A DNA stretch of 64,000 bases from assembly GCA_949710005.1 (NCBI GenBank), contig OX453283.1, positions 26,382,052 through 26,446,051 of the forward strand. The letters are read 5' to 3'. Below the pieces are notes generated by a model. It was not told the origin of the DNA, did not search any database, and was given only the letters and a program-made list of their open reading frames with translations. This document shows positions 1 to 64,000 of this stretch, piece by piece. The position numbers and the translations under genes are program-made. Position 1 is the stretch's first letter. Each line of letters starts with the position of its first letter. Origin of the DNA: Ricordea florida. Lineage: Eukaryota; Cnidaria; Anthozoa; Corallimorpharia; Ricordeidae.

Positions 1-255
1 ATACCCATTCCAGCACCTAGAAAAAATATCCCCAAACAGCCTTAAATACCCATTCCAGCACCTAGAAAAAATATCCCCAAACAGCCTTAAATACCCATTC
101 CAGCACCTAGAAAAAATATCCCCAAACAGCCTTAAATACCCATTCCAGCACCTAGAAAAAATATCCCCAAACAGCCTTAAATACCCATTCCAGCACCTAG
201 AAAAAATATCCCCAAACAGCCTCAAATACCTATCCCAGCCCTTAGAAAAAATATT
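1..255 (+). repeat. 45-bp tandem repeat in the polymerase N-terminal coding region
   Basis: Five near-perfect 45-bp units (1-225) and a degenerate sixth (226-255). The period is 15 codons, and the repeat lies in the frame of the downstream DNA polymerase, encoding a Pro/Lys-rich unit that begins IPIPAPRKNIP. Units 1-4 end in taa (43-45, 88-90, 133-135, 178-180), an in-frame stop; unit 5 has caa (Gln) at the same place. A CAA-to-TAA change therefore seems to have spread with the repeat. Element 2 has a similar Pro-rich linker at this point in its polymerase. Confidence 0.9.
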
Positions 256-3200
256 GTATCTAGTTTCATAGATAGTGGCAAGCGGTTAGTGAACGCCATC
301 CCTCAAACAAAGAACAAAACGTTTAATTGGATAAAGAAACAGACATTGAAAGTGGTGGATTTCATCAATAAAAATATCTCCAAAGTTACTAATAACAGAC
401 CAACCCAACCTAGAAGACAGGTAAGTATATCTGAGAGTGTTAGAGCTGAATTGGACGAAAAGGAAGAACAAACCCCACCAAACCCAAATCGCTTCACTCC
501 AAAAGAAATACAAACAGCGTTTAATAGGTACCTGAAAACCTACAGGATTGATGGGGTGAAGGGGTATGACGAAAAGATGTTCATCGATAATATCAAGCCA
601 AAAGTTATAGATCTAAATAAGCAGCAAAAGAAACCACTCAAGGTGAAATTTATCTTAACGTGTAAGTTCATAAAAGAAAATCCTGATACTGGACAGATTT
701 ATGAAACATCGGGTTACTTTCAATCCAACGAAGAAACGATTACTGAATCAACCGATTTATCAGACTTATTCAATACAATGACAAATTACCAACTTGTAAA
801 ATTTGAGAAATTTAAAAGAAACAGATCCGGTTGGAAATTCAACCATGTGGAATACTTTGATATCTTCATCGACCCATTTGAACCGCTTTCTGGAAGTTCC
901 TATATTCCACTACCATCAAAATTAGCTTCAAAGCAAGCAATTATCAACGTTAAGAATGAGAAGGATCATGAATGTTTCAAGTGGGCAGTAACCTCAGCCG
1001 TGTTTCCAAGGGAGAAAGACCCACAAAGACTAAATAAACAAATGAGAGAGAACTCAAATAATTTTGACTGGTCAGGAATAGAGTTCCCCGTTTCACTAAA
1101 ACAGATTGATAAGTTTGAAAAGCAAAACCCCTATGCGATTAACGTCTACGGATATGAAGGTGATGTATACCCTCTAAGAATAAGTAAGAAACATAAAACT
1201 AATGTGATCAACTTACTTCTCATATCAAACGATGAAACAAATCACTACTGCTGGATAAAGAATATGAGTAGATTGTTAGCTGCAAAAGTCAGTAAACATA
1301 AATCTACGATGCACTTTTGTTATAGATGTCTTAACTCATTCCAGTCAAAAAATTCATTAGAAAAACATCTCGAATACTGCGACACAAACGAAGAAGTTAA
1401 GATTGAAATGCCTATAGATAAAGATGGAAATCCCCGTTATATTTACTTTAAAAATTATAACAGAAAAATGCGACACCCCATTGTTGTATATGCAGACTTT
1501 GAGAGCTCTCCAGAGAAAATACATACCTGCTCTCCAGATGAAAGTAAAAGCTTTACTAAACAATACCAGAAGCACAAACCATCTGGATTCTGCTATTATA
1601 TCAAGTGTTTTGATGACAACATATTTCCACCCACGCTTGTAAGCTTAAGATACACTGCTGAATACCCAGACGATGATATCCCACAGATATTTGTAGATAA
1701 TTTAGAGTCAGATATTAAGAAAATTTATAATAAGTTCAAGTTTTCTAAGAAAGTTAAGATGACTCAACGGGATAAAATCGAATATAAAAATGCTACTCAT
1801 TGTCACATCTGTGAGGGTGAATTAGGAGAAGATAAGGTATTAGACCACTGCCACCTTACAGGAAAGTATAGAGGAGCAGCTCATAATGAATGCAACTTAA
1901 ATTACAAGATTCCAAACTTCTTTCCAGTATTCTTTCATAATTTATCTGGATATGATTCACACTTATTTATCAAGAACCTTGGTACAACAAAAGGTAAAAT
2001 AAACTGTATACCTAATAATGAGGAAAAGTATATTTCTTTCACAAAACAGATTGTAGTCGGAAGTTTTACAAACAGAGAAGGTAAGCAGGTTGATGTGAAG
2101 CGAGATATCAGATTCATCGATTCATTTAAATTTATGGCAACCAGCCTTGACAAATTAGTAACTAATCTTCCAAAAGAAGCTTTCAAAAACATTATGAGCT
2201 ACTATGAAGGTGAACAATTAGAGCTATTGTTGAGAAAGGGTGTATTTCCATACGATTGGTTTGACGGATTAGATAAACTCAACGCAACCCAACTTCCACC
2301 AAAGGAGGCATTCTACTCAAAACTTAATGACACAGACATAACAGAAGACAACTACCAACATGCTCAAAAGGTGTGGGAAACCTTCAATATGAAAACAATG
2401 AGGGAATACCACGACCTATATCTTGAGTCAGATGTACTACTGTTAGCTGATGTCTTCGAGAACTTTAGAGATGTTTGCCAAAAGAATTATGATCTAGATC
2501 CTGCATGGTATTACACAGCGCCCGGTCTAGCCTGGGATGTAGCGTTAAAGTTAACTAAAGTAGAGTTGGAGCTTTTAAATGACTACGACATACTACTTAT
2601 GTTTGAGAAAGGTATTCGAGGAGGTGTATCTATGATCTCTACTAGATATGGTAAAGCTAACAACCCGTACATGACCAACTTTAATTCTAACTTACCCACA
2701 AAGTATATTGAATATCTTGACGCAAACAACTTATATGGTGGGGGAATGAGTAAACCACTCCCTACTCACGGTTTTAGATGGATGACTGACCAAGAGATTA
2801 CAGACTGGAAAAATCTCCCATGCATACTAGAAGTTGACTTGGAATATCCTCATCACCTTCACGACTTGCATAACGATTATCCACTAGCTCCAGAGAGACT
2901 TGTCGTTAATAAGGTTGAGAAATTGATACCAAACCTCAACGATAAGGTAAAGTATGTTGTTCACCACGAGACCCTAAAACTTTACGAAAGTCTAGGACTA
3001 AAAGTAACTAATATTCATAGAGGTATTACATTTGAAGAGTCAGCTTGGTTAAAACCATACATCAACTTGAATACCAACCTCAGGGCAAAAGCATCCAACG
3101 ATTTTGAAAAAGATTTCTTCAAGCTGATGAATAACTCTGTCTTTGGGAAAACCATGGAAAACATTAGAAACAGGGTGGACGTACGATTGGTTACTAATGA

Positions 3201-3942
3201 AAAAGATGCGAAAAAATTAATATCAAAGCCACACTATCAGCACCGAACCATCTTTTGTGAGAATCTGGCGGCCATCCACATGAAGAAAACAAAGTTGGTA
3301 TTCTATAAACCTGTTTACTTAGGTATGTGCATTCTGGATCTAAGTAAAACAATAATGTATGATTTTCACTATAATTACATCAAACCTAAATATGGTGAAA
3401 GGGCTAAGTTGCTTTTTACAGATACGGACAGTCTTGCTTATGAGATAGAAACAGATGATTTCTACAAAGATATAAGCAAAGATGTAAAATCCATGTTTGA
3501 TACTAGTAATTATCCTAAAGATCATCCATCAGGTATAGAGACTGGTGTTAACAAGAAAGTCATCGGTAAGTTCAAAGATGAAGCTGGTGGTAAACAGATA
3601 ACTGAATTTGTAGGTCTACGGGCCAAGCTCTACTCCTACAGGATGGATGAAGGTGAAGAAGAAAAGAAATGTAAGGGAATTAAGAAGGCAGTCGTAAAAA
3701 AGTCCATAACCTTCGATAACTATAAGAGATGTCTATTCAATAAAGAACCTCAGATGAGACAGATGAATGTAATCAGAAGTCATAAGCACGATGTTTATAC
3801 TGAAACGATTAACAAAGTTGCACTGTCTGGTGATGATGACAAGAGAGTCATTTGTGAAGATGGAATACATACTTACGCCTACGGACATTATCGTTCCAAC
3901 ACAGAATTAGGTGGCAGCTCAGTATCGTCTGGTACAAATTGA
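181..3942 (+). CDS. polB: Family-B DNA polymerase (protein-primed type), element 1, N-terminus broken
   Basis: Polymerase that would replicate the linear element. Residue numbers count from base 289. A C2HC finger lies near residue 342, and exonuclease motif I (VVYADFES) near 397. A CHIC...DHCHLTGKYRGAAHN zinc motif like endonuclease VII/HNH sits near 504-530, and HNLSGYDSHLF near 550. Polymerase motif A is DANNLYGGGMS near 808, motif B is KLMNNSVFGK near 945 and motif C is DTDS near 1044. The frame is open from base 181, but there is no ATG until about 577, and upstream repeat units carry stops. Element 2 has a SAP-like domain before this point, so the true start is probably outside the window and this copy is likely inactive. 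The 3' end overlaps the convergent integrase by 55 bp. Confidence 0.9.
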   Translation: MPIPAPRKNIPKQPQIPIPALRKNIVSSFIDSGKRLVNAIPQTKNKTFNWIKKQTLKVVDFINKNISKVTNNRPTQPRRQVSISESVRAELDEKEEQTPPNPNRFTPKEIQTAFNRYLKTYRIDGVKGYDEKMFIDNIKPKVIDLNKQQKKPLKVKFILTCKFIKENPDTGQIYETSGYFQSNEETITESTDLSDLFNTMTNYQLVKFEKFKRNRSGWKFNHVEYFDIFIDPFEPLSGSSYIPLPSKLASKQAIINVKNEKDHECFKWAVTSAVFPREKDPQRLNKQMRENSNNFDWSGIEFPVSLKQIDKFEKQNPYAINVYGYEGDVYPLRISKKHKTNVINLLLISNDETNHYCWIKNMSRLLAAKVSKHKSTMHFCYRCLNSFQSKNSLEKHLEYCDTNEEVKIEMPIDKDGNPRYIYFKNYNRKMRHPIVVYADFESSPEKIHTCSPDESKSFTKQYQKHKPSGFCYYIKCFDDNIFPPTLVSLRYTAEYPDDDIPQIFVDNLESDIKKIYNKFKFSKKVKMTQRDKIEYKNATHCHICEGELGEDKVLDHCHLTGKYRGAAHNECNLNYKIPNFFPVFFHNLSGYDSHLFIKNLGTTKGKINCIPNNEEKYISFTKQIVVGSFTNREGKQVDVKRDIRFIDSFKFMATSLDKLVTNLPKEAFKNIMSYYEGEQLELLLRKGVFPYDWFDGLDKLNATQLPPKEAFYSKLNDTDITEDNYQHAQKVWETFNMKTMREYHDLYLESDVLLLADVFENFRDVCQKNYDLDPAWYYTAPGLAWDVALKLTKVELELLNDYDILLMFEKGIRGGVSMISTRYGKANNPYMTNFNSNLPTKYIEYLDANNLYGGGMSKPLPTHGFRWMTDQEITDWKNLPCILEVDLEYPHHLHDLHNDYPLAPERLVVNKVEKLIPNLNDKVKYVVHHETLKLYESLGLKVTNIHRGITFEESAWLKPYINLNTNLRAKASNDFEKDFFKLMNNSVFGKTMENIRNRVDVRLVTNEKDAKKLISKPHYQHRTIFCENLAAIHMKKTKLVFYKPVYLGMCILDLSKTIMYDFHYNYIKPKYGERAKLLFTDTDSLAYEIETDDFYKDISKDVKSMFDTSNYPKDHPSGIETGVNKKVIGKFKDEAGGKQITEFVGLRAKLYSYRMDEGEEEKKCKGIKKAVVKKSITFDNYKRCLFNKEPQMRQMNVIRSHKHDVYTETINKVALSGDDDKRVICEDGIHTYAYGHYRSNTELGGSSVSSGTN

Positions 3943-4880
3943 AGCTCTTCCCTCACAAAACTACGCCTTGGTCCATCTAGTAAATAATACAACACTGGCT
4001 GATTAGGTGACACCACACTACGTGACAGATCGTAAACCTGAATACTCCAGATAGGATCCGTAGCTCGTCTTCGCTCACCACCCTCAAGTTCACCCGGAGC
4101 GAGTAAGTATCTAACTTTAACACCAGGCGGTAGTCTCACCTCATCATGTCCAACAACTCGCTTATACTTTGGAGGATCAATATCAACCTTTTTCAGTCTT
4201 ATAGCTTTCTCAGGTTCTTTACCAGTTATTCTCGTTGGTATACTATTCAGAGTTTTCAAAATAGCCGGTAATCGTTTCACCCATACTCTAGACCTATCAT
4301 CACTAATCATTTCTTGTGCATATTGATGACTAAATAGTTTTTCTGATAATGTTCTATTTGCTTTTTCAACAAATGCTTGTGCTCTATGGTTTCCAGCTTC
4401 AGACCGTTGTATGGTTACATTATGTTTTTCCATAAGTTTTGTTACATCTCCCATAAATTCTTTACCAGGATCAACAATTAATGTTTTAGGATATTTTAAC
4501 TTTCTGGAGTATATTTTTGTCAAAGCTTTTGAAATCTCATGACTTTCTTTTGAGGTTAGTGGTTCTGCATCTTTGTATCTCGAGGCAATATCAATCACAA
4601 CCAGGGCATATCGATATGTCTTTCTTCCAACTTTATCATGTGGTAAAAATAATAGATCTGCTTGGTGAATCTGATTAGTCTTTTCCACATTCCAGTGCGG
4701 TCTAGGGATATACTTTGGAGCTGGTAGATAGATTTGCCACATAGACTGTTTCTCAAGCCATCGTTTAGCCTCATCTTCACTAACTTTTGCTTTTTCAGCT
4801 AATTTAGGAATGGCAGAATACCCTTTCCAATATCCATAAGTTGAATAGTATATTTTTGATAGCATGTTTTCGTTACTCAT
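3888..4880 (-). CDS. int: Polinton rve-family integrase, element 1
   Basis: 330-aa retroviral-type integrase that would join element ends to host DNA and create 6-bp duplications. Catalytic residues D75 (IHQADLLF), D137 (IVDPGKEF) and E172 (FVEKANRTL) are all present, with about 35 residues between the last two; D97 lies in the usual VVIDIASRY strand. The region before residue 60 (YWKGYSAIPKLAEKAKVS) looks like the helical N-terminal domain of Polinton integrases. A basic, Pro-rich C-terminal domain follows. It is transcribed away from the capsid gene from a 36-bp shared promoter. No frameshift is visible, and it is clearly homologous to the integrase at 35114-36103. Confidence 0.92.
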   Translation of the reverse strand: MSNENMLSKIYYSTYGYWKGYSAIPKLAEKAKVSEDEAKRWLEKQSMWQIYLPAPKYIPRPHWNVEKTNQIHQADLLFLPHDKVGRKTYRYALVVIDIASRYKDAEPLTSKESHEISKALTKIYSRKLKYPKTLIVDPGKEFMGDVTKLMEKHNVTIQRSEAGNHRAQAFVEKANRTLSEKLFSHQYAQEMISDDRSRVWVKRLPAILKTLNSIPTRITGKEPEKAIRLKKVDIDPPKYKRVVGHDEVRLPPGVKVRYLLAPGELEGGERRRATDPIWSIQVYDLSRSVVSPNQPVLYYLLDGPRRSFVREELQFVPDDTELPPNSVLER

Positions 4881-4915
4881 TTAAAAGAATACTCCACCTA
4901 TCTTTAAAATAAAAC
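4880..4915. promoter_or_regulatory. Bidirectional promoter between integrase and capsid genes
   Basis: This 36-bp gap holds two divergent copies of the element's start motif. TTTAAAAGAAT at 4880 on + precedes the capsid ATG by 36 nt. TTTAAAGAT on - (4900-4908) precedes the integrase ATG by 28 nt. Promoter function is inferred from recurrence at fixed distance. Confidence 0.65.
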
Positions 4916-6154
4916 ATGTCACAAGCTATATCTGAAGAAATTAACCCAAACAGGATTCCACTAGAGCCTCTCGGTTTGAAAGCGGAATCATCACTGAATC
5001 GAATTACACTAAACCCCTCATCTGCTAATCCTGAAGAAACACTATATATAAATATTCCTCAACTTTCTCAGAATGTAGTGATTGTCCCAGGAAGTGTATC
5101 TCTACTATTTGACTTGACTGTTGATGGTCATGCTAACAACACCCTTGTGAATAACGTAGGCAGTAACCTTGTATCCAGACTCAGGGTTCTTTTTGGTGGA
5201 GAAACACTACAGGATACTCAAAGATACGATCTCTTTCAAACCTACCATGACTTATACTTAACAGCTGAAGATCGTCAGAATGGAATAAAACAAGGTATTT
5301 CTTCTGAAAACATGAGGAAGCTTAGGACAAATGCGGGTGATAAGGTAACCTCAGGAAATGATAAGGAAGTAGCTCTTGCAGCAGTATACAACACCAAGTA
5401 CCGTATCCCACTCAACCATCCTATTCTCAACAATCATGGGGTTTTCTATCCAAAGGCGTTACCTCATTCACTAATCTTTGAGATTACACTGGCCTCAGTT
5501 TCCGATATTGTTGTTTATTCTGACAAGACCAAGACTCCAACTTACAAAATCGAAAACCTCGAGTTGGAATATGCTTGTATATCAAGTGAATACTTAGCTA
5601 GTGAGGCTCAGTCAGCTTATCAGGTTGGTAAAGTATTCTTTTACGAGAATGTACTTCTCCACAAAACTTTTACCATCTCCAAACCTAATGACAGCTTCAT
5701 AAACGAGTACATTAATATACCTAGGAGATCAATGACAGGGATATTGTGCTTGTTCACAGATAGATACGTCGGAGGAGCAAGAGATTCTGAGAAGTTTGTC
5801 AATCCAAATATTACATCAATCGACATTAACGTTGACGGCATGCCAAACCGTATCTACTCTAAGGGAATGAAACCGTCAGACTTTTGGGATTCGGTAATTA
5901 AACGTTTTGGTAAAGAGGGTGTCAAGCTAAATGATTTTTATATCGACAAGTTTGCTCTATGGATTGACTTGAGAACTCACCCTGACAATAGTATTCATGG
6001 AGGAGGTATGGCCTTGAACAACACGAGAGATGGAGTAAAACTTGAAATGAAACGAAAAGTTGGAGGAACAGGAAATATCACCTGCTACATGTTTGTGGTA
6101 GCCGACGCGTTGATGGAGATAATGAATTCAAACTTAAGATCAATTATGTATTAG
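4916..6154 (+). CDS. Putative double-jelly-roll major capsid protein, element 1
   Basis: 412 aa. I assign it as the major capsid protein from its position between integrase and packaging ATPase and from its character: beta-rich, soluble, no membrane segment, with conserved blocks such as LNRITLNPSSANP near residue 28 and LFGGETLQDTQRYDLF near 95. The block after the second (HDLYLT, GISSEN) resembles jelly-roll capsid proteins of adintoviruses and Polintons as I recall them. It is shorter than typical Polinton capsid proteins. A conserved partner lies at 36129-37364. The ATG is 36 nt after a TTTAAAAG motif. Confidence is high for the family of elements and moderate for the fold. Confidence 0.75.
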   Translation: MSQAISEEINPNRIPLEPLGLKAESSLNRITLNPSSANPEETLYINIPQLSQNVVIVPGSVSLLFDLTVDGHANNTLVNNVGSNLVSRLRVLFGGETLQDTQRYDLFQTYHDLYLTAEDRQNGIKQGISSENMRKLRTNAGDKVTSGNDKEVALAAVYNTKYRIPLNHPILNNHGVFYPKALPHSLIFEITLASVSDIVVYSDKTKTPTYKIENLELEYACISSEYLASEAQSAYQVGKVFFYENVLLHKTFTISKPNDSFINEYINIPRRSMTGILCLFTDRYVGGARDSEKFVNPNITSIDINVDGMPNRIYSKGMKPSDFWDSVIKRFGKEGVKLNDFYIDKFALWIDLRTHPDNSIHGGGMALNNTRDGVKLEMKRKVGGTGNITCYMFVVADALMEIMNSNLRSIMY

Positions 6155-6161
6155 TTAAAAG

Positions 6162-6788
6162 ATGGAAGAATTACGAGATAAAGTTCCTTTTCATTGCATT
6201 ATAACAGGTCCAACAAATTGTGGAAAGACAAAGTACCTCACGGATCAGCTTCTAGGACCATTTCGCAAAGTTTTTGAATACATTGTTCTCATATGTCCGA
6301 CTTATGCTAAAAATAAAACCTATCATAAATTTGCTCACGGAGATAAACGTTTCTTGGTATTATCGCCAGATGCTAGTAACAGCGATGAGATTAATGAGTT
6401 ATTAAATGATTGTCAAACTTTGTTCTCTGGTACAAATACACTAATAATTTTAGACGACTGTGCTGTATCGAAAGATCTAAAGAAACGCTCAAACAAGTTT
6501 ATAGATTTAGCATTCTCCGGAAGGCATCATGGATTATCAGTTTGGGTTCTCACTCAGCAATTAACATCCATAGCAAAACCATTCCGTGAAAATGTAGCTT
6601 GTGTTGTTACATTCCATAATCCATCACAAAAAGGTATGAAGATGCTTTTCGAAGATTATGGAGGTGATTTAGACTCTGAAACTAGTAAAAAGTTTGTAGA
6701 AATGCTTAAAACTGAAAAATATTCGAGACTCTGTTTGTGTTTACGTTATCCATTCCAATGTTATTCGGAGATTCCTGCTGTGATTTAA
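6162..6788 (+). CDS. A32/FtsK-type genome-packaging ATPase, element 1
   Basis: 208-aa P-loop ATPase. Walker A is GPTNCGKT (residues 16-23), Walker B is LIILDDC (about 94-100), and a WVLTQQ sensor stretch follows near 128-133. It is predicted to pump the genome into capsids. It lies 7 bp downstream of the capsid gene, the usual pairing in Polintons and related viruses. The homologue at 37378-38016 is intact too. The start sits directly on a TTAAAAGATGG sequence; an upstream motif at the usual distance is not obvious. Confidence 0.9.
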   Translation: MEELRDKVPFHCIITGPTNCGKTKYLTDQLLGPFRKVFEYIVLICPTYAKNKTYHKFAHGDKRFLVLSPDASNSDEINELLNDCQTLFSGTNTLIILDDCAVSKDLKKRSNKFIDLAFSGRHHGLSVWVLTQQLTSIAKPFRENVACVVTFHNPSQKGMKMLFEDYGGDLDSETSKKFVEMLKTEKYSRLCLCLRYPFQCYSEIPAVI

Positions 6789-6793
6789 AAGAT
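6784..6793 (+). promoter_or_regulatory. TTTAAAAGAT start motif, 36 nt before ATG 6820
   Basis: One of the recurrent motifs ahead of element-1 genes. A second TTAAAAGATG abuts the start codon. Confidence 0.6.
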
Positions 6794-6819
6794 TCTATGT
6801 TTTATTACAAAATTAAAAG

Positions 6820-7305
6820 ATGACAAGCGTTGAAGATTTTATTGAAGAACAGCCAGAGGTAAAAGATGAGACCAAAGATGATGATGTTGAAATCAAACAA
6901 GAATCACTAGCTATTCTGGCATCTCTTGGGCCTACAAAAGAATATTTAGGTGTTGATATGAGTCTAGGTGATATCAAGAAACTCACAGCAAAAGATGTTG
7001 AAAAATATTATAATCGATACCAGACAGTATTAGGTAAGAAAATTGGTGGTGGATTAGTAGATTCATCTCTTCAATTAGTTTCTCATGTAATTTCTTACTT
7101 GGTTCCTGTAGATGACATCGAATCGCTTTGTAAAGACTTGAAGAATGATGAGTTGGTTAATCGTGAACTGACAAACTTTGTAGGTCTCTTAGCATTAAAA
7201 GGTGGAAGATTGGTAGCACTTGCTAGTGGACTATTCCAGGTTGCTAAGCACATTAAAATCAACAAAACTGAGCAGACTAATGAGCAGACTACCGAACAAA
7301 ACTGA
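6820..7305 (+). CDS. Conserved Polinton protein of unknown function (161 aa)
   Basis: Function not recognised. The N-terminus is acidic (about 1-35). A conserved core follows with ILASLGPTKEYLG near residue 40, KDVEKYYNRYQ near 65 and a hydrophobic C-terminal half (LALKGGRLVALASGLF), and the tail is polar (TEQTNEQTTEQN). There is no signal peptide. The homologue at 38009-38608 shares the core, including LKGGRF, and has a longer repeated Gln-rich tail. It follows the ATPase in both elements, so it may be part of the packaging or virion module, which is inference only. Confidence 0.75.
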   Translation: MTSVEDFIEEQPEVKDETKDDDVEIKQESLAILASLGPTKEYLGVDMSLGDIKKLTAKDVEKYYNRYQTVLGKKIGGGLVDSSLQLVSHVISYLVPVDDIESLCKDLKNDELVNRELTNFVGLLALKGGRLVALASGLFQVAKHIKINKTEQTNEQTTEQN

Positions 7306-7313
7306 TGATATGA

Positions 7314-7323
7314 TTTAAAGATT
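7314..7323 (+). promoter_or_regulatory. TTTAAAGATT start motif, 34 nt before ATG 7348
   Basis: Same motif and distance as the other element-1 genes. Confidence 0.6.
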
Positions 7324-7347
7324 ATTTACTATGGAGAATAAATAATC

Positions 7348-7746
7348 ATGTCTGATGAAGTTGTTGAACAAATTACAATGGATCCTATACCTGAAAAGAA
7401 AGATCCAAAAAAGAAAGAGAAAGATCCTAAAAAGGTTGCTGCCGGTAAGAAACTAGCAGAATATAACAAAGGAGCCAAAGAAGCGTTAGCTAGGGAAACA
7501 GCAAGGGAAAAAGATAGGGAAATGAAACAGGAAGAAAATATAAATGCAGAGAGCGAATCTAAAGCATGGATTCCAGAGCTATCTTTTACTACTGTGTTAT
7601 CTCTTGTTGGAATAGGGTTTACCGCAGTTGACATGTTTATGAGGTACTACAAAAACAGAAAACCACCAACCCAACCACCCTCAAATATTCCTACCCAACC
7701 AACCCAACCACCACCCCCACAAACTCCTAAAATAGTAATGTTCTGA
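7348..7746 (+). CDS. Single-pass membrane protein with basic N-terminus and Pro-rich tail (132 aa)
   Basis: Unknown function. The N-terminal half is highly charged and probably helical or coiled (KKDPKKKEKDPKKVAAGKKL, about 17-36). Then comes SKAWIPELSF, one hydrophobic segment (about 78-93, VLSLVGIGFTAVDMF) and a proline-rich tail. The homologue at 40752-41237 keeps DPKKV(E/A)AGKKLAEY, the WIP(S/E)LSF block and the membrane segment. It is probably a virion or membrane component by context (inference). Confidence 0.75.
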   Translation: MSDEVVEQITMDPIPEKKDPKKKEKDPKKVAAGKKLAEYNKGAKEALARETAREKDREMKQEENINAESESKAWIPELSFTTVLSLVGIGFTAVDMFMRYYKNRKPPTQPPSNIPTQPTQPPPPQTPKIVMF

Positions 7747-7755
7747 GGAAAGTAG

Positions 7756-7765
7756 TTTAAAGATT
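7756..7765 (+). promoter_or_regulatory. TTTAAAGATT start motif, 32 nt before ATG 7788
   Basis: Recurrent start motif at the usual distance. Confidence 0.6.
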
Positions 7766-7787
7766 TTCTCTATCCACAATAAAAATC

Positions 7788-8006
7788 ATGTCAACTGAAA
7801 ACAAACTTGTGAAAACTGTTACCGATTCAGCCGTCATTATCGGATTGGCTGCTGGAGTTGGATATGTAGCTAAAAAGGCTATGAAAGAATCATTTATAAA
7901 CGATCCATCCTCAAGTATTACAAACTATGCTAAATGGGTCGCTGTCCTATCCGGTAGTATGTACCTAAAAACTTATTTAGAAGATCAAAAGATTTTGCCA
8001 ACTTAA
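7788..8006 (+). CDS. Small membrane protein (72 aa), element 1
   Basis: Unknown function. KTVTDSAVIIGLAAGVGYV (about residues 9-27) is a hydrophobic helix, followed by a polar stretch and a second weakly hydrophobic segment, WVAVLSGSMYLKTYL. The end is DQKILPT. The homologue at 41246-41473 (75 aa) keeps VTDSAVI and YLEDRKILP. A CACTA-like transposon begins two bases after the stop codon. Confidence 0.72.
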   Translation: MSTENKLVKTVTDSAVIIGLAAGVGYVAKKAMKESFINDPSSSITNYAKWVAVLSGSMYLKTYLEDQKILPT

Positions 8007-9610
8007 ACACGGTGGGAAATTTCTACCCCTTTATCAGCCAAAAGAATGTCCACTTGATCCCAGTCTTTTAAAGAGACAATTGAGCTCGGCCGATATTGAT
8101 TCATTCGATCCGCAGCTGGTATTGTAGTTTTATTGGCCCATAGAAGCCTGGCAGCTAGTTTATCTGTTTTGCACCAAAGACAAATCGTTTCTTCGCATCG
8201 TGAGCTTTCTTCTCGTACCAAATTTGCTATATTTTCACTTTTTTTTTGCATTTTTGCTCCGGAGCAAAGTTGGCATAGACATCTGAAGAGCAATCATCGA
8301 TATGAAGTGTGAGTACCTTGTTTTATTTCTTATTTTTTTGCCTTCGTGTAGGATTTATGAACAAATTAAAACCATAGAACCACACTTTTGACTCTACTAA
8401 ATATTTTTGGAACCTCGAGAACATTGATTGTTATTTATTTAATATTGAAAATTTGTCACAAAATTGGTGAATTTTTAGGTGGCATTGAGTGCTGCTGTGG
8501 CTGATGGGGAGCAAGAAGCGAAGAGCTCCGCGAAGAACGACCAAAACTACAGAAAAACTGCGATTTCCCATAGGCGATCTCGCTCAAAGGAGGTCTGAAT
8601 TAAAAGAAGAATTTTTAAGAAAATCAAAGCAATTAAATGCTTTGAGGAAGAATTCGAGCCGAATTAATTAGCAAGTAAGTAATATTGTCCTGACAATCAT
8701 GGACTGGTCATGGAAATCTTGCATGCATTCAACTCAAGACTTTGTTTTCTATTGTGTGAATCTGGCTATTACTCTTTTATGATTACTTTTTTGTTTCATG
8801 GGTTTATAAAAACCACTCTAATTGCTTCATTGCTGTTCTATTGTGTACATATAAAAATGTACAGTAAAAATTGCATTTAAATCCATGAAACAGTAGTACT
8901 ACTTTAATTAGCTAGGACAGCTGAATGGCACAAATTAAGCAGAAGGAAAAAATTAATAAGTTTGTTTTCTTGTTGTTTTTATTTTGAACTAGTTATGTTA
9001 CACACTTTTAGTGTTTGCTTTCTAACTTTATTTTTTAACTTTATATTTATTCATTTGAAAATACCCACTTAAAGTATATATCTATCTATCAATACTCAAA
9101 AGCTCTGCATACAAATATGCTAAAAAGAGCCAAAAAGTAATTTTGAGATAGACTTGTTCTATTCACATTAAACTGTAAAAGAAATATGACTGACTGTAGT
9201 AAAAACAGTGCAGTACTATCACCATTACTTTTTTACAGTTCAAATAAATTGCCTTTGTTACTCTAAAAAAGGAAAACTGATTGATAACAGATTTTAACTA
9301 TTTATAACCAATCAATAACAGTTGTTATGCCTTTGATGTTGTGCCTTTTCAAATACTGTCTATTGACCGGGAAATCATAACAATGAATAATGCAAAACTA
9401 TTTTATGTTTGTATGTTTTAAATGCATCTTTAAATACTCAATATATACCGATTATGAGATTATAAAAAAATATCTATGTATTTGACTTTAATGGAATAAA
9501 AGTTATTTGTATTTGACTCATTCCTTGTGTTTATATTTATATACAATGGTTAAGTGCTCCCTCTAAACCAGTGAACGTATAATTACACAGCAAATAGCAC
9601 TAAATTATGC

Positions 9611-9988
9611 TAGAGTAGAAGCACTAAATCTGTGAAACAAATATTACTAGTTATAATAAATAGTGTTGATGAGACAATAGAGAACAAACAAATTAGCATT
9701 GTTTATCGCCTACTTTGTACTATGTTTGTTTCAGGAATTAAGTGTATTTACTCTACACTGTTTAGCAAGCTGTATCTTTAGTAATATTTATTTCATGAAT
9801 TTAGCATGAGCACCTTATAACAAAACAAATAAATGTATTAGAGCGCACACACTTAATCCGTGAAATATAAACAGTACAAAATAGGTGTTAAATTATGCTA
9901 ATTTCTTTGTTTCCTGTTGTCTAATCAACACTATTTAGTAGTAGCTAGTATTATTTGTTTCACAGATAAAGTGAGTGCACTCTACTAT
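9611..9988. repeat. Long imperfect inverted repeat (MITE-like) inside the CACTA-like element
   Basis: The left arm (9611 to about 9765, from tagagtagaagcactaaat) is imperfectly inverted in the right arm (about 9835-9988), with about 70 bp between. Shared pieces include tgtgaaacaaata and aatagtgttgat. Related fragments with tttatgggtttata-like and accactctaa sequence occur near 8793 and at 63313-63462, so this looks like a MITE family. Confidence 0.65.
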
Positions 9989-10183
9989 AAGTTACCTACA
10001 ACATCGTAGACAATAGGAACCAAAATGTTTTCTTTGTATCAACAAGTACAAGTTATTGTTCATGGTTTAAATGTGTACTCTTAAACTCATGGAAATGAGT
10101 ACAACTTACAGAAATACCGATGTGTGTATTGGGAAGTTGTGCATATTGCAAACACTATAACAAAAATCAAATTGTAAAATTTC

Positions 10184-10683
10184 CTAATCAAAATCGTATG
10201 TCATTCCAAACTGCTTCTCCTCATTTACAATAGCCTCAATTCTCTTCTTATTCTTGAACTTCTTTTTGAGAAACTCATCATCTGAGTAAGAGGTGCCCAT
10301 AATCTTATTAAAAAGACTTTTTACCGGCCCTGGCAAAAGACGTAAACGCCAAGACAGCCTTCTTGTGTTTCTTTTGGTCTCGCCGGTGAATAAGCCGTAG
10401 TTTGTGGTTGACGCAAGTGTCCGTATAATTTGGAATAATTCTGTAGGCAATTCCACCTTTATAAAAACTTTCCAAGGACTTCTCGGAGCACACCTAAACG
10501 ATAATCTTCTCATAAACTGCTTGTACCATCTCTCTGCTTTGCGTTAAATCATGGGGTAGTACTGGCCAACGCGATGCCTATGTTTTGACCTCGATGGTCC
10601 GAAATGGCTCTGTAATTGGCTCCACAAGATTTTTAAGGTCTTCGTAAGCCTTCTCCACTTTTCCTTTATCTAAATTGTCCATA
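10184..10683 (-). pseudogene. Broken minus-strand coding remnant in the CACTA-like element
   Basis: A minus-strand reading starts with ATG at 10683 (MDNLDKGKVEKAYEDLK...) and runs about 38 codons before a stop. A second open stretch (10513-10184) reads ...LPGPVKSLFNKIMG...EEKQFGMTYDFD. Stops separate them. It may be the tail of the transposon's own protein or a captured host exon; I do not recognise the family. Confidence 0.35.
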
Positions 10684-11062
10684 GAGACAATAGTTCAGAC
10701 CGGCCTACAGTAAGTGCACCGAGGATAATATTCGGAATGATTTCCGCTCAGGTCCCTACTTCATTACGCATGTTGTAGCCGAGCAAGAAATGTTTGCACG
10801 CGAACTTCCCAAGACAATTCAAGTACAGCATGCATAATGAAGTAGCCTCACAACAGCAGCCATTTTTAATTTGTTCGAATCAGGAAGGTTAATACTTCAT
10901 TCGTACACATATTCAGTGCCCAAACACACATGGCCTTTCAAGTGTCACACTCATGAAGTATTGTGTCGGGTGTTACGGCTGACCAACATATTGTGCACTC
11001 AACTTGGCCACATTTGGCAGTAAAATTTCCCAGCGTGAAAGATTTTACATATTGATCAATAA

Positions 11063-11455
11063 ATGGCGACAATAGCAATGATGATTGGTGGAGCTATTTT
11101 GAATGCGTCTACCTTCGTTGGTGGTTCGTATCTTGCAAAATATCTCTCAGGTGATAAAACAGATGCAGAACGAATACGACACGACAAGGCAATAGAAAAA
11201 TATCAAAAAGATTATGCTTCATACCAGGAAAATAGACAGAAACTCATTGATTGGTACTCCCAACAGCGGGATGCTAAACACCAAGCTTCACAAAATATAT
11301 CGAATACCGATGAAGCTTTGAAATTGTATAGTCAGACACATAAACCAAAATTCTCTGATTATTATAGACCTAGTAGCAATCAAAAGATGGGTGAGATGGT
11401 ATATGTGGGCGGTGGTATGCTGGCATTGGGTTATATGGCTAGTAAATTCTTTTAG
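11063..11455 (+). CDS. Conserved Polinton membrane/coiled protein (130 aa)
   Basis: Unknown function; I recall such proteins as common in cnidarian genomes. The N-terminal hydrophobic segment is MATIAMMIGGAILNAS, with a charged helical middle (RHDKAIEKYQKDYASYQ, about 36-52), the conserved SDYYRPS near 95, and a C-terminal hydrophobic segment (YVGGGMLALGYMASKFF). The homologue at 41699-42106 has the same layout. Its promoter motif now begins at the aaagatttta just right of the transposon end, so the insertion split TTAAAG from its upstream context. Confidence 0.75.
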   Translation: MATIAMMIGGAILNASTFVGGSYLAKYLSGDKTDAERIRHDKAIEKYQKDYASYQENRQKLIDWYSQQRDAKHQASQNISNTDEALKLYSQTHKPKFSDYYRPSSNQKMGEMVYVGGGMLALGYMASKFF

Positions 11456-11473
11456 TTAATTGTGTGTGACCAG

Positions 11474-11483
11474 TTTAAAAGAT
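11474..11483 (+). promoter_or_regulatory. TTTAAAAGAT start motif, 33 nt before ATG 11507
   Basis: Perfect copy of the motif consensus at the usual distance. Confidence 0.65.
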
Positions 11484-11506
11484 TTCTTACTGATTAGTAA
11501 CAAATT

Positions 11507-12463
11507 ATGGCAGAAGGCGGAGATATACCAGACATACAAAATCCTTTTGATACATCAGCCGATCTAGGTGATGATGATGGGAATGATACACTTTACTTGA
11601 GCCCATTCACAAAGACATCCACCACTCCTCCAATTGACCCTGATGAGGAGGATGAAACCTCGTTTGGTGGTAATGATGATGAAACTCGAACCTTGATAGA
11701 TACCAAGATGAGAGATCAAGATGATGCTGAAAAAGAAATCAAAAGATTTTTCCCATATGCCAAGACTTCTAAGTTCATCAAAGGTGTTGGCAGATCAATT
11801 AGTGGAGGAATAGATAAAGTATTTTTGAAATTGAAGAGGGTAAACGCTCACGAATACATTTTATTACCCAATGGTGAATTCACTGAAGAACTGCCGAAAG
11901 GGTTGAAAGAGAGTCTAGGCCCAAGAGCAGAAGAGGTTGTGGAGGCTAATGATGGTGTGATCGCTGAGAAAAAGGGATTACTCACCAAAATGAAAGAGAA
12001 GCTAAAATTCCACAGGGATAAGACTCTTAAGACCCCAGAGGAAAGTAGCCAAATTGAAACTCTAGAGAGAGAAATTGCTGATCAAGAACAAGAGATAGCC
12101 AATATTGAGAGTGAGAATGATAGAATACAGGAACGAATGTCATTGCGAGACCGGGTAAAGGCCATCTTCAAAAAGTACGGTTTTACAGTCTTTGCCGTTG
12201 TGAGTGCTGTAGGTTTGGTCATTGGTGTTATCGTTTCTAATCTTTCTAAAGGTCTAACCAAATTGGGTAAAGGTGTTGGTAACGGGTTGAAAGCGATTGG
12301 TAAGAAACTCGGTGAAATATTACCTGGAATGGTTGGAGCTATCGTGAGCTTTCTGTTCAAGACTGCCGGTGAGGTTATTGGATTCTTAAGTAAAAATGCT
12401 TGGCTGTTGATAGTGGCTGTGGTTCTATATTTTGTGGAACAATTTAAAAAGAAGAGACGCTAA
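11507..12463 (+). CDS. Coiled-coil, two-helix membrane-active virion protein candidate (318 aa)
   Basis: Unknown function but strongly conserved with 42141-43109. The N-terminus is acidic and disordered (1-65), a charged coiled coil spans about 155-212, and a transmembrane helix covers about 225-245 (VFAVVSAVGLVIGVIVS). A Gly/Lys amphipathic stretch follows (LGKGVGNGLKAIGKKLGE, about 253-270), then hydrophobic segments to about 310 and a basic tail (FKKKRR). The amphipathic glycine-rich segment between membrane helices suggests membrane insertion or lysis, by loose analogy with minor virion proteins of adeno-like viruses; that is inference. The second half is the best-conserved part between the elements. 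Confidence 0.75.
   Translation: MAEGGDIPDIQNPFDTSADLGDDDGNDTLYLSPFTKTSTTPPIDPDEEDETSFGGNDDETRTLIDTKMRDQDDAEKEIKRFFPYAKTSKFIKGVGRSISGGIDKVFLKLKRVNAHEYILLPNGEFTEELPKGLKESLGPRAEEVVEANDGVIAEKKGLLTKMKEKLKFHRDKTLKTPEESSQIETLEREIADQEQEIANIESENDRIQERMSLRDRVKAIFKKYGFTVFAVVSAVGLVIGVIVSNLSKGLTKLGKGVGNGLKAIGKKLGEILPGMVGAIVSFLFKTAGEVIGFLSKNAWLLIVAVVLYFVEQFKKKRR
12443..12452 (+). promoter_or_regulatory. TTTAAAAAGA start motif within the upstream gene's end
   Basis: Lies 33 nt before ATG 12476, inside the last codons of the preceding gene. A second TTTAAAAAAA lies at 12463. Confidence 0.45.
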
Positions 12464-12475
12464 TTTAAAAAAATA

Positions 12476-12868
12476 ATGAATGATACAACGTTTCTATCTA
12501 TCACTATGCTAACTCCTGAAACAAGAATTTATCTGGATCCACCCTTAACCCAAGTAAAAGAGATACAATTGCAATTTTTTAGTTATATGAATATAGCGAC
12601 GTATACAAATCCTTTGTACTTAATGTGTGATCTTATAGAGCCAAAGTATTCATATTCCAATTGTTGTATCCCCATCGGTGAAAATTTAGAACTTAAACCC
12701 TCACAACTACTAGCTGTTATTCCACCATATCAAGAGCATCCTTCTTTAAGAATTCCACAAACCAAAAATCCGGTCAACTACTTTACTTTATGGATTTTAG
12801 ATGAAAAGGGAAAAAATCCTAACTTAAATAACAAACCTATTCGAATTCATTTAAAGATTTCCTGTTGA
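12476..12868 (+). CDS. Minor capsid (penton-like) candidate with a large in-frame deletion
   Basis: 130 aa. The ends match the 210-aa protein at 43116-43748: LSITM..ETR(I/V)YLDPPL..V(K/R)EIQL at the start, then P(S)QLLA.IP and PVN(Y/H)F at the end. About 85 internal residues of the longer protein are missing here, without loss of frame. The beta-rich, YLDPPL-type start and the genomic position make a minor capsid or penton role plausible, but no signature proves it. The shortened form would lack most of one domain. Confidence 0.55.
   Translation: MNDTTFLSITMLTPETRIYLDPPLTQVKEIQLQFFSYMNIATYTNPLYLMCDLIEPKYSYSNCCIPIGENLELKPSQLLAVIPPYQEHPSLRIPQTKNPVNYFTLWILDEKGKNPNLNNKPIRIHLKISC
12850..12859 (+). 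promoter_or_regulatory. TTTAAAGATT start motif, 29 nt before ATG 12879
   Basis: Overlaps the end of the preceding gene; same motif class. Confidence 0.55.
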
Positions 12869-13035
12869 TTTGTAAAATATGGAAGACTACAATAGAATTT
12901 ATCCACAAGTGCCTATGAATGGGGACTCAAATAATTTCAGACTTCAAAAATCGTGTGAAGTAGTACATAATCTTCAAAAGGAAATTAGACATTATGAGGA
13001 TGTTAGGAAAAAATACAATAGAGCGAGGGGTATAT

Positions 13036-16000
13036 ATTTTTTTTTTTTATTTATTTATTTATTTTTTTTATTTCAATATTTTAACAGGAACATCTATTTA
13101 GCATAGCTAGTTTAAGTAGAGTCCTGTGTAACATAATATTACAAAATACAAAAAAATAAGAATTACATTACAGGTTACATATAAAGACAATTAAATTTGA
13201 AGTCGTATTCCCAATTCATTCTAAGTCTTGAAAAAACGTTTCGCTTTAGTTTTAAACTCTACAAGAGTCATGCTCTTTCTTATAGTAAGCGGAAGCGTGT
13301 TAAATGTGCGTGCTCCATTTATGCGAAAGCTACCTTGGTATTTACTAGTTTTAGCTAGAGGAATGCGCAGCAGGTCTCGATGTCTGGTATGATAACTGTG
13401 TATTTCTCTAGCATGCCTAAATTCTCCAATGAGATATTGTGGGGCCAAGCCATTAATAGATTTGAAAACTAAGATAGACTTTAGATAGTCCCGCCGCTTT
13501 TGCAGGTCGGGCCAGCTGAAGATATTCGGTAATTCGACAAACTCAACAATTCTGCCTTCAATGATACTTGCAGCCCGCCGATGGAGTTTGTCTAGGTATG
13601 CTTTGTTACCCAATCCACAGCTGTCCCAAACACTGCAACAATAGTCAAAAAGTGGTAATACCATTGCATTATATAGTATGATACAAGCGTGTCTAGGTAG
13701 GACTTTGCGTGCCCTACGTAACATACCTAGGCGCGAGGAGATCTTTTTACCTATGTACTCTACATGATCTTTCCAAGAAAGGTTTTGATCAAGTATGACT
13801 CCTAGGTATTTGAACTTATCAACCCATTCAAGGCTGTGACCATTGGCCTGAATACTAAAATCATTAACTGAAGCAAGCCGCTGGTGTGTTCCTATCAGCA
13901 TCATTTTGGTTTTGCCTATATTCAGAGACAAAAAATTAGCGCGCAGCCAATGTATAACATTAGCTAGGTCTAATGTTAAATTATTCTCGATAGTTGAAAC
14001 TGACTTATTAGCAAAGTAAAGTAAGGTGTCGTCTGCATATAATTCTACATTGCAGATGCTAACGGCACTAGGTAGATCATTTACATACATTATAAATAAT
14101 AGAGGGCCTAGTACGCTACCTTGTGGTACCCCAAAAGTGACCGATTGATGGTCAGAACTAATACCATTAATGCATATGCTTTGTGATCTATCTGTAAGGT
14201 AGGATTTAAACCATTGTACGGCTGATCTATTAAAGCCAAGTGCAGATAGCTTATCTAATAATAAATTGTGATCGAGAGTGTCAAATGCTTTACTCAAGTC
14301 CAAAAAAACAAGTCCTGTGAGTAAGCCATTGTCAATATTGTTCAGGATAGAGTTTGTAATATGCGTAAGACAGGTAGTAGTAGAGTGCAGAGGACGGAAG
14401 CCAGATTGTAGGTGAGACAGGAGTTTATGCTGTTGTAGATAAGCATATACCATCCGGTGCACAGCCCGTTCGAGGATCTTTGAGAAGACCGGTAACACAG
14501 ATATTGGTCTATAGTTAGCGGGATCCGTCCTGGGCCCAGACTTATGGATTGGAGTAACCATAGCATGCTTCCACTCAGATGGTACAGCGCCTTCGGCTAT
14601 TGATCTATTCATAAGAACAGTTAGAGGCTTCGCAAGAGCTTCGGCACCGTCCTTTAGGAGTCGTGCTGGAATATCGGCAAAGCCTGTCGGTTTATTGATT
14701 TTTATTACCTTTAACTGTTTAAGTATAAATTCCTCAGATATTGGTGACAGCTTGAAGACCGCTGTGGGGCTGACTTGTAAATTCCTTAGCACTGGAGAGA
14801 TAGATACAGTTGGAAGTGTTTCACGAAGACGCGCAATAACAGTTCTAAAAAAGGTCCCAAATGTAGAGGCTATCGACATGGGATCTGTTGTTATTGTACT
14901 GTCGACTTCCAGAGATTGGATATGTGAGTCGCGCACATCAGTAGAAATAGCCGATTTTAAAGCCTTCCAAAGTTTAGAAGAGTCCGACTGGTTTTCTTCT
15001 ATCAGGTTAGAATAGTAGAGTTTCCTAGCTTCTCTGATGGAGGACGATATTGTGTTTCTAAGTTCTCGATATTTAGACCATTTATAAATGGACCCTGACT
15101 TTATGGCTTTTTTATGATGGAAATTTCTTTGGACAATTAGAGATCGTATTTGAGGCGTTACCCATGGGAGCGAGTTGGAACGTATTCTTCTGGCATAGGT
15201 CGGTGCGTGTTTATCAGCTATGTTTACCAGAGTGTCTTTGAAGCATGACCATGACTCATTTACTGTTAATGAGGTGTCAACGCCATCCCAAGAGGCAGAA
15301 TGTAATTCAGCAATAAAGTTTTCCGTTGAATAACCTCTATAATTGCGGCAATTAACTGTTTTGATAGGGCCTTTGGGGATTTTAGCCCGGCGTATAGCAT
15401 AAACAAGAGAATGATCTGTTATGGCACAATTTAAGACTCCAGAGTTCCTTATTTTTTCGGTGCTGGTGGTAAAAATAAGATCCAGAGTAGTAGAAGTGGA
15501 ATGAGTGATCCTTGTTGGAGATTTTATGAGTTGTGTGAACTGGTAGATATTAAACAGCTTACAAAGTTCCTTCGTGTCCGGCGAGCGTTTCTTTGCAGTA
15601 ACATCATAATTTAGGTCACCAAGTAGCATTGTCTCGATATTTTCCCTTGAGCTATGATCAAGTAAACACTCTAATTTTGGGCTTAGATCTTTAAGTTCAA
15701 CATTTGGTGGACGATAGAGCGAAGATATTAGGAGCTTGCTATTGTTAGGAAAACGAATTTCCAGCCAAACAGTTTCAACCCCGTCTGAGTCAATGTCCGG
15801 TCGTGGACGGGCTACAAACTTGGTTTTATAATAAATGGCTGTCCCACCTCCTCTCTGTTCATCCTTGCGATCTTTCCTTATGATGTTATAACCACTGATA
15901 GATAGTTCTGCATCTCGCCAAGAGCTATTAAGCCAGGTTTCATTTAAACATATGACATCAAAGGGATTCTCTTGTAGTAACAATCTTAGTTCGTCGAGGT

Positions 16001-16411
16001 GTTTTGGCAAGCTTCGAATATTCAGATGGGCAACTTTTAGACCAGGTTGTTGTAGTTTTGAGCTAGACCAACCAGGATTAGGAGATACATCGCCAGATAG
16101 AATTATAAGCAGGGCAACTGAGAAAAACTGGATTAGCTTGAGGGTCTTTGTTGCTTTCAATCTCGCCGATACAGAGTCCGCCATTCTTGTATTTCTAGTT
16201 GTTTGTAGGTCAGTTTGAACTCGTGGCGCAGATAATTCTTTACCGGCATGAAATTTGATGTTCTCAATTTCAACCATAGAGTTTCTTGAAACGAATACCC
16301 GAAAAATGATAAGGCATAGGTCAAAGACCAGGAGTTTAAACCAAAGGTAGTGCGGAGCCTTTAGAATACGTGTCATTTGTAGTTTCATAGATTCCTCGAT
16401 TTACTATTTAC
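13036..16411 (-). mobile_element. Nearly full-length non-LTR retrotransposon (CR1/Jockey-like LINE)
   Basis: Minus-strand LINE with one long open frame (13221-16388), a short 3' UTR and an A/T-rich tail, seen as poly-T at about 13036-13066. A tatat(tt) sequence occurs at the left edge (13031) and at 16412-16418, a probable 4-7 bp target duplication that the A/T-rich tail blurs. It lies inside the small gene at 12879-16856. Few bases of 5' UTR remain. The intact frame suggests recent insertion. Confidence 0.85.
13221..16388 (-). CDS. LINE endonuclease-reverse transcriptase polyprotein (1055 aa)
   Basis: An apurinic-type endonuclease domain begins near residue 118 (HLNIRSLPKHLDELR, CLNETWLN). 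A reverse transcriptase domain covers about 600-860 (LDLSKAFDTLDH, GVPQGSVLGPLLF, YADDTLLYF near 783). The C-terminal part has the W..C/HRRAA pattern usual in CR1/Jockey-like elements. Just before the endonuclease, LLIILSGDVSPNPGW (about 92-106) follows a hydrophobic stretch and resembles a 2A-like sequence, but with NPGW instead of NPGP. No internal stop is present. The protein copies the LINE RNA at a nicked target site. Confidence 0.9.
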   Translation of the reverse strand: MKLQMTRILKAPHYLWFKLLVFDLCLIIFRVFVSRNSMVEIENIKFHAGKELSAPRVQTDLQTTRNTRMADSVSARLKATKTLKLIQFFSVALLIILSGDVSPNPGWSSSKLQQPGLKVAHLNIRSLPKHLDELRLLLQENPFDVICLNETWLNSSWRDAELSISGYNIIRKDRKDEQRGGGTAIYYKTKFVARPRPDIDSDGVETVWLEIRFPNNSKLLISSLYRPPNVELKDLSPKLECLLDHSSRENIETMLLGDLNYDVTAKKRSPDTKELCKLFNIYQFTQLIKSPTRITHSTSTTLDLIFTTSTEKIRNSGVLNCAITDHSLVYAIRRAKIPKGPIKTVNCRNYRGYSTENFIAELHSASWDGVDTSLTVNESWSCFKDTLVNIADKHAPTYARRIRSNSLPWVTPQIRSLIVQRNFHHKKAIKSGSIYKWSKYRELRNTISSSIREARKLYYSNLIEENQSDSSKLWKALKSAISTDVRDSHIQSLEVDSTITTDPMSIASTFGTFFRTVIARLRETLPTVSISPVLRNLQVSPTAVFKLSPISEEFILKQLKVIKINKPTGFADIPARLLKDGAEALAKPLTVLMNRSIAEGAVPSEWKHAMVTPIHKSGPRTDPANYRPISVLPVFSKILERAVHRMVYAYLQQHKLLSHLQSGFRPLHSTTTCLTHITNSILNNIDNGLLTGLVFLDLSKAFDTLDHNLLLDKLSALGFNRSAVQWFKSYLTDRSQSICINGISSDHQSVTFGVPQGSVLGPLLFIMYVNDLPSAVSICNVELYADDTLLYFANKSVSTIENNLTLDLANVIHWLRANFLSLNIGKTKMMLIGTHQRLASVNDFSIQANGHSLEWVDKFKYLGVILDQNLSWKDHVEYIGKKISSRLGMLRRARKVLPRHACIILYNAMVLPLFDYCCSVWDSCGLGNKAYLDKLHRRAASIIEGRIVEFVELPNIFSWPDLQKRRDYLKSILVFKSINGLAPQYLIGEFRHAREIHSYHTRHRDLLRIPLAKTSKYQGSFRINGARTFNTLPLTIRKSMTLVEFKTKAKRFFKT

Positions 16412-16924
16412 TATATTTACTAAAATCAGTGTTGGTAGTGGGGTGGTTTCAGTTATCCTATCTGCAAGTGGACTAGGAACCTCTCTTACTGGTTTTGGTG
16501 CTGTTGTTGGTATCCCATTAGGAGCGGTGGGTGGTCTTTGTGGAGGAATATCGGTTGGATTCGGTGCGGCTTCTAAACGACTTTCACATAAAGTTAGTAA
16601 ACATGAACAGACAGTTTCTCTAGCAAAAGCAAAAGTAAACACCATTCACGACTTGGTTTCAAAGGCACTGAAAGATAATACCATCTCCGACCAAGAATTT
16701 TCGCTAATTTTATCAGAGTTGGACAAGTTTGAAAAACTAAAACTCGAAATCCGTCAAAAAAACCGGAAAGATACAGAAAAAAACTTAAATATGAATCAGA
16801 TAAGAGCAGAGGTTCGTGCGGAAATTTTAAAGGAGTTAACCGGTCCCGAACGTTGAAATTTTCATTTGAGAGAACGCCTGTAGGATGGAATTATGAGGTT
16901 GGTATTAGAAAAGAACGGTGTTGA

Positions 16925-16934
16925 TTTAAAAGCA
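16925..16934 (+). promoter_or_regulatory. TTTAAAAGCA start motif, 35 nt before ATG 16960
   Basis: Start motif with a two-base deviation at its end. Confidence 0.55.
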
Positions 16935-16959
16935 TCTTATTCGAAACATAAAGAATAAA

Positions 16960-18489
16960 ATGTTACTCAATGATTTCAGAAATAGGTATCCAAAGGCTGA
17001 TCACAGTCAATTCGAAGTTGTAGCTGATCCGTATGGTGGTTACATTAGGTGGAAAGTTAATGGAACAACAATCATGTCTTATGATGACCCCACTGGAAAA
17101 ACATGGACTGAAGACCTGTCACCCCGTTTGAAAAGACTGCTATGGAAAGATTTAGGATTGGATGATGATGCATTGAGTTCATTCCCAAAGAGTTTAACTA
17201 TGACTAAACGATCTTACTCAATACCTGCCATTGACTTTGATGACTTTACAAGTAATATCACAAACATGCTTACCTCATTGGATATATACGTGTCCAATAC
17301 TAAAAAGTTCACCGCTAAGATGCGTAACATATTTACATCCCAAGTTGTTACTTTCAAGTTTGGTAAACAGAGTCGAAAATGGTTGAATGCGCCTCAACAA
17401 CTAAACTTTGCAGTGTGGTGTGCGACCTCTGGTTGTGGAATAAGTCCTTTCGAGAGTCTCAACTATCCCAAAGTAGTTAGTAGCTTCATTAAGTTTCATG
17501 TGTATTTCACTATAAGGCGGATATTATATGAATTGAGTCTTCCCCTACCTGATGAGCAACCCTTTGTAATAAACAACAACCCTTACAGCAAAGTCGCATA
17601 TCAACGATTGTGTGCTGAATTTGGAATCTCAAAAAACTCTGACTTTAGATGGAAAGGTGGTCGAAATGGAGGTTTGGGTGATATATTCATAGATTATGGT
17701 GCTGGATATCATGGAGCGGGTGGTGGATATCAAAATGTCCATATGGTAAGGAATTACGATGTTGAAGCTGATCAATGGCCTGGTGAGGGTGGTAAATTTG
17801 CTGATGATGGAGGTAAGAAGGAAAAGGGTGACCTCATCTCATTCATACGTAATGACGATTTTGCCGATTACAAATATGCTTGGTTTATCCCAACAAGTGG
17901 ATATGGACTCACTAAAGCCGGTCTTGGTAGATTGAATCGATCTGCTGAAGCTTTTGTTTACTGCATATTGGGGGCGCAGGTCAACACTAGAAACTCGATT
18001 TATGGTAGTGGTGGTGGAGCGATCGAGACTCAACAAGAATTCTTGGCTTTATTTGAGAGTAGTGTGATTGAAAATGACATTTCTAGTTCGATCCAAAGGT
18101 ATCAATTAGCTGTCCAAGAAGCGAAATTACGGCTTGATTTAGCTGTTGCCCCCGGTGTATGGCTAATGCCTAGTAATATGATAATCAACACTGAGAGCGT
18201 GACTGGTTTTAATAACAAGTTGATGAAAGCTACTAGTGATATGAGTTTTGGAGTGAATAATTCCCTAAACACTGAAGCAAAACAGGTTGGAATAAATCAT
18301 AACATAGGATCTTCAAAGGTAAAGTTACCACATAGAACTGAGACGAAACCAAAACCCTCAATGAAAACAGACTCAACGCAAACATACTCAACGAAACACG
18401 AAAATAATATAGACTCAACACAACATGAAAAGAATATATTAGCATTTATTGTTGTCGCTGGTGGATTAGCATGGTATCTATTTCGGTAG
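16960..18489 (+). CDS. Large conserved Polinton protein with C-terminal membrane anchor (509 aa)
   Basis: Unknown function; a candidate virion surface or structural protein (inference). The start is conserved with 44799-46325 (LLNDFRNRYPKAD). The middle is nearly identical between the elements (YVSNTKKFTAKMRNIFTSQV near 109, AVWCATSGCG near 150, GGAIETQQEFLALFESSVIE near 350). A polar Thr/Lys-rich stalk lies at about 455-490, and a hydrophobic anchor closes the protein (ILAFIVVAGGLAWYLF). There is no signal peptide. It is the last plus-strand gene and converges with the zinc-repeat gene. Confidence 0.78.
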   Translation: MLLNDFRNRYPKADHSQFEVVADPYGGYIRWKVNGTTIMSYDDPTGKTWTEDLSPRLKRLLWKDLGLDDDALSSFPKSLTMTKRSYSIPAIDFDDFTSNITNMLTSLDIYVSNTKKFTAKMRNIFTSQVVTFKFGKQSRKWLNAPQQLNFAVWCATSGCGISPFESLNYPKVVSSFIKFHVYFTIRRILYELSLPLPDEQPFVINNNPYSKVAYQRLCAEFGISKNSDFRWKGGRNGGLGDIFIDYGAGYHGAGGGYQNVHMVRNYDVEADQWPGEGGKFADDGGKKEKGDLISFIRNDDFADYKYAWFIPTSGYGLTKAGLGRLNRSAEAFVYCILGAQVNTRNSIYGSGGGAIETQQEFLALFESSVIENDISSSIQRYQLAVQEAKLRLDLAVAPGVWLMPSNMIINTESVTGFNNKLMKATSDMSFGVNNSLNTEAKQVGINHNIGSSKVKLPHRTETKPKPSMKTDSTQTYSTKHENNIDSTQHEKNILAFIVVAGGLAWYLFR

Positions 18490-18497
18490 ATGACTGG

Positions 18498-18611
18498 TTT
18501 TTTCAGCTTACGCGTAAGTCGTTTTTTATCATTGGTTGATTAGCATAACAATTTTTTCAGCTTACGCGTAAGTCGTTTTTTATCATGGGTTGATTAGCAT
18601 AACAATTTTTT
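18498..18611. terminator. Duplicated 54-bp unit with CTTACGCGTAAG palindrome between convergent genes
   Basis: Two copies of a 54-bp unit with T-runs on both sides of the perfect palindrome cttacgcgtaag, between the ends of the 509-aa gene (+) and the zinc-repeat gene (-). The symmetry and T-runs fit a bidirectional 3'-end or terminator signal; element 2 has a different hairpin at the matching place (46340-46368). Function inferred. Confidence 0.45.
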
Positions 18612-18696
18612 ATGTGACATGATTCTCCTATTTTAGATAACGCGGTTGAATAATATACAAATTCTTGTTATGTAACACTGACTTGCGTTATATAAC

Positions 18697-19305
18697 CTAG
18701 TTTTTTTGTTGTTTCTCTTCTGTTTCGTGGCACTCTTTACACTGATCCCTACGTCTGTTGTGTTTGCATATACATAACCTACACCACCATCTTTGTCTTC
18801 CATGAATACATATTTCAGATCCCCCACACTCTTTACAACAATTCTTTCTTCTTCCATGAATACATATTTGGGATCCTCCACACTCTTTACAATAACCCTT
18901 TCTTCTTCCATGAATACATATTCCTTTCCCGTTGCAGTCTTTACATATATACCTCACCCGTTTATGCTCACAAATACTAGAGCCGTTGCATTCTTTACAT
19001 CGATATTTCCTTCGATTATGCTCACAAATACTACCACCTTTGCATTCTATACATCGCGTCTTCTGTCTGTTGTGTTCACATATTTGAGATCCTCCACAAT
19101 CCTTACAATAATATTTAATCTTTCCATGAATACACTTATACTTATTAGTTTTTGTTTTATCCTCAGTTATCGGTTCATTTGAGGGGGTGGGTTCTGGGAT
19201 ATTACCCAACGCTTCGATAAGTTGAGCTTTTTTCAATCGATAATATCCTTTAATACCCTGCTCTTTAGCAAGTTGTTTCAGTTCTTTTACTGTGTTCAAT
19301 TCCAT
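18697..19305 (-). CDS. SAP-like plus tandem CxH/CxxC zinc-repeat protein, element 1
   Basis: 202 aa. The N-terminus (TVKELKQLAKEQGIKGYYRL) has the helix-extended-helix look of SAP/Rho-N DNA-binding domains. From residue 57 on, about eight repeats follow the pattern C-x-H-x-(R/K)-x(2-5)-C-x2-C-x-G, spaced about 17-18 residues, likely zinc-binding. Nucleic-acid binding is probable (inference). It faces inward from the right end, matching 46380-46796 in element 2. On the minus strand TTTAAAGAG (19325-19333) lies 28 nt before the ATG. Confidence 0.75.
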   Translation of the reverse strand: MELNTVKELKQLAKEQGIKGYYRLKKAQLIEALGNIPEPTPSNEPITEDKTKTNKYKCIHGKIKYYCKDCGGSQICEHNRQKTRCIECKGGSICEHNRRKYRCKECNGSSICEHKRVRYICKDCNGKGICIHGRRKGYCKECGGSQICIHGRRKNCCKECGGSEICIHGRQRWWCRLCICKHNRRRDQCKECHETEEKQQKN

Positions 19306-19324
19306 ATTTACTTACTATTTACAT

Positions 19325-19333
19325 CTCTTTAAA
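19325..19333 (-). promoter_or_regulatory. TTTAAAGAG start motif for the zinc-repeat gene
   Basis: Minus-strand copy of the recurrent motif, 28 nt from the start codon at 19305. Confidence 0.5.
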
Positions 19334-19465
19334 TCTTTATTTTAATTTTATTTTTTGGTGCGATTCAGCTACTAAAGGTAAAGTTTATGTAGATTGGATA
19401 GGAGAAGGAGGTTTGCGCTAGAAACTCATCAACTTTTTGCTAGCAACTCATTAACAAATTTTTTT

Positions 19466-19562
19466 TAATTTTTAGCTCATTTTTTTAATTTTGCTCATTT
19501 TTTAATTTTGCTCATTTTTTAATTTTGCTCATTTTTTAATTTTGCTCATTTTTTAATTTTGC
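19466..19562 (+). repeat. 17-bp A/T-rich tandem repeat
   Basis: About five copies of gctcattttttaatttt. No coding content. Confidence 0.85.
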
Positions 19563-19903
19563 GCCAGTTCCCGCTTTTTACTACTTCTGCTTTTGATAAC
19601 ATCCGATCAAACAATGGCTCAAATTTTGACGCTCTAAATCGATTTTACATGCAAAGGCAACAGAACTGTTGCGTACTTTCGTATTTATGTTATGAAAGAA
19701 TTTAGCTCGCTTGTGAGAAGCAACAAGTTTTTTTAATTGCTACACTAATGCGTTGTCGTTTTGAAAAAAGACGTTTGGTACAGCGTGATGTAATATAAGG
19801 CTTCTCTAAGCTCAGTTAAGTCTGAAAGAAGTTAAAAACTTAGGAACAAACCGACAGCGCTTCAGGGATAACAAGGCTGGAAAGCAAAGGTAACTGGTCA
19901 CCT

Positions 19904-20295
19904 CGTCCCCAAACCATTTCGTCCCCAGGTTTGGTTGGTTCGTCCCCAAATCTAATTCACCATAAATGTCAATTCAATAAACGTATTTGTTGAAATGTAA
20001 TAAAGTTAAATTTACCTGACCATTGTTTCACGTTTCATGACCTTTCCAAACGAACCTCTCGAGCGCTCGCCGACGAACGACTTGCGCAAAAAATTCTAAG
20101 TCACGAACCACTCGCGCGCTTGCCGACGAACCGAAAAAAAAAATCTCAAGTTCATAATGAGGTTTTAAAACCAAAGCATCAATTGAGTTTATAATTTGCA
20201 AAGAACTCTAAGCCATCCAAACTTGGGGACGAGTCATCCAAACTTGGGGACGAAATGGAAGGGGACGAAATGGCTTGGGGACGAAGTAACTACAA
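19904..20295. mobile_element. MITE-like inverted repeat (cgtccccaa family)
   Basis: The left end (cctcgtccccaaaccatttc, 19911 on) and right end (aaatggcttggggacgaagt, to about 20287) are inverted copies with extra internal copies of cgtcccca/tggggacg. No open frame of interest. Confidence 0.6.
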
Positions 20296-20479
20296 ACCAA
20301 AGCAAACGTTTTCTCTTCCTCTTGAGAAAAACTGGAAATACGTTTTAAGTTTTGTGGGGTGGCACTCTTCAGCCTTACTCTCTTACAAAACCACAACAGG
20401 TCTTCGTTACCAAGGAAACAGTACAGTGGCATGTAAATCACGTGGGTTGAGATTTATTCTCTTATTTTTACGCTTTTAG

Positions 20480-23174
20480 GGGACTATTCGCGTAATCTTA
20501 CATGCCAAGCAGAGGAAATGATTGTGGAAATATCGGGTTTGGGAAACTTGACTGATGAAGGTTATACCAAATCGGATTTTCACCTCATAGTGGATTCGCC
20601 TGCTTGTCGACCTAAAGTCTTTGACGGAGAAAACGGCACACTGACGTATCACATACCTTTGGATGGTTGTGGAACCATCAAAGCAAACATCAGAAACAAA
20701 CTGCATTATACAAATACCATCTTTGGCGAGTTCGAGGGACATTCTGGGTCAGGTTCGGGTGACTACGGGAGTGGAATAGACATAGCCAAGGAAAACTTCA
20801 CCTGTATATACGAACTACAAAGTAAGTAAAACTGATTTTTCCATTGCTATTTTATCCACACTGTAAATGTATAGTAAAAAAAGATGGGAAAGTACCACGA
20901 TACAAGGAATGGTCACACTGCATGGTTTGATCCACTGATGAAAAAGTCATAACGACACTGTATAGTAAAACAAACAGTACAGTACTGTTCAGTACCTTTA
21001 CAAAGAATGGTCACACTGCATGGTTTGATCCACAGATGAAAAAGATAGAACTACACTGTATAGTAAAACAAACAGAACCACAGTAGTGTGCTTTCGGGGG
21101 GATGACCGCGGGCTCATTTTCCCGAAAAAGCTGCTGGAAATCGAGCCTAAGTACAGTACTGTTCGGTGGCTTTACAAAGAATGGTCACACAGCATGGTTT
21201 GAACCAGTTAGAGTCACAGTACAGTGCAGTACAAAACATTGTCACGTTGCAAGCTTTAATTAAATAATATAAACTAAAGTGCACAGGAAATATCGAGAAC
21301 AATATGTCTTTTCTGATTTTTTTCCACTTTACGAGGAATTTCAAAGTTTATTTTTGCTTGATTGTCCTCTTTTTACAGAGTACATTCCGGTTTTGCTGGC
21401 GTTATCAGGGTCAGCTTCGAGTAGTGCGGGCTCTGACTCCGAAGCTGTGTTAACAATTAGTGTGGCGATAAACGACTCCAGTGCAGACATTTCCTTAGTA
21501 AACTGCTGGATTGGAGCTACCACCAACACAACATACGTTAATCAACACAGGTTTATGGTTGATGGGTAAGCTCCTTCACTTAACTTTGCAAGCACATGTA
21601 CTCTTTGTGGAGTTCCATCGTCCGGGAATCAATTAACCAAAATAATCACGTACCAATAAAGAGGGTCTCCCAGGAGGGGGGGGGGGTCCTTGTTCCCTTC
21701 AAAAATTGCCCTATGTTCCCATGTTCACGCAGCGTTTCCTTAATTGTTCCCCATAATATATCTGCTTGCCACGCACTCCCTACCCTCAGAATTTTCACCA
21801 GTTTTTGTTCCCTTGTTCCCTAAAGCGGAAGTTGTGTCCCTTGCTCTCCATGATATTTTACCTTTATTCCCTTGTTTCCCACCTGAAGTGACTGAGCGAA
21901 GTCAGCAGTTGTAATCGGCAAGCACGAGTCTAGCCTGAAATATTTCTACCACAATGCGTTGCGTCTTCCCAACAAATTCAACCACAATGCGTTGCGCGCT
22001 GTGTTTCTTACCATGTGCTTTTCTCTTGTGGATGTGAAGATAAGTTCTTCTGGACGTGAAGATAAGTTCAGCTTTTGTTTCGTTATTCTTGAATTGCATA
22101 TGAAGAAAAAATATTTTTGCGTTTTTTTGTTGCTTATATGCCTTGTTGACCTTTATTCCCCTGTTTCCCAAAACCTCTGGAATAAACGGCCATTTAAACC
22201 TTTTGGTTGCTAGAGTGAAAACTGAACAGTGTTTACTGATTGTAAAATATCTCCATTTTTCATGCATTTATTTGTTTATGATATATTTGCTTTTTCTCTT
22301 GTAGTTGCACGCCGAAAGATGACCAAGACTCTGTATCTTTAGCGTGCGACTCCAAAACAAAGAAACAAACCATTGAAATTTTCAATGATTTTTTCAACGA
22401 AGACGAAAGCGGAAAAGACGTGTATTTGCATTGTGATGTTCTAATTTGTGAAAGTGGGGACCCCACATCAGCGTGCAGTACCAACTGCTGCCCAAGCCTC
22501 TCACGAAGACGACGTGCGTTGAGTCAAAATCACGTGCCGGAATATGGCGGCATATACCATGTGACCTCTGGGCCTTATTCAATCCCCGTCTTAGATGGTA
22601 GGTAAAATTAAGAATTAGGGTAATACTGAATAGTAAAACAAACAGTACCACCGTGCAGTTCTGTTCAGTAGCTTTCCAGAGAATGGTCACACTGGATGCT
22701 TTAATCCACAGATGAAAAAAGTTAGACTGTCCGCACTGTATAGTAAAACAGATAGTACCACAGTACAATACTTTTCAGTAGCCTTTCAAAGAATGGTCAC
22801 AATGCATTGGTTGATCCACAAATGAAAAAGTTAGAACCACACTGTATAGTAAAACAAGCAGTACCACAATGTACAAACAATGGTTACACTGCATGGTTTG
22901 ATCAACGGATGAAAATTTATTCTTCTTTGTTCCTGTTTTAGGGGATGACGGTGAGGAAGATGACGGCCTCTCAACCGGAGCCATTGTTGGTATTGTCATT
23001 GGCAGCGTTGTGTTTTTTATCATTGTTATTATTGTAGTGTACTATTTCTTCGTGGTGCGACCCAAACGTAAAAAACAGCAAGAACTGATTGACAGCTCGG
23101 GGAATAACAACATGGAGATGAAACCGAGTGGGTCTAGTACCCAAGGTCATCACAACCAAGCAGTTGAAGCTTGA
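20480..23174 (+). CDS. ZP-domain transmembrane protein, host gene, 5' exons not found
   Basis: Four in-phase exons: 20480-20821, 21379-21565, 22305-22597 and 22942-23174, each with AG/GT borders. Exon 1 encodes a ZP-N subdomain (NLTCQAEEMIVEISGLG, CRP, LDGCGT, then a YTNTIFGEF-type strand). Exons 2-3 encode ZP-C (NCWIGATTNTTY, CTPKDDQD, YLHCDVLICE, CCPSLSRRRRALS with a furin-like RRRR site). Exon 4 gives an acidic linker, a transmembrane helix (AIVGIVIGSVVFFIIVIIVV) and a short cytoplasmic tail ending NQAVEA. ZP domains polymerise into extracellular matrices. No signal peptide exon is seen upstream, and Polinton element 1 ends about 1.1 kb before, so the 5' end may be displaced or lost. Confidence 0.85.
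20860..21245 (+). repeat. Intron array of the dispersed 105-bp repeat
   Basis: Successive copies of a unit containing actgtatagtaaaacaaaca and gaatggtcacactgcatggt. The same family occurs at 22620-22915, 52795-53330 (reverse) and 61480-61640. Confidence 0.8.
22620..22915 (+). repeat. 105-bp repeat copies in the third ZP-gene intron
   Basis: About three degenerate copies of the same unit (tatagtaaaacaaacagtac, gaatggtcacactg). Confidence 0.8.
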
Positions 23175-23449
23175 TTCACGACGCCGTTCATCATGTACAG
23201 GACAGAAGAAGGAAGCGTACACGAAGGGGTGGAGAGGGGTTATTTGGAGCAAAGATTGTAGAGAAAAGGACAATTACCCTCAAAAGCTGGGGAAAGCTTC
23301 CTTTGTAGAAAATATCGAAAGTTATTGAAATTTATTTCCTATACATCTTGTCAGTCCAATGTCACTATGAACCTCGAAATCATCAAATATCTTAAAATGT
23401 CCAGTCCTATAAATTCACTCGATAATATAAATTGCCACACGTAATTTAA

Positions 23450-23705
23450 GGGCCTCCACCATTCTAACTTCCTTAAAATCGTCACTTTTAAAAGCCCTTA
23501 TGTTCGCCACTTTAAAGGGCCCTCCAAATGGTCACTTTTCAGGATCCTCAATATTGCCCCTTTGAGGGGTCCTTAGATTGGCCCCCTTAAAGGGTCCTTC
23601 AAGTCACCACTTTGAAGGGGTCTTGACGACCCCCATAAAGGGTGCTTAAAATCGCTTTTTTGAAGGGTCCTTACAATCGCCACTTTTGCATAAGGGTTTA
23701 GTATA
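23450..23705 (+). repeat. Degenerate repeats of cacttt-aaagggtcctt
   Basis: Six or more imperfect copies, about 35-40 bp apart, of a unit with cgccacttt and aagggtcctt. No gene seen between 23175 and 25770. Confidence 0.6.
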
Positions 23706-23886
23706 GTTTCAGAAATAGAAAATTTCAGAATAGAAAGTTTATTTTCGTACTTGAACCTGACATGTTTATTTCGAGAAAGTTCGAATTATACCTCATATTT
23801 TTGACTGTTTTTTTTTTATAGTTTTAGAAAAAAGTAAACTTAATCCGTATTGTAACGAAACTGTGTTGATTTGTCTCATTTTCTTA

Positions 23887-24140
23887 GGGACGGACCATTA
23901 GAAAAGTGAAGGGGGGGGGGGTGGGGGGTGGGGAAAAAAACAAAAAAAAATTCATGCAAGGGAAAATGCCAAGAAAAAAAATTCATGCAAGGAAGAAGGT
24001 AAAAAAAATTCATGCAGAAGGAAGGTCCAATTGTGACTTTTTCACACGTAGTAAAAAAAATTTGTGCAGAGGGGTTCACCTGAAAAAAAAAATCCTGCAC
24101 AAGCAGTGAGCGGAAGAAAAGTTCGTGCAAGCCTCCATTT
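23887..24140. mobile_element. Harbinger-type MITE, one end truncated
   Basis: Begins gggacggaccattagaaaag right after tta (23884-23886), then repeated a-rich ttcatgcaag units. It is an inverted relative of the complete copy at 59816-60099; its right terminus is missing. Confidence 0.65.
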
Positions 24141-24944
24141 GTTCGTAAGCCAAGCATTGGTTGACCTCAGGCGTTCGATACGTTACTCTTCGTTCATTCT
24201 TTGTGAAGAACGATATACTTGATACAAAGCCCATACTGGGCGGGAACCTTTTCTAAACTGAGGAATTTGAAGAAGTCCCCTCCGTACTCTTGATTCGTTG
24301 TGTCATTGGCTGGCTTTGGAAAATTAGATAAATCGAATGATAAATCGTAATTTCAAAGACGATTTAGAACGAGATTTAGCGTCTTTGAATTCTACTTCGA
24401 AAGCATATATTTTCATCGGGTTCTCCTTACAGCTACTCCAGAGGTCACACACAGATTTGGCTAAGTCGTGATTTAACAAAGTTAAATGGAGATTAGTGTG
24501 ACCTCAGTCATATATACATTTAAATTTCTGTTTGCCGCCGCTTACATTGGCCAAAAATGTAGTGGAAAAATGTAGTTTACTTACATGAACGGAGGAAGGA
24601 CAAAAACACCCAGCACATTTATTTGAGGTCTTGGCTTCCTTGTAGCCCACACAGGGGCACATGGTGCAACGTCCCCTCAATACACCTTTGTGATCCGTGG
24701 CACCTAGGACAACACGCAGTAACGATGTTAGCGAGATGCGAGCGAAATAAGCTAATTTATAAAGCATAAGACAAAACATTGTGTTCACAAAACTAACCTG
24801 AATCATGAAAACTTGCCATATTCGCCGTAGATGATCGACAGGAAGAAAAAAGGTGCTCCACACTCTCAGCGCGTGATAAATTCCACCGTTTGCTATGCTG
24901 TGACAGCAAGGCATGACGGTATACCATGTCGGTCTTCGTTTGTG

Positions 24945-25735
24945 TTTTTCATTTTTTGTTTTTTGTTTTTGTTTTTCATTTTTTGGTTTTTGTTTTTGTT
25001 TTTCATTTTTTGGTTTTTGTTTTTGTTTTTCATTTTTTGATTTTTGTTTTTGTTTTTGTACAAAATTCAAAAAGTGTAAAAGAAAAACGAAAACTGAAAA
25101 AGTAAAAACGAAAAAGTGAAAAACAAAATTCGAAAAGTGTAAAAGAAAAACGAAAACTGAAAAAGTAAAAACGAAAAAGTGAAAAACAAAATTCAAAAAG
25201 TGTAAAAGAAAAACGAAAACTGAAAAAGTAAAAACGAAAAAGTGAAAAACAAAATTCAAAAAGTGTAAAAGAAAAACGAAAACTGAAAAAGTAAAAACGA
25301 AAAAGTGAAAAACAAAATTCAAAAAGTGTAAAAGAAAAACGAAAACTGAAAAAGTAAAAACGAAAAAGTGAAAAACAAAATTCAAAAAGTGTAAAAGAAA
25401 AACGAAAACTGAAAAAGTAAAAACGAAAAAGTGAAAAACAAAATTCAAAAGTATAAAAGAAAAACAAAATGAAAAATAAAAACGAAAAAGTGAAAAATAA
25501 AAACGAAAAAGTGAAAAACAAAATTCAAAAAGTGTAAAAGAAAAACGAAAACTGAAAAAGTAAAAACGAAAAAGTGAAAAACAAAATTCAAAAAGTATAA
25601 AAGAAACAAAATGAAAAATAAAAACGAAAAAGTGAAAAATAAAAACGAAAAAGTGAAAAACAAAATTCAAAAAGTGTAAAAGAAAAACAAAATGAAAAAG
25701 AAAAACGAAAAACTCAAAAACAAAATTCAGACAAA
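24945..25735. repeat. A-rich 63-bp minisatellite
   Basis: About ten copies of a 63-bp unit built from aaaacgaaaa and aaaattcaaaaagtg, preceded by its inverted T-rich form (24945-25058). Because 63 is divisible by three, long Phe/Leu/Val-rich open frames appear on the minus strand. They are low-complexity products of the repeat, not genes. Confidence 0.9.
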
Positions 25736-25770
25736 CAAAATAGGTCAATGGCCCCTCTGGGCTTCCGTAC

Positions 25771-26870
25771 ATTCCCATATCCCTAGCGTTTTGGGTATCC
25801 CCTTCTCATATTACTCCAGCGTTTTGGGCATCCCCCGGTACCCTCCCGGGATGCCCAGATCCCTAGTGTTTTGGTCATCCCCTCCAAAACAATTTGGGAT
25901 TTCGCGGGAAAATCGAAAACCTTTTAGAGATGGATTCCGCTAAATATACAAATCTGTTCCAGTATCTTAAAAATAAGGTTTATCCGGAAGGCTTTACAAA
26001 GCAAGACAAAACAACTCTTAGAAAATTCGCCAAAAAGTTTGAGTATTACTCAAAATTAGAGTCCTTGTTCTACGTGGCCAAGGAGAAGGATGGCACATCG
26101 CTATGACGACTTGTTATCGCCGAGGAAGATAAAGCGAGGGTCTTCGAAGAGTGCCCCTCTGCTCCTTTTTCTGGACACGCCGGCCGCGATAACACTCTGA
26201 GGAAAATCAAAGAGCGGTTTTACTGGCCTGATTACTACAAGGACACGATAGAAATGGTTAGTTACAAATTTTATTTATTTGCTGATGATTTGAGGCCTCT
26301 GTAATTGTGTGACAGCCTTTCCTGTATCAAGTAGCACTGCAGGGTTAAGTTGTACAGACATTAAATGTCATGAATACTATGAATTCAACACCGCAAAACG
26401 CAGTTCTATTCATGTTTGTCTTTTGATTGCTTTGTTTAGTATTCTTGTTTTTGGCTGTTTGGAATCACACGATCTCAGCTGCCGGCGATTGCGGCATTGC
26501 TCGCTTGTAAACAGTTCTATTAAATAAAATTGAAAGCTTTGCAAACAATGTGTTGTACATCGAAGCGATGTTATGCGGTTGTAAATTTCAGTTTCGTCAT
26601 GTTTTGAGCCAACGTTTACTGCCTATGGGTTCTTTTTTCTGGGCAATTAACCCGGCGAAAAGTGTCAGCGATATATTTCTAACAAGCATCTACACTATTT
26701 AGCCGTAAATTCGGGATTAACAATCCCGACTTTTCCCCAGTCTGAAATAATTTAGGCAAAGTCGAAGCGACAGCGTTTTGGGCATCCCCCACCGGGGATG
26801 CCCAAAACGCTAGGGATATGGGAATGGGGGTGCCCAAAACGCGGGGATGCCCAAAACGCTGTGACAGCGA
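25771..26870. mobile_element. Element bounded by gcgttttgggcatcccc inverted repeats
   Basis: attcccatatccctagcgtt (25771-25790) recurs inverted at about 26806-26825, and several cagcgttttgggcatcccc units in both directions line the two ends (25784-25880, 26771-26870). Between them lies an integrase-derived exon (25930-26258). This may be a non-autonomous transposon with a captured or remnant coding exon. Confidence 0.55.
25930..26258 (+). pseudogene. Integrase H2C2 zinc-finger exon (GIN/KRBA2-like), one in-frame stop
   Basis: ATG at 25930 (MDSAKYTNLFQYLKN...) runs to a tga at 26104-26106, then continues in the same frame with RLVIAEEDKARVF and SGHAGRDNTLRKIKERFYWP, the H-x3-H part of the integrase H2C2 zinc finger. 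A donor-like atg/gttagt follows at about 26256. The N-terminal part and zinc finger resemble Gypsy/Ginger-derived integrase proteins. The rve core is not present nearby. Confidence 0.55.
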
Positions 26871-27987
26871 CGTTTGAATCAACTGTCGCGCTGCAGTCGT
26901 GCTAAAGTCGAACTCAATACAATTGAGTTCGACACGACGATAGCGCGACGTTTGAACCGGGGCTTAGTGTAACAGTGATATAAGAAATGAACGTTTGTGT
27001 GTAAACGACCTTGGCTATTTCTCACAGACGAATAGTAACAACTGAGTACACCTAGAGAGTATAAACTATTCGATAAAATCTCCAAGAAAAGCGCGACTCA
27101 CGAGTATAACGAGTTTTTAGTGACGGCAGAGGTTAGAATTGAAAAAGTCTTTCATATTCTGATTTGCACCCCGACTTGGTACCGCCGCCGCCGGCCCGTA
27201 CGAAACGAGCAGCGCTGTTGCAGCGCTGCAAAATGGCTTCAAGAAGCGCTGCAGAATGGCTGCAAAGACAGCGGCTGCAGTAGTCGCAAATTTTGGCTGT
27301 TTGGGGCAGCGCTATGTAGCCGTTCGGTAGCGATTAGCAGCGGTTTAGCAGCGTTGCAAAGGACACACAAAAACGCTGTCAGCGCGGCCAGATAGCTGCA
27401 AACGTATTACAAAAATTCAAAGAATTATGGCATTTGCCTGAATCGATAATGCGGTTAGCTAAATATGCAAAAAAATGATCGGGACAAAAAAACTCGGTAC
27501 TGCGGTTCTGGTTACGGATAAACGATTTATTATAAACTACTGTCAGTGACTTTTACGTATAAAAGCGTATCTTTCGTTCATTTTTACAGCTTACATAAAA
27601 TAAGCTCTAAGTTTTTGTACTAGTATAAACTATGCGTATTCGATACGTTATGATCACCGAAATGTACTACACTGAGTTCTTGGCGTGACCATCAGTTCCC
27701 CGTTTACTTCAGGAAATTTTACAGTCGGTGGTTAACATATGGAATGAACGATAAGTCAAATGACAAGGCAAAAATTAATTATTGAAATAGCATGTTCTCC
27801 TTTGCCAACTGCTCTTCCAGTTTCCTTTTGGCGGAGCCCGTTTTATTCCGTATCGTTTTCTTAAAGTCTATCCTTTCGGTAACTTTCCAAACGGTTGCAC
27901 AGCGTGTTGCAGATGATGAAAACATGAACAAAAAAGGAGAAAATAGGTATTAAATAACGAGATAAATTAAAAACGCTGTGTCCATAT

Positions 27988-28935
27988 GTCCGGCAGCCGG
28001 ATAGTCTCTTCCGCAGCCATTATTAGGATCGTTGGGAAGAAGCGTTGCGTGACGATCCTAATAATAGGACAATAAAATGACTTTTTTTCGGGAATATTGT
28101 TTATTTGCGCCCGCGTAGTGTCATTTGCGGCCCGAGCGCGAAGCGCAAGGGCCGCAAATGTCACTACAAGGGATCAAATAAACAATATTCCCGAAAAAAA
28201 GTCATTTTATTATCATTATTATCAATATACAAGGCCAAATAACATCCAGATATAAACTAACACATTTATGAGTTTTACATGTTTAGTAATACAAGTACTT
28301 CGCGTTGAAAATTTTGTGCTATGCTACACTGTATAGGTGTAGTTAAAAAGAGCTGCTATGTCTCTGAAAATAAATGGATAATAATAATTAACGAACTTAC
28401 ATTTTCCCATTGAGCCTCGGCGTAAAGTCCCTGCAATGCTTCTGTTAATTTAGCTCGACCCGACAAACACAAAATGAAGTGAAACGATGTTTTGCCGTGC
28501 TTCGTTTCTCGTAAGAAAACAAGAAGTTGCTCTCTTTGTATCTTCGCCTTGTGCCTTTGCTTCTAAATCCGATTTTTTGAGCTACGTTTTGTCCCATTCA
28601 TAAAAAACAGACTTTGATTTTTCTTTTCGAACACTATTTGCTCAGCGAGAAACTGTTCGAGACTTTTTTTCTACTTCAAAACTTGCTGTACGCTATAGCT
28701 GCTGTACGCTAGCTGTTCGCACCTGAATGGTTTTCCCGCGTCAATAAACGTAACCTGATTGGTTAATATTCATCGGATGATGAACCGAGAACCAATCAGC
28801 TGCAGGGCCGTTAATGCATTAACGGCCCGCTAGGAGTCATTTGCGGCCCGCAAAGCGCGTGTTTTCAAGAGGGCGGTTTTCAATTTGGCCGCGTATCTTG
28901 ATAATAATGGCTGCGGAGGAGACGAGCAGCCGGAC
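27988..28935. repeat. Inverted-repeat element with gcagccattatta ends
   Basis: The left arm 27988-28025 and right arm 28902-28935 are inverted copies (gtccggc...ccgcagccattatta). A separate long palindrome lies inside (28071-28211). No gene is seen in 27219-30251 apart from these repeats. Confidence 0.6.
28071..28211. repeat. 141-bp near-perfect palindrome
   Basis: A 36-bp perfect outer arm (28071-28106 with 28176-28211; aataaaatgactttttttcg...) and an inner inverted pair (gtagtgtcatttgcggccc with gggccgcaaatgtcactac) leave only a small GC-rich loop. Foldback/MITE-like. Confidence 0.85.
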
Positions 28936-30245
28936 AGAATTTTCAAAATACTAGGTGTACGGCAGACGACGTTTTCTCGTGTTATGATTTTAAAATCGGT
29001 GATTACCTAAATTAAATATCCATATTCCTTGTCTCTTAGCCCTAATCCTTAACCTGATTGGCATAATCTACCCAGAAAGCGAAGAAAATCAGACTGCCGG
29101 AAACCGAGTATTTTAAAAATTTAGTCCGGCTGCTCTCTGAATGCCGGACATAGAGACACTTTGAATTAAAGAACGCGAAGGAAGATAAATTAAAATGTTG
29201 CATGATTGTCACTAAAAGCCACCTTATTGTTTGTAGCCCACAACAGCAAACTGTAAAGAAAGGGGCTTACAACGTACCTGAAATAGCTCTAATCTCGCAT
29301 CATAAAGCGCCTTCTTCAATTTTTGGCCGCCTCGTGGCCTTTCCTTTCATTTTTTCAAGAGCAATGTCGTCGGTCTCTACAACACTAAATTGTTCAGTTC
29401 ATCGATCCAGAAAACAAGCGTAAACACCATCAAAAGAAATATAGTTCAACTATCAGAAGGTCACTAAGCTAAACACTTCTACTTCAACGCTGTCAGTTTG
29501 AAATTAGCGGGCCAACGTTGGCCAACGGTCGGTTACAATGCATGCACGCGATACACTTTATCTTGATTGGCTTAAACTAACTTGATTGACATTTCATGAT
29601 GAGTTAGGATCAGTAGTATACAGGAGCATGTCACGATAGATTATTTTAGTCAGAGGTAAATGACATAACCTGAACGAAATCTGCCCCTGTTAACTGATTA
29701 AATCCTGTATAATTTATAACCCTGAATACGAAAACTGAAAATAATTGCCGCTGCCTTACATATAACCTTGGTGGACTCGTGTATTGCAGTTGATTGAGAT
29801 GAACCAATTTTTCCAACGTCTTTATTCACGAGGCTTGTTATCATTTCATGCTTTGTCACAAAAGGCATGCCCTGGAGGCACGCAACACTGAATCAGTTGC
29901 GTGTGTCGTGAAAATGCAACTTCCAAAATAACTAGGTCTTCGACCTCGAAATTCTCACAGTCTGAATCAGTTTCCTGAACAAGTAGAACGCCTTATCGTA
30001 TTGCTAAGGATAACAACGAACAATTGCAACAGGTCAAACAGCATTGTTCCACAGATTTGAGCCCTGCAGTGCTGCAAGCCTAGAGTAAGTATGGTGATTT
30101 TACTAACGGTAAATGTCGGTTTTGTAGGTTTGGATACCGTTTTAACGCGTGCAGTGTTTACGACGTTCGTTTCAAAAATCGAAGGGCCACGGGTTCATTT
30201 GTGGCCAAATTATGAAATGTCCGTTTAATTTCATCAGTAAAATTG

Positions 30246-30251
30246 CGCGTC
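30246..30251 (+). repeat. Left 6-bp target-site duplication (cgcgtc) of element 2
   Basis: Identical to 46917-46922; six-base duplications are characteristic of Polinton integration. Confidence 0.9.
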
Positions 30252-30507
30252 AGTAGGGGGAAACAAAGTGACAGTTCTAGGCCAGCACTTCAAGACAAAA
30301 TACTGCAAACGTGCAGGATTCTGAAAAATGATACCATATCATCTTAAAGGGATGACCTGTACATCCAAACTCATCATGCCCAATCAACGTCAAACTGTCA
30401 AAGAGCTCCGCGCCATTGCCAAGGATCGCAAGATAGCCAAATATTATAAGATGAGCCGGGGAGAGTTAGTGGAGGCGCTGGGGATGCCTGAAGAGGTACC
30501 TAGTGGT
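30252..30507 (+). repeat. Left terminal inverted repeat of element 2
   Basis: 256 bp, starting agtaggggg. It extends into the polymerase gene and encodes its SAP-like N-terminus. It differs from the right repeat by an extra caaa near 30264 and one g/c change. Confidence 0.93.
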
Positions 30508-33500
30508 AGTGGTGGTGGTGGTGGAAACGAGTTACTAATAGAGGGGCTTCCAATGCCTGAGGTACCTAGTGGTAGTAGGAGAACATCGGATGTTCTAGGT
30601 GAGCCTGTCCCAGAAATAAGTGTACCTATTCTTAGGCCTACAAAATACGTACCTCCTAGTCGGTATAGAACACTTCTTTCGGAATATAACAGAGGAGTAC
30701 AAAAGAAAATAAATAAGTTTGCGAATTGGATTTTGAATTATGTACCAAAGAGAATCAAAAAGCCTGTGAAAGAAAGAATCAGGAAGTTGAAGGAGGAAAT
30801 AAGGAGCATTTGGGCTGTACAGGAGCCGTTCAGTGTAAAAGAAAAGGAAAGTGCACTGAAAGGGTTCTTCAAGACCTATCGGATCGATGGTAAGAGGGGG
30901 TACGGTCCTAGAGAGTTCATCAAGAAAATAAAACCAAAGGTTTTGGAGTTACTTTATAGTAGAAGAAAACCCATCAAGGTGAAGTTTGTACTAACTTGTA
31001 CATTCGTAAAAGACGATCTTGTTACGGGTAATGTTGAATACACTGAGGGGTACTTTCATACTAAACTTGAGATAGTAACGGACTCAACTGACACATATAA
31101 GTTATTCGATGCAATGACGGGATTACAACTTGAAAATGTCGCGAAGTTTGAAGGTGAACAGTCTGGGTGGCAATTTGATCGAGTTGAGTACTTTGATATA
31201 CACATTAACCCATATGAGCCTGTGTCTGGGACTTCTTACATACCTCTACCAAAGGTTCTGGCTGATAAGAAGGCTATAATCAATGTCAAGAATGAGAATG
31301 ACCATGAGTGTTTCAAGTGGGCGGTGACATCTGCTGTATTTCCCAAAGAGAATCACGGTGAAAGACTGAATGCTGAGATGAGAAAGAACTCTGAGAGGTT
31401 TGACTGGACGGGGATGGAGTTCCCTGTTACACTAAGGGACATTACCAAGTTTGAAAAGCAAAATCCTTACGCCATTAACGTATATGGATACGAGTCTGGG
31501 GTAAACGTTTTGAGAATCAGTAAACGGCGAGAGGTGAGAGTGATAAACTTACTTTTGTTACACAAAGATGAAACGAATCACTACTGTTGGATTAAGGGCT
31601 TGAGTAGGCTTTTGTCATCACAAGTTGATAAACACGATGGTAGAAAATACTTTTGCCACAGATGTCTTAACCCATTCAATAAACAATCCTCACTAGACAA
31701 GCATCTAGAGTTTTGCAGCAATCATCAAGCAGTCAAGACGACAGTCCCCATGAACAAAGATGGGAGCCCGCAGTTCTTCCGTTTCAAGAATCACAACAGG
31801 AAGATGGAGGTACCGTTTGTTGTGTATGCAGATTTTGAGTGCTACACTGAAAAGATGTATACTTGTTACCAAGATGAGGGTAGGAGCTTTACCAATAGAT
31901 ATCAAAAGCATAAACCATCAGGTTTCTGTTACATGATCAAGTGCTTTGATAACGCTATATTCGAACCCAAACTTGTAAGGCACACAGCTGAATCACCAGA
32001 CGAAGATGTACCCAAGATGTTTATGGAGAGCTTGGAGTCGGATATCAAACAAGTCTATGATAGGTTCAAGCTACCCAAAAATTCTCGTGTCAGTCAGGAT
32101 GAGAGAATAGCCTATGAAAATGCCACACATTGTCACATCTGCGGATCGATGCTTGGCCATGACAAGGTGTTGGACCATTGTCATCTTAGTGGAAAGTACA
32201 GTGCAACTGTACAGAAAGTGCAACTTGAATTACAAGGTGCCTAATTTCATACCAGTTATATTCCATAACCTATCCGGATACGATGGTCATTTATTTGTGA
32301 GGAACATAGGTGAATCGAAAGGTAAGCTGGATTGCATACCAATCAACGATGAAAAGTACATTTCGTTCACGAAAGAGATTGTTGTCGAATCTTACAAGAA
32401 CAAGAAAGGGAAAATGGTTGACATTAAACGGGGAATCAGGTTCATTGATAGCTTTCGGTTTATGGCGGCGGGCCTCAGAAGGTTGGCTGACAACCTACCA
32501 CAATCTTCTCTTGTGAATGTAAAGAGTTGGTTTGAAAGGGTGATGGAAGATGGCACAGACTTGCAGTTACTCACTAGGAAGGGGGTATTTCCGTACGATT
32601 GGTTTGATGGGTTTGATAAGCTCAGTGAAACTCATCTCCCACCAAAGGATGAGTTCTACTCGAAGCTCTACAATGCTGAAATATCGGATGAGGATTACCA
32701 GCATGCTCAGAACGTGTGGAAAGCCTTTGGGATTGAGAGCTTCAGGGAATACCACGATCTTTACCTTGAACTGGATGTTTTATTGTTGGCTGATGTCTTC
32801 GAGAACTTCAGAGATGTTTGTAGGAAGAACTACGACTTGGATCCAGCTTGGTACTACACTGCACCTGGATTGGCATGGGACGCGGCCCTGAAAATGACCA
32901 ATGTGAGATTGGAACTTTTGAATGACCCTGACATGCTTCTCATGGTTGAGGAGGGCATCCGAGGGGGTATCTCCATGATCTCAACTAGATATGGTAAAGC
33001 CAACAACCCATACATGAAAGATTATGACCCATCATTACCAACAAAGTACATCACATACATGGATGCAAACGGTTTGTACGGATGTGCAATGAGTAAACCT
33101 TTACCAACACATGACTTTCGATGGTTGACTGAAGAAGAGCTTGTATTGAAGTGGAAAGATCTACCATGCATACTAGAGGTTAATCTAATGTACCCAAAGC
33201 ACCTTCACAAACTGCATAATGACTATCCATTAGCACCAGAGAGAGTTACGGTAAATGGTGTGGATAAGCTAATTCCAAACCTAAGGGACAAACGAAAATA
33301 CATCATTCACCACGAGACGCTGAAACAGTATTTGAGTCTCGGGTTGAGAGTCTACAAGATATACAGGGGCATCACATTCAAAGAGTCCGCGTGGCTGAAG
33401 CCCTATATCGACCTGAATACCGAACTAAGGACCAAAGCAACAAACGACTTCGAGAAGGACTTTTTCAAGTTGATGAACAACTCAGTCTTTGGGAAAACGA

Positions 33501-34264
33501 TGGAGAACGTGAGGAACAGGGTGGACGTTCGTTTGGTCACTGAAGAGTCAAAAGCCAAGAAGTTGGTATCGAAGCCGAATTACCACCACAGCACGATCTT
33601 TTGCGAAAATCTGGTTGCAGTACAAATGAAAAAGACAAGGTTGGTGTTGGACAAACCCATTTACCTAGGCTTTTCAGTCCTGGAAATAAGCAGGACGATA
33701 ATGTACGACTTTCACTACAATTACATAAAGCCCAAGTATGGTAGCAAGGCCAAGTTGTTATTTACAGACACTGACTCACTGGCATACGAGGTGGAGACGG
33801 ATGACTTCTACAAAGACATCAGCCCAGATGTGAAAGACAGGTTCGACACCAGCAACTACCCCGAAGATCATCCATCCGGCATTGAGGTGGGCGTGAACAA
33901 GAAAGTCGGGGGCATGTTCAAGGATGAAGCGGGTGGCCAACAGATCATAGAATTCGTGGGTCTCAGGTCCAAACTATATTCATACATGATGGATGAGGGA
34001 AAGGAGGAAAAGAAGTGTAAGGGTGTGAAGAAGGCTGTCGTCAGAAAGAGCATAAGCTTCAAAGATTACAAGGATTGCCTCTTCAATCAAAAATCACAGA
34101 GGAGGACTATGAATATCATCAGGAGTCACCTACACGACGTGTACACAGAGACTGTGAACAAGGTGGCACTATCATGCGAAGACGACAAAAGGGTGGTAAG
34201 GGAGGATGGGATACACACATATGCATATGGTCACTTTAGGACTCTGATTTCGGTAAAAACTTAA
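30376..34264 (+). pseudogene. polB: Family-B DNA polymerase with N-terminal SAP-like domain, element 2, frameshifted
   Basis: The ATG at 30376 (MPNQRQTVKELRAIAKDRK) is preferred over 30328 because CTTAAAGGG lies 33 nt before it. A SAP-like domain (about 1-38) is encoded by the terminal repeat, followed by a Gly/Ser/Pro linker. The polymerase then parallels element 1: C2HC finger, VVYADFEC exonuclease I motif, CHICGSML..DHCHLSGKY zinc motif, GYDGHLF, DANGLYGCAMS, KLMNNSVFGK and DTDS. The frame is lost at about 32195-32235, within the DHCH zinc motif, and reopens in another frame to 34264. The break fits a small deletion. Everything else looks intact, so the damage may be recent. Confidence 0.92.
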
Positions 34265-34303
34265 TGATTTAATTATACATATATACAACTAGACAAAGTC
34301 GGT

Positions 34304-35140
34304 ATGGATTACGATTCAGAGGAAAATTATCACAGCCTTGTCGATCATTTTCAGTCTATGTTCAAGAAAGCTGATGAAGAGGACGAACAGGTTTGTAAGC
34401 ATGAAAGTGTGTATAGGGATAAGACAGGGATTGTTGTTTGTAGCCTCTGTAAGACTGAACTAGAACGGATGGACTACTCTAAACGAGAATGGACGATGTA
34501 CAACTTATCAGCCAATAGGTGTGATCTTCGTAGATCAAAACCAAAGGGAGTTCGTAATGTATTTGAGAGACATGACTTGAATGTGTCTTCTATGATGATC
34601 GATATCATAGAAGCCAAGTATCAAGAGATTCTAAAGTTTAAGTGTAAAAGTCGCGGTCAGATTCGTACGTCTTTGGTGGCTTCATGCTTGTTTTATACAT
34701 ACCAAGAATTTGGTGAGTATCGTACGTTAGATTACATTAGGAATTTGTTTGGAATCAAGAAGAGAGCCATGACACGTGGTTTACAAATGTACTTGGAAGC
34801 ATTCCCAGAGGTGAGAACCAACTACATTACACCAGAGAAACTTATTCCCTGGATAATGAGAGTTACTGGGATTGATGAATCTCATCAAAGACGTATTTTG
34901 TCAATTGCCAAGTACTTTGGAGCAACATCACAGATTCTTGAGCGCGGTACTAGCGGTGTAGTTGCAGCGGGTATTGTCTTCTTTTACTTATGTATGAACC
35001 AGGAATATAAAAATCAAATAGGTATGACAAAGAAGATCTTTGCAGACAAAGTTAAAATTTCGGACATTTCATTGATGAAGACAGTTCGCGAGATGGCTGA
35101 CATCTCAACAATGTCACTTAAGTACTCTAGAGGGTGGTAA
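34304..35140 (+). CDS. TFIIB-like transcription initiation factor (278 aa)
   Basis: The zinc ribbon has C31-x-H33 and C46-x2-C49 (VCKHESVYRDKTGIVVCSLC). Two cyclin-like repeats follow: about 80-165 (GQIRTSLVASCLFYTYQEFG) and about 170-260 (GATSQILERGTSGVVAAGIV). The layout is that of TFIIB and its viral homologues, which recruit RNA polymerase to promoters. It lies between the polymerase and integrase, overlaps the integrase gene end by 27 bp tail to tail, and is absent from element 1. I know of no standard Polinton gene set with it. The frame is intact and the start is a single ATG; an AT-rich gatttaattatacat precedes it by about 35-40 nt. Confidence 0.82.
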   Translation: MDYDSEENYHSLVDHFQSMFKKADEEDEQVCKHESVYRDKTGIVVCSLCKTELERMDYSKREWTMYNLSANRCDLRRSKPKGVRNVFERHDLNVSSMMIDIIEAKYQEILKFKCKSRGQIRTSLVASCLFYTYQEFGEYRTLDYIRNLFGIKKRAMTRGLQMYLEAFPEVRTNYITPEKLIPWIMRVTGIDESHQRRILSIAKYFGATSQILERGTSGVVAAGIVFFYLCMNQEYKNQIGMTKKIFADKVKISDISLMKTVREMADISTMSLKYSRGW

Positions 35141-36103
35141 TTCAGTATCATCGGGAACAACTTGGAGTTCCTCGCGCACAAATCCTCGCTTCGATACTCC
35201 ATCTAAATAATACACCACTGGTTGATCTGGTGAAATTACCGTTCTCGCTATGTCATAAACCTCAAGGCTCCATACGGGATCAGTGGCTCTTCGTTTGTCA
35301 CCACCTTCATCTTCACCGGGCGAATACAAATACCTAACCTCAACTCCCGGGGGCAACCTCTTCTCATTCAAACCCACAGCTCTCTTGTATTCCATAGGCT
35401 TAACATCAATCTCTTTCAATTCCAAAGCTTCATCAGGCTCTTTACCTGTGATGCGTGTTGGTTCAGAATTCAAAGTCTTCATAATGGCGGGCAGCCTCTT
35501 CACCCAAACCCTAGACCTAACATCACTCACCATCTCCTGTGCATATTGATGGCTAAATAATTTCTCACCAAGCGTTCTGTTAGCCCTCTCTACAAAAGCC
35601 TGCGCTCGATGATTACCAGCTTTACTTCGCTGTACGTCTACTTGATGCTTATTCATCAAGTGAGTGACACTACCCATGAATTCTCTACCGGGGTCCACCA
35701 TTAATGTCTTTGGCCACTTTAGCCTCCGAGCATAAATCCTCTCAAACGCCTTGGCCACTTCACCACTATCTTTCGAGGACAACGCCTCAGCATCCTTGTA
35801 CCTAGACGCGATATCAACCACAACCAGCGCATAGCGGTATGTTTTTCTTCTCACTGTATCGTGAGGAAGAAACAGCAAGTCCGCTTGATGGATTTGATTT
35901 GGTTTGCCAACGACCCAATGTGGTCTGGGTATGTACCTTGGTGGAGGAACATATATCTGCCACAATGCTTGCTTCTCCAACCAATCTCTGGCAACACTTT
36001 CGGTCACTCTGGCCGCACTCGCCAACTTTGCTATGGCCGAGTATCCTTTCCAGTATCCATCTGTAGAGTAGTATAATCGACTTAAAATATTGTCACTAGA
36101 CAT
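35114..36103 (-). CDS. int: Polinton rve-family integrase, element 2
   Basis: 329 aa, intact. It has the same catalytic D-D-E pattern as element 1: IHQADLLFLP, MVDPGREF and FVERANRTL, plus VVVDIASRYKDAE. The N-terminal helical region (YWKGYSAIAKLASAARV) and basic C-terminal domain are conserved. It is divergent from the capsid gene across a 25-bp gap. Since this element has clean 6-bp duplications, an integrase of this type presumably inserted it. The codon choice differs widely from element 1 while the protein stays conserved, consistent with selection on the protein. Confidence 0.93.
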   Translation of the reverse strand: MSSDNILSRLYYSTDGYWKGYSAIAKLASAARVTESVARDWLEKQALWQIYVPPPRYIPRPHWVVGKPNQIHQADLLFLPHDTVRRKTYRYALVVVDIASRYKDAEALSSKDSGEVAKAFERIYARRLKWPKTLMVDPGREFMGSVTHLMNKHQVDVQRSKAGNHRAQAFVERANRTLGEKLFSHQYAQEMVSDVRSRVWVKRLPAIMKTLNSEPTRITGKEPDEALELKEIDVKPMEYKRAVGLNEKRLPPGVEVRYLYSPGEDEGGDKRRATDPVWSLEVYDIARTVISPDQPVVYYLDGVSKRGFVREELQVVPDDTELPPSRVLK

Positions 36104-36128
36104 TTACAACAAGATTCAGTGCATTTAA

Positions 36129-37364
36129 ATGGCTGGAATATCATACATTCTTGATACTGATCGTGTTCCCAGGATGCGTAAAGGTTTGAGGGCCGAGGCC
36201 TCATTAAATCGGATCACGCTAAACCCCTCATCAGCCAATCCTGGCGAGACATTATACATTGAAATACCAAAACTGCCGGACAATCTGGTGATTGTGCCTG
36301 GCAGCGTGTACATCACCTTCGATATGAGTGTGACAGGTCACAAGAACAACACACTTGTCAACAACTTGGGAAGGAACCTCGTTTCACGATACCGGATTCT
36401 ATTCGGGGGTGAAATCATAGAGGACATTGATAGGTTTGATTTGTTCAAGACTTATCACGATTTGTTTTTGTCAGAGACTGATCGTAACAACAGATTGAGA
36501 CAGGGCATATCATCCGAGAATGTGAGGAAAATCAGAACCAATGCCGGTGACAAAGTTACCTCAAATGCAGCAGAAAATACTCTACGTGCAGTCCATAACA
36601 CCAGGTACGAAATACCATTGGACCACACGATACTGAAAGATCATGGAATCTTTTATCCAAAAGCCTTACCACATCCACTCAAATTCGAAATAACTCTAGC
36701 TCCGGTCTCTGATGTCGTCATTTACTCAAACGCTGAAACACCACCTGATTACAAATTAACAAATATGGAGCTTGAGTATCAATGCATATCAAGTGACCGA
36801 TTAGCCAATCAAGCCATTGCATCGTACCAGAATGGAAGGGTTTTCACGTATGAGAAGATACTTCTTCACAAAACGTTCCCAATCTCTGAGAACACTGATG
36901 GTGTGATCAATGAGCATATTAACGTACCCAGGAAGTCCATGACTGGGATACTATGTATTTTCACAGCCCCATATGCAGCAGGTGCTAGGGACTCTGAGAG
37001 TTTTGTGAACTCAAAGATCACATCGGTCAAGATTGACAAAGATGGAGTACCAAACAAACTTTATTCGAAAGGTATGATACCAACTGATTTATGGCAGGCC
37101 ATAATTAAACGAGTTGGTATCGATGATTCCATCAAGGAGTCTGATTTCTATACGAACAAGTTTGCTTTGTGGATCGATCTGAGGAGTTACCCCGACAATG
37201 ATGTTCATGGAAACGGTTTGGAGCTAACTAGTACTCGGGATGGCATAAGACTCGAGATTAACAGGGAGAAGAGAGGAGGCAGGGTTCTTACCTGCTACAT
37301 GTTCGTGGTTGCTGACGCCGCTATGGAGATTATGAATTCAAATTTAAAAAGGATACTGTACTAG
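36129..37364 (+). CDS. Putative double-jelly-roll major capsid protein, element 2
   Basis: 411 aa, intact. It matches 4916-6154 over its whole length, with EASLNRITLNPSSANPGET near 25, VIVPGSVYITFDMSV near 55, LFGGEIIEDIDRFDLF near 92 and CYMFVVADAAMEIMNSNLK at the end. No membrane segment is seen. The conservation despite silent divergence supports a structural protein under selection. The fold assignment rests on position beside the packaging ATPase and remembered similarity to Polinton/adintovirus capsids. Confidence 0.75.
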   Translation: MAGISYILDTDRVPRMRKGLRAEASLNRITLNPSSANPGETLYIEIPKLPDNLVIVPGSVYITFDMSVTGHKNNTLVNNLGRNLVSRYRILFGGEIIEDIDRFDLFKTYHDLFLSETDRNNRLRQGISSENVRKIRTNAGDKVTSNAAENTLRAVHNTRYEIPLDHTILKDHGIFYPKALPHPLKFEITLAPVSDVVIYSNAETPPDYKLTNMELEYQCISSDRLANQAIASYQNGRVFTYEKILLHKTFPISENTDGVINEHINVPRKSMTGILCIFTAPYAAGARDSESFVNSKITSVKIDKDGVPNKLYSKGMIPTDLWQAIIKRVGIDDSIKESDFYTNKFALWIDLRSYPDNDVHGNGLELTSTRDGIRLEINREKRGGRVLTCYMFVVADAAMEIMNSNLKRILY

Positions 37365-37377
37365 ACATAATCGAAAG

Positions 37378-38016
37378 ATGAATGAGTTAGTGGATAAAAT
37401 TCCATTCAACTGTATCATTACGGGACCTACGAATTGTGGAAAGACTCAATACATAGTGGACCAGCTTCGAGGACACTTTAGGGGCGTGTTCGACTATATT
37501 GTCTTGATCTGCCCCACTTATATCCATAACAAGACTTACAGAGGCTTTGCAAAGGGGGACAAGAGATTTTGGGTACTCTCACCAGACTCTAGTAATGAGG
37601 ACGAGATTGACTATTTGCTAGCGCTTTGCTCAACGTTATTCTCGGGTGAGAACACACTCATAATACTGGACGATTGCGCTGTTTCGAAAGACTTGAAGAA
37701 CCGGACAAACAAATTCATCAATCTGGCCTTTTCCGGGAGGCACATTGGCATATCCGTGTGGGTTCTCACCCAACAGCTCACATCGATCTCGAAACCATTC
37801 CGAGAGAATGTCGCATGCGTGGTGTCGTTTTACAACCCGTCTGAAACCGCGATGAAAATGTTATTTGAGGAATATGGTGGTGCATTAGATGCTGAAAAAC
37901 GCAAGAGGTACAAGAAGCTACTCGAGACTGAAAAGTACGCCAGACTTTGCTTTTCACTGCGTCACCCGTTTGAAAAATACTTAGAGATACCCGCATCTGG
38001 GGCCAAACATGGCTAA
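37378..38016 (+). CDS. A32/FtsK-type genome-packaging ATPase, element 2
   Basis: 212 aa. Walker A is GPTNCGKT (16-23), Walker B is LIILDDC (about 94-100), with the WVLTQQLTS sensor and FRENVACVVSF conserved. The end overlaps the next gene by 8 bp, so the two are tightly linked. Role: genome packaging, as for element 1. Confidence 0.9.
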   Translation: MNELVDKIPFNCIITGPTNCGKTQYIVDQLRGHFRGVFDYIVLICPTYIHNKTYRGFAKGDKRFWVLSPDSSNEDEIDYLLALCSTLFSGENTLIILDDCAVSKDLKNRTNKFINLAFSGRHIGISVWVLTQQLTSISKPFRENVACVVSFYNPSETAMKMLFEEYGGALDAEKRKRYKKLLETEKYARLCFSLRHPFEKYLEIPASGAKHG

Positions 38017-38608
38017 CCCTGAAGAGATACTGAACGGTGAAGCATCAGTTGATACAACACCATCGCCAATCAATGATTTGGAGTCAAAGAGGGAATCTCT
38101 TTCAATCCTGGCTTGTCTGGGTTCGACGAAGGAGTACACGGGTGTGGTCATGGACCTCTCCGACATAACCAAACTATCGGACAAGGATGTGGAAAAGTAT
38201 TACAAAAGGTACCAAGTTGTGTCGGGCAAGAAGATTGCCGATGGCTTGGCGGACTCTTCTTTTCAATTGATGGCTAAGGCTGTGGATCATGGTTTGAGAA
38301 ATTACGGAAATATAGATGACAAAGACGCTCTTGTGAGAGATTGTAAGAAAGATGAATTGATAATGAAGGAGATCTCAAACATATCCGGGTCACTTGTACT
38401 CAAAGGTGGAAGATTCACGGCATTACTTTCGGCATTTATTCATTTTGCAAAGCACTTCGAGTTGAGAGAGGATGGATACCCAACACAACTTGAGCAAGAC
38501 CTAAGCACCAGTCCAACACAACTTGAGCAAGACCCAACACAACTTGAGCAAGACCTAAGCACCAATCCAACACAACTTGAGCAAGACCCAAAACAACTTG
38601 AGGACTAA
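38009..38608 (+). CDS. Conserved Polinton protein with repeated Gln-rich tail (199 aa)
   Basis: Homologue of 6820-7305: ESLSILACLGSTKEYTGV near 31, KDVEKYYKRYQVVSGKKIA near 60 and LVLKGGRFTALLSAF near 130. After residue 155 the tail repeats PTQLEQD and LST in alternation (bases 38478-38600), a polymorphic-looking minisatellite that is in frame. Function unknown. Confidence 0.75.
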   Translation: MANPEEILNGEASVDTTPSPINDLESKRESLSILACLGSTKEYTGVVMDLSDITKLSDKDVEKYYKRYQVVSGKKIADGLADSSFQLMAKAVDHGLRNYGNIDDKDALVRDCKKDELIMKEISNISGSLVLKGGRFTALLSAFIHFAKHFELREDGYPTQLEQDLSTSPTQLEQDPTQLEQDLSTNPTQLEQDPKQLED

Positions 38609-38671
38609 AGTGGATTCTAGGAAAAGTGTCTTCAAGACTGGTTGTACCATGGGCAAAAGCACAACAAAAAG

Positions 38672-39284
38672 ATGCAACAAAACGAACTTGAGTTTCACGT
38701 ATTTACCTTATATGGTACGAACGACTCTGACCTTGATAAGCTCTTCAAGAGAGTAAGGCCAGAGATTGTTAATGCCTTCGAGTTGGTCAACCCTACTTTC
38801 ACAAGAGTTGAAGTTAGTTTCGGTCTAGACAAGGATCAACAACCATATCGAGTCATAGTAGACCATTATGATGATCATGATGAGCCTGACTCTGCAGATA
38901 CGCTGATCGCGCGTACTGTGAGAGTTTTGAGAGCGACATTGAGATATCATTTGAGGGATAGACTTCAACCCTTGTTTGATTATATGCACAAGGACATCTA
39001 CGATAGACGGTTTGATGAATCTATTAACCCCGATGAGAGTTTCAGAGCAATGGACAATGGGGATTGGGATGGGGAAGAGGGTTTGGAAGAGACTGGTCTA
39101 TATGGCCTTATGGTCAAGGAGTTTGCAAAAGATAAGGAGTCTTGCACACAAGCACTACCACAAATCAAACTTCTACAAACGTCTGCGGGATGAACTAATG
39201 CCTATAGCGTGGCACCCCGATCGTGTGTGGGATTGGTGCTTCGATAACGAGCATAAGAGAGAAGCCGAGCAATTATGGGAGTAA
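38672..39284 (+). pseudogene. Accessory-cassette protein, frameshifted, with AWHPDRVWDWC tail
   Basis: The first ATG is at 38672 (MQQNELEFHVFTLYGTNDSD). The first frame runs to 39193, but the coding signal shifts to another frame at about 39115-39175 and ends at 39284 with RLRDELMPIAWHPDRVWDWC and a charged tail. I recall such AWHPxRxxDWC endings in proteins of large DNA viruses, unchecked. It is rich in acidic residues with no membrane segment. It is absent from element 1, and function is unknown. A sequencing error cannot be excluded. Confidence 0.5.
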
Positions 39285-39317
39285 TGACACAAGTCCCATA
39301 TGAAACACTATTGTAAA

Positions 39318-39344
39318 CCTCTTAGTAGACGACCTACTAAGAGG
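39318..39344. promoter_or_regulatory. Stem-loop 1 of the accessory cassette
   Basis: An 11-bp perfect stem (cctcttagtag / ctactaagagg) with 5-nt loop acgac, followed at once by CTTAAAGAT, the element's start motif, then the ATG at 39395. Confidence 0.75.
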
Positions 39345-39394
39345 CTTAAAGATAGGAATGTACTATGTCATAACCGAAAGGTAAAGTGTTGAAC

Positions 39395-40381
39395 ATGACT
39401 GAACCAATCTTCATTTCACTTGACTCTGATTTTGACTGGAACACCATCGTTGTTTCTGAACCCAAGAGTAAATCCTTCAACAAAGGCAGAAGTAATGTAC
39501 AAAACCAATGGGTTACTTCAGATGTTTACGTACAAGGTCCCAACGGTGTGAAGCGACCGATTTTCATTGAATTATCCAAGCAATTCTTTTCGGGTATATC
39601 GGGGGTGTGGCCATTTGGAACCGACAAAGACAGTCGCAGACTTGAGACGTTGGAGGGGTTCCAAATTTCATACCCAATGACATCGATTCATACCATGGAT
39701 TGCCCAACAACCGAAGAGATCAAGACTCGAAAAGCACTTGATAATGTAATGAAGATCACATTGAACTCACTCAAAAAGCTTTGCAACAAACCAAAATCAG
39801 AGAGGTCAGTTCCACCCGCAACTTTCAATGCATACACGACTGCCAAGAGTGAAAATGATTGGTCTTTTGCTGTGAAACCGATATACGATTACACAAACAT
39901 CACAGACCAACAAACGGGTGAGAAGACAAAGGACAAAAGCAGCCCACAGCGTGCCTACCTCAAATTCATAACCTGGGGTAAGGGTTGTAACATCCTATCC
40001 AGAACTTGTGTATACGGTCCAGATGATGAAATGGTTAACCCACTTGAATACATGTGGCAACCCGACAAGTATGTAAGCGGTTTTGGTCATCCTGTTATCC
40101 ATTGGGATGGCATATTCTGGGGATCCCACGGGCAGACTGGTTACGGTGCCTCAGCCCGCCTTCGTGTTTCTGAGATGAATTTCACTCCAAGTGATTACAA
40201 CAGCATGACTTGCTTTCGGATGCTACCTTCCAATAATGCTACAACACAAGAACCAGAATCTAGCTTGTTACCTTCCAATAATGCCACACCGCAAGAATCG
40301 GAATCTCGTATGTTAGCCCCCAATGATGCCAGTCAACAGGAATCAGAAGATGAAAATGAGTATGTGATAGAACATAATTAA
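39395..40381 (+). CDS. DUF2738-like viral protein (328 aa)
   Basis: ATG at 39395 (MTEPIFISLDSDFDWNTIVV). Blocks such as KSFNKGRSNVQNQWVTSDVY (near 29), GFQISYPMTS (near 89), FNAYTTAKSENDWSFAVKP (near 150), YLKFITWGKGCN (near 190) and GHPVIHWDGIFWGSHGQTGY (near 232) resemble the DUF2738 family of large DNA viruses as I remember it. In those viruses it is an uncharacterised protein, possibly tied to DNA metabolism. The tail carries three imperfect copies of an LPSNNATxQExES unit. It is in the accessory cassette between stem-loops 1 and 2 and absent from element 1. No break is seen. Confidence 0.6.
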   Translation: MTEPIFISLDSDFDWNTIVVSEPKSKSFNKGRSNVQNQWVTSDVYVQGPNGVKRPIFIELSKQFFSGISGVWPFGTDKDSRRLETLEGFQISYPMTSIHTMDCPTTEEIKTRKALDNVMKITLNSLKKLCNKPKSERSVPPATFNAYTTAKSENDWSFAVKPIYDYTNITDQQTGEKTKDKSSPQRAYLKFITWGKGCNILSRTCVYGPDDEMVNPLEYMWQPDKYVSGFGHPVIHWDGIFWGSHGQTGYGASARLRVSEMNFTPSDYNSMTCFRMLPSNNATTQEPESSLLPSNNATPQESESRMLAPNDASQQESEDENEYVIEHN

Positions 40382-40393
40382 TTAAGACTTACT

Positions 40394-40420
40394 TCTCCTA
40401 ATAGACAACCTATTAGGAGA
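40394..40420. promoter_or_regulatory. Stem-loop 2 of the accessory cassette
   Basis: An 11-bp perfect stem (tctcctaatag / ctattaggaga) with 5-nt loop acaac, followed by GTTAAAGCTAAGTGATAA. The next ATG (40452) is 30 nt after TTAAAG. Confidence 0.8.
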
Positions 40421-40451
40421 GTTAAAGCTAAGTGATAATGAAGATACAAAC

Positions 40452-40676
40452 ATGGCCAACACCGAAGTTATTGATAGAGCGACTGTGAAAGAATATTGTG
40501 AAAATTACTGTAGAGAAAATATAGAAAGAGTGTGTCTGAGAACATTATTTAAATTTGAAGAGAAAGAAAGAGAAAAGTTTGAGGAGTCCGCTAATAAAGC
40601 ATTTTCATATTTGAAAGGTGCGATGTTCGGATTTGGATTATATTGGTTGTATAACAAACGTCATTGGGTTTGGTAG
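40452..40676 (+). CDS. Small protein with C-terminal membrane segment (74 aa)
   Basis: The N-terminal part is charged and Cys-containing (VKEYCENYCRENIERVCLRT), then LFKFEEKEREKFEESANK, and a hydrophobic end LKGAMFGFGLYWLYNKRHWVW. It is flanked by stem-loops 2 and 3. There is no counterpart in element 1 and no recognised family. The consistent start motif supports expression. Confidence 0.6.
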   Translation: MANTEVIDRATVKEYCENYCRENIERVCLRTLFKFEEKEREKFEESANKAFSYLKGAMFGFGLYWLYNKRHWVW

Positions 40677-40693
40677 ATGTTGGTTCAAAAAGA

Positions 40694-40720
40694 TCTCCTA
40701 ATAGACACCCTATTAGGAGA
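40694..40720. promoter_or_regulatory. Stem-loop 3 of the accessory cassette
   Basis: Same 11-bp stem as stem-loop 2, loop acacc, followed by GTTAAAGCTTAGTGATAA. The ATG at 40752 is again 30 nt after TTAAAG. Stem-loops 2 and 3 with their leaders form a roughly 60-bp direct duplication around the 74-aa gene. Confidence 0.8.
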
Positions 40721-40751
40721 GTTAAAGCTTAGTGATAACAGAGATACAAAC

Positions 40752-41237
40752 ATGGCTGAGCAACCTGTTGAGCAAATCACAAGAGAACCCGATGTCAAGG
40801 ATAGAGTGAAGGATCCCAAGAAGGTGGAGGCCGGGAAGAAACTGGCCGAGTACCACAAGAAGGCTAAGGAGGCATTGAAGGAAAAAGAGCAACGGGATGC
40901 ATTGATAGATAGTCAGAAAGAAAAGGAGCAACAGCAGCAGCAAGATGCATTGATAGATAGTCAGAAAGAAAAGGAGCAACAGCAGCAGCAGCAAGATGCA
41001 TTGGTGAAAAAGGATGATGATGATGATGATGCCTGGATACCCAGCCTATCCTTCGAGAATTTGTTAATATTCGGTTCCATAGGGTTAGCTGCTTACTCAT
41101 TATACACGAGATACAAAGACAAAATAGCCGACTTATACGTACCTTCTGTAACCTTCGGACCACCTCCTGTCAGGGACATGAATGAGGTCAAAAGACCCTC
41201 AAACAGAGAAAACAGCTTAAATGACGAGTTGATGTAA
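40752..41237 (+). CDS. Single-pass membrane protein with Gln-rich repeat (161 aa), element 2
   Basis: Homologue of 7348-7746. The ATG at 40752 (MAEQPVEQITREPDVKD) is chosen over the in-frame ATG at 40677 because the stem-loop and TTAAAG motif precede it. DPKKVEAGKKLAEYHKKAKE is followed by two copies of a unit with DALIDSQKEKEQQQQQ, then acidic DDDDD, WIPSLSF and a hydrophobic segment (LLIFGSIGLAAYSLY). The Gln repeat is expanded relative to element 1. Function unknown. Confidence 0.72.
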   Translation: MAEQPVEQITREPDVKDRVKDPKKVEAGKKLAEYHKKAKEALKEKEQRDALIDSQKEKEQQQQQDALIDSQKEKEQQQQQQDALVKKDDDDDDAWIPSLSFENLLIFGSIGLAAYSLYTRYKDKIADLYVPSVTFGPPPVRDMNEVKRPSNRENSLNDELM

Positions 41238-41245
41238 TACACAAA

Positions 41246-41473
41246 ATGTCAGAAAACAAGGTTGTAAAGATTGTTACAGATTCTGCAGTTATCGTGGTAA
41301 TCGCTGGTGGTTTGGGCTATGTGGGTAAGAAGGTCCTGAGAGAAAAAGAATCGTTAATTGGCGATCCATTCTCCAGTGTCATGGATTTTGTCAAATTGGT
41401 CGCTGTTATATCATCGAGTATAGCCATCAAAGATTATTTAGAGGATAGAAAGATCTTACCAAAAGAGCTTTGA
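41246..41473 (+). CDS. Small membrane protein (75 aa), element 2
   Basis: Homologue of 7788-8006: KIVTDSAVIVVIAGGLGYVG (about 7-26) is a membrane helix, and the end is YLEDRKILPKEL. Only 8 bp separate it from the preceding gene. Confidence 0.7.
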   Translation: MSENKVVKIVTDSAVIVVIAGGLGYVGKKVLREKESLIGDPFSSVMDFVKLVAVISSSIAIKDYLEDRKILPKEL

Positions 41474-41695
41474 GTGGCTACAGTGACACTTGATCCTAAA
41501 AGATTCAAACTTGCGTTGAATGAATATATGAAAGATGGGCCTAGTTTGAGTGACTTCATAACCAAAGATGGCGATGGGTCCGTAATATCCTTTGACGAGA
41601 AAGGATTCAGTATGACTGTACTCGATCATTTGAAGGACGGTCCCAAGTTGAAGTACTTTTTCAACATTGAATTAAGGAATCCTACAATAGATTGA
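41474..41695 (+). other. Open 73-codon stretch without ATG start
   Basis: Directly follows the previous stop in the same frame. It reads LDPKRFKLALNEYMKDGPSL and ends IELRNPTID just before the next gene. No ATG begins it; a downstream ATG near 41528 would give a shorter peptide. It may be a readthrough extension of the 75-aa gene, a decayed small gene, or chance. The matching place in element 1 is interrupted by a transposon and shows no counterpart. Confidence 0.3.
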
Positions 41696-41698
41696 CAA

Positions 41699-42106
41699 AT
41701 GGCGACTATAGCGATCGTTATCGGAGGTGCAATCGCCAATGCAGCTGCCCTCGGTTTTGGTACTTATATAACACATGTCCTCACTGGATCATCACCCGAA
41801 GAACTCGAAAAGGAAAGGAAAAGGCATGACAAAGCAATGGAGGAGTACCAAAAAGATTACGCTGCGTTCGAAAAGAGGCGCTTGGCATATATTGACTTTA
41901 TGAATAAGAGGAAGAGTGATGCTGACCAGGCATCTGAGAACATATCGGAGACGGATGAAGCGATGAGATTGTACAATCAAATAGGCGATCCTCCTAAGTT
42001 CTCTGACTATTACAGACCGAATGAAGACCAAAGAATGGCTCAGATGGTCTATGTCGCGGTTGGGATGTTAATCCTGGTATATATAGTTAGCAAGTGGGTG
42101 CGATAA
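41699..42106 (+). CDS. Conserved Polinton membrane/coiled protein (135 aa), element 2
   Basis: Same layout as 11063-11455: a hydrophobic start (MATIAIVIGGAIANAAALGF), a charged helix RHDKAMEEYQKDYAAFEKRR, conserved KFSDYYRPNEDQRM near 99 and a C-terminal hydrophobic segment. Probably a membrane or virion component; no known function. Confidence 0.75.
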   Translation: MATIAIVIGGAIANAAALGFGTYITHVLTGSSPEELEKERKRHDKAMEEYQKDYAAFEKRRLAYIDFMNKRKSDADQASENISETDEAMRLYNQIGDPPKFSDYYRPNEDQRMAQMVYVAVGMLILVYIVSKWVR

Positions 42107-42140
42107 ACTAACTTAGAAGTTCCCATATTCGACATCAAAT

Positions 42141-43109
42141 ATGGCAACTGCTTATCCTGAAGGAGAAGAAGAAAACGATCCTTTCGGGTTGGGGGAAGAA
42201 AACAAACAAGAAGATCCCGATGATTTCGAAGATACCCCGCTACTTGGTAGGCAGCCTCCAACACCAGACAAAGTCTTGGAAACATCCACGACCAAGGGTG
42301 CTAGACGTAAATTAGGGTATCTTCAATTACCACGTGAAGATATAGAGATGGAGATTATGGAAGAAAACAAAGATGAAGTCTGGACCAAGATTGTAGAAAA
42401 GTTCCCAGATGCCAAACCCAAGTTTCTTTTCAAATACGATGAATGGGGTAGAATCGTTGTCAAAATCAGTGGTAAAGATCCAGGCAAAAACGTATGGCAT
42501 CCATTATTCGATGAGTATGGTGATGTGAACAAAGGATTACCCAAAACAATTACAAAAGGTCTAGGCCCAAGCGCGGAAGAAATTGTGGAAGCCAATGATG
42601 GTGAGATAACCAAGAGAAAAGGGTTCGTTAGTAAATTGAAGGAGAAGGTAAGATTCCATCGAGAAAAGGCATTGAAAACCCCGGAAGAAGTAAGTCAAAT
42701 AGAGACCATCGAGGAACAAATTGTTGAACAAGAGCAAGAGATAGCTAACTTGGAAGGTGAGAATGAGCAAATCCAGGAACGAATGTCATTGCGAGATAGG
42801 GTGAAAGCGATCTTCAAGAAATATGGTTTCACGGTATTTGCCATTGTGAGCGCCGTTGGTGTGGTCATTGGCGTTATCGTATCTAATCTTTCCAAGGGCC
42901 TATCCAAGTTGGGCAAAGGTGTGGGGGACGGGCTGAAGACCATCGGTAAGAAACTTGGTGAGCTATTGCCTGGTATGGTGGGGGCGATCGTGAGTTTCCT
43001 GTTCAAGACCGCTGGGGAGGTCATTTCATTCCTGGGTAAGAACGCTTGGCTGTTGATCCTCGCTGTTGTAGTGTACTTTGTGGATGAATTAAAGAAGAGG
43101 CGTCGTTGA
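42141..43109 (+). CDS. Coiled-coil, two-helix membrane-active virion protein candidate (322 aa), element 2
   Basis: Homologue of 11507-12463. The acidic N-terminal third has diverged. From LGPSAEEIVEANDGEITKRK on the match is strong: coiled coil (about 170-215), MSLRDRVKAIFKKYGFTVFA, transmembrane helix, LGKGVGDGLKTIGKKLGELL amphipathic segment, second hydrophobic helix and basic KKRRR end. The pattern of variable acidic head and invariant membrane half suggests the membrane half is the functional core. Confidence 0.75.
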   Translation: MATAYPEGEEENDPFGLGEENKQEDPDDFEDTPLLGRQPPTPDKVLETSTTKGARRKLGYLQLPREDIEMEIMEENKDEVWTKIVEKFPDAKPKFLFKYDEWGRIVVKISGKDPGKNVWHPLFDEYGDVNKGLPKTITKGLGPSAEEIVEANDGEITKRKGFVSKLKEKVRFHREKALKTPEEVSQIETIEEQIVEQEQEIANLEGENEQIQERMSLRDRVKAIFKKYGFTVFAIVSAVGVVIGVIVSNLSKGLSKLGKGVGDGLKTIGKKLGELLPGMVGAIVSFLFKTAGEVISFLGKNAWLLILAVVVYFVDELKKRRR

Positions 43110-43115
43110 ATGTAA

Positions 43116-43748
43116 ATGTTGAGCATAACAATGTACGAGTCTGAAACCAGGGTGTACTTGGACCCTCCCCTGGACAAGGTTCGAGAGATACAACTCCTGG
43201 GTTGTAATATACCCAAACGATTGGTGAATTTCAAGGATCGCCAGGGCATACTCAATGAGGAAGATCGACCCATCATAATAATCCAGCCCGGTACATACTC
43301 TCTGCGTGGTATACACGCAATATTTCTCAATGATACGGATAAGGCCAAGCTATCGATCATTGAGACTGATACTGTTGACTATTTGTACTCCAACAAGAAC
43401 TCCAACATCAAACTTACGAGAGGACTGCAAGTTGCTCTGGGTTTACCTGAAGTCATAACGCCTGGCAAGTTATACCCCACAAATCTCCAGATCAAGGAGC
43501 CGCTGAGACTTATGTGCAGTCTAGTGAATAACCAGTCATCCTATATGAATAGCGCTCGATTTACAGGCCCCGTGAAGATCTCACCCTCACAACTCCTTGC
43601 CAACATACCATCACAGGATTATCCAGTCATTCCCGTTCATAAATCTAAAACCCCCGTAAATCACTTCGATCTTAGCATCCTCGACATCGAATGGAACAAA
43701 CTGAATCTGAATGGGTCTCCAATCACCTTCAGTTTGCGATTCAGATAA
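43116..43748 (+). CDS. Minor capsid (penton-like) candidate, full-length (210 aa)
   Basis: Begins MLSITMYESETRVYLDPPLD. The middle is beta-rich (IIIIQPGTYSLRGIHAIF near 54) and the end has ISPSQLLANIP and PVNHFDLSILD. There are no membrane segments. It is the intact form of the gene shortened at 12476-12868. A single-jelly-roll minor capsid role fits size and context but is unproven. Confidence 0.6.
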   Translation: MLSITMYESETRVYLDPPLDKVREIQLLGCNIPKRLVNFKDRQGILNEEDRPIIIIQPGTYSLRGIHAIFLNDTDKAKLSIIETDTVDYLYSNKNSNIKLTRGLQVALGLPEVITPGKLYPTNLQIKEPLRLMCSLVNNQSSYMNSARFTGPVKISPSQLLANIPSQDYPVIPVHKSKTPVNHFDLSILDIEWNKLNLNGSPITFSLRFR

Positions 43749-43781
43749 CATTTTAAAAGTACGTGAGATCCGTAACCAAAC

Positions 43782-44385
43782 ATGGGTGAGTACAAAGGAA
43801 TCTACCCCAACTTGCCTGCGACGGCGCCTCCTCCTGATGGCGCTAATTTCAGATTACAACAATGTTGTGACATTTTGAATAAGCTGAAGGCTGAATTGAA
43901 TCATTACGAGATGGTACTAAAAAAGTACAACCGGTCAAAAGGCGCGCTCATAAACGCAAGCTCGACCTGTGGTATCCTATCTTGTATTTTGGCGGCTGGT
44001 GGATTGGGCACATCTCTTAGTGGAGTCGGAATTGTCGCAGCTGTGCCATTAGGTGTAGTGAGTGGTGTGTTTGTCTGTGCATCTATAGCATGCCAACACA
44101 TATCAAAGAACCTGTCCAAGAAAGCTGTGAAGCATCAAAACACCATCACACTGGCCAAATCCAAAATAAACACCATTGAAGACCTGGTTTCCAAAGCCCT
44201 TAGTGACAATAAGATCTCTGATGAACAATTCATTCTCGCTTATCATAGAAGAGCTCAAGAAGTTTGAAAAGCTAAAGGCTGAGATACGGTCTAAAGCTCA
44301 AAAAAATATGGATGGGGAGGACCCATTGGTATTGAGGCAGAGAGTACGCCAAGAAATCCTCAAAGAACTAAAAGGAGGACTATAA
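43782..44385 (+). pseudogene. Small virion/membrane gene, frameshifted near 44230
   Basis: Homologue of the LINE-split gene at 12879-16856. It starts MGEYKGIYPNLPATAPPPDG, has a hydrophobic Gly/Ala/Val segment (about 68-110) and a helical tail. The frame is lost at about 44225-44240 (after ISDEQF) and continues in another frame to 44385, ending LKEL KGGL-like. A TTTAAAAGT motif lies 30 nt before the ATG. Both copies of this gene in the window are therefore broken, by different events. Confidence 0.75.
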
Positions 44386-44454
44386 CTATAGTTTATGAGC
44401 AAAACATCTACTAATCCAAATATACTTAAAGGTTGATATACTAGTAATATAACC

Positions 44455-44754
44455 ATGGCTAATATTCAATCTATTGAAGAGAAATTCAAGTCCCTAGAAC
44501 GTGCTGGTATAAATTTGGATAAAACAAAGGAATTCAAATACTTCGAAATTGCTCTCAAAGATTTGATTAATGATGGACTACAAATACTCAAAAACAAGTT
44601 TATGGACAATAGAAATGAAACCACTAGGAAGGAAATCAGTGCTATTTGTGAAGAAAAGATTATAGAATCAAACAAAGGATTGTATGTAGTTGTTGTATGT
44701 TCCGCAATACATTGGACCCTTGGTTTGGCTAGTGCTATATATTTTCTCACATAA
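44455..44754 (+). CDS. Small protein with C-terminal membrane segment (99 aa), element 2 only
   Basis: MANIQSIEEKFKSLERAGIN begins a charged helical protein that ends in a hydrophobic segment (LYVVVVCSAIHWTLGLASAI). CTTAAAGG lies 29 nt upstream. No counterpart between 16856 and 16960 in element 1. Function unknown. Confidence 0.6.
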   Translation: MANIQSIEEKFKSLERAGINLDKTKEFKYFEIALKDLINDGLQILKNKFMDNRNETTRKEISAICEEKIIESNKGLYVVVVCSAIHWTLGLASAIYFLT

Positions 44755-44798
44755 TGACTTAAAATCATGAACTCTTCTACCCAAAGTCTGGATAGAAG

Positions 44799-46325
44799 AT
44801 GGGCTTACTAAACGACTTCAGAAATAGGTATCCTAAGGCTGATTTGAACCAATTCAAATTTGTGAATGATAATTATGGTGGTTATATGGTATGGACACGT
44901 AATGGATTAACAATCATGTCTTATGATGATCCCACTGGCAAGACATGGACTGATGACATCCGACCAGGTCTCAAACTACTACTATGGATTGATTTGGGAC
45001 TGGATGATACATCAAGCCCCTTCCCAAAGAGCCTGACCATGACAAATCGCTCCTACCCAATTCCAGCCATTGATTTTGACGAACCCACAAGTAACACCAC
45101 AAACATGCTGACGTCATTGGACATATACGTGTCCAACACGAAAAAATTCACCGCTAAGATGCGTAACATATTTACCTCCCAAGTTGTGACTTTCAAGTTT
45201 GGTAAACAAAGTCGAAAATGGCTAAACTCCCCCGACATGAACTACTGGCCTCAACAACTAAACTTTGCAGTGTGGTGTGCGACCTCTGGCTGTGGTGTCA
45301 GCCCATTTGAAAGTTTGAACTACCCCAAAGTGGTGGCTGGCTTCATAAAGTTTCATGTGTATTTCACCATAAGGCGAATACTGTACGAATTGAATGTACC
45401 TCTGCCAGATGAACAACCATTTGCCATAGCTAACAACCCTTACAGTAAAGTTGCATACCAAAGATTATGCGCTGAATTCGGTATCGCTAATGATTCTGAT
45501 TTCAGATGGAAAGGCGGGCGAAACCATGGTCTTGGTGATATATTCCTTGATTATGGTGCTGGTTACCATGGAAGAGGTGGAGGATTTCAAAATGTACATT
45601 TGATTCGAAACTATGATGAAGACGCAAACCAATGGCCTGGTGATGGTGGTAAATTCTCAGATGATGGTGGTAAGAAAGAAAAAGGTAACCTCATCTCATT
45701 CATTCGCAATGATGACTTTGCTGGGTACAAGTATGCTTGGTTCATCCCAACGAGTGGTTATGGGCTCAGCAAGGCTGGGCTGGGCAGACTGAATCGATCT
45801 GCTGAGGCCTTCGTTTACTGTGTGCTGGGATCGCAAGTCAATACACGAAACTCGATTGTGGGCACGGGTGGTGGGGCAATTGAAACTCAACAAGAGTTCT
45901 TGGCTCTATTTGAAAGCAGTGTGATTGAGAACGACATATCAAGTTCAGTACAAAGGTACCAACCCGCAACCCAGGAAGCGAAGCTAAGATTGGATCTGGC
46001 AATCGCACCTGGAGTTTGGCTAATGCCCAGTAATATGATCATAAACACGGAGAGTGTGGTTGGTTACAACAACAACCTAATGAAGGCCACGGGTGACATG
46101 AAGTTTGGAATCAACTCAAATGTAAACCTCGAGACCATGACTGTAGGAATAAGCCATAACTTGGGCTCTTCGAAAGTTAAGTTACCACATGCAGCTACCA
46201 GAACCGAAACTGTACAGGTTAAAACACCAATAACGGATGTTAAACCTGAAACCACACAACATGAAAATAATATGATTACACTGATAATCGTAGTTGCTGG
46301 ATTGGGTTGGGCTTTGTTTCGTTGA
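44799..46325 (+). CDS. Large conserved Polinton protein with C-terminal membrane anchor (508 aa), element 2
   Basis: Homologue of 16960-18489 over its length: LLNDFRNRYPKADLNQF, MTNRSYPIPAIDF, YVSNTKKFTAKMRNIFTSQV, AVWCATSGCGVSPFESLNYP, GLGRLNRSAEAFVYC, QQEFLALFESSVIENDISSS. It has a short insert relative to element 1 near residue 145 (SPDMNYWP). The polar stalk differs in sequence, and the anchor is LIIVVAGLGWALFR. Intact. Best guess: a virion structural protein facing a membrane. Confidence 0.78.
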   Translation: MGLLNDFRNRYPKADLNQFKFVNDNYGGYMVWTRNGLTIMSYDDPTGKTWTDDIRPGLKLLLWIDLGLDDTSSPFPKSLTMTNRSYPIPAIDFDEPTSNTTNMLTSLDIYVSNTKKFTAKMRNIFTSQVVTFKFGKQSRKWLNSPDMNYWPQQLNFAVWCATSGCGVSPFESLNYPKVVAGFIKFHVYFTIRRILYELNVPLPDEQPFAIANNPYSKVAYQRLCAEFGIANDSDFRWKGGRNHGLGDIFLDYGAGYHGRGGGFQNVHLIRNYDEDANQWPGDGGKFSDDGGKKEKGNLISFIRNDDFAGYKYAWFIPTSGYGLSKAGLGRLNRSAEAFVYCVLGSQVNTRNSIVGTGGGAIETQQEFLALFESSVIENDISSSVQRYQPATQEAKLRLDLAIAPGVWLMPSNMIINTESVVGYNNNLMKATGDMKFGINSNVNLETMTVGISHNLGSSKVKLPHAATRTETVQVKTPITDVKPETTQHENNMITLIIVVAGLGWALFR

Positions 46326-46339
46326 TGGACTCGATATGA

Positions 46340-46368
46340 TTTTTGTAACGTGGTTCGCGTTACAAAAA
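46340..46368. terminator. Hairpin between convergent genes of element 2
   Basis: An 11-bp stem (tttttgtaacg / cgttacaaaaa) with a 7-nt loop, in the 54-bp gap between the 508-aa gene (+) and zinc-repeat gene (-). The T- and A-runs would suit 3'-end formation on either strand. Inferred. Confidence 0.5.
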
Positions 46369-46379
46369 TGCACACTATA

Positions 46380-46796
46380 TTACTGTGACTTCATAAGATC
46401 ACGGCAAGCTTTACAACGATCTTTACGTTTGTAATGTTCACATATGCCCTTTCCCCCACACTCTTTACATCTGTACCTAGTTTTACCATGAGAACATACT
46501 TGGGAACCACCACAATCTTTGCAAGAGTACTTTACTCTATCATGAGTACATATACCCTTACCACCACATTCTTTGCAACATGCTTTCTGTCTTAGATGAG
46601 GGCATATTTGTGATCCCATACAATCCTTACACTGAACCTTACGCCTGCCATGGTTACATTTTCCACCACTAGGTACCTCTTCAGGCATCCCCAGCGCCTC
46701 CAGTAACTCTCCCCGGCTCATCTTATAATATTTGGCTATCTTGCGATCCTTGGCAATGGCGCGGAGCTCTTTGACAGTTTGACGTTGATTGGGCAT
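46380..46796 (-). CDS. SAP-like plus tandem zinc-repeat protein, element 2
   Basis: 138 aa from ATG 46796, chosen as for the polymerase because CTTAAAGGG precedes it. The first 40 residues (MPNQRQTVKELRAIAKDRK...) match the polymerase N-terminus with at most one changed residue seen, because both are encoded in the terminal repeats. Five to six CxH..CxxC repeats follow (CNHGRRKVQCKDCMGSQIC and similar). Likely nucleic-acid binding. Fewer repeats than the element-1 homologue. Confidence 0.78.
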   Translation of the reverse strand: MPNQRQTVKELRAIAKDRKIAKYYKMSRGELLEALGMPEEVPSGGKCNHGRRKVQCKDCMGSQICPHLRQKACCKECGGKGICTHDRVKYSCKDCGGSQVCSHGKTRYRCKECGGKGICEHYKRKDRCKACRDLMKSQ

Positions 46797-46916
46797 GATG
46801 AGTTTGGATGTACAGGTCATCCCTTTAAGATGATATGGTATCATTTTTCAGAATCCTGCACGTTTGCAGTATTTTGTCTTGAAGTGCTGGCCTAGAACTG
46901 TCACTTTCCCCCTACT
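46665..46916 (-). repeat. Right terminal inverted repeat of element 2
   Basis: 252 bp, ending ccccctact. It encodes the N-terminus of the zinc-repeat protein on the minus strand. Confidence 0.93.
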
Positions 46917-46922
46917 CGCGTC
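46917..46922 (+). repeat. Right 6-bp target-site duplication (cgcgtc) of element 2
   Basis: Matches 30246-30251 exactly. Confidence 0.9.
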
Positions 46923-47317
46923 AGTTATTTGACTGTTGTGTTTTTGTCACGCGCTTGATGGAGATAGCTGCTGTTAGCAGCTATTTCACAGCTATCGGTG
47001 GGATGCCAAACAGCTGCAAAACGCTGTCAAGCGCTTTAAGGTATTCCTGGAGGCTAGATTGACCCTTCCAGATTGCTGTTATTTTTAAACATCTGTTAGA
47101 TAAAGGTTTGAAAAACATGTATGCAAAACTTTAGATCAGTAGAAACAAAACTGTCTGATTTATTGGGCAGTAAAATCTCGTTTCTACGGCCATTTTCGCG
47201 GTAAAAAAAGGAAAACGATACTTGTAGCGTCATGCTGTGGATATCCCACAGGATCGTCTTGTTGACAGCTCGATCAAATAAAACCTTGTAATCTGTAATG
47301 TAAGACCCTCCTTCAAC

Positions 47318-48275
47318 ATGGCAGGCCACGAGGGAACACGTCCGCTTGAAGAAGCCTTCAAGAATAACGGGTAAATAGTCATTTTATTAATCATATTTGT
47401 CGCTTGTTGAAGGCATTCTTTATGGCTTAACTTTGTTTTTTTGTCCCCTAGTTTCACGGGAACTCCTCCAGGACTCAGGCGCCTCATTCGAGGATTTTCG
47501 CAGAAGGACGGAGAAACAGCTGAGAAAGCAAGGCGGCGCTTCTATCGCCGAATATATGGAATTTTGTGGGTAAGAACCTCAGAGATTTCTTTCTCTTGCC
47601 TCTTGTTGTGTGATTTTAGTTTTTTACTTACCTGTTCTGCATTTTTTCCGCGTACATATTGGTCATCTCCCGGCTTTGCGAATTATCGGACGTGGTAGAT
47701 TGTCCATTGTTACTTTGCGAACCAATATGCAATTTATAAACAAACTATATTTCTGCAACAGTGCAGTATCCTATCTTCGTCTTATTGATGAAGTTCTAAT
47801 GCTTATAACATCATCATTGCAATCGTCTCTGTTTGCCTTTTTAGTTTGGAAACAAAATCGGCACAGGGATGTTTCAAGGCAAGGTAAATCCAACATATGT
47901 GTATCCTGAGGCATTGAAAGTAGCCATAAGGGACCTGCTGGATGAAAATCTTCGAGAATACCCTGATCCTGAAACATCAGCGGTAAGATTTTGATTTTAA
48001 CTCCATACTCTAGACGAAGGTAGGAATTTAAATGATATGTAATTACTCTTGCCTATGTCAAACTGTTGTGGCTAGGGGGTTTGGGGGAGGGGGGTTCAGA
48101 ACAACACTACTATCAGTGATATGGGCTTGCTTTGTGAATTTGCTTTCTGCCATGGCTCTCACAGGTAATCAAAGTAAATATTTGTTCTCACTGATTTTAT
48201 TTAAAATTCATTCTTCTGTAGGTTTACAAGGTCACCTTCAAGGACTTATACCATGCTAAATGGCCAGGAGATTGA
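47318..48275 (+). CDS. Four-exon small gene of unknown function (120 aa), inside the older transposon
   Basis: Exons 47318-47370, 47452-47569, 47845-47982 and 48222-48275 all have AG/GT borders and join in phase (363 bp including stop). The exons read MAGHEGTRPLEEAFK..., GTPPGLRRLIRGFSQKDG..., FGNKIGTGMFQGKVNPTYVY... and VYKVTFKDLYHAKWPGD. It is basic in the middle (KARRRFYRRIYG), with no membrane segment. It converges with the transposase gene across a 336-bp gap with no other gene. It may be an accessory protein of the transposon or a captured host gene. I do not recognise the family. Confidence 0.6.
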
Positions 48276-48611
48276 GTCATTTGTAATTTTTTGATCTGCC
48301 CTCAAGTGTATTGCTTTTTTGTTACGGTTTCCGATGTGGAATTATTATTCACTCTAGTTAAATTTGTAATCTTTCTTTTGTTTTGTATTTTCCTTTTTTG
48401 TGACTGACAAATGACAAGAAACGTGTCTATTTTGCTTCTATGACAATACAGAATTTTTTGATAAAATTTTATAGAGCCCAATCTATACAAACTACCCATG
48501 CAAACTGAATCCAATGTAAGGATTTGGAGCAACACAAACAATTGTTTGCTACCTTTTCTTTTCAAAAATACAAGTGTACATTACTTTTGTTATGGAATGT
48601 TTTTGTCAAAC

Positions 48612-51600
48612 TTACATGGAGTTTGCTAAATTTTTTGGGTTATGGGGGCAGTCTTTGTGATTTCTCCTCACATGGGTGCTACTGTGGCACCATTTGCACT
48701 TTTTGCCCCCGACAGTTACGATGGCCGATTCTGGTGCAGCAACTGCAGCACCTTCAGGAATCGTTGGCATGCCACCCAATCCATCACGAACAGCATTTTC
48801 TGCTAGACAAATAGCCTCCGCTTCCATTCGGTCTTCATCCTCATCCTCTCCGTAGGTGTGTCTTATCTGACAGTTTTTCACATACTTCTTCCTGTAAAAA
48901 TAGATTGCTCACTATAAATCGCCACACAAAGCTAATAACAACACAGGCCAAAAATATAATGGCATTCAAAACAGCATGATATACGTTGACAAAGACAAAC
49001 AGCTGGGGACTCAGAAAGAAACCCTGTGATGATACTTCAATGTAGTGTATAAAAAACACACCATTTTTCACTTGCAAATGGATATTTAAATTGTGAATAT
49101 TTACCTTAATTCTTGTTCCTCTGATTGACTAATTTTTCTCTGTACCCTTTTCCTTTTTCCCGCCTCTGTCCTGTAACGTTCAAGCCGTTTCATGCGGTCT
49201 TCATTATCCTTTTGGCACTGAGAGAAAAGTAATACAGTGAATGATTCTATATGAAGTGCAGTTGTTCTCATAACCACAAGTTTTTTGGGTGTCTGCTGCA
49301 TTTGTAATACATTCATGCATTCACGCCATAAATTGTCTCAGTTTCTGTGGCATAAAGTTACTGAAAGTAAATCCCCCCCTGGATCGGATACTTGTCCATT
49401 ACAGAGTTACCCCCACGCATTATCTTTGCTGGTCCCCATCTCCTCTGTGCTTGTGGAGAAGGGTGCTATGAGAGTGAGGTGTTTTGCCAGAGATCTCAAC
49501 TAGTGCACTGTGATATCTATATTTACTATTATGCTTATTGCAGCAGACACAAATATCCATTGGGTACCTATAAATCTGTAACACCTAGAAACCCCTTGGA
49601 AAAAAGGCATGCAATAATAATGTTTTGGACTCTTGAATTTGCTATTTACCATTTAGTAATTTTATTCTGGTATTCTTGGTCATCCGTGGTTGTGAGATTG
49701 AACTAAAGGAACTGACAGTTGGTAGTTTCTATGAATAATAAAACTGTTAAAAAAAAAGAAAAAACATACCATATTCTGGATTCCACTGAGAATTGGTAGT
49801 CCCAATCTTGAATATAAGTCCACAATCCAGTGGTACTGGGGACCCTTCTCTTTAAAGCACCAGGTCATATTGGCCTGAATGAGGCCCAAATTTGTAGAGG
49901 CCTGGTAGTGCTTCTGATGCAAATTTGTATCCTTGGCCCTGAATTTTGTTAAGACACTAAAGGTGGCCTCTGGGAGGTTTGAATGTCCCTTACCCATATC
50001 TTGGTGTATCACCTCCTCTGCTTTTTTGGCCCTGTCAGCACACTCTATCTCATACGCCAGTCCATGAAGTTCACATTTCAGGGGGTGAGTAGAGTGATGT
50101 GGCTGACCTTGGCACTTCATGTCCGGGTAAAACCCATTTTCATCTGCCACACACTCTTTACATTTACACTTCACCAGTGGATGAAAAGAACATGATCCCC
50201 CCTCCCACTCATGAATGTCCCTGCCGTGGTATTTGCCAAGAGTCAGCATGGTATCTCTGTACTTTTGGGAGCTGTTGCCAGCCTGAACCAAAGCACAGTA
50301 GTGATTACGCTTGGCATTTTGAATGAATCCTGGACCAATGCAACCACAAGCAGGTTTGTTCTTTGTAGCAACAAATGTATGCTTTTTACCAGCACAACAG
50401 CATTTCACTGATTCAACTGCAGGAAATTCTGATTTGTGCAGGGCAATATATGCTGGGGAAAATGATGACATAGCTTTAATGTCCTCCAACTTTTTTCCAT
50501 GAGCCCTTCCCACGTGCCCCCCACACAACATAATCTTTGACTCCTGCTCATTTGAAAATGAATACCTGAACCCTTTAGCAGATGAAGAGTCGGCATCCTG
50601 CCAATTTACTTCAACTTTCAGGTCTTCTTCTTTTGCCTTAGCCCAAAGCACTTGGCTCAAATGACCCTCAGCTGACTTAGCAGTGCCTTCCCATAATTCT
50701 TCATCGCAAATTCTGTCTGCACCTCGCATAGACAGATGCCCATAATAAAGAAGAGCACCTGTAATGTAATTTTTTATGACAAAGGTACAATTTTGACTGA
50801 AGTGACCCCGTATTAGCCAGCACCCATCACAGCATGTTACAGCTCTGGACCAGCTACCTATTTGCTCAGGTGAGAGTTGTTTCATATGATGCTTTGCATC
50901 ATCACACATCATTTTGATGTGTGGTAGGGCAAGGTCTATAACCTCCAAAAATGGTTTTTCTGATGTTACTCCCAGACCCAGACCCCTTCCCAATGTTTTC
51001 CTATAGGAGGCATAACCATGGCCACTAATAAAAAAGGCTAAGGAAAGGGCCAAGGATCGGACACAATCTGTCTCCTTGAATCCAATGCAAGCTGACTGCT
51101 CTTGTAGTCGATTGTTGTCAACCAGCATCCACAGCAGCTGAAGTTGAAGGTCATTGCCCCACCAAAGCCTTTCTTTCCATGTGCAGTGAGGACAAGCTTT
51201 CCTAAAATGCAATAAAAGGAAAATAGGAAGTGTGCAAGAAATTTCCCCGGTGAAGTGATCAATATTTGCGCAAACAAATTGCAATAATTCACCACTGGTA
51301 AGTTAGGTCCATTTTATTATCATTTCAGAGAAAATGGCAAAAAAAAAAATGCATACAAACAAATAAATGTTCTGTTCATTGGTGACATGCAGACCACAAG
51401 AAAGAGATTTTAGAGGAATAGAGTGCCACTAGCTCTGTTCTTTCTTTGAAATGTGCCAATCTAAACATACATGCATTTTCTGATCAAAACACTCTCCACA
51501 GTACATGAAATATGACTATTAGCAAATCTGACAACAGAAGGCGTCACAGTTGAACAAGACTAAGGCACTAAATTTTCGTACAGACAGTGAACTAAAGGTT

Positions 51601-52364
51601 ACCTTTACATTTCCCTTGATTGGATGGACAATTGAAAAATTCATTGAAGTCTTGGATCAACTTCACAATGGACGACGTTGTCCCTACGAATAATCCTTCT
51701 GGAATACTAATGCTGCAAGAAACACAAAATACCAGTTGTAATTTACAAAGGCTCATACTAGCTGGTAGGACTCGTAGAACATGCCAGAAAGTGTGTGTAG
51801 AACTCAAATGTAAATGCCTGAGATATATCTTACAGAAAGTTTATTCATCATTTTAGAGAGAGATGCCGATAACAATGAAAGTAAGGCTAAATTATTCACA
51901 TCAACTTGTGAAATATTGCAAAGTCTCACTTTTGTTAGAGTGAATCGTCTCTTCTGACACGGTCGAGTATTTACACAGCGAACCAAAACTGAAAGTTGAA
52001 GAACACAGGCAAAAAGAATATCATATAAAATATCTAATATCAAAAGAAAGCTGTATGACCCAATCAATTTTTGTATTCATAGCCTCTAGATGAAAATTAC
52101 CTCAGAAAAGCAGAAAATAAGCTTATATGTCAATATATATATGACACGAAAGAATCACAAAATAATTCCTACTCACCCTAATTTGCAAATATCCTCATGA
52201 GCTTTTTGCTTAGATGGAGGCTCATACTCTTCATCTGAATCTTTCACCGCCTGTGCAGAGTTTTGTTGTACAGGGACAGCTTTATCGACCGCTTTACCTT
52301 TGTAAGCTTCATCACCTTTCAGAAACTCATCCAAGGTGCCATCACTTTCTAGTTTCCGTTCCAC
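48612..52364 (-). CDS. Multi-exon transposase gene (Mutator-like DDE type, tentative)
   Basis: The first exon is about 52175-52364 (MERKLESDGTLDEFLKGDEA, acidic). Small exons lie near 51930-51990 and 51600-51716, and the main exon is about 49771-51294. The last two are about 49101-49214 (QKDNEDRMKRLERYRTEAGK) and 48612 to about 48891, ending with a zinc knuckle-like KKCKWCHSSTHVRRNHKDC. The main exon has CCDGCWLIRGHFSQN, VEVNWQDADSSSAKGF, MLCGGHVGRAHGKKLEDI, CGCIGPGFIQNAKRNHYCAL and GKYHGRDIHEWEGG, which I recall from Mutator-like transposase proteins of invertebrates. The early exon joins are not certain in phase. Frames look intact. Confidence 0.6.
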
Positions 52365-52384
52365 GTCCTTGGCACTTTTGAATT

Positions 52385-52542
52385 TTCGGCCTTCAGGCGC
52401 TGCACAGCGTTTTTGCAGCCCGCTGCAACTTCACTTTGGCTGTTGAAAGGCTTTCAAAACGCTGCAAATCGGCTGCATATCTGCTGTACAGCTATTTTGA
52501 AGCGCTTTTGCGGCGCTGTACAGCGCTGCTCGTTTCGTACGG
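52385..52542. repeat. Subterminal gcagcgct/aaaacgctgc repeats at the transposon's right end
   Basis: Clustered copies of agcgctgt, gctgcaaa and aaaacgctgcaaa in both directions, mirrored at 27196-27415. Such clusters usually bind the transposase. Confidence 0.55.
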
Positions 52543-52794
52543 CAGTAACAGGTCATGTTAATGTTTAATTATCTAACTGTTAGGTTTAGCAAGGCCAAAT
52601 AATGAATCGGAAAACAATTCAGTTACGAGGATTGTATAACCAGTACAGCAATATTTTAGGCAAATATGACTTGTTTATATGTGCGCTGAAAGCAGTATGG
52701 TTATATAATTACTCTTCGGATATCAATCCGTGACAGTCGATGTTTATAGACTCGTTGATACCGACAATGCTTAGCTTTTTCACCCTTGAATGAA

Positions 52795-53330
52795 ACTGTG
52801 CAGTGTGACCAACGAAACAGTACTGTACTGTGGTACTGTTTGTTTTACTATACAGTGTAGTCCTAACTAGCTTTTTCATCTATGGATCAAACCATGCAGT
52901 GTAACCATTCTTTGTAAAGCTACTGAACAGCATTTGTAGTGATACTGTTTTATTTTACTATACGGTGTGGTTCTAACTTTGATACAACCGTGCAGTGTGA
53001 CCATTCTATGGAAAGCTAATGAACGGTACTGTACTCGGTGGTACTGTTTGTTTTACTATACAGTGTGGATCTTTGTTTTGATCAAACCATGCATTGTCAC
53101 CATTCTATGGAAAGCTACTGAACAGTACTGTACTGTGGTACTGTTTGTTTTACTATACAGTGTGGTTCTAACTTTTTCATCTGTGGATCAAACCATGCGG
53201 TGTGACCATTCTTTGTAAAGCTACTTAACCGGACTTGAGTACTGTACTGTGGTACTGTATGTTTTACTATACAGTGTGGTTCTAACATTTTCATCTGTGG
53301 GTCAAACAATGCAGTGTCATCAAACCTTCA
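52795..53330 (-). repeat. Array of the dispersed 105-bp repeat, reversed
   Basis: Five copies of ctgtttgttttactatacag with ccattctttgtaaagctactg, the reverse complement of the units at 20860-21245. Spacing is about 105-115 bp. Confidence 0.85.
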
Positions 53331-54180
53331 TGAATATCCCCTAGTTGTGGTGTAAGTTAAGTTTAGTTTCCATTCCAACCGAGCGTTAATACCATCACGG
53401 AAGTTGCACGTGACGGCATCTTGCAAGTGGTTCTTTTGCCGTGTTCAAGCGAAGCTTCGCCGAAGGAACTGAAGTGAACATAGAAGCCGCTACTTCGAGC
53501 AGGAGCATTTCCCTTGGGCTAGCACGGAACTTAAAAACATTAGGTAATTGACTTATCATTCAAAACATGTATTGTGGACATATTCTTACAAACCGATTAA
53601 TGCTAAATTGAAGCGTAGACAGTCGAACCAGGCAAATCATAATTACGTCCGTTCGTCCAAAACTTGCTAGGAAATATTTTTGGGTTATGTTGTTTACTAA
53701 TACAATTTCTAAGACACTGTTCAAATTATTTATGCTTTTTCATAATTCATATCAAAAAGAATAGGATTCCTTTTGAATAACCAGGCATTAACCACTAGTT
53801 TGTTTTGCGTTGTCGTTTAATTTTAAAGATGGGATGTACTATTTCCGAATTCGATCTCCTTCGGTCAACGGAAGTTGTTTATCAATCAGTTTTAGCTGGG
53901 AATATGAGTCACACGTTATTTTCAGAATTCCTCGTTCGTACAGTTGTCTGTTAAGTTAAATGTTGCGACTGTAGAATTCAATACCGAACCAGTCATATTT
54001 TATCAAATTTTTGTCTCATAAAATAGCGTGACTTTCTACCCTAATCACGTGAACACTTCACGTAATTCTGCTCTTTTGATAATACTTGCTGTCTAGTTTT
54101 TGTCACGCTACGTTTGCGTGTAAACCTCTTGCGACTCTTTGTCATGTTTTGCATAACCGGACCGCCAAGATTTGCTTCAT
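53331..54180. other. No gene seen
   Basis: AT-rich single-copy-looking sequence without supported frames or clear repeats. Confidence 0.5.
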
Positions 54181-54394
54181 GTTATAATACCAGACGAGTT
54201 ATGCCTGGTTCCACTAAAGACGTACATGCATGCACTGTTCAGTACTGTAGAATGGTCACACTGCAATATTTGACTCCGTCCTAGCAGACGACATAACAGA
54301 GTCAAACAGTGCAATGTGACCATTCTACGTTACTGAACAGTGCATACATGTATGTCGTTAGTGGAACCAGGCATCACTTGCCTGGTATCATAAC
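54181..54394. repeat. Foldback MITE sharing ends with the 105-bp repeat
   Basis: The left arm (gttataataccagacgagtt...tggttccacta) is inverted at the right (...gcctggtatcataac). Its inner part has gaatggtcacactgcaa and gaacagtgca, also found in the 105-bp family. Confidence 0.75.
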
Positions 54395-54510
54395 ATAAGT
54401 AGACTTTAAAATATTGTGCCCCTAAGCATGTTTTAGACTATAAAATACAACATTTATTGTGGGGATAGTTTCTGAAAAAACTGGTGCTGCGTCGGTGGGA
54501 AATTGAAACA

Positions 54511-54721
54511 CAAGAAACTGGATAAATCAAACGAGTTGATTAACTAAGTTATACCACCGTAAGGTAAAAGGGAGGTGCTGAGGTTTCGAGTGTTAGCCCT
54601 TCGTCGGAGCTTCATTCGTTCGTTATTCGCTCCAACGAAGGGCTAACGCTCGAAATGTCAGCACCTCCCTTTTACCTTACGGTGGTATAACTTCAACTCG
54701 TTTGATTTATCCAGTTTCTTG
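54511..54721. repeat. Long perfect-arm foldback element
   Basis: caagaaactggataaatcaa... at 54511 is inverted to 54721. The arms are about 95 bp, nearly perfect apart from a short insertion, with a small loop rich in ttcgtt. Confidence 0.85.
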
Positions 54722-54936
54722 TATAAAATACAACAGTTGTTTTCTTCCATATTTTAATTGAGGGGCTAGCTCTCGGTAGATTTGCCCGCCTACCAGCTGA
54801 GAGACAAACCAGCTGCCATAACCTGAGTTTGAACCTCTGACCTTCAAATCAAAATTCTAACATAGAAACCGCTACACCAATATTCCTCTATAATTTCTTT
54901 ATGACCCTTTATCTGCGTTCATTTTCTCCAGAAACC

Positions 54937-57900
54937 ATGGCTTCCCAGGATGACATGTACAATAGGCCTTTGCTCGAGGAAGACGGCAACCGTGCATCAG
55001 ACAGAAGTCTGGGAACTAGGACACGGGCTCTTCGCCCACAGTTGAAAAGAAGCAAATTGTTGGTTTTGATTTGTATTTTGTTCGCTGAGCTGTGTGAGCG
55101 CTTGACCTTCTACGGTGTGGCGGCTAACTTAGTCTTTTACTGCAAAGACGTCTTGAAGCTTAAGTCTCCTTTGCCGAGTACCATCACTCTTGCATTTCAA
55201 GGTGAGTGATTCCTGGATTCTGTCAATATAGGAATTGGTGGAAAGCTCTTCTCAAACTCATTACTAATGCAGAAGAGAAAGACAAAGGAAATCAGACACC
55301 GTGACGTGCTTGGATATCTAATGAAACTCGGCTCGTTTTGGCTTCGTTAATTTCTCCTTCTGAATAATTTCGTTTGATCGCCAATGATATGCATGCAAAA
55401 ATTTCAATAGCGTTGATTACCTGAGAGCATGTCAATTAATCCCAAATAGTGCAGAAATTTAAAATTAAATTTTTTGAATGTATATCATTAACAAGTCATT
55501 AAATGATTTCGAGTGCAATTCTGTTTTAATAAGCACTTGTAAATCCTTCAAAGAAAACAAATTGCACTCGCCCTAGACGGCCTAGAGGCTCGTGCAATTT
55601 TTTCAGTGTTTAAAAAATTTAATAAACTGCACTCGAAACCATTTGATCACCTACAGATATCAAACACTTTGAATTTTGTCAAAAAATATTACCTTATTAC
55701 AGCTCTTAAATAACCATTAGTTCTCGTTGTTAGTTTCGATTTCTTTGTTGAACTTTATCACCATGGTTACGGCTCTTCCATAGGAACATGCTTCTTCACG
55801 CCTGTGATTGGAGGATGGCTAGCCGACACGTTCCTGGGCCGCTACAACACCATATATGGTTCTTCGCTGCTTTACACCGCAGGTACCATTATCCTTACCG
55901 CCACGACCTACAGCTACCCAGAAGGCTATGCGATGAGCATCGCAAGCAAGGAAGCTTTTCTTGCAGTGTCTCTTATTCTTATAGCAATGGGAACAGGAGG
56001 AATCAAAGCTAACGTGTCGCCTATGGGGGCGGACCAAGTACAGAGTCAGGGACAGGAAATGGTTCAGAAGTTTTTTGACTGGTTTTACTGGTTTATACAG
56101 GTTGGCTCGCTGCTCGCCTACACCTTGGTTGTTTACATCCAGCAGGAAGTATCCTTCTTCTACGGTTACCTAGTAACGGTGTGTACAATGTGCATAGGTC
56201 TGGCCCTTTTTGTGATTGGACGAAATCAGTATATCTTGCATCCGCCGCAGGGGAGTTACTTAGTTGACACGTTAATGATAATTGGCAAGGGATTGTGGAA
56301 TCTGATTGGGTGCCGAAAGCACGCCGACCATTGGCTGGATGGAAGTAAGATAAGGAAGGGAGGGAAGTTCTCTGGGGAGATGGTGGAAAGTGTCAAGTCC
56401 CTTATTGGGCTTTTCCCTATTTTCCTGACGTTCATCTTCTACTGGACAGTATTTGGTCAGGTAAGTTTGATAGTAGTAAAGAAGTATTTTTGGTAGATTC
56501 CCCAGGATAGAGATTCACTTGACTTGATCAGTGCCATTTTTACTTCGCTTGAGGCGGCGTTATTTTCCTTTATTATATACGGATCAATGTCAGTTTCTGT
56601 GTAACTGTGCACCTACCCCTCCCCTAACCCAGCAAGTTATAATGAGTTAAAAAGTTAGTGTTAATGTTAGATTAGGGGAGGGGTAGGTGCACAGTTACCC
56701 AAAAACTGACTTTGATCCTTGTATGGCTGGTTCCCCCAAACGGGCAAGATGAGGCAAATCCTGAATTTTGATTGGCTATTCGAGCGGGCAAGATGAGGCA
56801 AATCCTGAGTTTTGATTGGCTATTCGAGCGGGAAAGATGAGGCAAATCCTGAGTTTTGATTGGCTATTCGAACGGGCAAGATGGAAACAAACAAAACAAA
56901 ATGGTCTCAAATCCCTTACTGACTTGTTCAGTCAAGATGGCTGGATATTGGTCTCGTTATTTTTTGCGTTTTTTTTTACCTCGACTTCATCTCAGTCAAT
57001 GAAAACGTAAAAAAGAACTCAGCTAATAAGCAGCCATGTTGACCTTACACTTGGTCAATACCGCAATTCGTAACTAACTGATAACTCTTTCTCGTTGTTC
57101 ATCATAGGGCCTCACAACGTACGTCCTACAAGCCTCTTACATGAATTTAAAAATGTCCAACACGTTATCTTTCCCGGCAGCCTCTCTGAGCGTTTTTGAA
57201 ATCGTCTCCTTATTGGTTCTTATTCCTTTCATCGATCGCATTGTGTACCCAGGCCTTCGTCGATTGGGTGTTAACTTTACTCCACTACGCAGAATCGGTG
57301 TTGGTTTGTTGTTCGCGGCTGGTTCGGTGGTTTTGGCGGGAATTATTGAAATTGAGAGAAAGGAGTATATTAAGAAGTATGGCACAATTCGACAAGACGC
57401 CTTCGATTCGCCTGTGAATGCGTCAACCATGAGTGTCTTTTACCAAGTACCACAGTACATTTTGCAGGGAACCAGTGAAGCTTTGGTATCTGTTACAGGT
57501 TTGTATTTGTATTGACAACTCATTATTATGGAGTCGAGCAACTCGCGCAGAACTGCAATCTTTTCTTCAACTTAAATGGCTATCACTCCCTTAATTGTTA
57601 AAAATCTCCCCTCCCCTCTCAATGTTGAGATTACCGATACGGCACCACATTCTTGTCCATCGCCAAGGTATTCCAGTACACAGAATCACATCTCAACATT
57701 GTTTGGGGTAGGGGGTAAGGGGTACGGGGTAGGGGTAGGGGTAGGGGTAGGGAGTAGGGGTGGGGGAACGCGTAAGATTTCCTTTGATTCCGAAAATCTG
57801 TAAAAAAGAAAAAAAAAACACAAATTCTATCGATCGGTCAAAGAAGGAGCCCATAAATGGCCAGTTGCCCCAAGTTTTCACGCTGAGTCACTGCTCATTG

Positions 57901-58836
57901 CGCCGCCGGGATATCTGAACATCATGCTCAGAAAAACAAAGACAAAAACAGCGTCAAAAACAAAACAAAACAAACAAACAACCAAAACAAAAGAACAAAT
58001 CAAAATCAGAAACAAAACAGGGACAGAAACAAAAACAAATACAACAACAAAAAGAAAAAAAAAACAAAAATATAAAATCAAAAGCTAATCAAAAACCAAG
58101 AAAATAAAAAAAAAAAATTTAAAAAATGCAAAAATTAAAAAAGATAGTAACTTTAACTAAGCTTTTCTTCTCAGTCACTTGTTCTAAGTCAGGCTAGTGT
58201 TATAAATGTTGATTTCTCTTATTTGGTAACTGAACTATTGTAGTCCCCCGACCAAGAGCTCTGCTCCTTTGGCTGTTACCCATCTCTCACTTAAAGGCGT
58301 CATTTCACATGTGTATGCCAGGATATTAGGAGGGTAATGGCCTCCTATATATGCTCGATCTATTTCTGCCATTTTGATAATTTTTGTTACTTAAAACAGT
58401 GTGGATAAAACGAACTTGAATTTGAAATTACCACTGACATCTTATGACTGCTAAAGAAAAACTCGCTTTTGCGTTCCCTTTAGGTCTTGAATTTGCCTAT
58501 TCCCAGTCCCCAATTGACTTGCGCGGAGTGGTGATGGGAGTGTGCCTGGCGATGATTGGCATAGGTTACTACGTAGCAGGAGCCTTGGCCTCCATTGTTA
58601 AACACGCCTCGGACGGGAGCTGGTACCCAGAAAATCTCAATGATGGTTCGCTGCAGAAATACATGTTCCTATTGGCTGGGTTGATGTTGATAAATGCCAC
58701 AGTTTTCCTACTCTTAGCGATGAGATACCGTTACGTAAATAACGATTTTGAAATGAGTGCCAGTTTTGATGGCGACAACGAAATTCAAAATAGAGACAGG
58801 GAAGGCCGAAACGTGACGACTAAACCCGACAACTAG
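54937..58836 (+). CDS. SLC15A4: SLC15A4-like peptide/histidine transporter, host gene
   Basis: Four exons, 54937-55201, 55784-56460, 57108-57498 and 58484-58836, join in phase to 561 codons; family members are of similar length. The ATG at 54937 has a good context (aaaccatgg). The N-terminus has acidic and hydrophobic residues like a lysosomal-type signal (RPLLEED), followed by ELCERLTFYGVAANLV of POT/PTR transporters. GGWLADTFLGRYNT and MGTGGIKANVSPMGADQ follow, then FFDWFYWFIQVGSLLAYT, and YQVPQYILQGTSEALVSVTG joined to LEFAYSQSPIDLRG in the last exon. These are the conserved POT motifs with about 12 membrane helices. Proton-coupled import of peptides or histidine, probably in endolysosomes by homology. 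Confidence 0.9.
56581..56718. repeat. 138-bp hairpin MITE in SLC15A4-like intron 2
   Basis: ggatcaatgtcagttt...cccctaac is inverted as gttagattaggggagg...actttgatcc. Confidence 0.8.
56741..56882 (+). repeat. 44-bp tandem repeat
   Basis: Three and a fraction copies of a unit with gggcaagatgaggcaaatcc and gattggctattcga. Confidence 0.85.
57704..57767 (+). repeat. (ggggta)n microsatellite in intron 3
   Basis: About ten imperfect 6-bp units. The intron continues as A-rich low-complexity sequence to 58130. Confidence 0.85.
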
Positions 58837-59812
58837 CTTCGTTGGCACAACTTCCTTTCGTTTGAAGAAAGAAAGCTTGGCAAACAAGAAGTTCAAGAAA
58901 AAGAGAAGCAAACCTAAAAATGATAAAGAGAAGCTGATCAGGCTTTTGTACGGGAAAGAAGGGAAAGTTCCATTTCTTTTCATTCGTTGCGAACGGCAAC
59001 GCATTCAGAATGAGGTTAAACCTCGGATATAAATAAAAGACCCCAGATTCAGGTAGATAGACCAATCAAATCCATAGAAAACACTTTCTTATTGTAAAGT
59101 AATTCCATGTGTTATGATTTTAAAACGATTGTGAAAAGGTTCTTGAAAGGTAATTTTAGCCATTTCAAATATGAAAAAAATGTTTTTTTAGAATAAAACG
59201 CACAAGTATTATAATGTTGCCAAGGTAACTAAATGACTAAATCTGGCTGAGTTATCATTGGTTGATTTACTCTCTGAACCAGCTCACTCTTCTACCTCCC
59301 CCTCAGTAGCAAATTACTATCCCCTCTTTAGATGGGTTTAACCCAGGAGTGTCAGTAGTTGTTTATTGATTTTGATCATCAGGGTCTAAGTAGTTCTGTT
59401 CAGTAGTTCAATGCTTTAAGAAAGCCTATATGCCATGTAAAATTTTTAAGTGTTAAATTAAAAAGTTTTTAATTGCTAAGTATTTCTAATTTTGTAGTCT
59501 GACATTCAGTTCCTTTCAGAATTTTATTCATCTGTATGTGTATTCTCTTACTTTTTAAATTGTTGAAATTAGTTTAGTAATTTTTAATTTTTAACCTAAT
59601 TAGTGAGGACCTCCCTGAAAACCACATAATGTGATGAGAACATCCTCTTTAAATATTTATTATCATTATTATTATTATTGTTATTATTATTATTACTATT
59701 ATTATTATAGTTCTGAAAAGAATTGTTGATGACGTTGACTGACGTTTTGACGTGAGCAGAGCGAAAGTGACCTCCAGAGTCAAGATAGTTGCGCGTTATT
59801 AGGGGGTGGAAT
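58837..59812. other. 3' flank of the transporter gene, no further gene
   Basis: Contains likely polyadenylation signals (aataaa near 59031) and an (att)n microsatellite at 59662-59708. No supported gene. Confidence 0.5.
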
Positions 59813-59815
59813 TTA

Positions 59816-60099
59816 GGGACGGACCATTAGAAAAGTGATGGGGGGGGGGGGGGCTGGGGAATTTTCAGCTTGCACGAATTTTTTTTTCGCTCACTGCTTG
59901 TGCAGGAATTTTTTTTTCAGGTGAACCCCTCTGCACGAATTTTTTTTACTACGTGTGAAAGAGTCACAATTGGACCTTCCTTCTGCATGAATTTTTTTTT
60001 TACCTTCTTCTTTGCATGAATTTTTTTTTCGGAATTTTCCCTTGCATGAATTTTTTTTTGGTTTCCCCCCCCCCCATCACTTTTCTAATGGTCCGTCCC
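59816..60099. mobile_element. Complete Harbinger-type MITE (284 bp)
   Basis: Starts gggacggaccattagaaaag and ends with its inverse. tta flanks both sides (59813-59815 and 60100-60102), the 3-bp duplication of PIF/Harbinger elements. The inside is repeated tgcatgaatttttttt units and G/C homopolymers next to the termini. Confidence 0.82.
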
Positions 60100-60298
60100 T
60101 TATGTCTCTGTCCAACGTTGTGATTGGTTATCCCCCTCCCTCAGTATTTTGGAGCACCGTAAGCTGATACGCATGCGTCGGTCAAGGCGATTGAAGTTCG
60201 CTCGCTGAAAACAACGATGACCTCGATAGCGTTGATCCTAGCAGTATGCAGGACACCTGTCATATATGAACTCAGTTAAATGACCTTGCTCTCCATCA

Positions 60299-60371
60299 GT
60301 TTTCGTAGCTCAGTGGATAGAGCGCCCGCCCGGTGTTCGGGAGGTCATGGGTTCGATTCCTGTCGGGGACT
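60299..60371 (+). tRNA. tRNA-like sequence, probable pseudogene or SINE head
   Basis: The acceptor arm gttttcg/cggggac pairs with G-T wobbles. The D arm is gctcagtggatagagc and the T arm has gggttcgattcc. The anticodon arm is cccgc..tcggg with loop ccggtgt, where position 33 is c rather than the expected t and one stem pair is mismatched. The box A and B sequences are good. Anticodon ggt is only nominal. Confidence 0.45.
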
Positions 60372-60548
60372 CAGAATTTTTCCTTTGTCCCATGCTCGTG
60401 TCATGTTGATTAATTCACCTTCACAACTAATAGTAAAGTTTACTAACAGTTCATTTAATTTGGATTCACATTATTACTAGTCGCTTTAATCGTATACAAA
60501 AGTAAGTTATAGTGGAGAAATAGTGATAATAATTGGAATATTCGGAAT

Positions 60549-62182
60549 TCAATCATCGGGCCAAAATTGACATCGGCATCGATCGGTGAATCCGGACGTG
60601 TTCGGCTTTCCGTCGCACGCGCATCGTGTATTGGTATCCCTGTGTCCACACATGACTGGCAGCTTCTCAACCGGTTTACACAGCGAGCTTTCTTCATTGC
60701 GAGGCACATCGACAATTCGGAGATTTGGTCGGTGATTGGGTGGTTTGCACTGCCTTATGGCGCATGCGCGTGCCCAGATTGGAAGAAGAGGTCCAGTTTT
60801 ACAATCGACTCGACAGTGAGCAATTTTAGGGTTGATAAGATCTCCTTTTTTACAAGTTCCAGGACGCTTAGGATCGCACCTCTCCCCATCGTCGATTTCA
60901 CAATGTGCAATGTTGTCCACAACATGAATCATAGAAGCCACTTTGGCTTTGAACTTTATGTCGTACCCAACGGCTATAAGACACTTCCGGAACCCTACGT
61001 TACAATAACACGCTCTGTAGCTGAAGATTGTACCTTTCTTAGGAATGCTCTTCCCCTCTGCGCATGTCAGCATTCGATAACAGCAAAAATCTATTTCGTT
61101 CTTTGGCTCTGTTCCTCCTGGTCTCGTAAACGTTGTTTTCGACACATCACAGTAGTGTGTTTTCTCGCTCAGAAAGTGGAGAACTTCATTTGGCAGACAC
61201 GCAAACCCGTCGCCTTCTTCCTCGTTGCCCATCATCCAACCAACATTCTTATCATAGAGTTCAATGCACGTTCCGTTATTTTCTTCGCAAAGTCCCGGAT
61301 TTGCTGTACACTGATTTATTCCGAGACGACAACTCTCACTGTCAGCGGGGCACTCACAGCGGAGTTCAGACCCCCACATCTTACAACGACTTTGGTATGC
61401 ACAGACTCCTGGAATGCGACACAGATTTACAAAGTATTGACACCTGAAAAGAATAAATATATAGAACTGGATTATGTGACAAGTCAAACAGTACCACAGT
61501 ACAGAACTTTAAGAGGTTTACAAAGAATGGTCACACTGCATGGTTTGATCCGCAGATGAAAAAGTTAGAACCACGTCAAACTGTATAGTAAAACAAACAG
61601 TACCACAGTACAGTAATATTCAGTAGCTTTACAAATAATGGTGAAATCTCTTGACTCTGTACTATAGTTACTTCAGTTATATTACCTGCATTTATTTCTC
61701 AACCAGTTGGTTTGTGTGGGATCTTTTTCTGGGGGCGCATCACAAACACAACGAGTACCGTGCCCTCCGCACACAAAACTCCCGTAACGATCGAAATTAA
61801 TCGGCACGCATCGCGGTTCGCCATAACTCGGTCCAACATTCCTAACGTGGAACAAATTCGCTTCGGGAATGTTCGGAAAACAACGATAACCGTAGCTGAT
61901 CTTAAATCCTTCAACAAGCGAGTGGAAAACATTTCCTGAAAACTGCAATTGGCAGTTTGCCACCCGCGGGTCGACCAGGTCTCCTGTCCCGCAGTCTCCT
62001 TTGAGCGGGTTACAGCTTTCTTTAATGGGACGTATGTATCGATTTCTAAGCGCGACACATTGGATGAGGCTTGGCTTCTTTTCGCAGAGCGTTGAAAGAT
62101 TAACGAGCGGCAAAAGGAGAAAGAAGAAAATCAGTTTGAAAAGAGACCTCATGGCTTTGTGTCGGGTGGAGGACTTCGTCAT
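60549..62182 (-). CDS. Secreted cysteine-rich protein, EGF-like and degenerate PLA2-like, host gene
   Basis: Two exons on minus, 62182-61686 and 61443-60549, join in phase with GT/AG borders. The signal peptide follows the second Met (62152: MRSLFKLIFFFLLLPLVN). Many cysteines follow in repeated CK.GDL(V/I)(D/N)P(R/K)(V/I)A(N/H)C units (GTGDLVDPRVANC in exon 1 and KKGDLINPKIAHC in exon 2). EGF-like stretches lie in exon 2 (NQCTANPGLCEENNGTCIEL). FCCYRMLTCAEG with ACYCNVGFRKCL resembles the core of secreted phospholipase A2, but the catalytic His-Asp of CCxxHDxC is absent. So it is probably a non-enzymatic extracellular binding protein. Family name uncertain. Confidence 0.65.
61480..61640 (+). 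repeat. 105-bp repeat copy in the intron of the cysteine-rich gene
   Basis: Contains gaatggtcacactgcatggt and actgtatagtaaaacaaaca as in the ZP-gene introns. Confidence 0.8.
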
Positions 62183-63054
62183 GAAACGTGTAGCACGCGC
62201 TCGCTCAAGTGTGCTCGCGCGAGCTCAAGTGTACTCGCGCGCGCAGTTTAGAAAACAGTGGGTCGTTTTTAACTTTTAAATTGCACTTGGTATAGCCTTT
62301 TCGCGCGTTCTTCTGAGGAGGCTAGCCTTTTTAGGACACAAGAAGATAAAAGAAAGTCTTCGTTGTAAATTTGTGGAAAGATTACCTGACTTATCTCACT
62401 TGTATGAGAAACAACAGTTTTGTGGCCTCCAGAGGCCGGACTAATTCGCTTTGTCCCTTTCCGACCTCATTCCCAGGGTTTCTCTTCTTCCCGCTTCTCT
62501 CGCCACGGAGGCCGAGTAGAAGAGGACCCTGGGGAGGGGGTTGATCCCTTTCTAACTGGCAGGTCACTCAATATTATTGTACGTAGTTTTGACCCATTTT
62601 TCACCTTGCAATTTCAATAATACTTAGAAGTAAAATCAAAAACTTTTCCACCAGAAAACTATTTCCCAACTTCTGATTGGCTATAAGAAGACCGATGAAC
62701 GGTGCCAACTTCTGTACGTAAGCCATCTTTCGACTGCAAAATTATTTTACTCTATGAGCGAATTTGTCACAGATCCTAAAGGCGAAACTATTTCCCCCAA
62801 CTAACTAAGAGGTAAGAAAACACACAACCTAAAACTGTTAACCGCCAGTACAGAAGGGAGAGGTTAGGCCTGACGGTTCATGTAGGAGGGAGAAAGGACG
62901 TAAAAACAGGGAGAAAGGGAGACAGGAAAACAAGTCTGTAAAGGGAGGAAGGAGAGACGGCCAAGGTAGATAGGGGATAGGGATGAAGAAGGGCTAAAAA
63001 TTTGGAAATACAATATTTAACTGCCTGTTTACCTCCCATGGTCGTGCGAGAAAT
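62183..63054. other. 5' flank of the cysteine-rich gene, no further gene
   Basis: It includes a gcgcgagc-rich stretch (62190-62245) next to the gene start and purine-rich sequence (62880-62990). No coding region is supported. Confidence 0.5.
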
Positions 63055-63998
63055 AGGCCTTTCCAGATTGTGCTCCCAAAAAGCTAAAAAAGTGCTCCCA
63101 AAAATGCCCAAAAGATGCTTAAAAAGTGCTGCAAAACCAAAATAGTGCTCAAAGGTTGCTCCAAAAATGAAAAAAGTGCTACTGAATATTTTTAATTATT
63201 TGAAAGAAAAGATGCTTTCCAATTTAGATTTGCAACTAAAAGGTAAGTTTCCATTGAATACAAGTCAATAATTGCACAAATAACGAATAATACTTTTATT
63301 ACATAAATGCGTTAGTCAGAGTAGTTTCCATAAGCCTGTGAAACACACTTTAGTATATAACAACTTACTATTATAAATGCTTTTGTTCGCTTTTGTGCTT
63401 TCTTACCTTCTACTCTGTACCTTCAACACTAATATTTCACGGGTTTATGGAAACCACTCTAAAACAATATTCATTTATATAATACCATATCTGCTTTTCT
63501 GGCTAACATATAAGGCGTTAGATTAGTTATTAACTAGTTCAACAGCCCACAGGCTACCCAATATTTGTAGTTACCGATGTACCACAGGAATGGATACCCA
63601 ATCAAATGTCGAAATCACCAGTTTTAGCCTAGTTGAGATATTATTTGTAGTCAAGGGAACTTGAAATTGCTATATGTGGTGTTTCGGGCCCAAGTAGAAT
63701 AAAAGATTCCGGCACAAAAACAACGATAACAATTTTTATTTCTCTCCCCGAGCACATGCTCCCCTTCTGCATCCCATAATGCACTAGGGATCATGTGACT
63801 CACACGTCACAATAGAAACACTACACTATATAAAACAAAAAATCAAGTAATTTGCTTCAAATAAGCTAGACATTAGCTTGTTTACCAAAAAAGTTGACAG
63901 AAGATGCTCTTTGGCCAAAAAAGTGCTCTCTGATCAAAATAGTGCTCCCAAAGCATAATTGCGCTAAAAAAGTGCCGAGCACAATCTGGAAAGGCCTA
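63055..63998. mobile_element. TA-flanked inverted-repeat element (about 0.94 kb)
   Basis: ta-ggcctttccagattgtgctc (63055 on) is inverted as gagcacaatctggaaaggcc-ta (to 63998). Subterminal copies of aaaaagtgctc lie at both ends. No transposase is inside; TA flanks suggest a Tc1/mariner-type insertion. Confidence 0.72.
63313..63462. repeat. MITE nested in the TA-flanked element
   Basis: agagtagtttccataagcctgtgaaa is imperfectly inverted at its right end (tttcacgggtttatggaaaccactct). The same ends appear near 8793 in the CACTA-like element. Confidence 0.65.
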
Positions 63999-64000
63999 GC

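Follow-up and report, generated by a model that had tools for sequence, protein, structure and literature searches.

A gene for a TFIIB-like protein of 278 amino acids (P0001; 34304..35140, plus strand) was located in a Polinton-type element of 16,665 bp (E2; 30252..46916) within the window, that is, the whole stretch of 64,000 nucleotides that was analysed. E2 was delimited by terminal inverted repeats and a target-site duplication and assigned by its Pfam gene content. Its terminal arms (30265-30507 and 46665-46907) were 243 nt long and 100% complementary; outward of the arms, past a 4-nt difference, the termini read AGTAGGGGG...CCCCCTACT (i.e. AG...CT), flanked on the left (30246..30251) and right (46917..46922) by the 6-bp target-site duplication CGCGTC. 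Downstream of the TFIIB-like gene were an integrase on the minus strand (35114..36103; PF00665 rve, 7.3e-9), the 3' end of which overlapped that of the TFIIB-like gene, and, on the plus strand, a major capsid protein-like gene (36129..37364; PF16903, 2.3e-6) and an A32-type packaging ATPase (37378..38016; PF04665, 2e-12). An earlier reading of the same DNA from its letters (the sequence-only reading) had described a Polinton with proven ends, and both the ends and the gene content bore this out. Upstream, a DNA polymerase B (polB)-like gene (30328..34264, plus strand) was broken into two frames that overlap, 30328-32244 and 32114-34264; no library searched named its product a polymerase, and the polB name was given from motifs read by eye (DANGLYG, NSVFGK and TDTDSL). 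A search with this protein produced 7993 homologues among 7995 scored, the closest named relatives, among the matches listed, being from the sea anemones Nematostella and Actinostola. Among the E2 ORFs that were scanned, none had a Pfam match to an adenain-like protease and none was recognised as TBP or a polymerase subunit, so that both of the latter would have to come from the host or a helper.

E2 thus resembled the Polinton/Maverick elements of animals in its 6-bp duplication, AG...CT ends, integrase, capsid and A32 ATPase, and differed from them by the TFIIB gene, of which no Polinton report was recognised in those parts of the open literature that were searched. Cnidarian Polinton capsid genes lie outside the main animal cluster, according to the sections consulted of PMC10120064, a placement that would fit an unusual Polinton lineage if the host is a cnidarian. 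Several further features were recorded in the window. The inverted repeats of E2 extended into coding sequence, such that the polB-like ORF (from 30328) and the last ORF (46380-46844, minus strand) shared a Rho_N-type domain start, and an endonuclease VII-like domain (PF02945) was present in the polB-like proteins (ORF 577-3942, residues 394-441). Host features consisted of a POT-family transporter exon (55933-56496) and a tRNA gene (60299-60371).

The TFIIB-like gene was a single intact open frame, as had been described, and was longer than the longest ATG-initiated ORF (176 aa) in 60 random 64-kb windows of the same dinucleotide make-up. Searched alone against Pfam, P0001 gave no match to the zinc-ribbon model PF08271 and reached no TFIIB model, and a PDB search with the single sequence returned no TFIIB match. 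The TFIIB identity was instead provided by the family profile, by an NCBIfam TFIIB match spanning residues 116-238, and by structure models. The zinc ribbon (34394..34450, plus strand) was recognised by conservation and by PF08271, which matched 3 of the 14 family members (3.9e-5 at best). Its ligands C31, H33, C46 and C49, which had been named from the sequence, were near-invariant, being kept in 73/75, 74/74, 76/77 and 77/77, respectively, of the rows with a letter in a 79-row alignment, and in 50, 50, 49 and 50 of 50 genomic copies. The ribbon was preceded in the predicted structure by a helix (residues 6-27), and followed by two cyclin-type repeats, residues 84-172 (34553..34819, plus strand) and 177-277 (34832..35134, plus strand), predicted by two models as two helical repeats that matched the TFIIB core in structural comparison. 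P0001 is accordingly a TFIIB-family protein by homology and fold. Of the checks that had been suggested for this identity, the structural one gave a match to the TFIIB core, and the HMM search with the single sequence stayed below the Pfam TFIIB models. In a branch of the family with contigs of giant-virus size (P0069, P0070 and relatives), a SAP domain was fused to TFIIB (PF02037 and PF00382).

Between ribbon and core lay a B-reader-like stretch (E62 W63 ... R72 C73; 34487..34522, plus strand), which aligned to EWRTFSN..DKATKDPSRV of human TFIIB and corresponded to EWR...DPSR in relatives. W63 was kept in 77/77 and R72 in 74/75 alignment rows, and E62, W63 and R72 occurred in 38, 50 and 45, respectively, of the 50 genomic copies. 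P0001 itself retained E62, W63 and R72, with R64 and DPS changed; the reader was degenerate in its clade, in which T64 replaces the R found in 52 of 67 rows. The stretch from R72 to the helix at residue 84 measured about 12 residues, while the reader and core of human TFIIB are separated by about 46.

Among the named BFVD matches listed, the best was the TFIIB of Marseillevirus LCMAC102 (38% identity over 251 columns, 7.2e-20) and the second that of Marseillevirus marseillevirus (24% identity, 4.8e-12). Giant-virus TFIIBs are well known. P0001 shared with these two proteins the ribbon, the remnant of the B-reader and the two cyclin repeats. It differed from them in its degenerate reader, the full EWR...DPSR being retained by the giant-virus relatives, and in being carried by an integrating element of 16.7 kb in which no polymerase subunit was recognised and which is present in many copies in an animal genome. 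LCMAC102, as described in the part of PMC6401483 that was consulted, is a single contig of 395,459 nt that carries genes for TFIIB and polymerase. An unrooted tree of 86 TFIIB rows, which contained neither a named marseillevirus nor a cellular TFIIB, placed the clade of P0001 (10 further rows, on contigs of 9-17 kb) within a set of members that belong to several branches and have contigs of 50-534 kb, and the size of these larger contigs together with the BFVD names suggests that they are giant viruses. Scans of viral contigs with three alignments found no relatives. The most likely donor is a giant virus resembling marseilleviruses, or one of its relatives. Eukaryotic TFIIB (SUA7/GTF2B) was more distant, human TFIIB sharing 16% identity with P0001 over structural alignments and P0001 differing further by its helix before the ribbon and its short reader-core linker. 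The TFB of Saccharolobus solfataricus rod-shaped virus 1 (BFVD match, 3.1e-5, 17% identity), which is archaeal and belongs to an unrelated element, offers a parallel: like E2, this small virus brings only a TFIIB-type factor, and would therefore have to depend on a polymerase supplied from elsewhere.

The window contained a second, related element without a TFIIB gene (E1; 493..19305), the limits of which were set by alignments and ORFs, its left end not being found in the window. The alignment of E1 and E2 broke off at about 34233 and resumed at about 35133 in E2, the corresponding E1 positions being 3887 and 3910. In E1, polB ran straight into the integrase, so that the gene was absent there, as had been noticed, and the polB tail consisted of the 3' end of the integrase read backwards. 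The identity of the tail with the adjoining integrase was observed directly in the window; by pattern, an antisense-integrase tail was found in 27 of the 120 polB relatives listed (out of 7993), including those of Nematostella and Actinostola. Two polB relatives were on contigs of 15,922 and 15,823 nt, and because two TFIIB homologues were on contigs of the same lengths, the polB and TFIIB homologues were taken as linked. In the polB tree, the two TFIIB-linked polBs and that of E2 grouped together (100/100) and had a tailed polB as their sister (99/96), all within a larger clade of 35 rows of which 27 were tailed. Since the TFIIB-linked polBs are nested among tailed ones, these data indicate that the gene was gained in the slot between polB and integrase in the E2 lineage. 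The sequence-only reading had left gain or loss open; loss in E1 is disfavoured by the polB tails and the tree. As a fossil trace of the adjacent gene, the tail itself (P0089-P0112) could serve as a convenient marker for mapping the slot across animals. E1 also held an inserted LINE-like ORF of 1055 aa with endonuclease and reverse transcriptase domains (13221-16388, minus strand), and its last ORF (18697-19305, minus strand) encoded repeated C..C/H.. units (of the ICEHNRRKYRCKECNG type) after a Rho_N domain.

A search of the genome (538 Mb in 48 contigs) gave at least 139 scored copies of the TFIIB gene out of 293 candidates, 133 of the 139 without a stop codon. Fifty copies were read (the 30 highest-ranking and 20 from further down the list), and all 50 had polB before and the integrase after the TFIIB gene. 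The integrases listed, drawn from about 5,900 candidates per query, comprised 122 of the E2 type and 121 of the E1 type. A listed TFIIB gene was found within 1.1 kb of 102 of the former, and within 5 kb of one more; none of the 121 E1-type integrases had a listed TFIIB gene even within 10 kb. The 20 E2-type integrases without an abutting listed TFIIB gene were considered as candidate TFIIB-free elements. This did not hold for the four that were read, out of the 19 with none within 5 kb: each of them carried TFIIB sequence in the slot, partly deleted in two cases. In total, TFIIB sequence was present between polB and integrase in 54 of 54 loci read (two of them partly deleted), and no TFIIB-free E2-type element was encountered among these. 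The number of integrase candidates, some 5,900 for each query in 538 Mb, also points to a very large Polinton load, made up of at least two lineages.

As the target of the protein, the motif TTTAAAAGAT had been suggested. It was found exactly ahead of 2 of the 10 E1 ORFs and had no match in E2 even with one mismatch, and was consequently rejected as an E2 promoter. An open 7-mer search (one mismatch allowed, within 60 nt of ORFs, 200 shuffles) produced an ACTTAAA-like motif before 12 of the 16 E2 ORFs, a number reached in 0/200 shuffles, where 2 of the 12 share the same inverted-repeat sequence and are hence not independent. With E1 and E2 taken together the motif preceded 19 of 26 ORFs (0/200 shuffles); the search in E1 alone was not significant (71/200 shuffles). 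Upstream of the TFIIB gene (approximately 34253..34280, plus strand), ACTTAAT and a TATA-like TATACATAT stretch were kept in the genomic copies, ACTTAA being present in 45 and TAWACAWAT (TATA-like) in 47 of 50. The TTAAA core of the motif is common to E1, which is without the gene, and the motif can therefore not depend on the TFIIB gene. One may speculate, from two elements, that the gene changed the specificity from T to C before the core. The marseillevirus motif AAATATTT (PMC7192143, in the portion consulted) occurred once in E1 and was absent from E2.

Taken together, we consider it probable that P0001 is a TFIIB-family initiation factor, most likely from a marseillevirus-like donor, that was inserted between the convergent polB and integrase genes of a Polinton lineage and steers transcription to the promoters of E2. 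On this reading, the protein would contact an RNA polymerase through its zinc ribbon, and TBP and promoter DNA through its two cyclin repeats, with the shortened B-reader acting at the start site, by which transcription would be directed to the ACTTAAA-like promoters of E2 itself. Host RNA polymerase II is the likelier putative partner, because an animal genome has retained the E2 type at high copy number and the E2 ORFs scanned showed no recognisable polymerase subunit. Carriage of the gene suggests that E2 may choose its own transcription start sites. Against this reading count the TTAAA core in E1, the absence of AAATATTT from E2, the lack of a recognised TBP or polymerase subunit in the E2 ORFs scanned, the degenerate B-reader in the clade of P0001 and the substitution rates described below.

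Alternatively, the factor might serve the RNA polymerase of a giant virus instead of that of the host, the Polintons parasitising or antagonising a marseillevirus-like virus in the manner of virophages; the captured TFIIB would then allow the viral polymerase to read E2 promoters, or compete with the virus's own TFIIB. We regard this as possible but unlikely. The nearest named relatives among those listed are marseillevirus TFIIBs, yet AAATATTT was absent from E2 and, to our knowledge, no marseillevirus of the host has been described. As far as the consulted sections of the respective papers go, viruses bearing this type of TFIIB have their own polymerase (PMC6401483), virophages and their giant virus have regulatory elements in common (PMC11464507), and a homology survey of Nematostella RNA-seq data contained Marseilleviridae-assigned sequences (PMC7077227), but these assignments could themselves derive from Polinton genes. 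That the Polintons are, or were, virophage-like partners of such a virus, with the captured TFIIB enabling the viral RNA polymerase to switch the element on, or the element to interfere with that polymerase, and that endogenous copies could thus be inducible antiviral elements in animals, appears more doubtful still.

For the 50 copies, the median dN/dS of the TFIIB gene was 0.663 (1015 of 1225 pairs with dS of 0.05-1), and pooling over 25 disjoint pairs gave 0.619. At the 46 of these loci whose integrase ORF was 320 aa or longer, dN/dS was 0.679 for TFIIB and 0.131 for the integrase. By segment, the values were 0.49 for the N-terminus, 0.83 for ribbon and reader, 0.49 for repeat one and 0.65 for repeat two. 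The pattern may reflect weak constraint on a protein whose scaffold is preserved, or alternatively rapid adaptive evolution, and the high ratio counts against a simple function, though the zinc ligands are almost invariant. The contrast with the adjoining integrase, and E2 arms that are 100% identical and hence mark a young insertion, would be expected if a viral TFIIB were near-neutral cargo that hitchhikes between polB and integrase, its copies intact since the insertions are young. This is nevertheless rather improbable, given that 133 of 139 scored copies are without a stop, that the zinc ligands are kept in 49-50 of 50 copies, that dN/dS is below 1 in 1009 of 1015 pairs, and that distant family members are still 35-50% identical. 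A fast-evolving regulator with a TFIIB fold that is not an initiation factor, for instance one that inhibits TFIIB or Pol II of the host, would be consistent with the ratio of 0.83 in ribbon and reader, the degenerate B-reader motif and the short reader-core stretch, but W63 and R72 are conserved, as are the ligands of the ribbon, and the giant-virus relatives retain the full reader motif, and we judge this improbable. A host TFIIB or BRF exon, captured or misread, is scarcely credible: 22 exon-like PF00382 matches exist in the host genome, but tblastn with the viral-type family left 9 of the 10 best loci without a hit at 1e-4, the hit in the tenth being confined to the antisense-integrase tail of one row; P0001 shares 38% identity with the LCMAC102 protein against 16% with human TFIIB, and the closest relatives found were viral-type TFIIBs. 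With a structural match to TFIIB also obtained, neither of the outcomes named as refuting in the sequence-only reading occurred.

Polintons are regarded as ancient relatives of eukaryotic DNA viruses, and we know of no account of how they get their genes transcribed. A giant-virus-type TFIIB at every E2-type locus read in one animal genome opens this question to testing, and documents an exchange of genes between animal Polintons and the TFIIB family of giant viruses. The sequence-only reading had anticipated neither the relationship to marseilleviruses nor the large number of copies, nor the high dN/dS. The results also carry the warning that matches to 'giant virus' transcription factors in animal data may stem from Polintons; the Marseilleviridae-assigned Nematostella RNA-seq sequences, as presented in the part of PMC7077227 consulted, might be Polinton genes such as this TFIIB.
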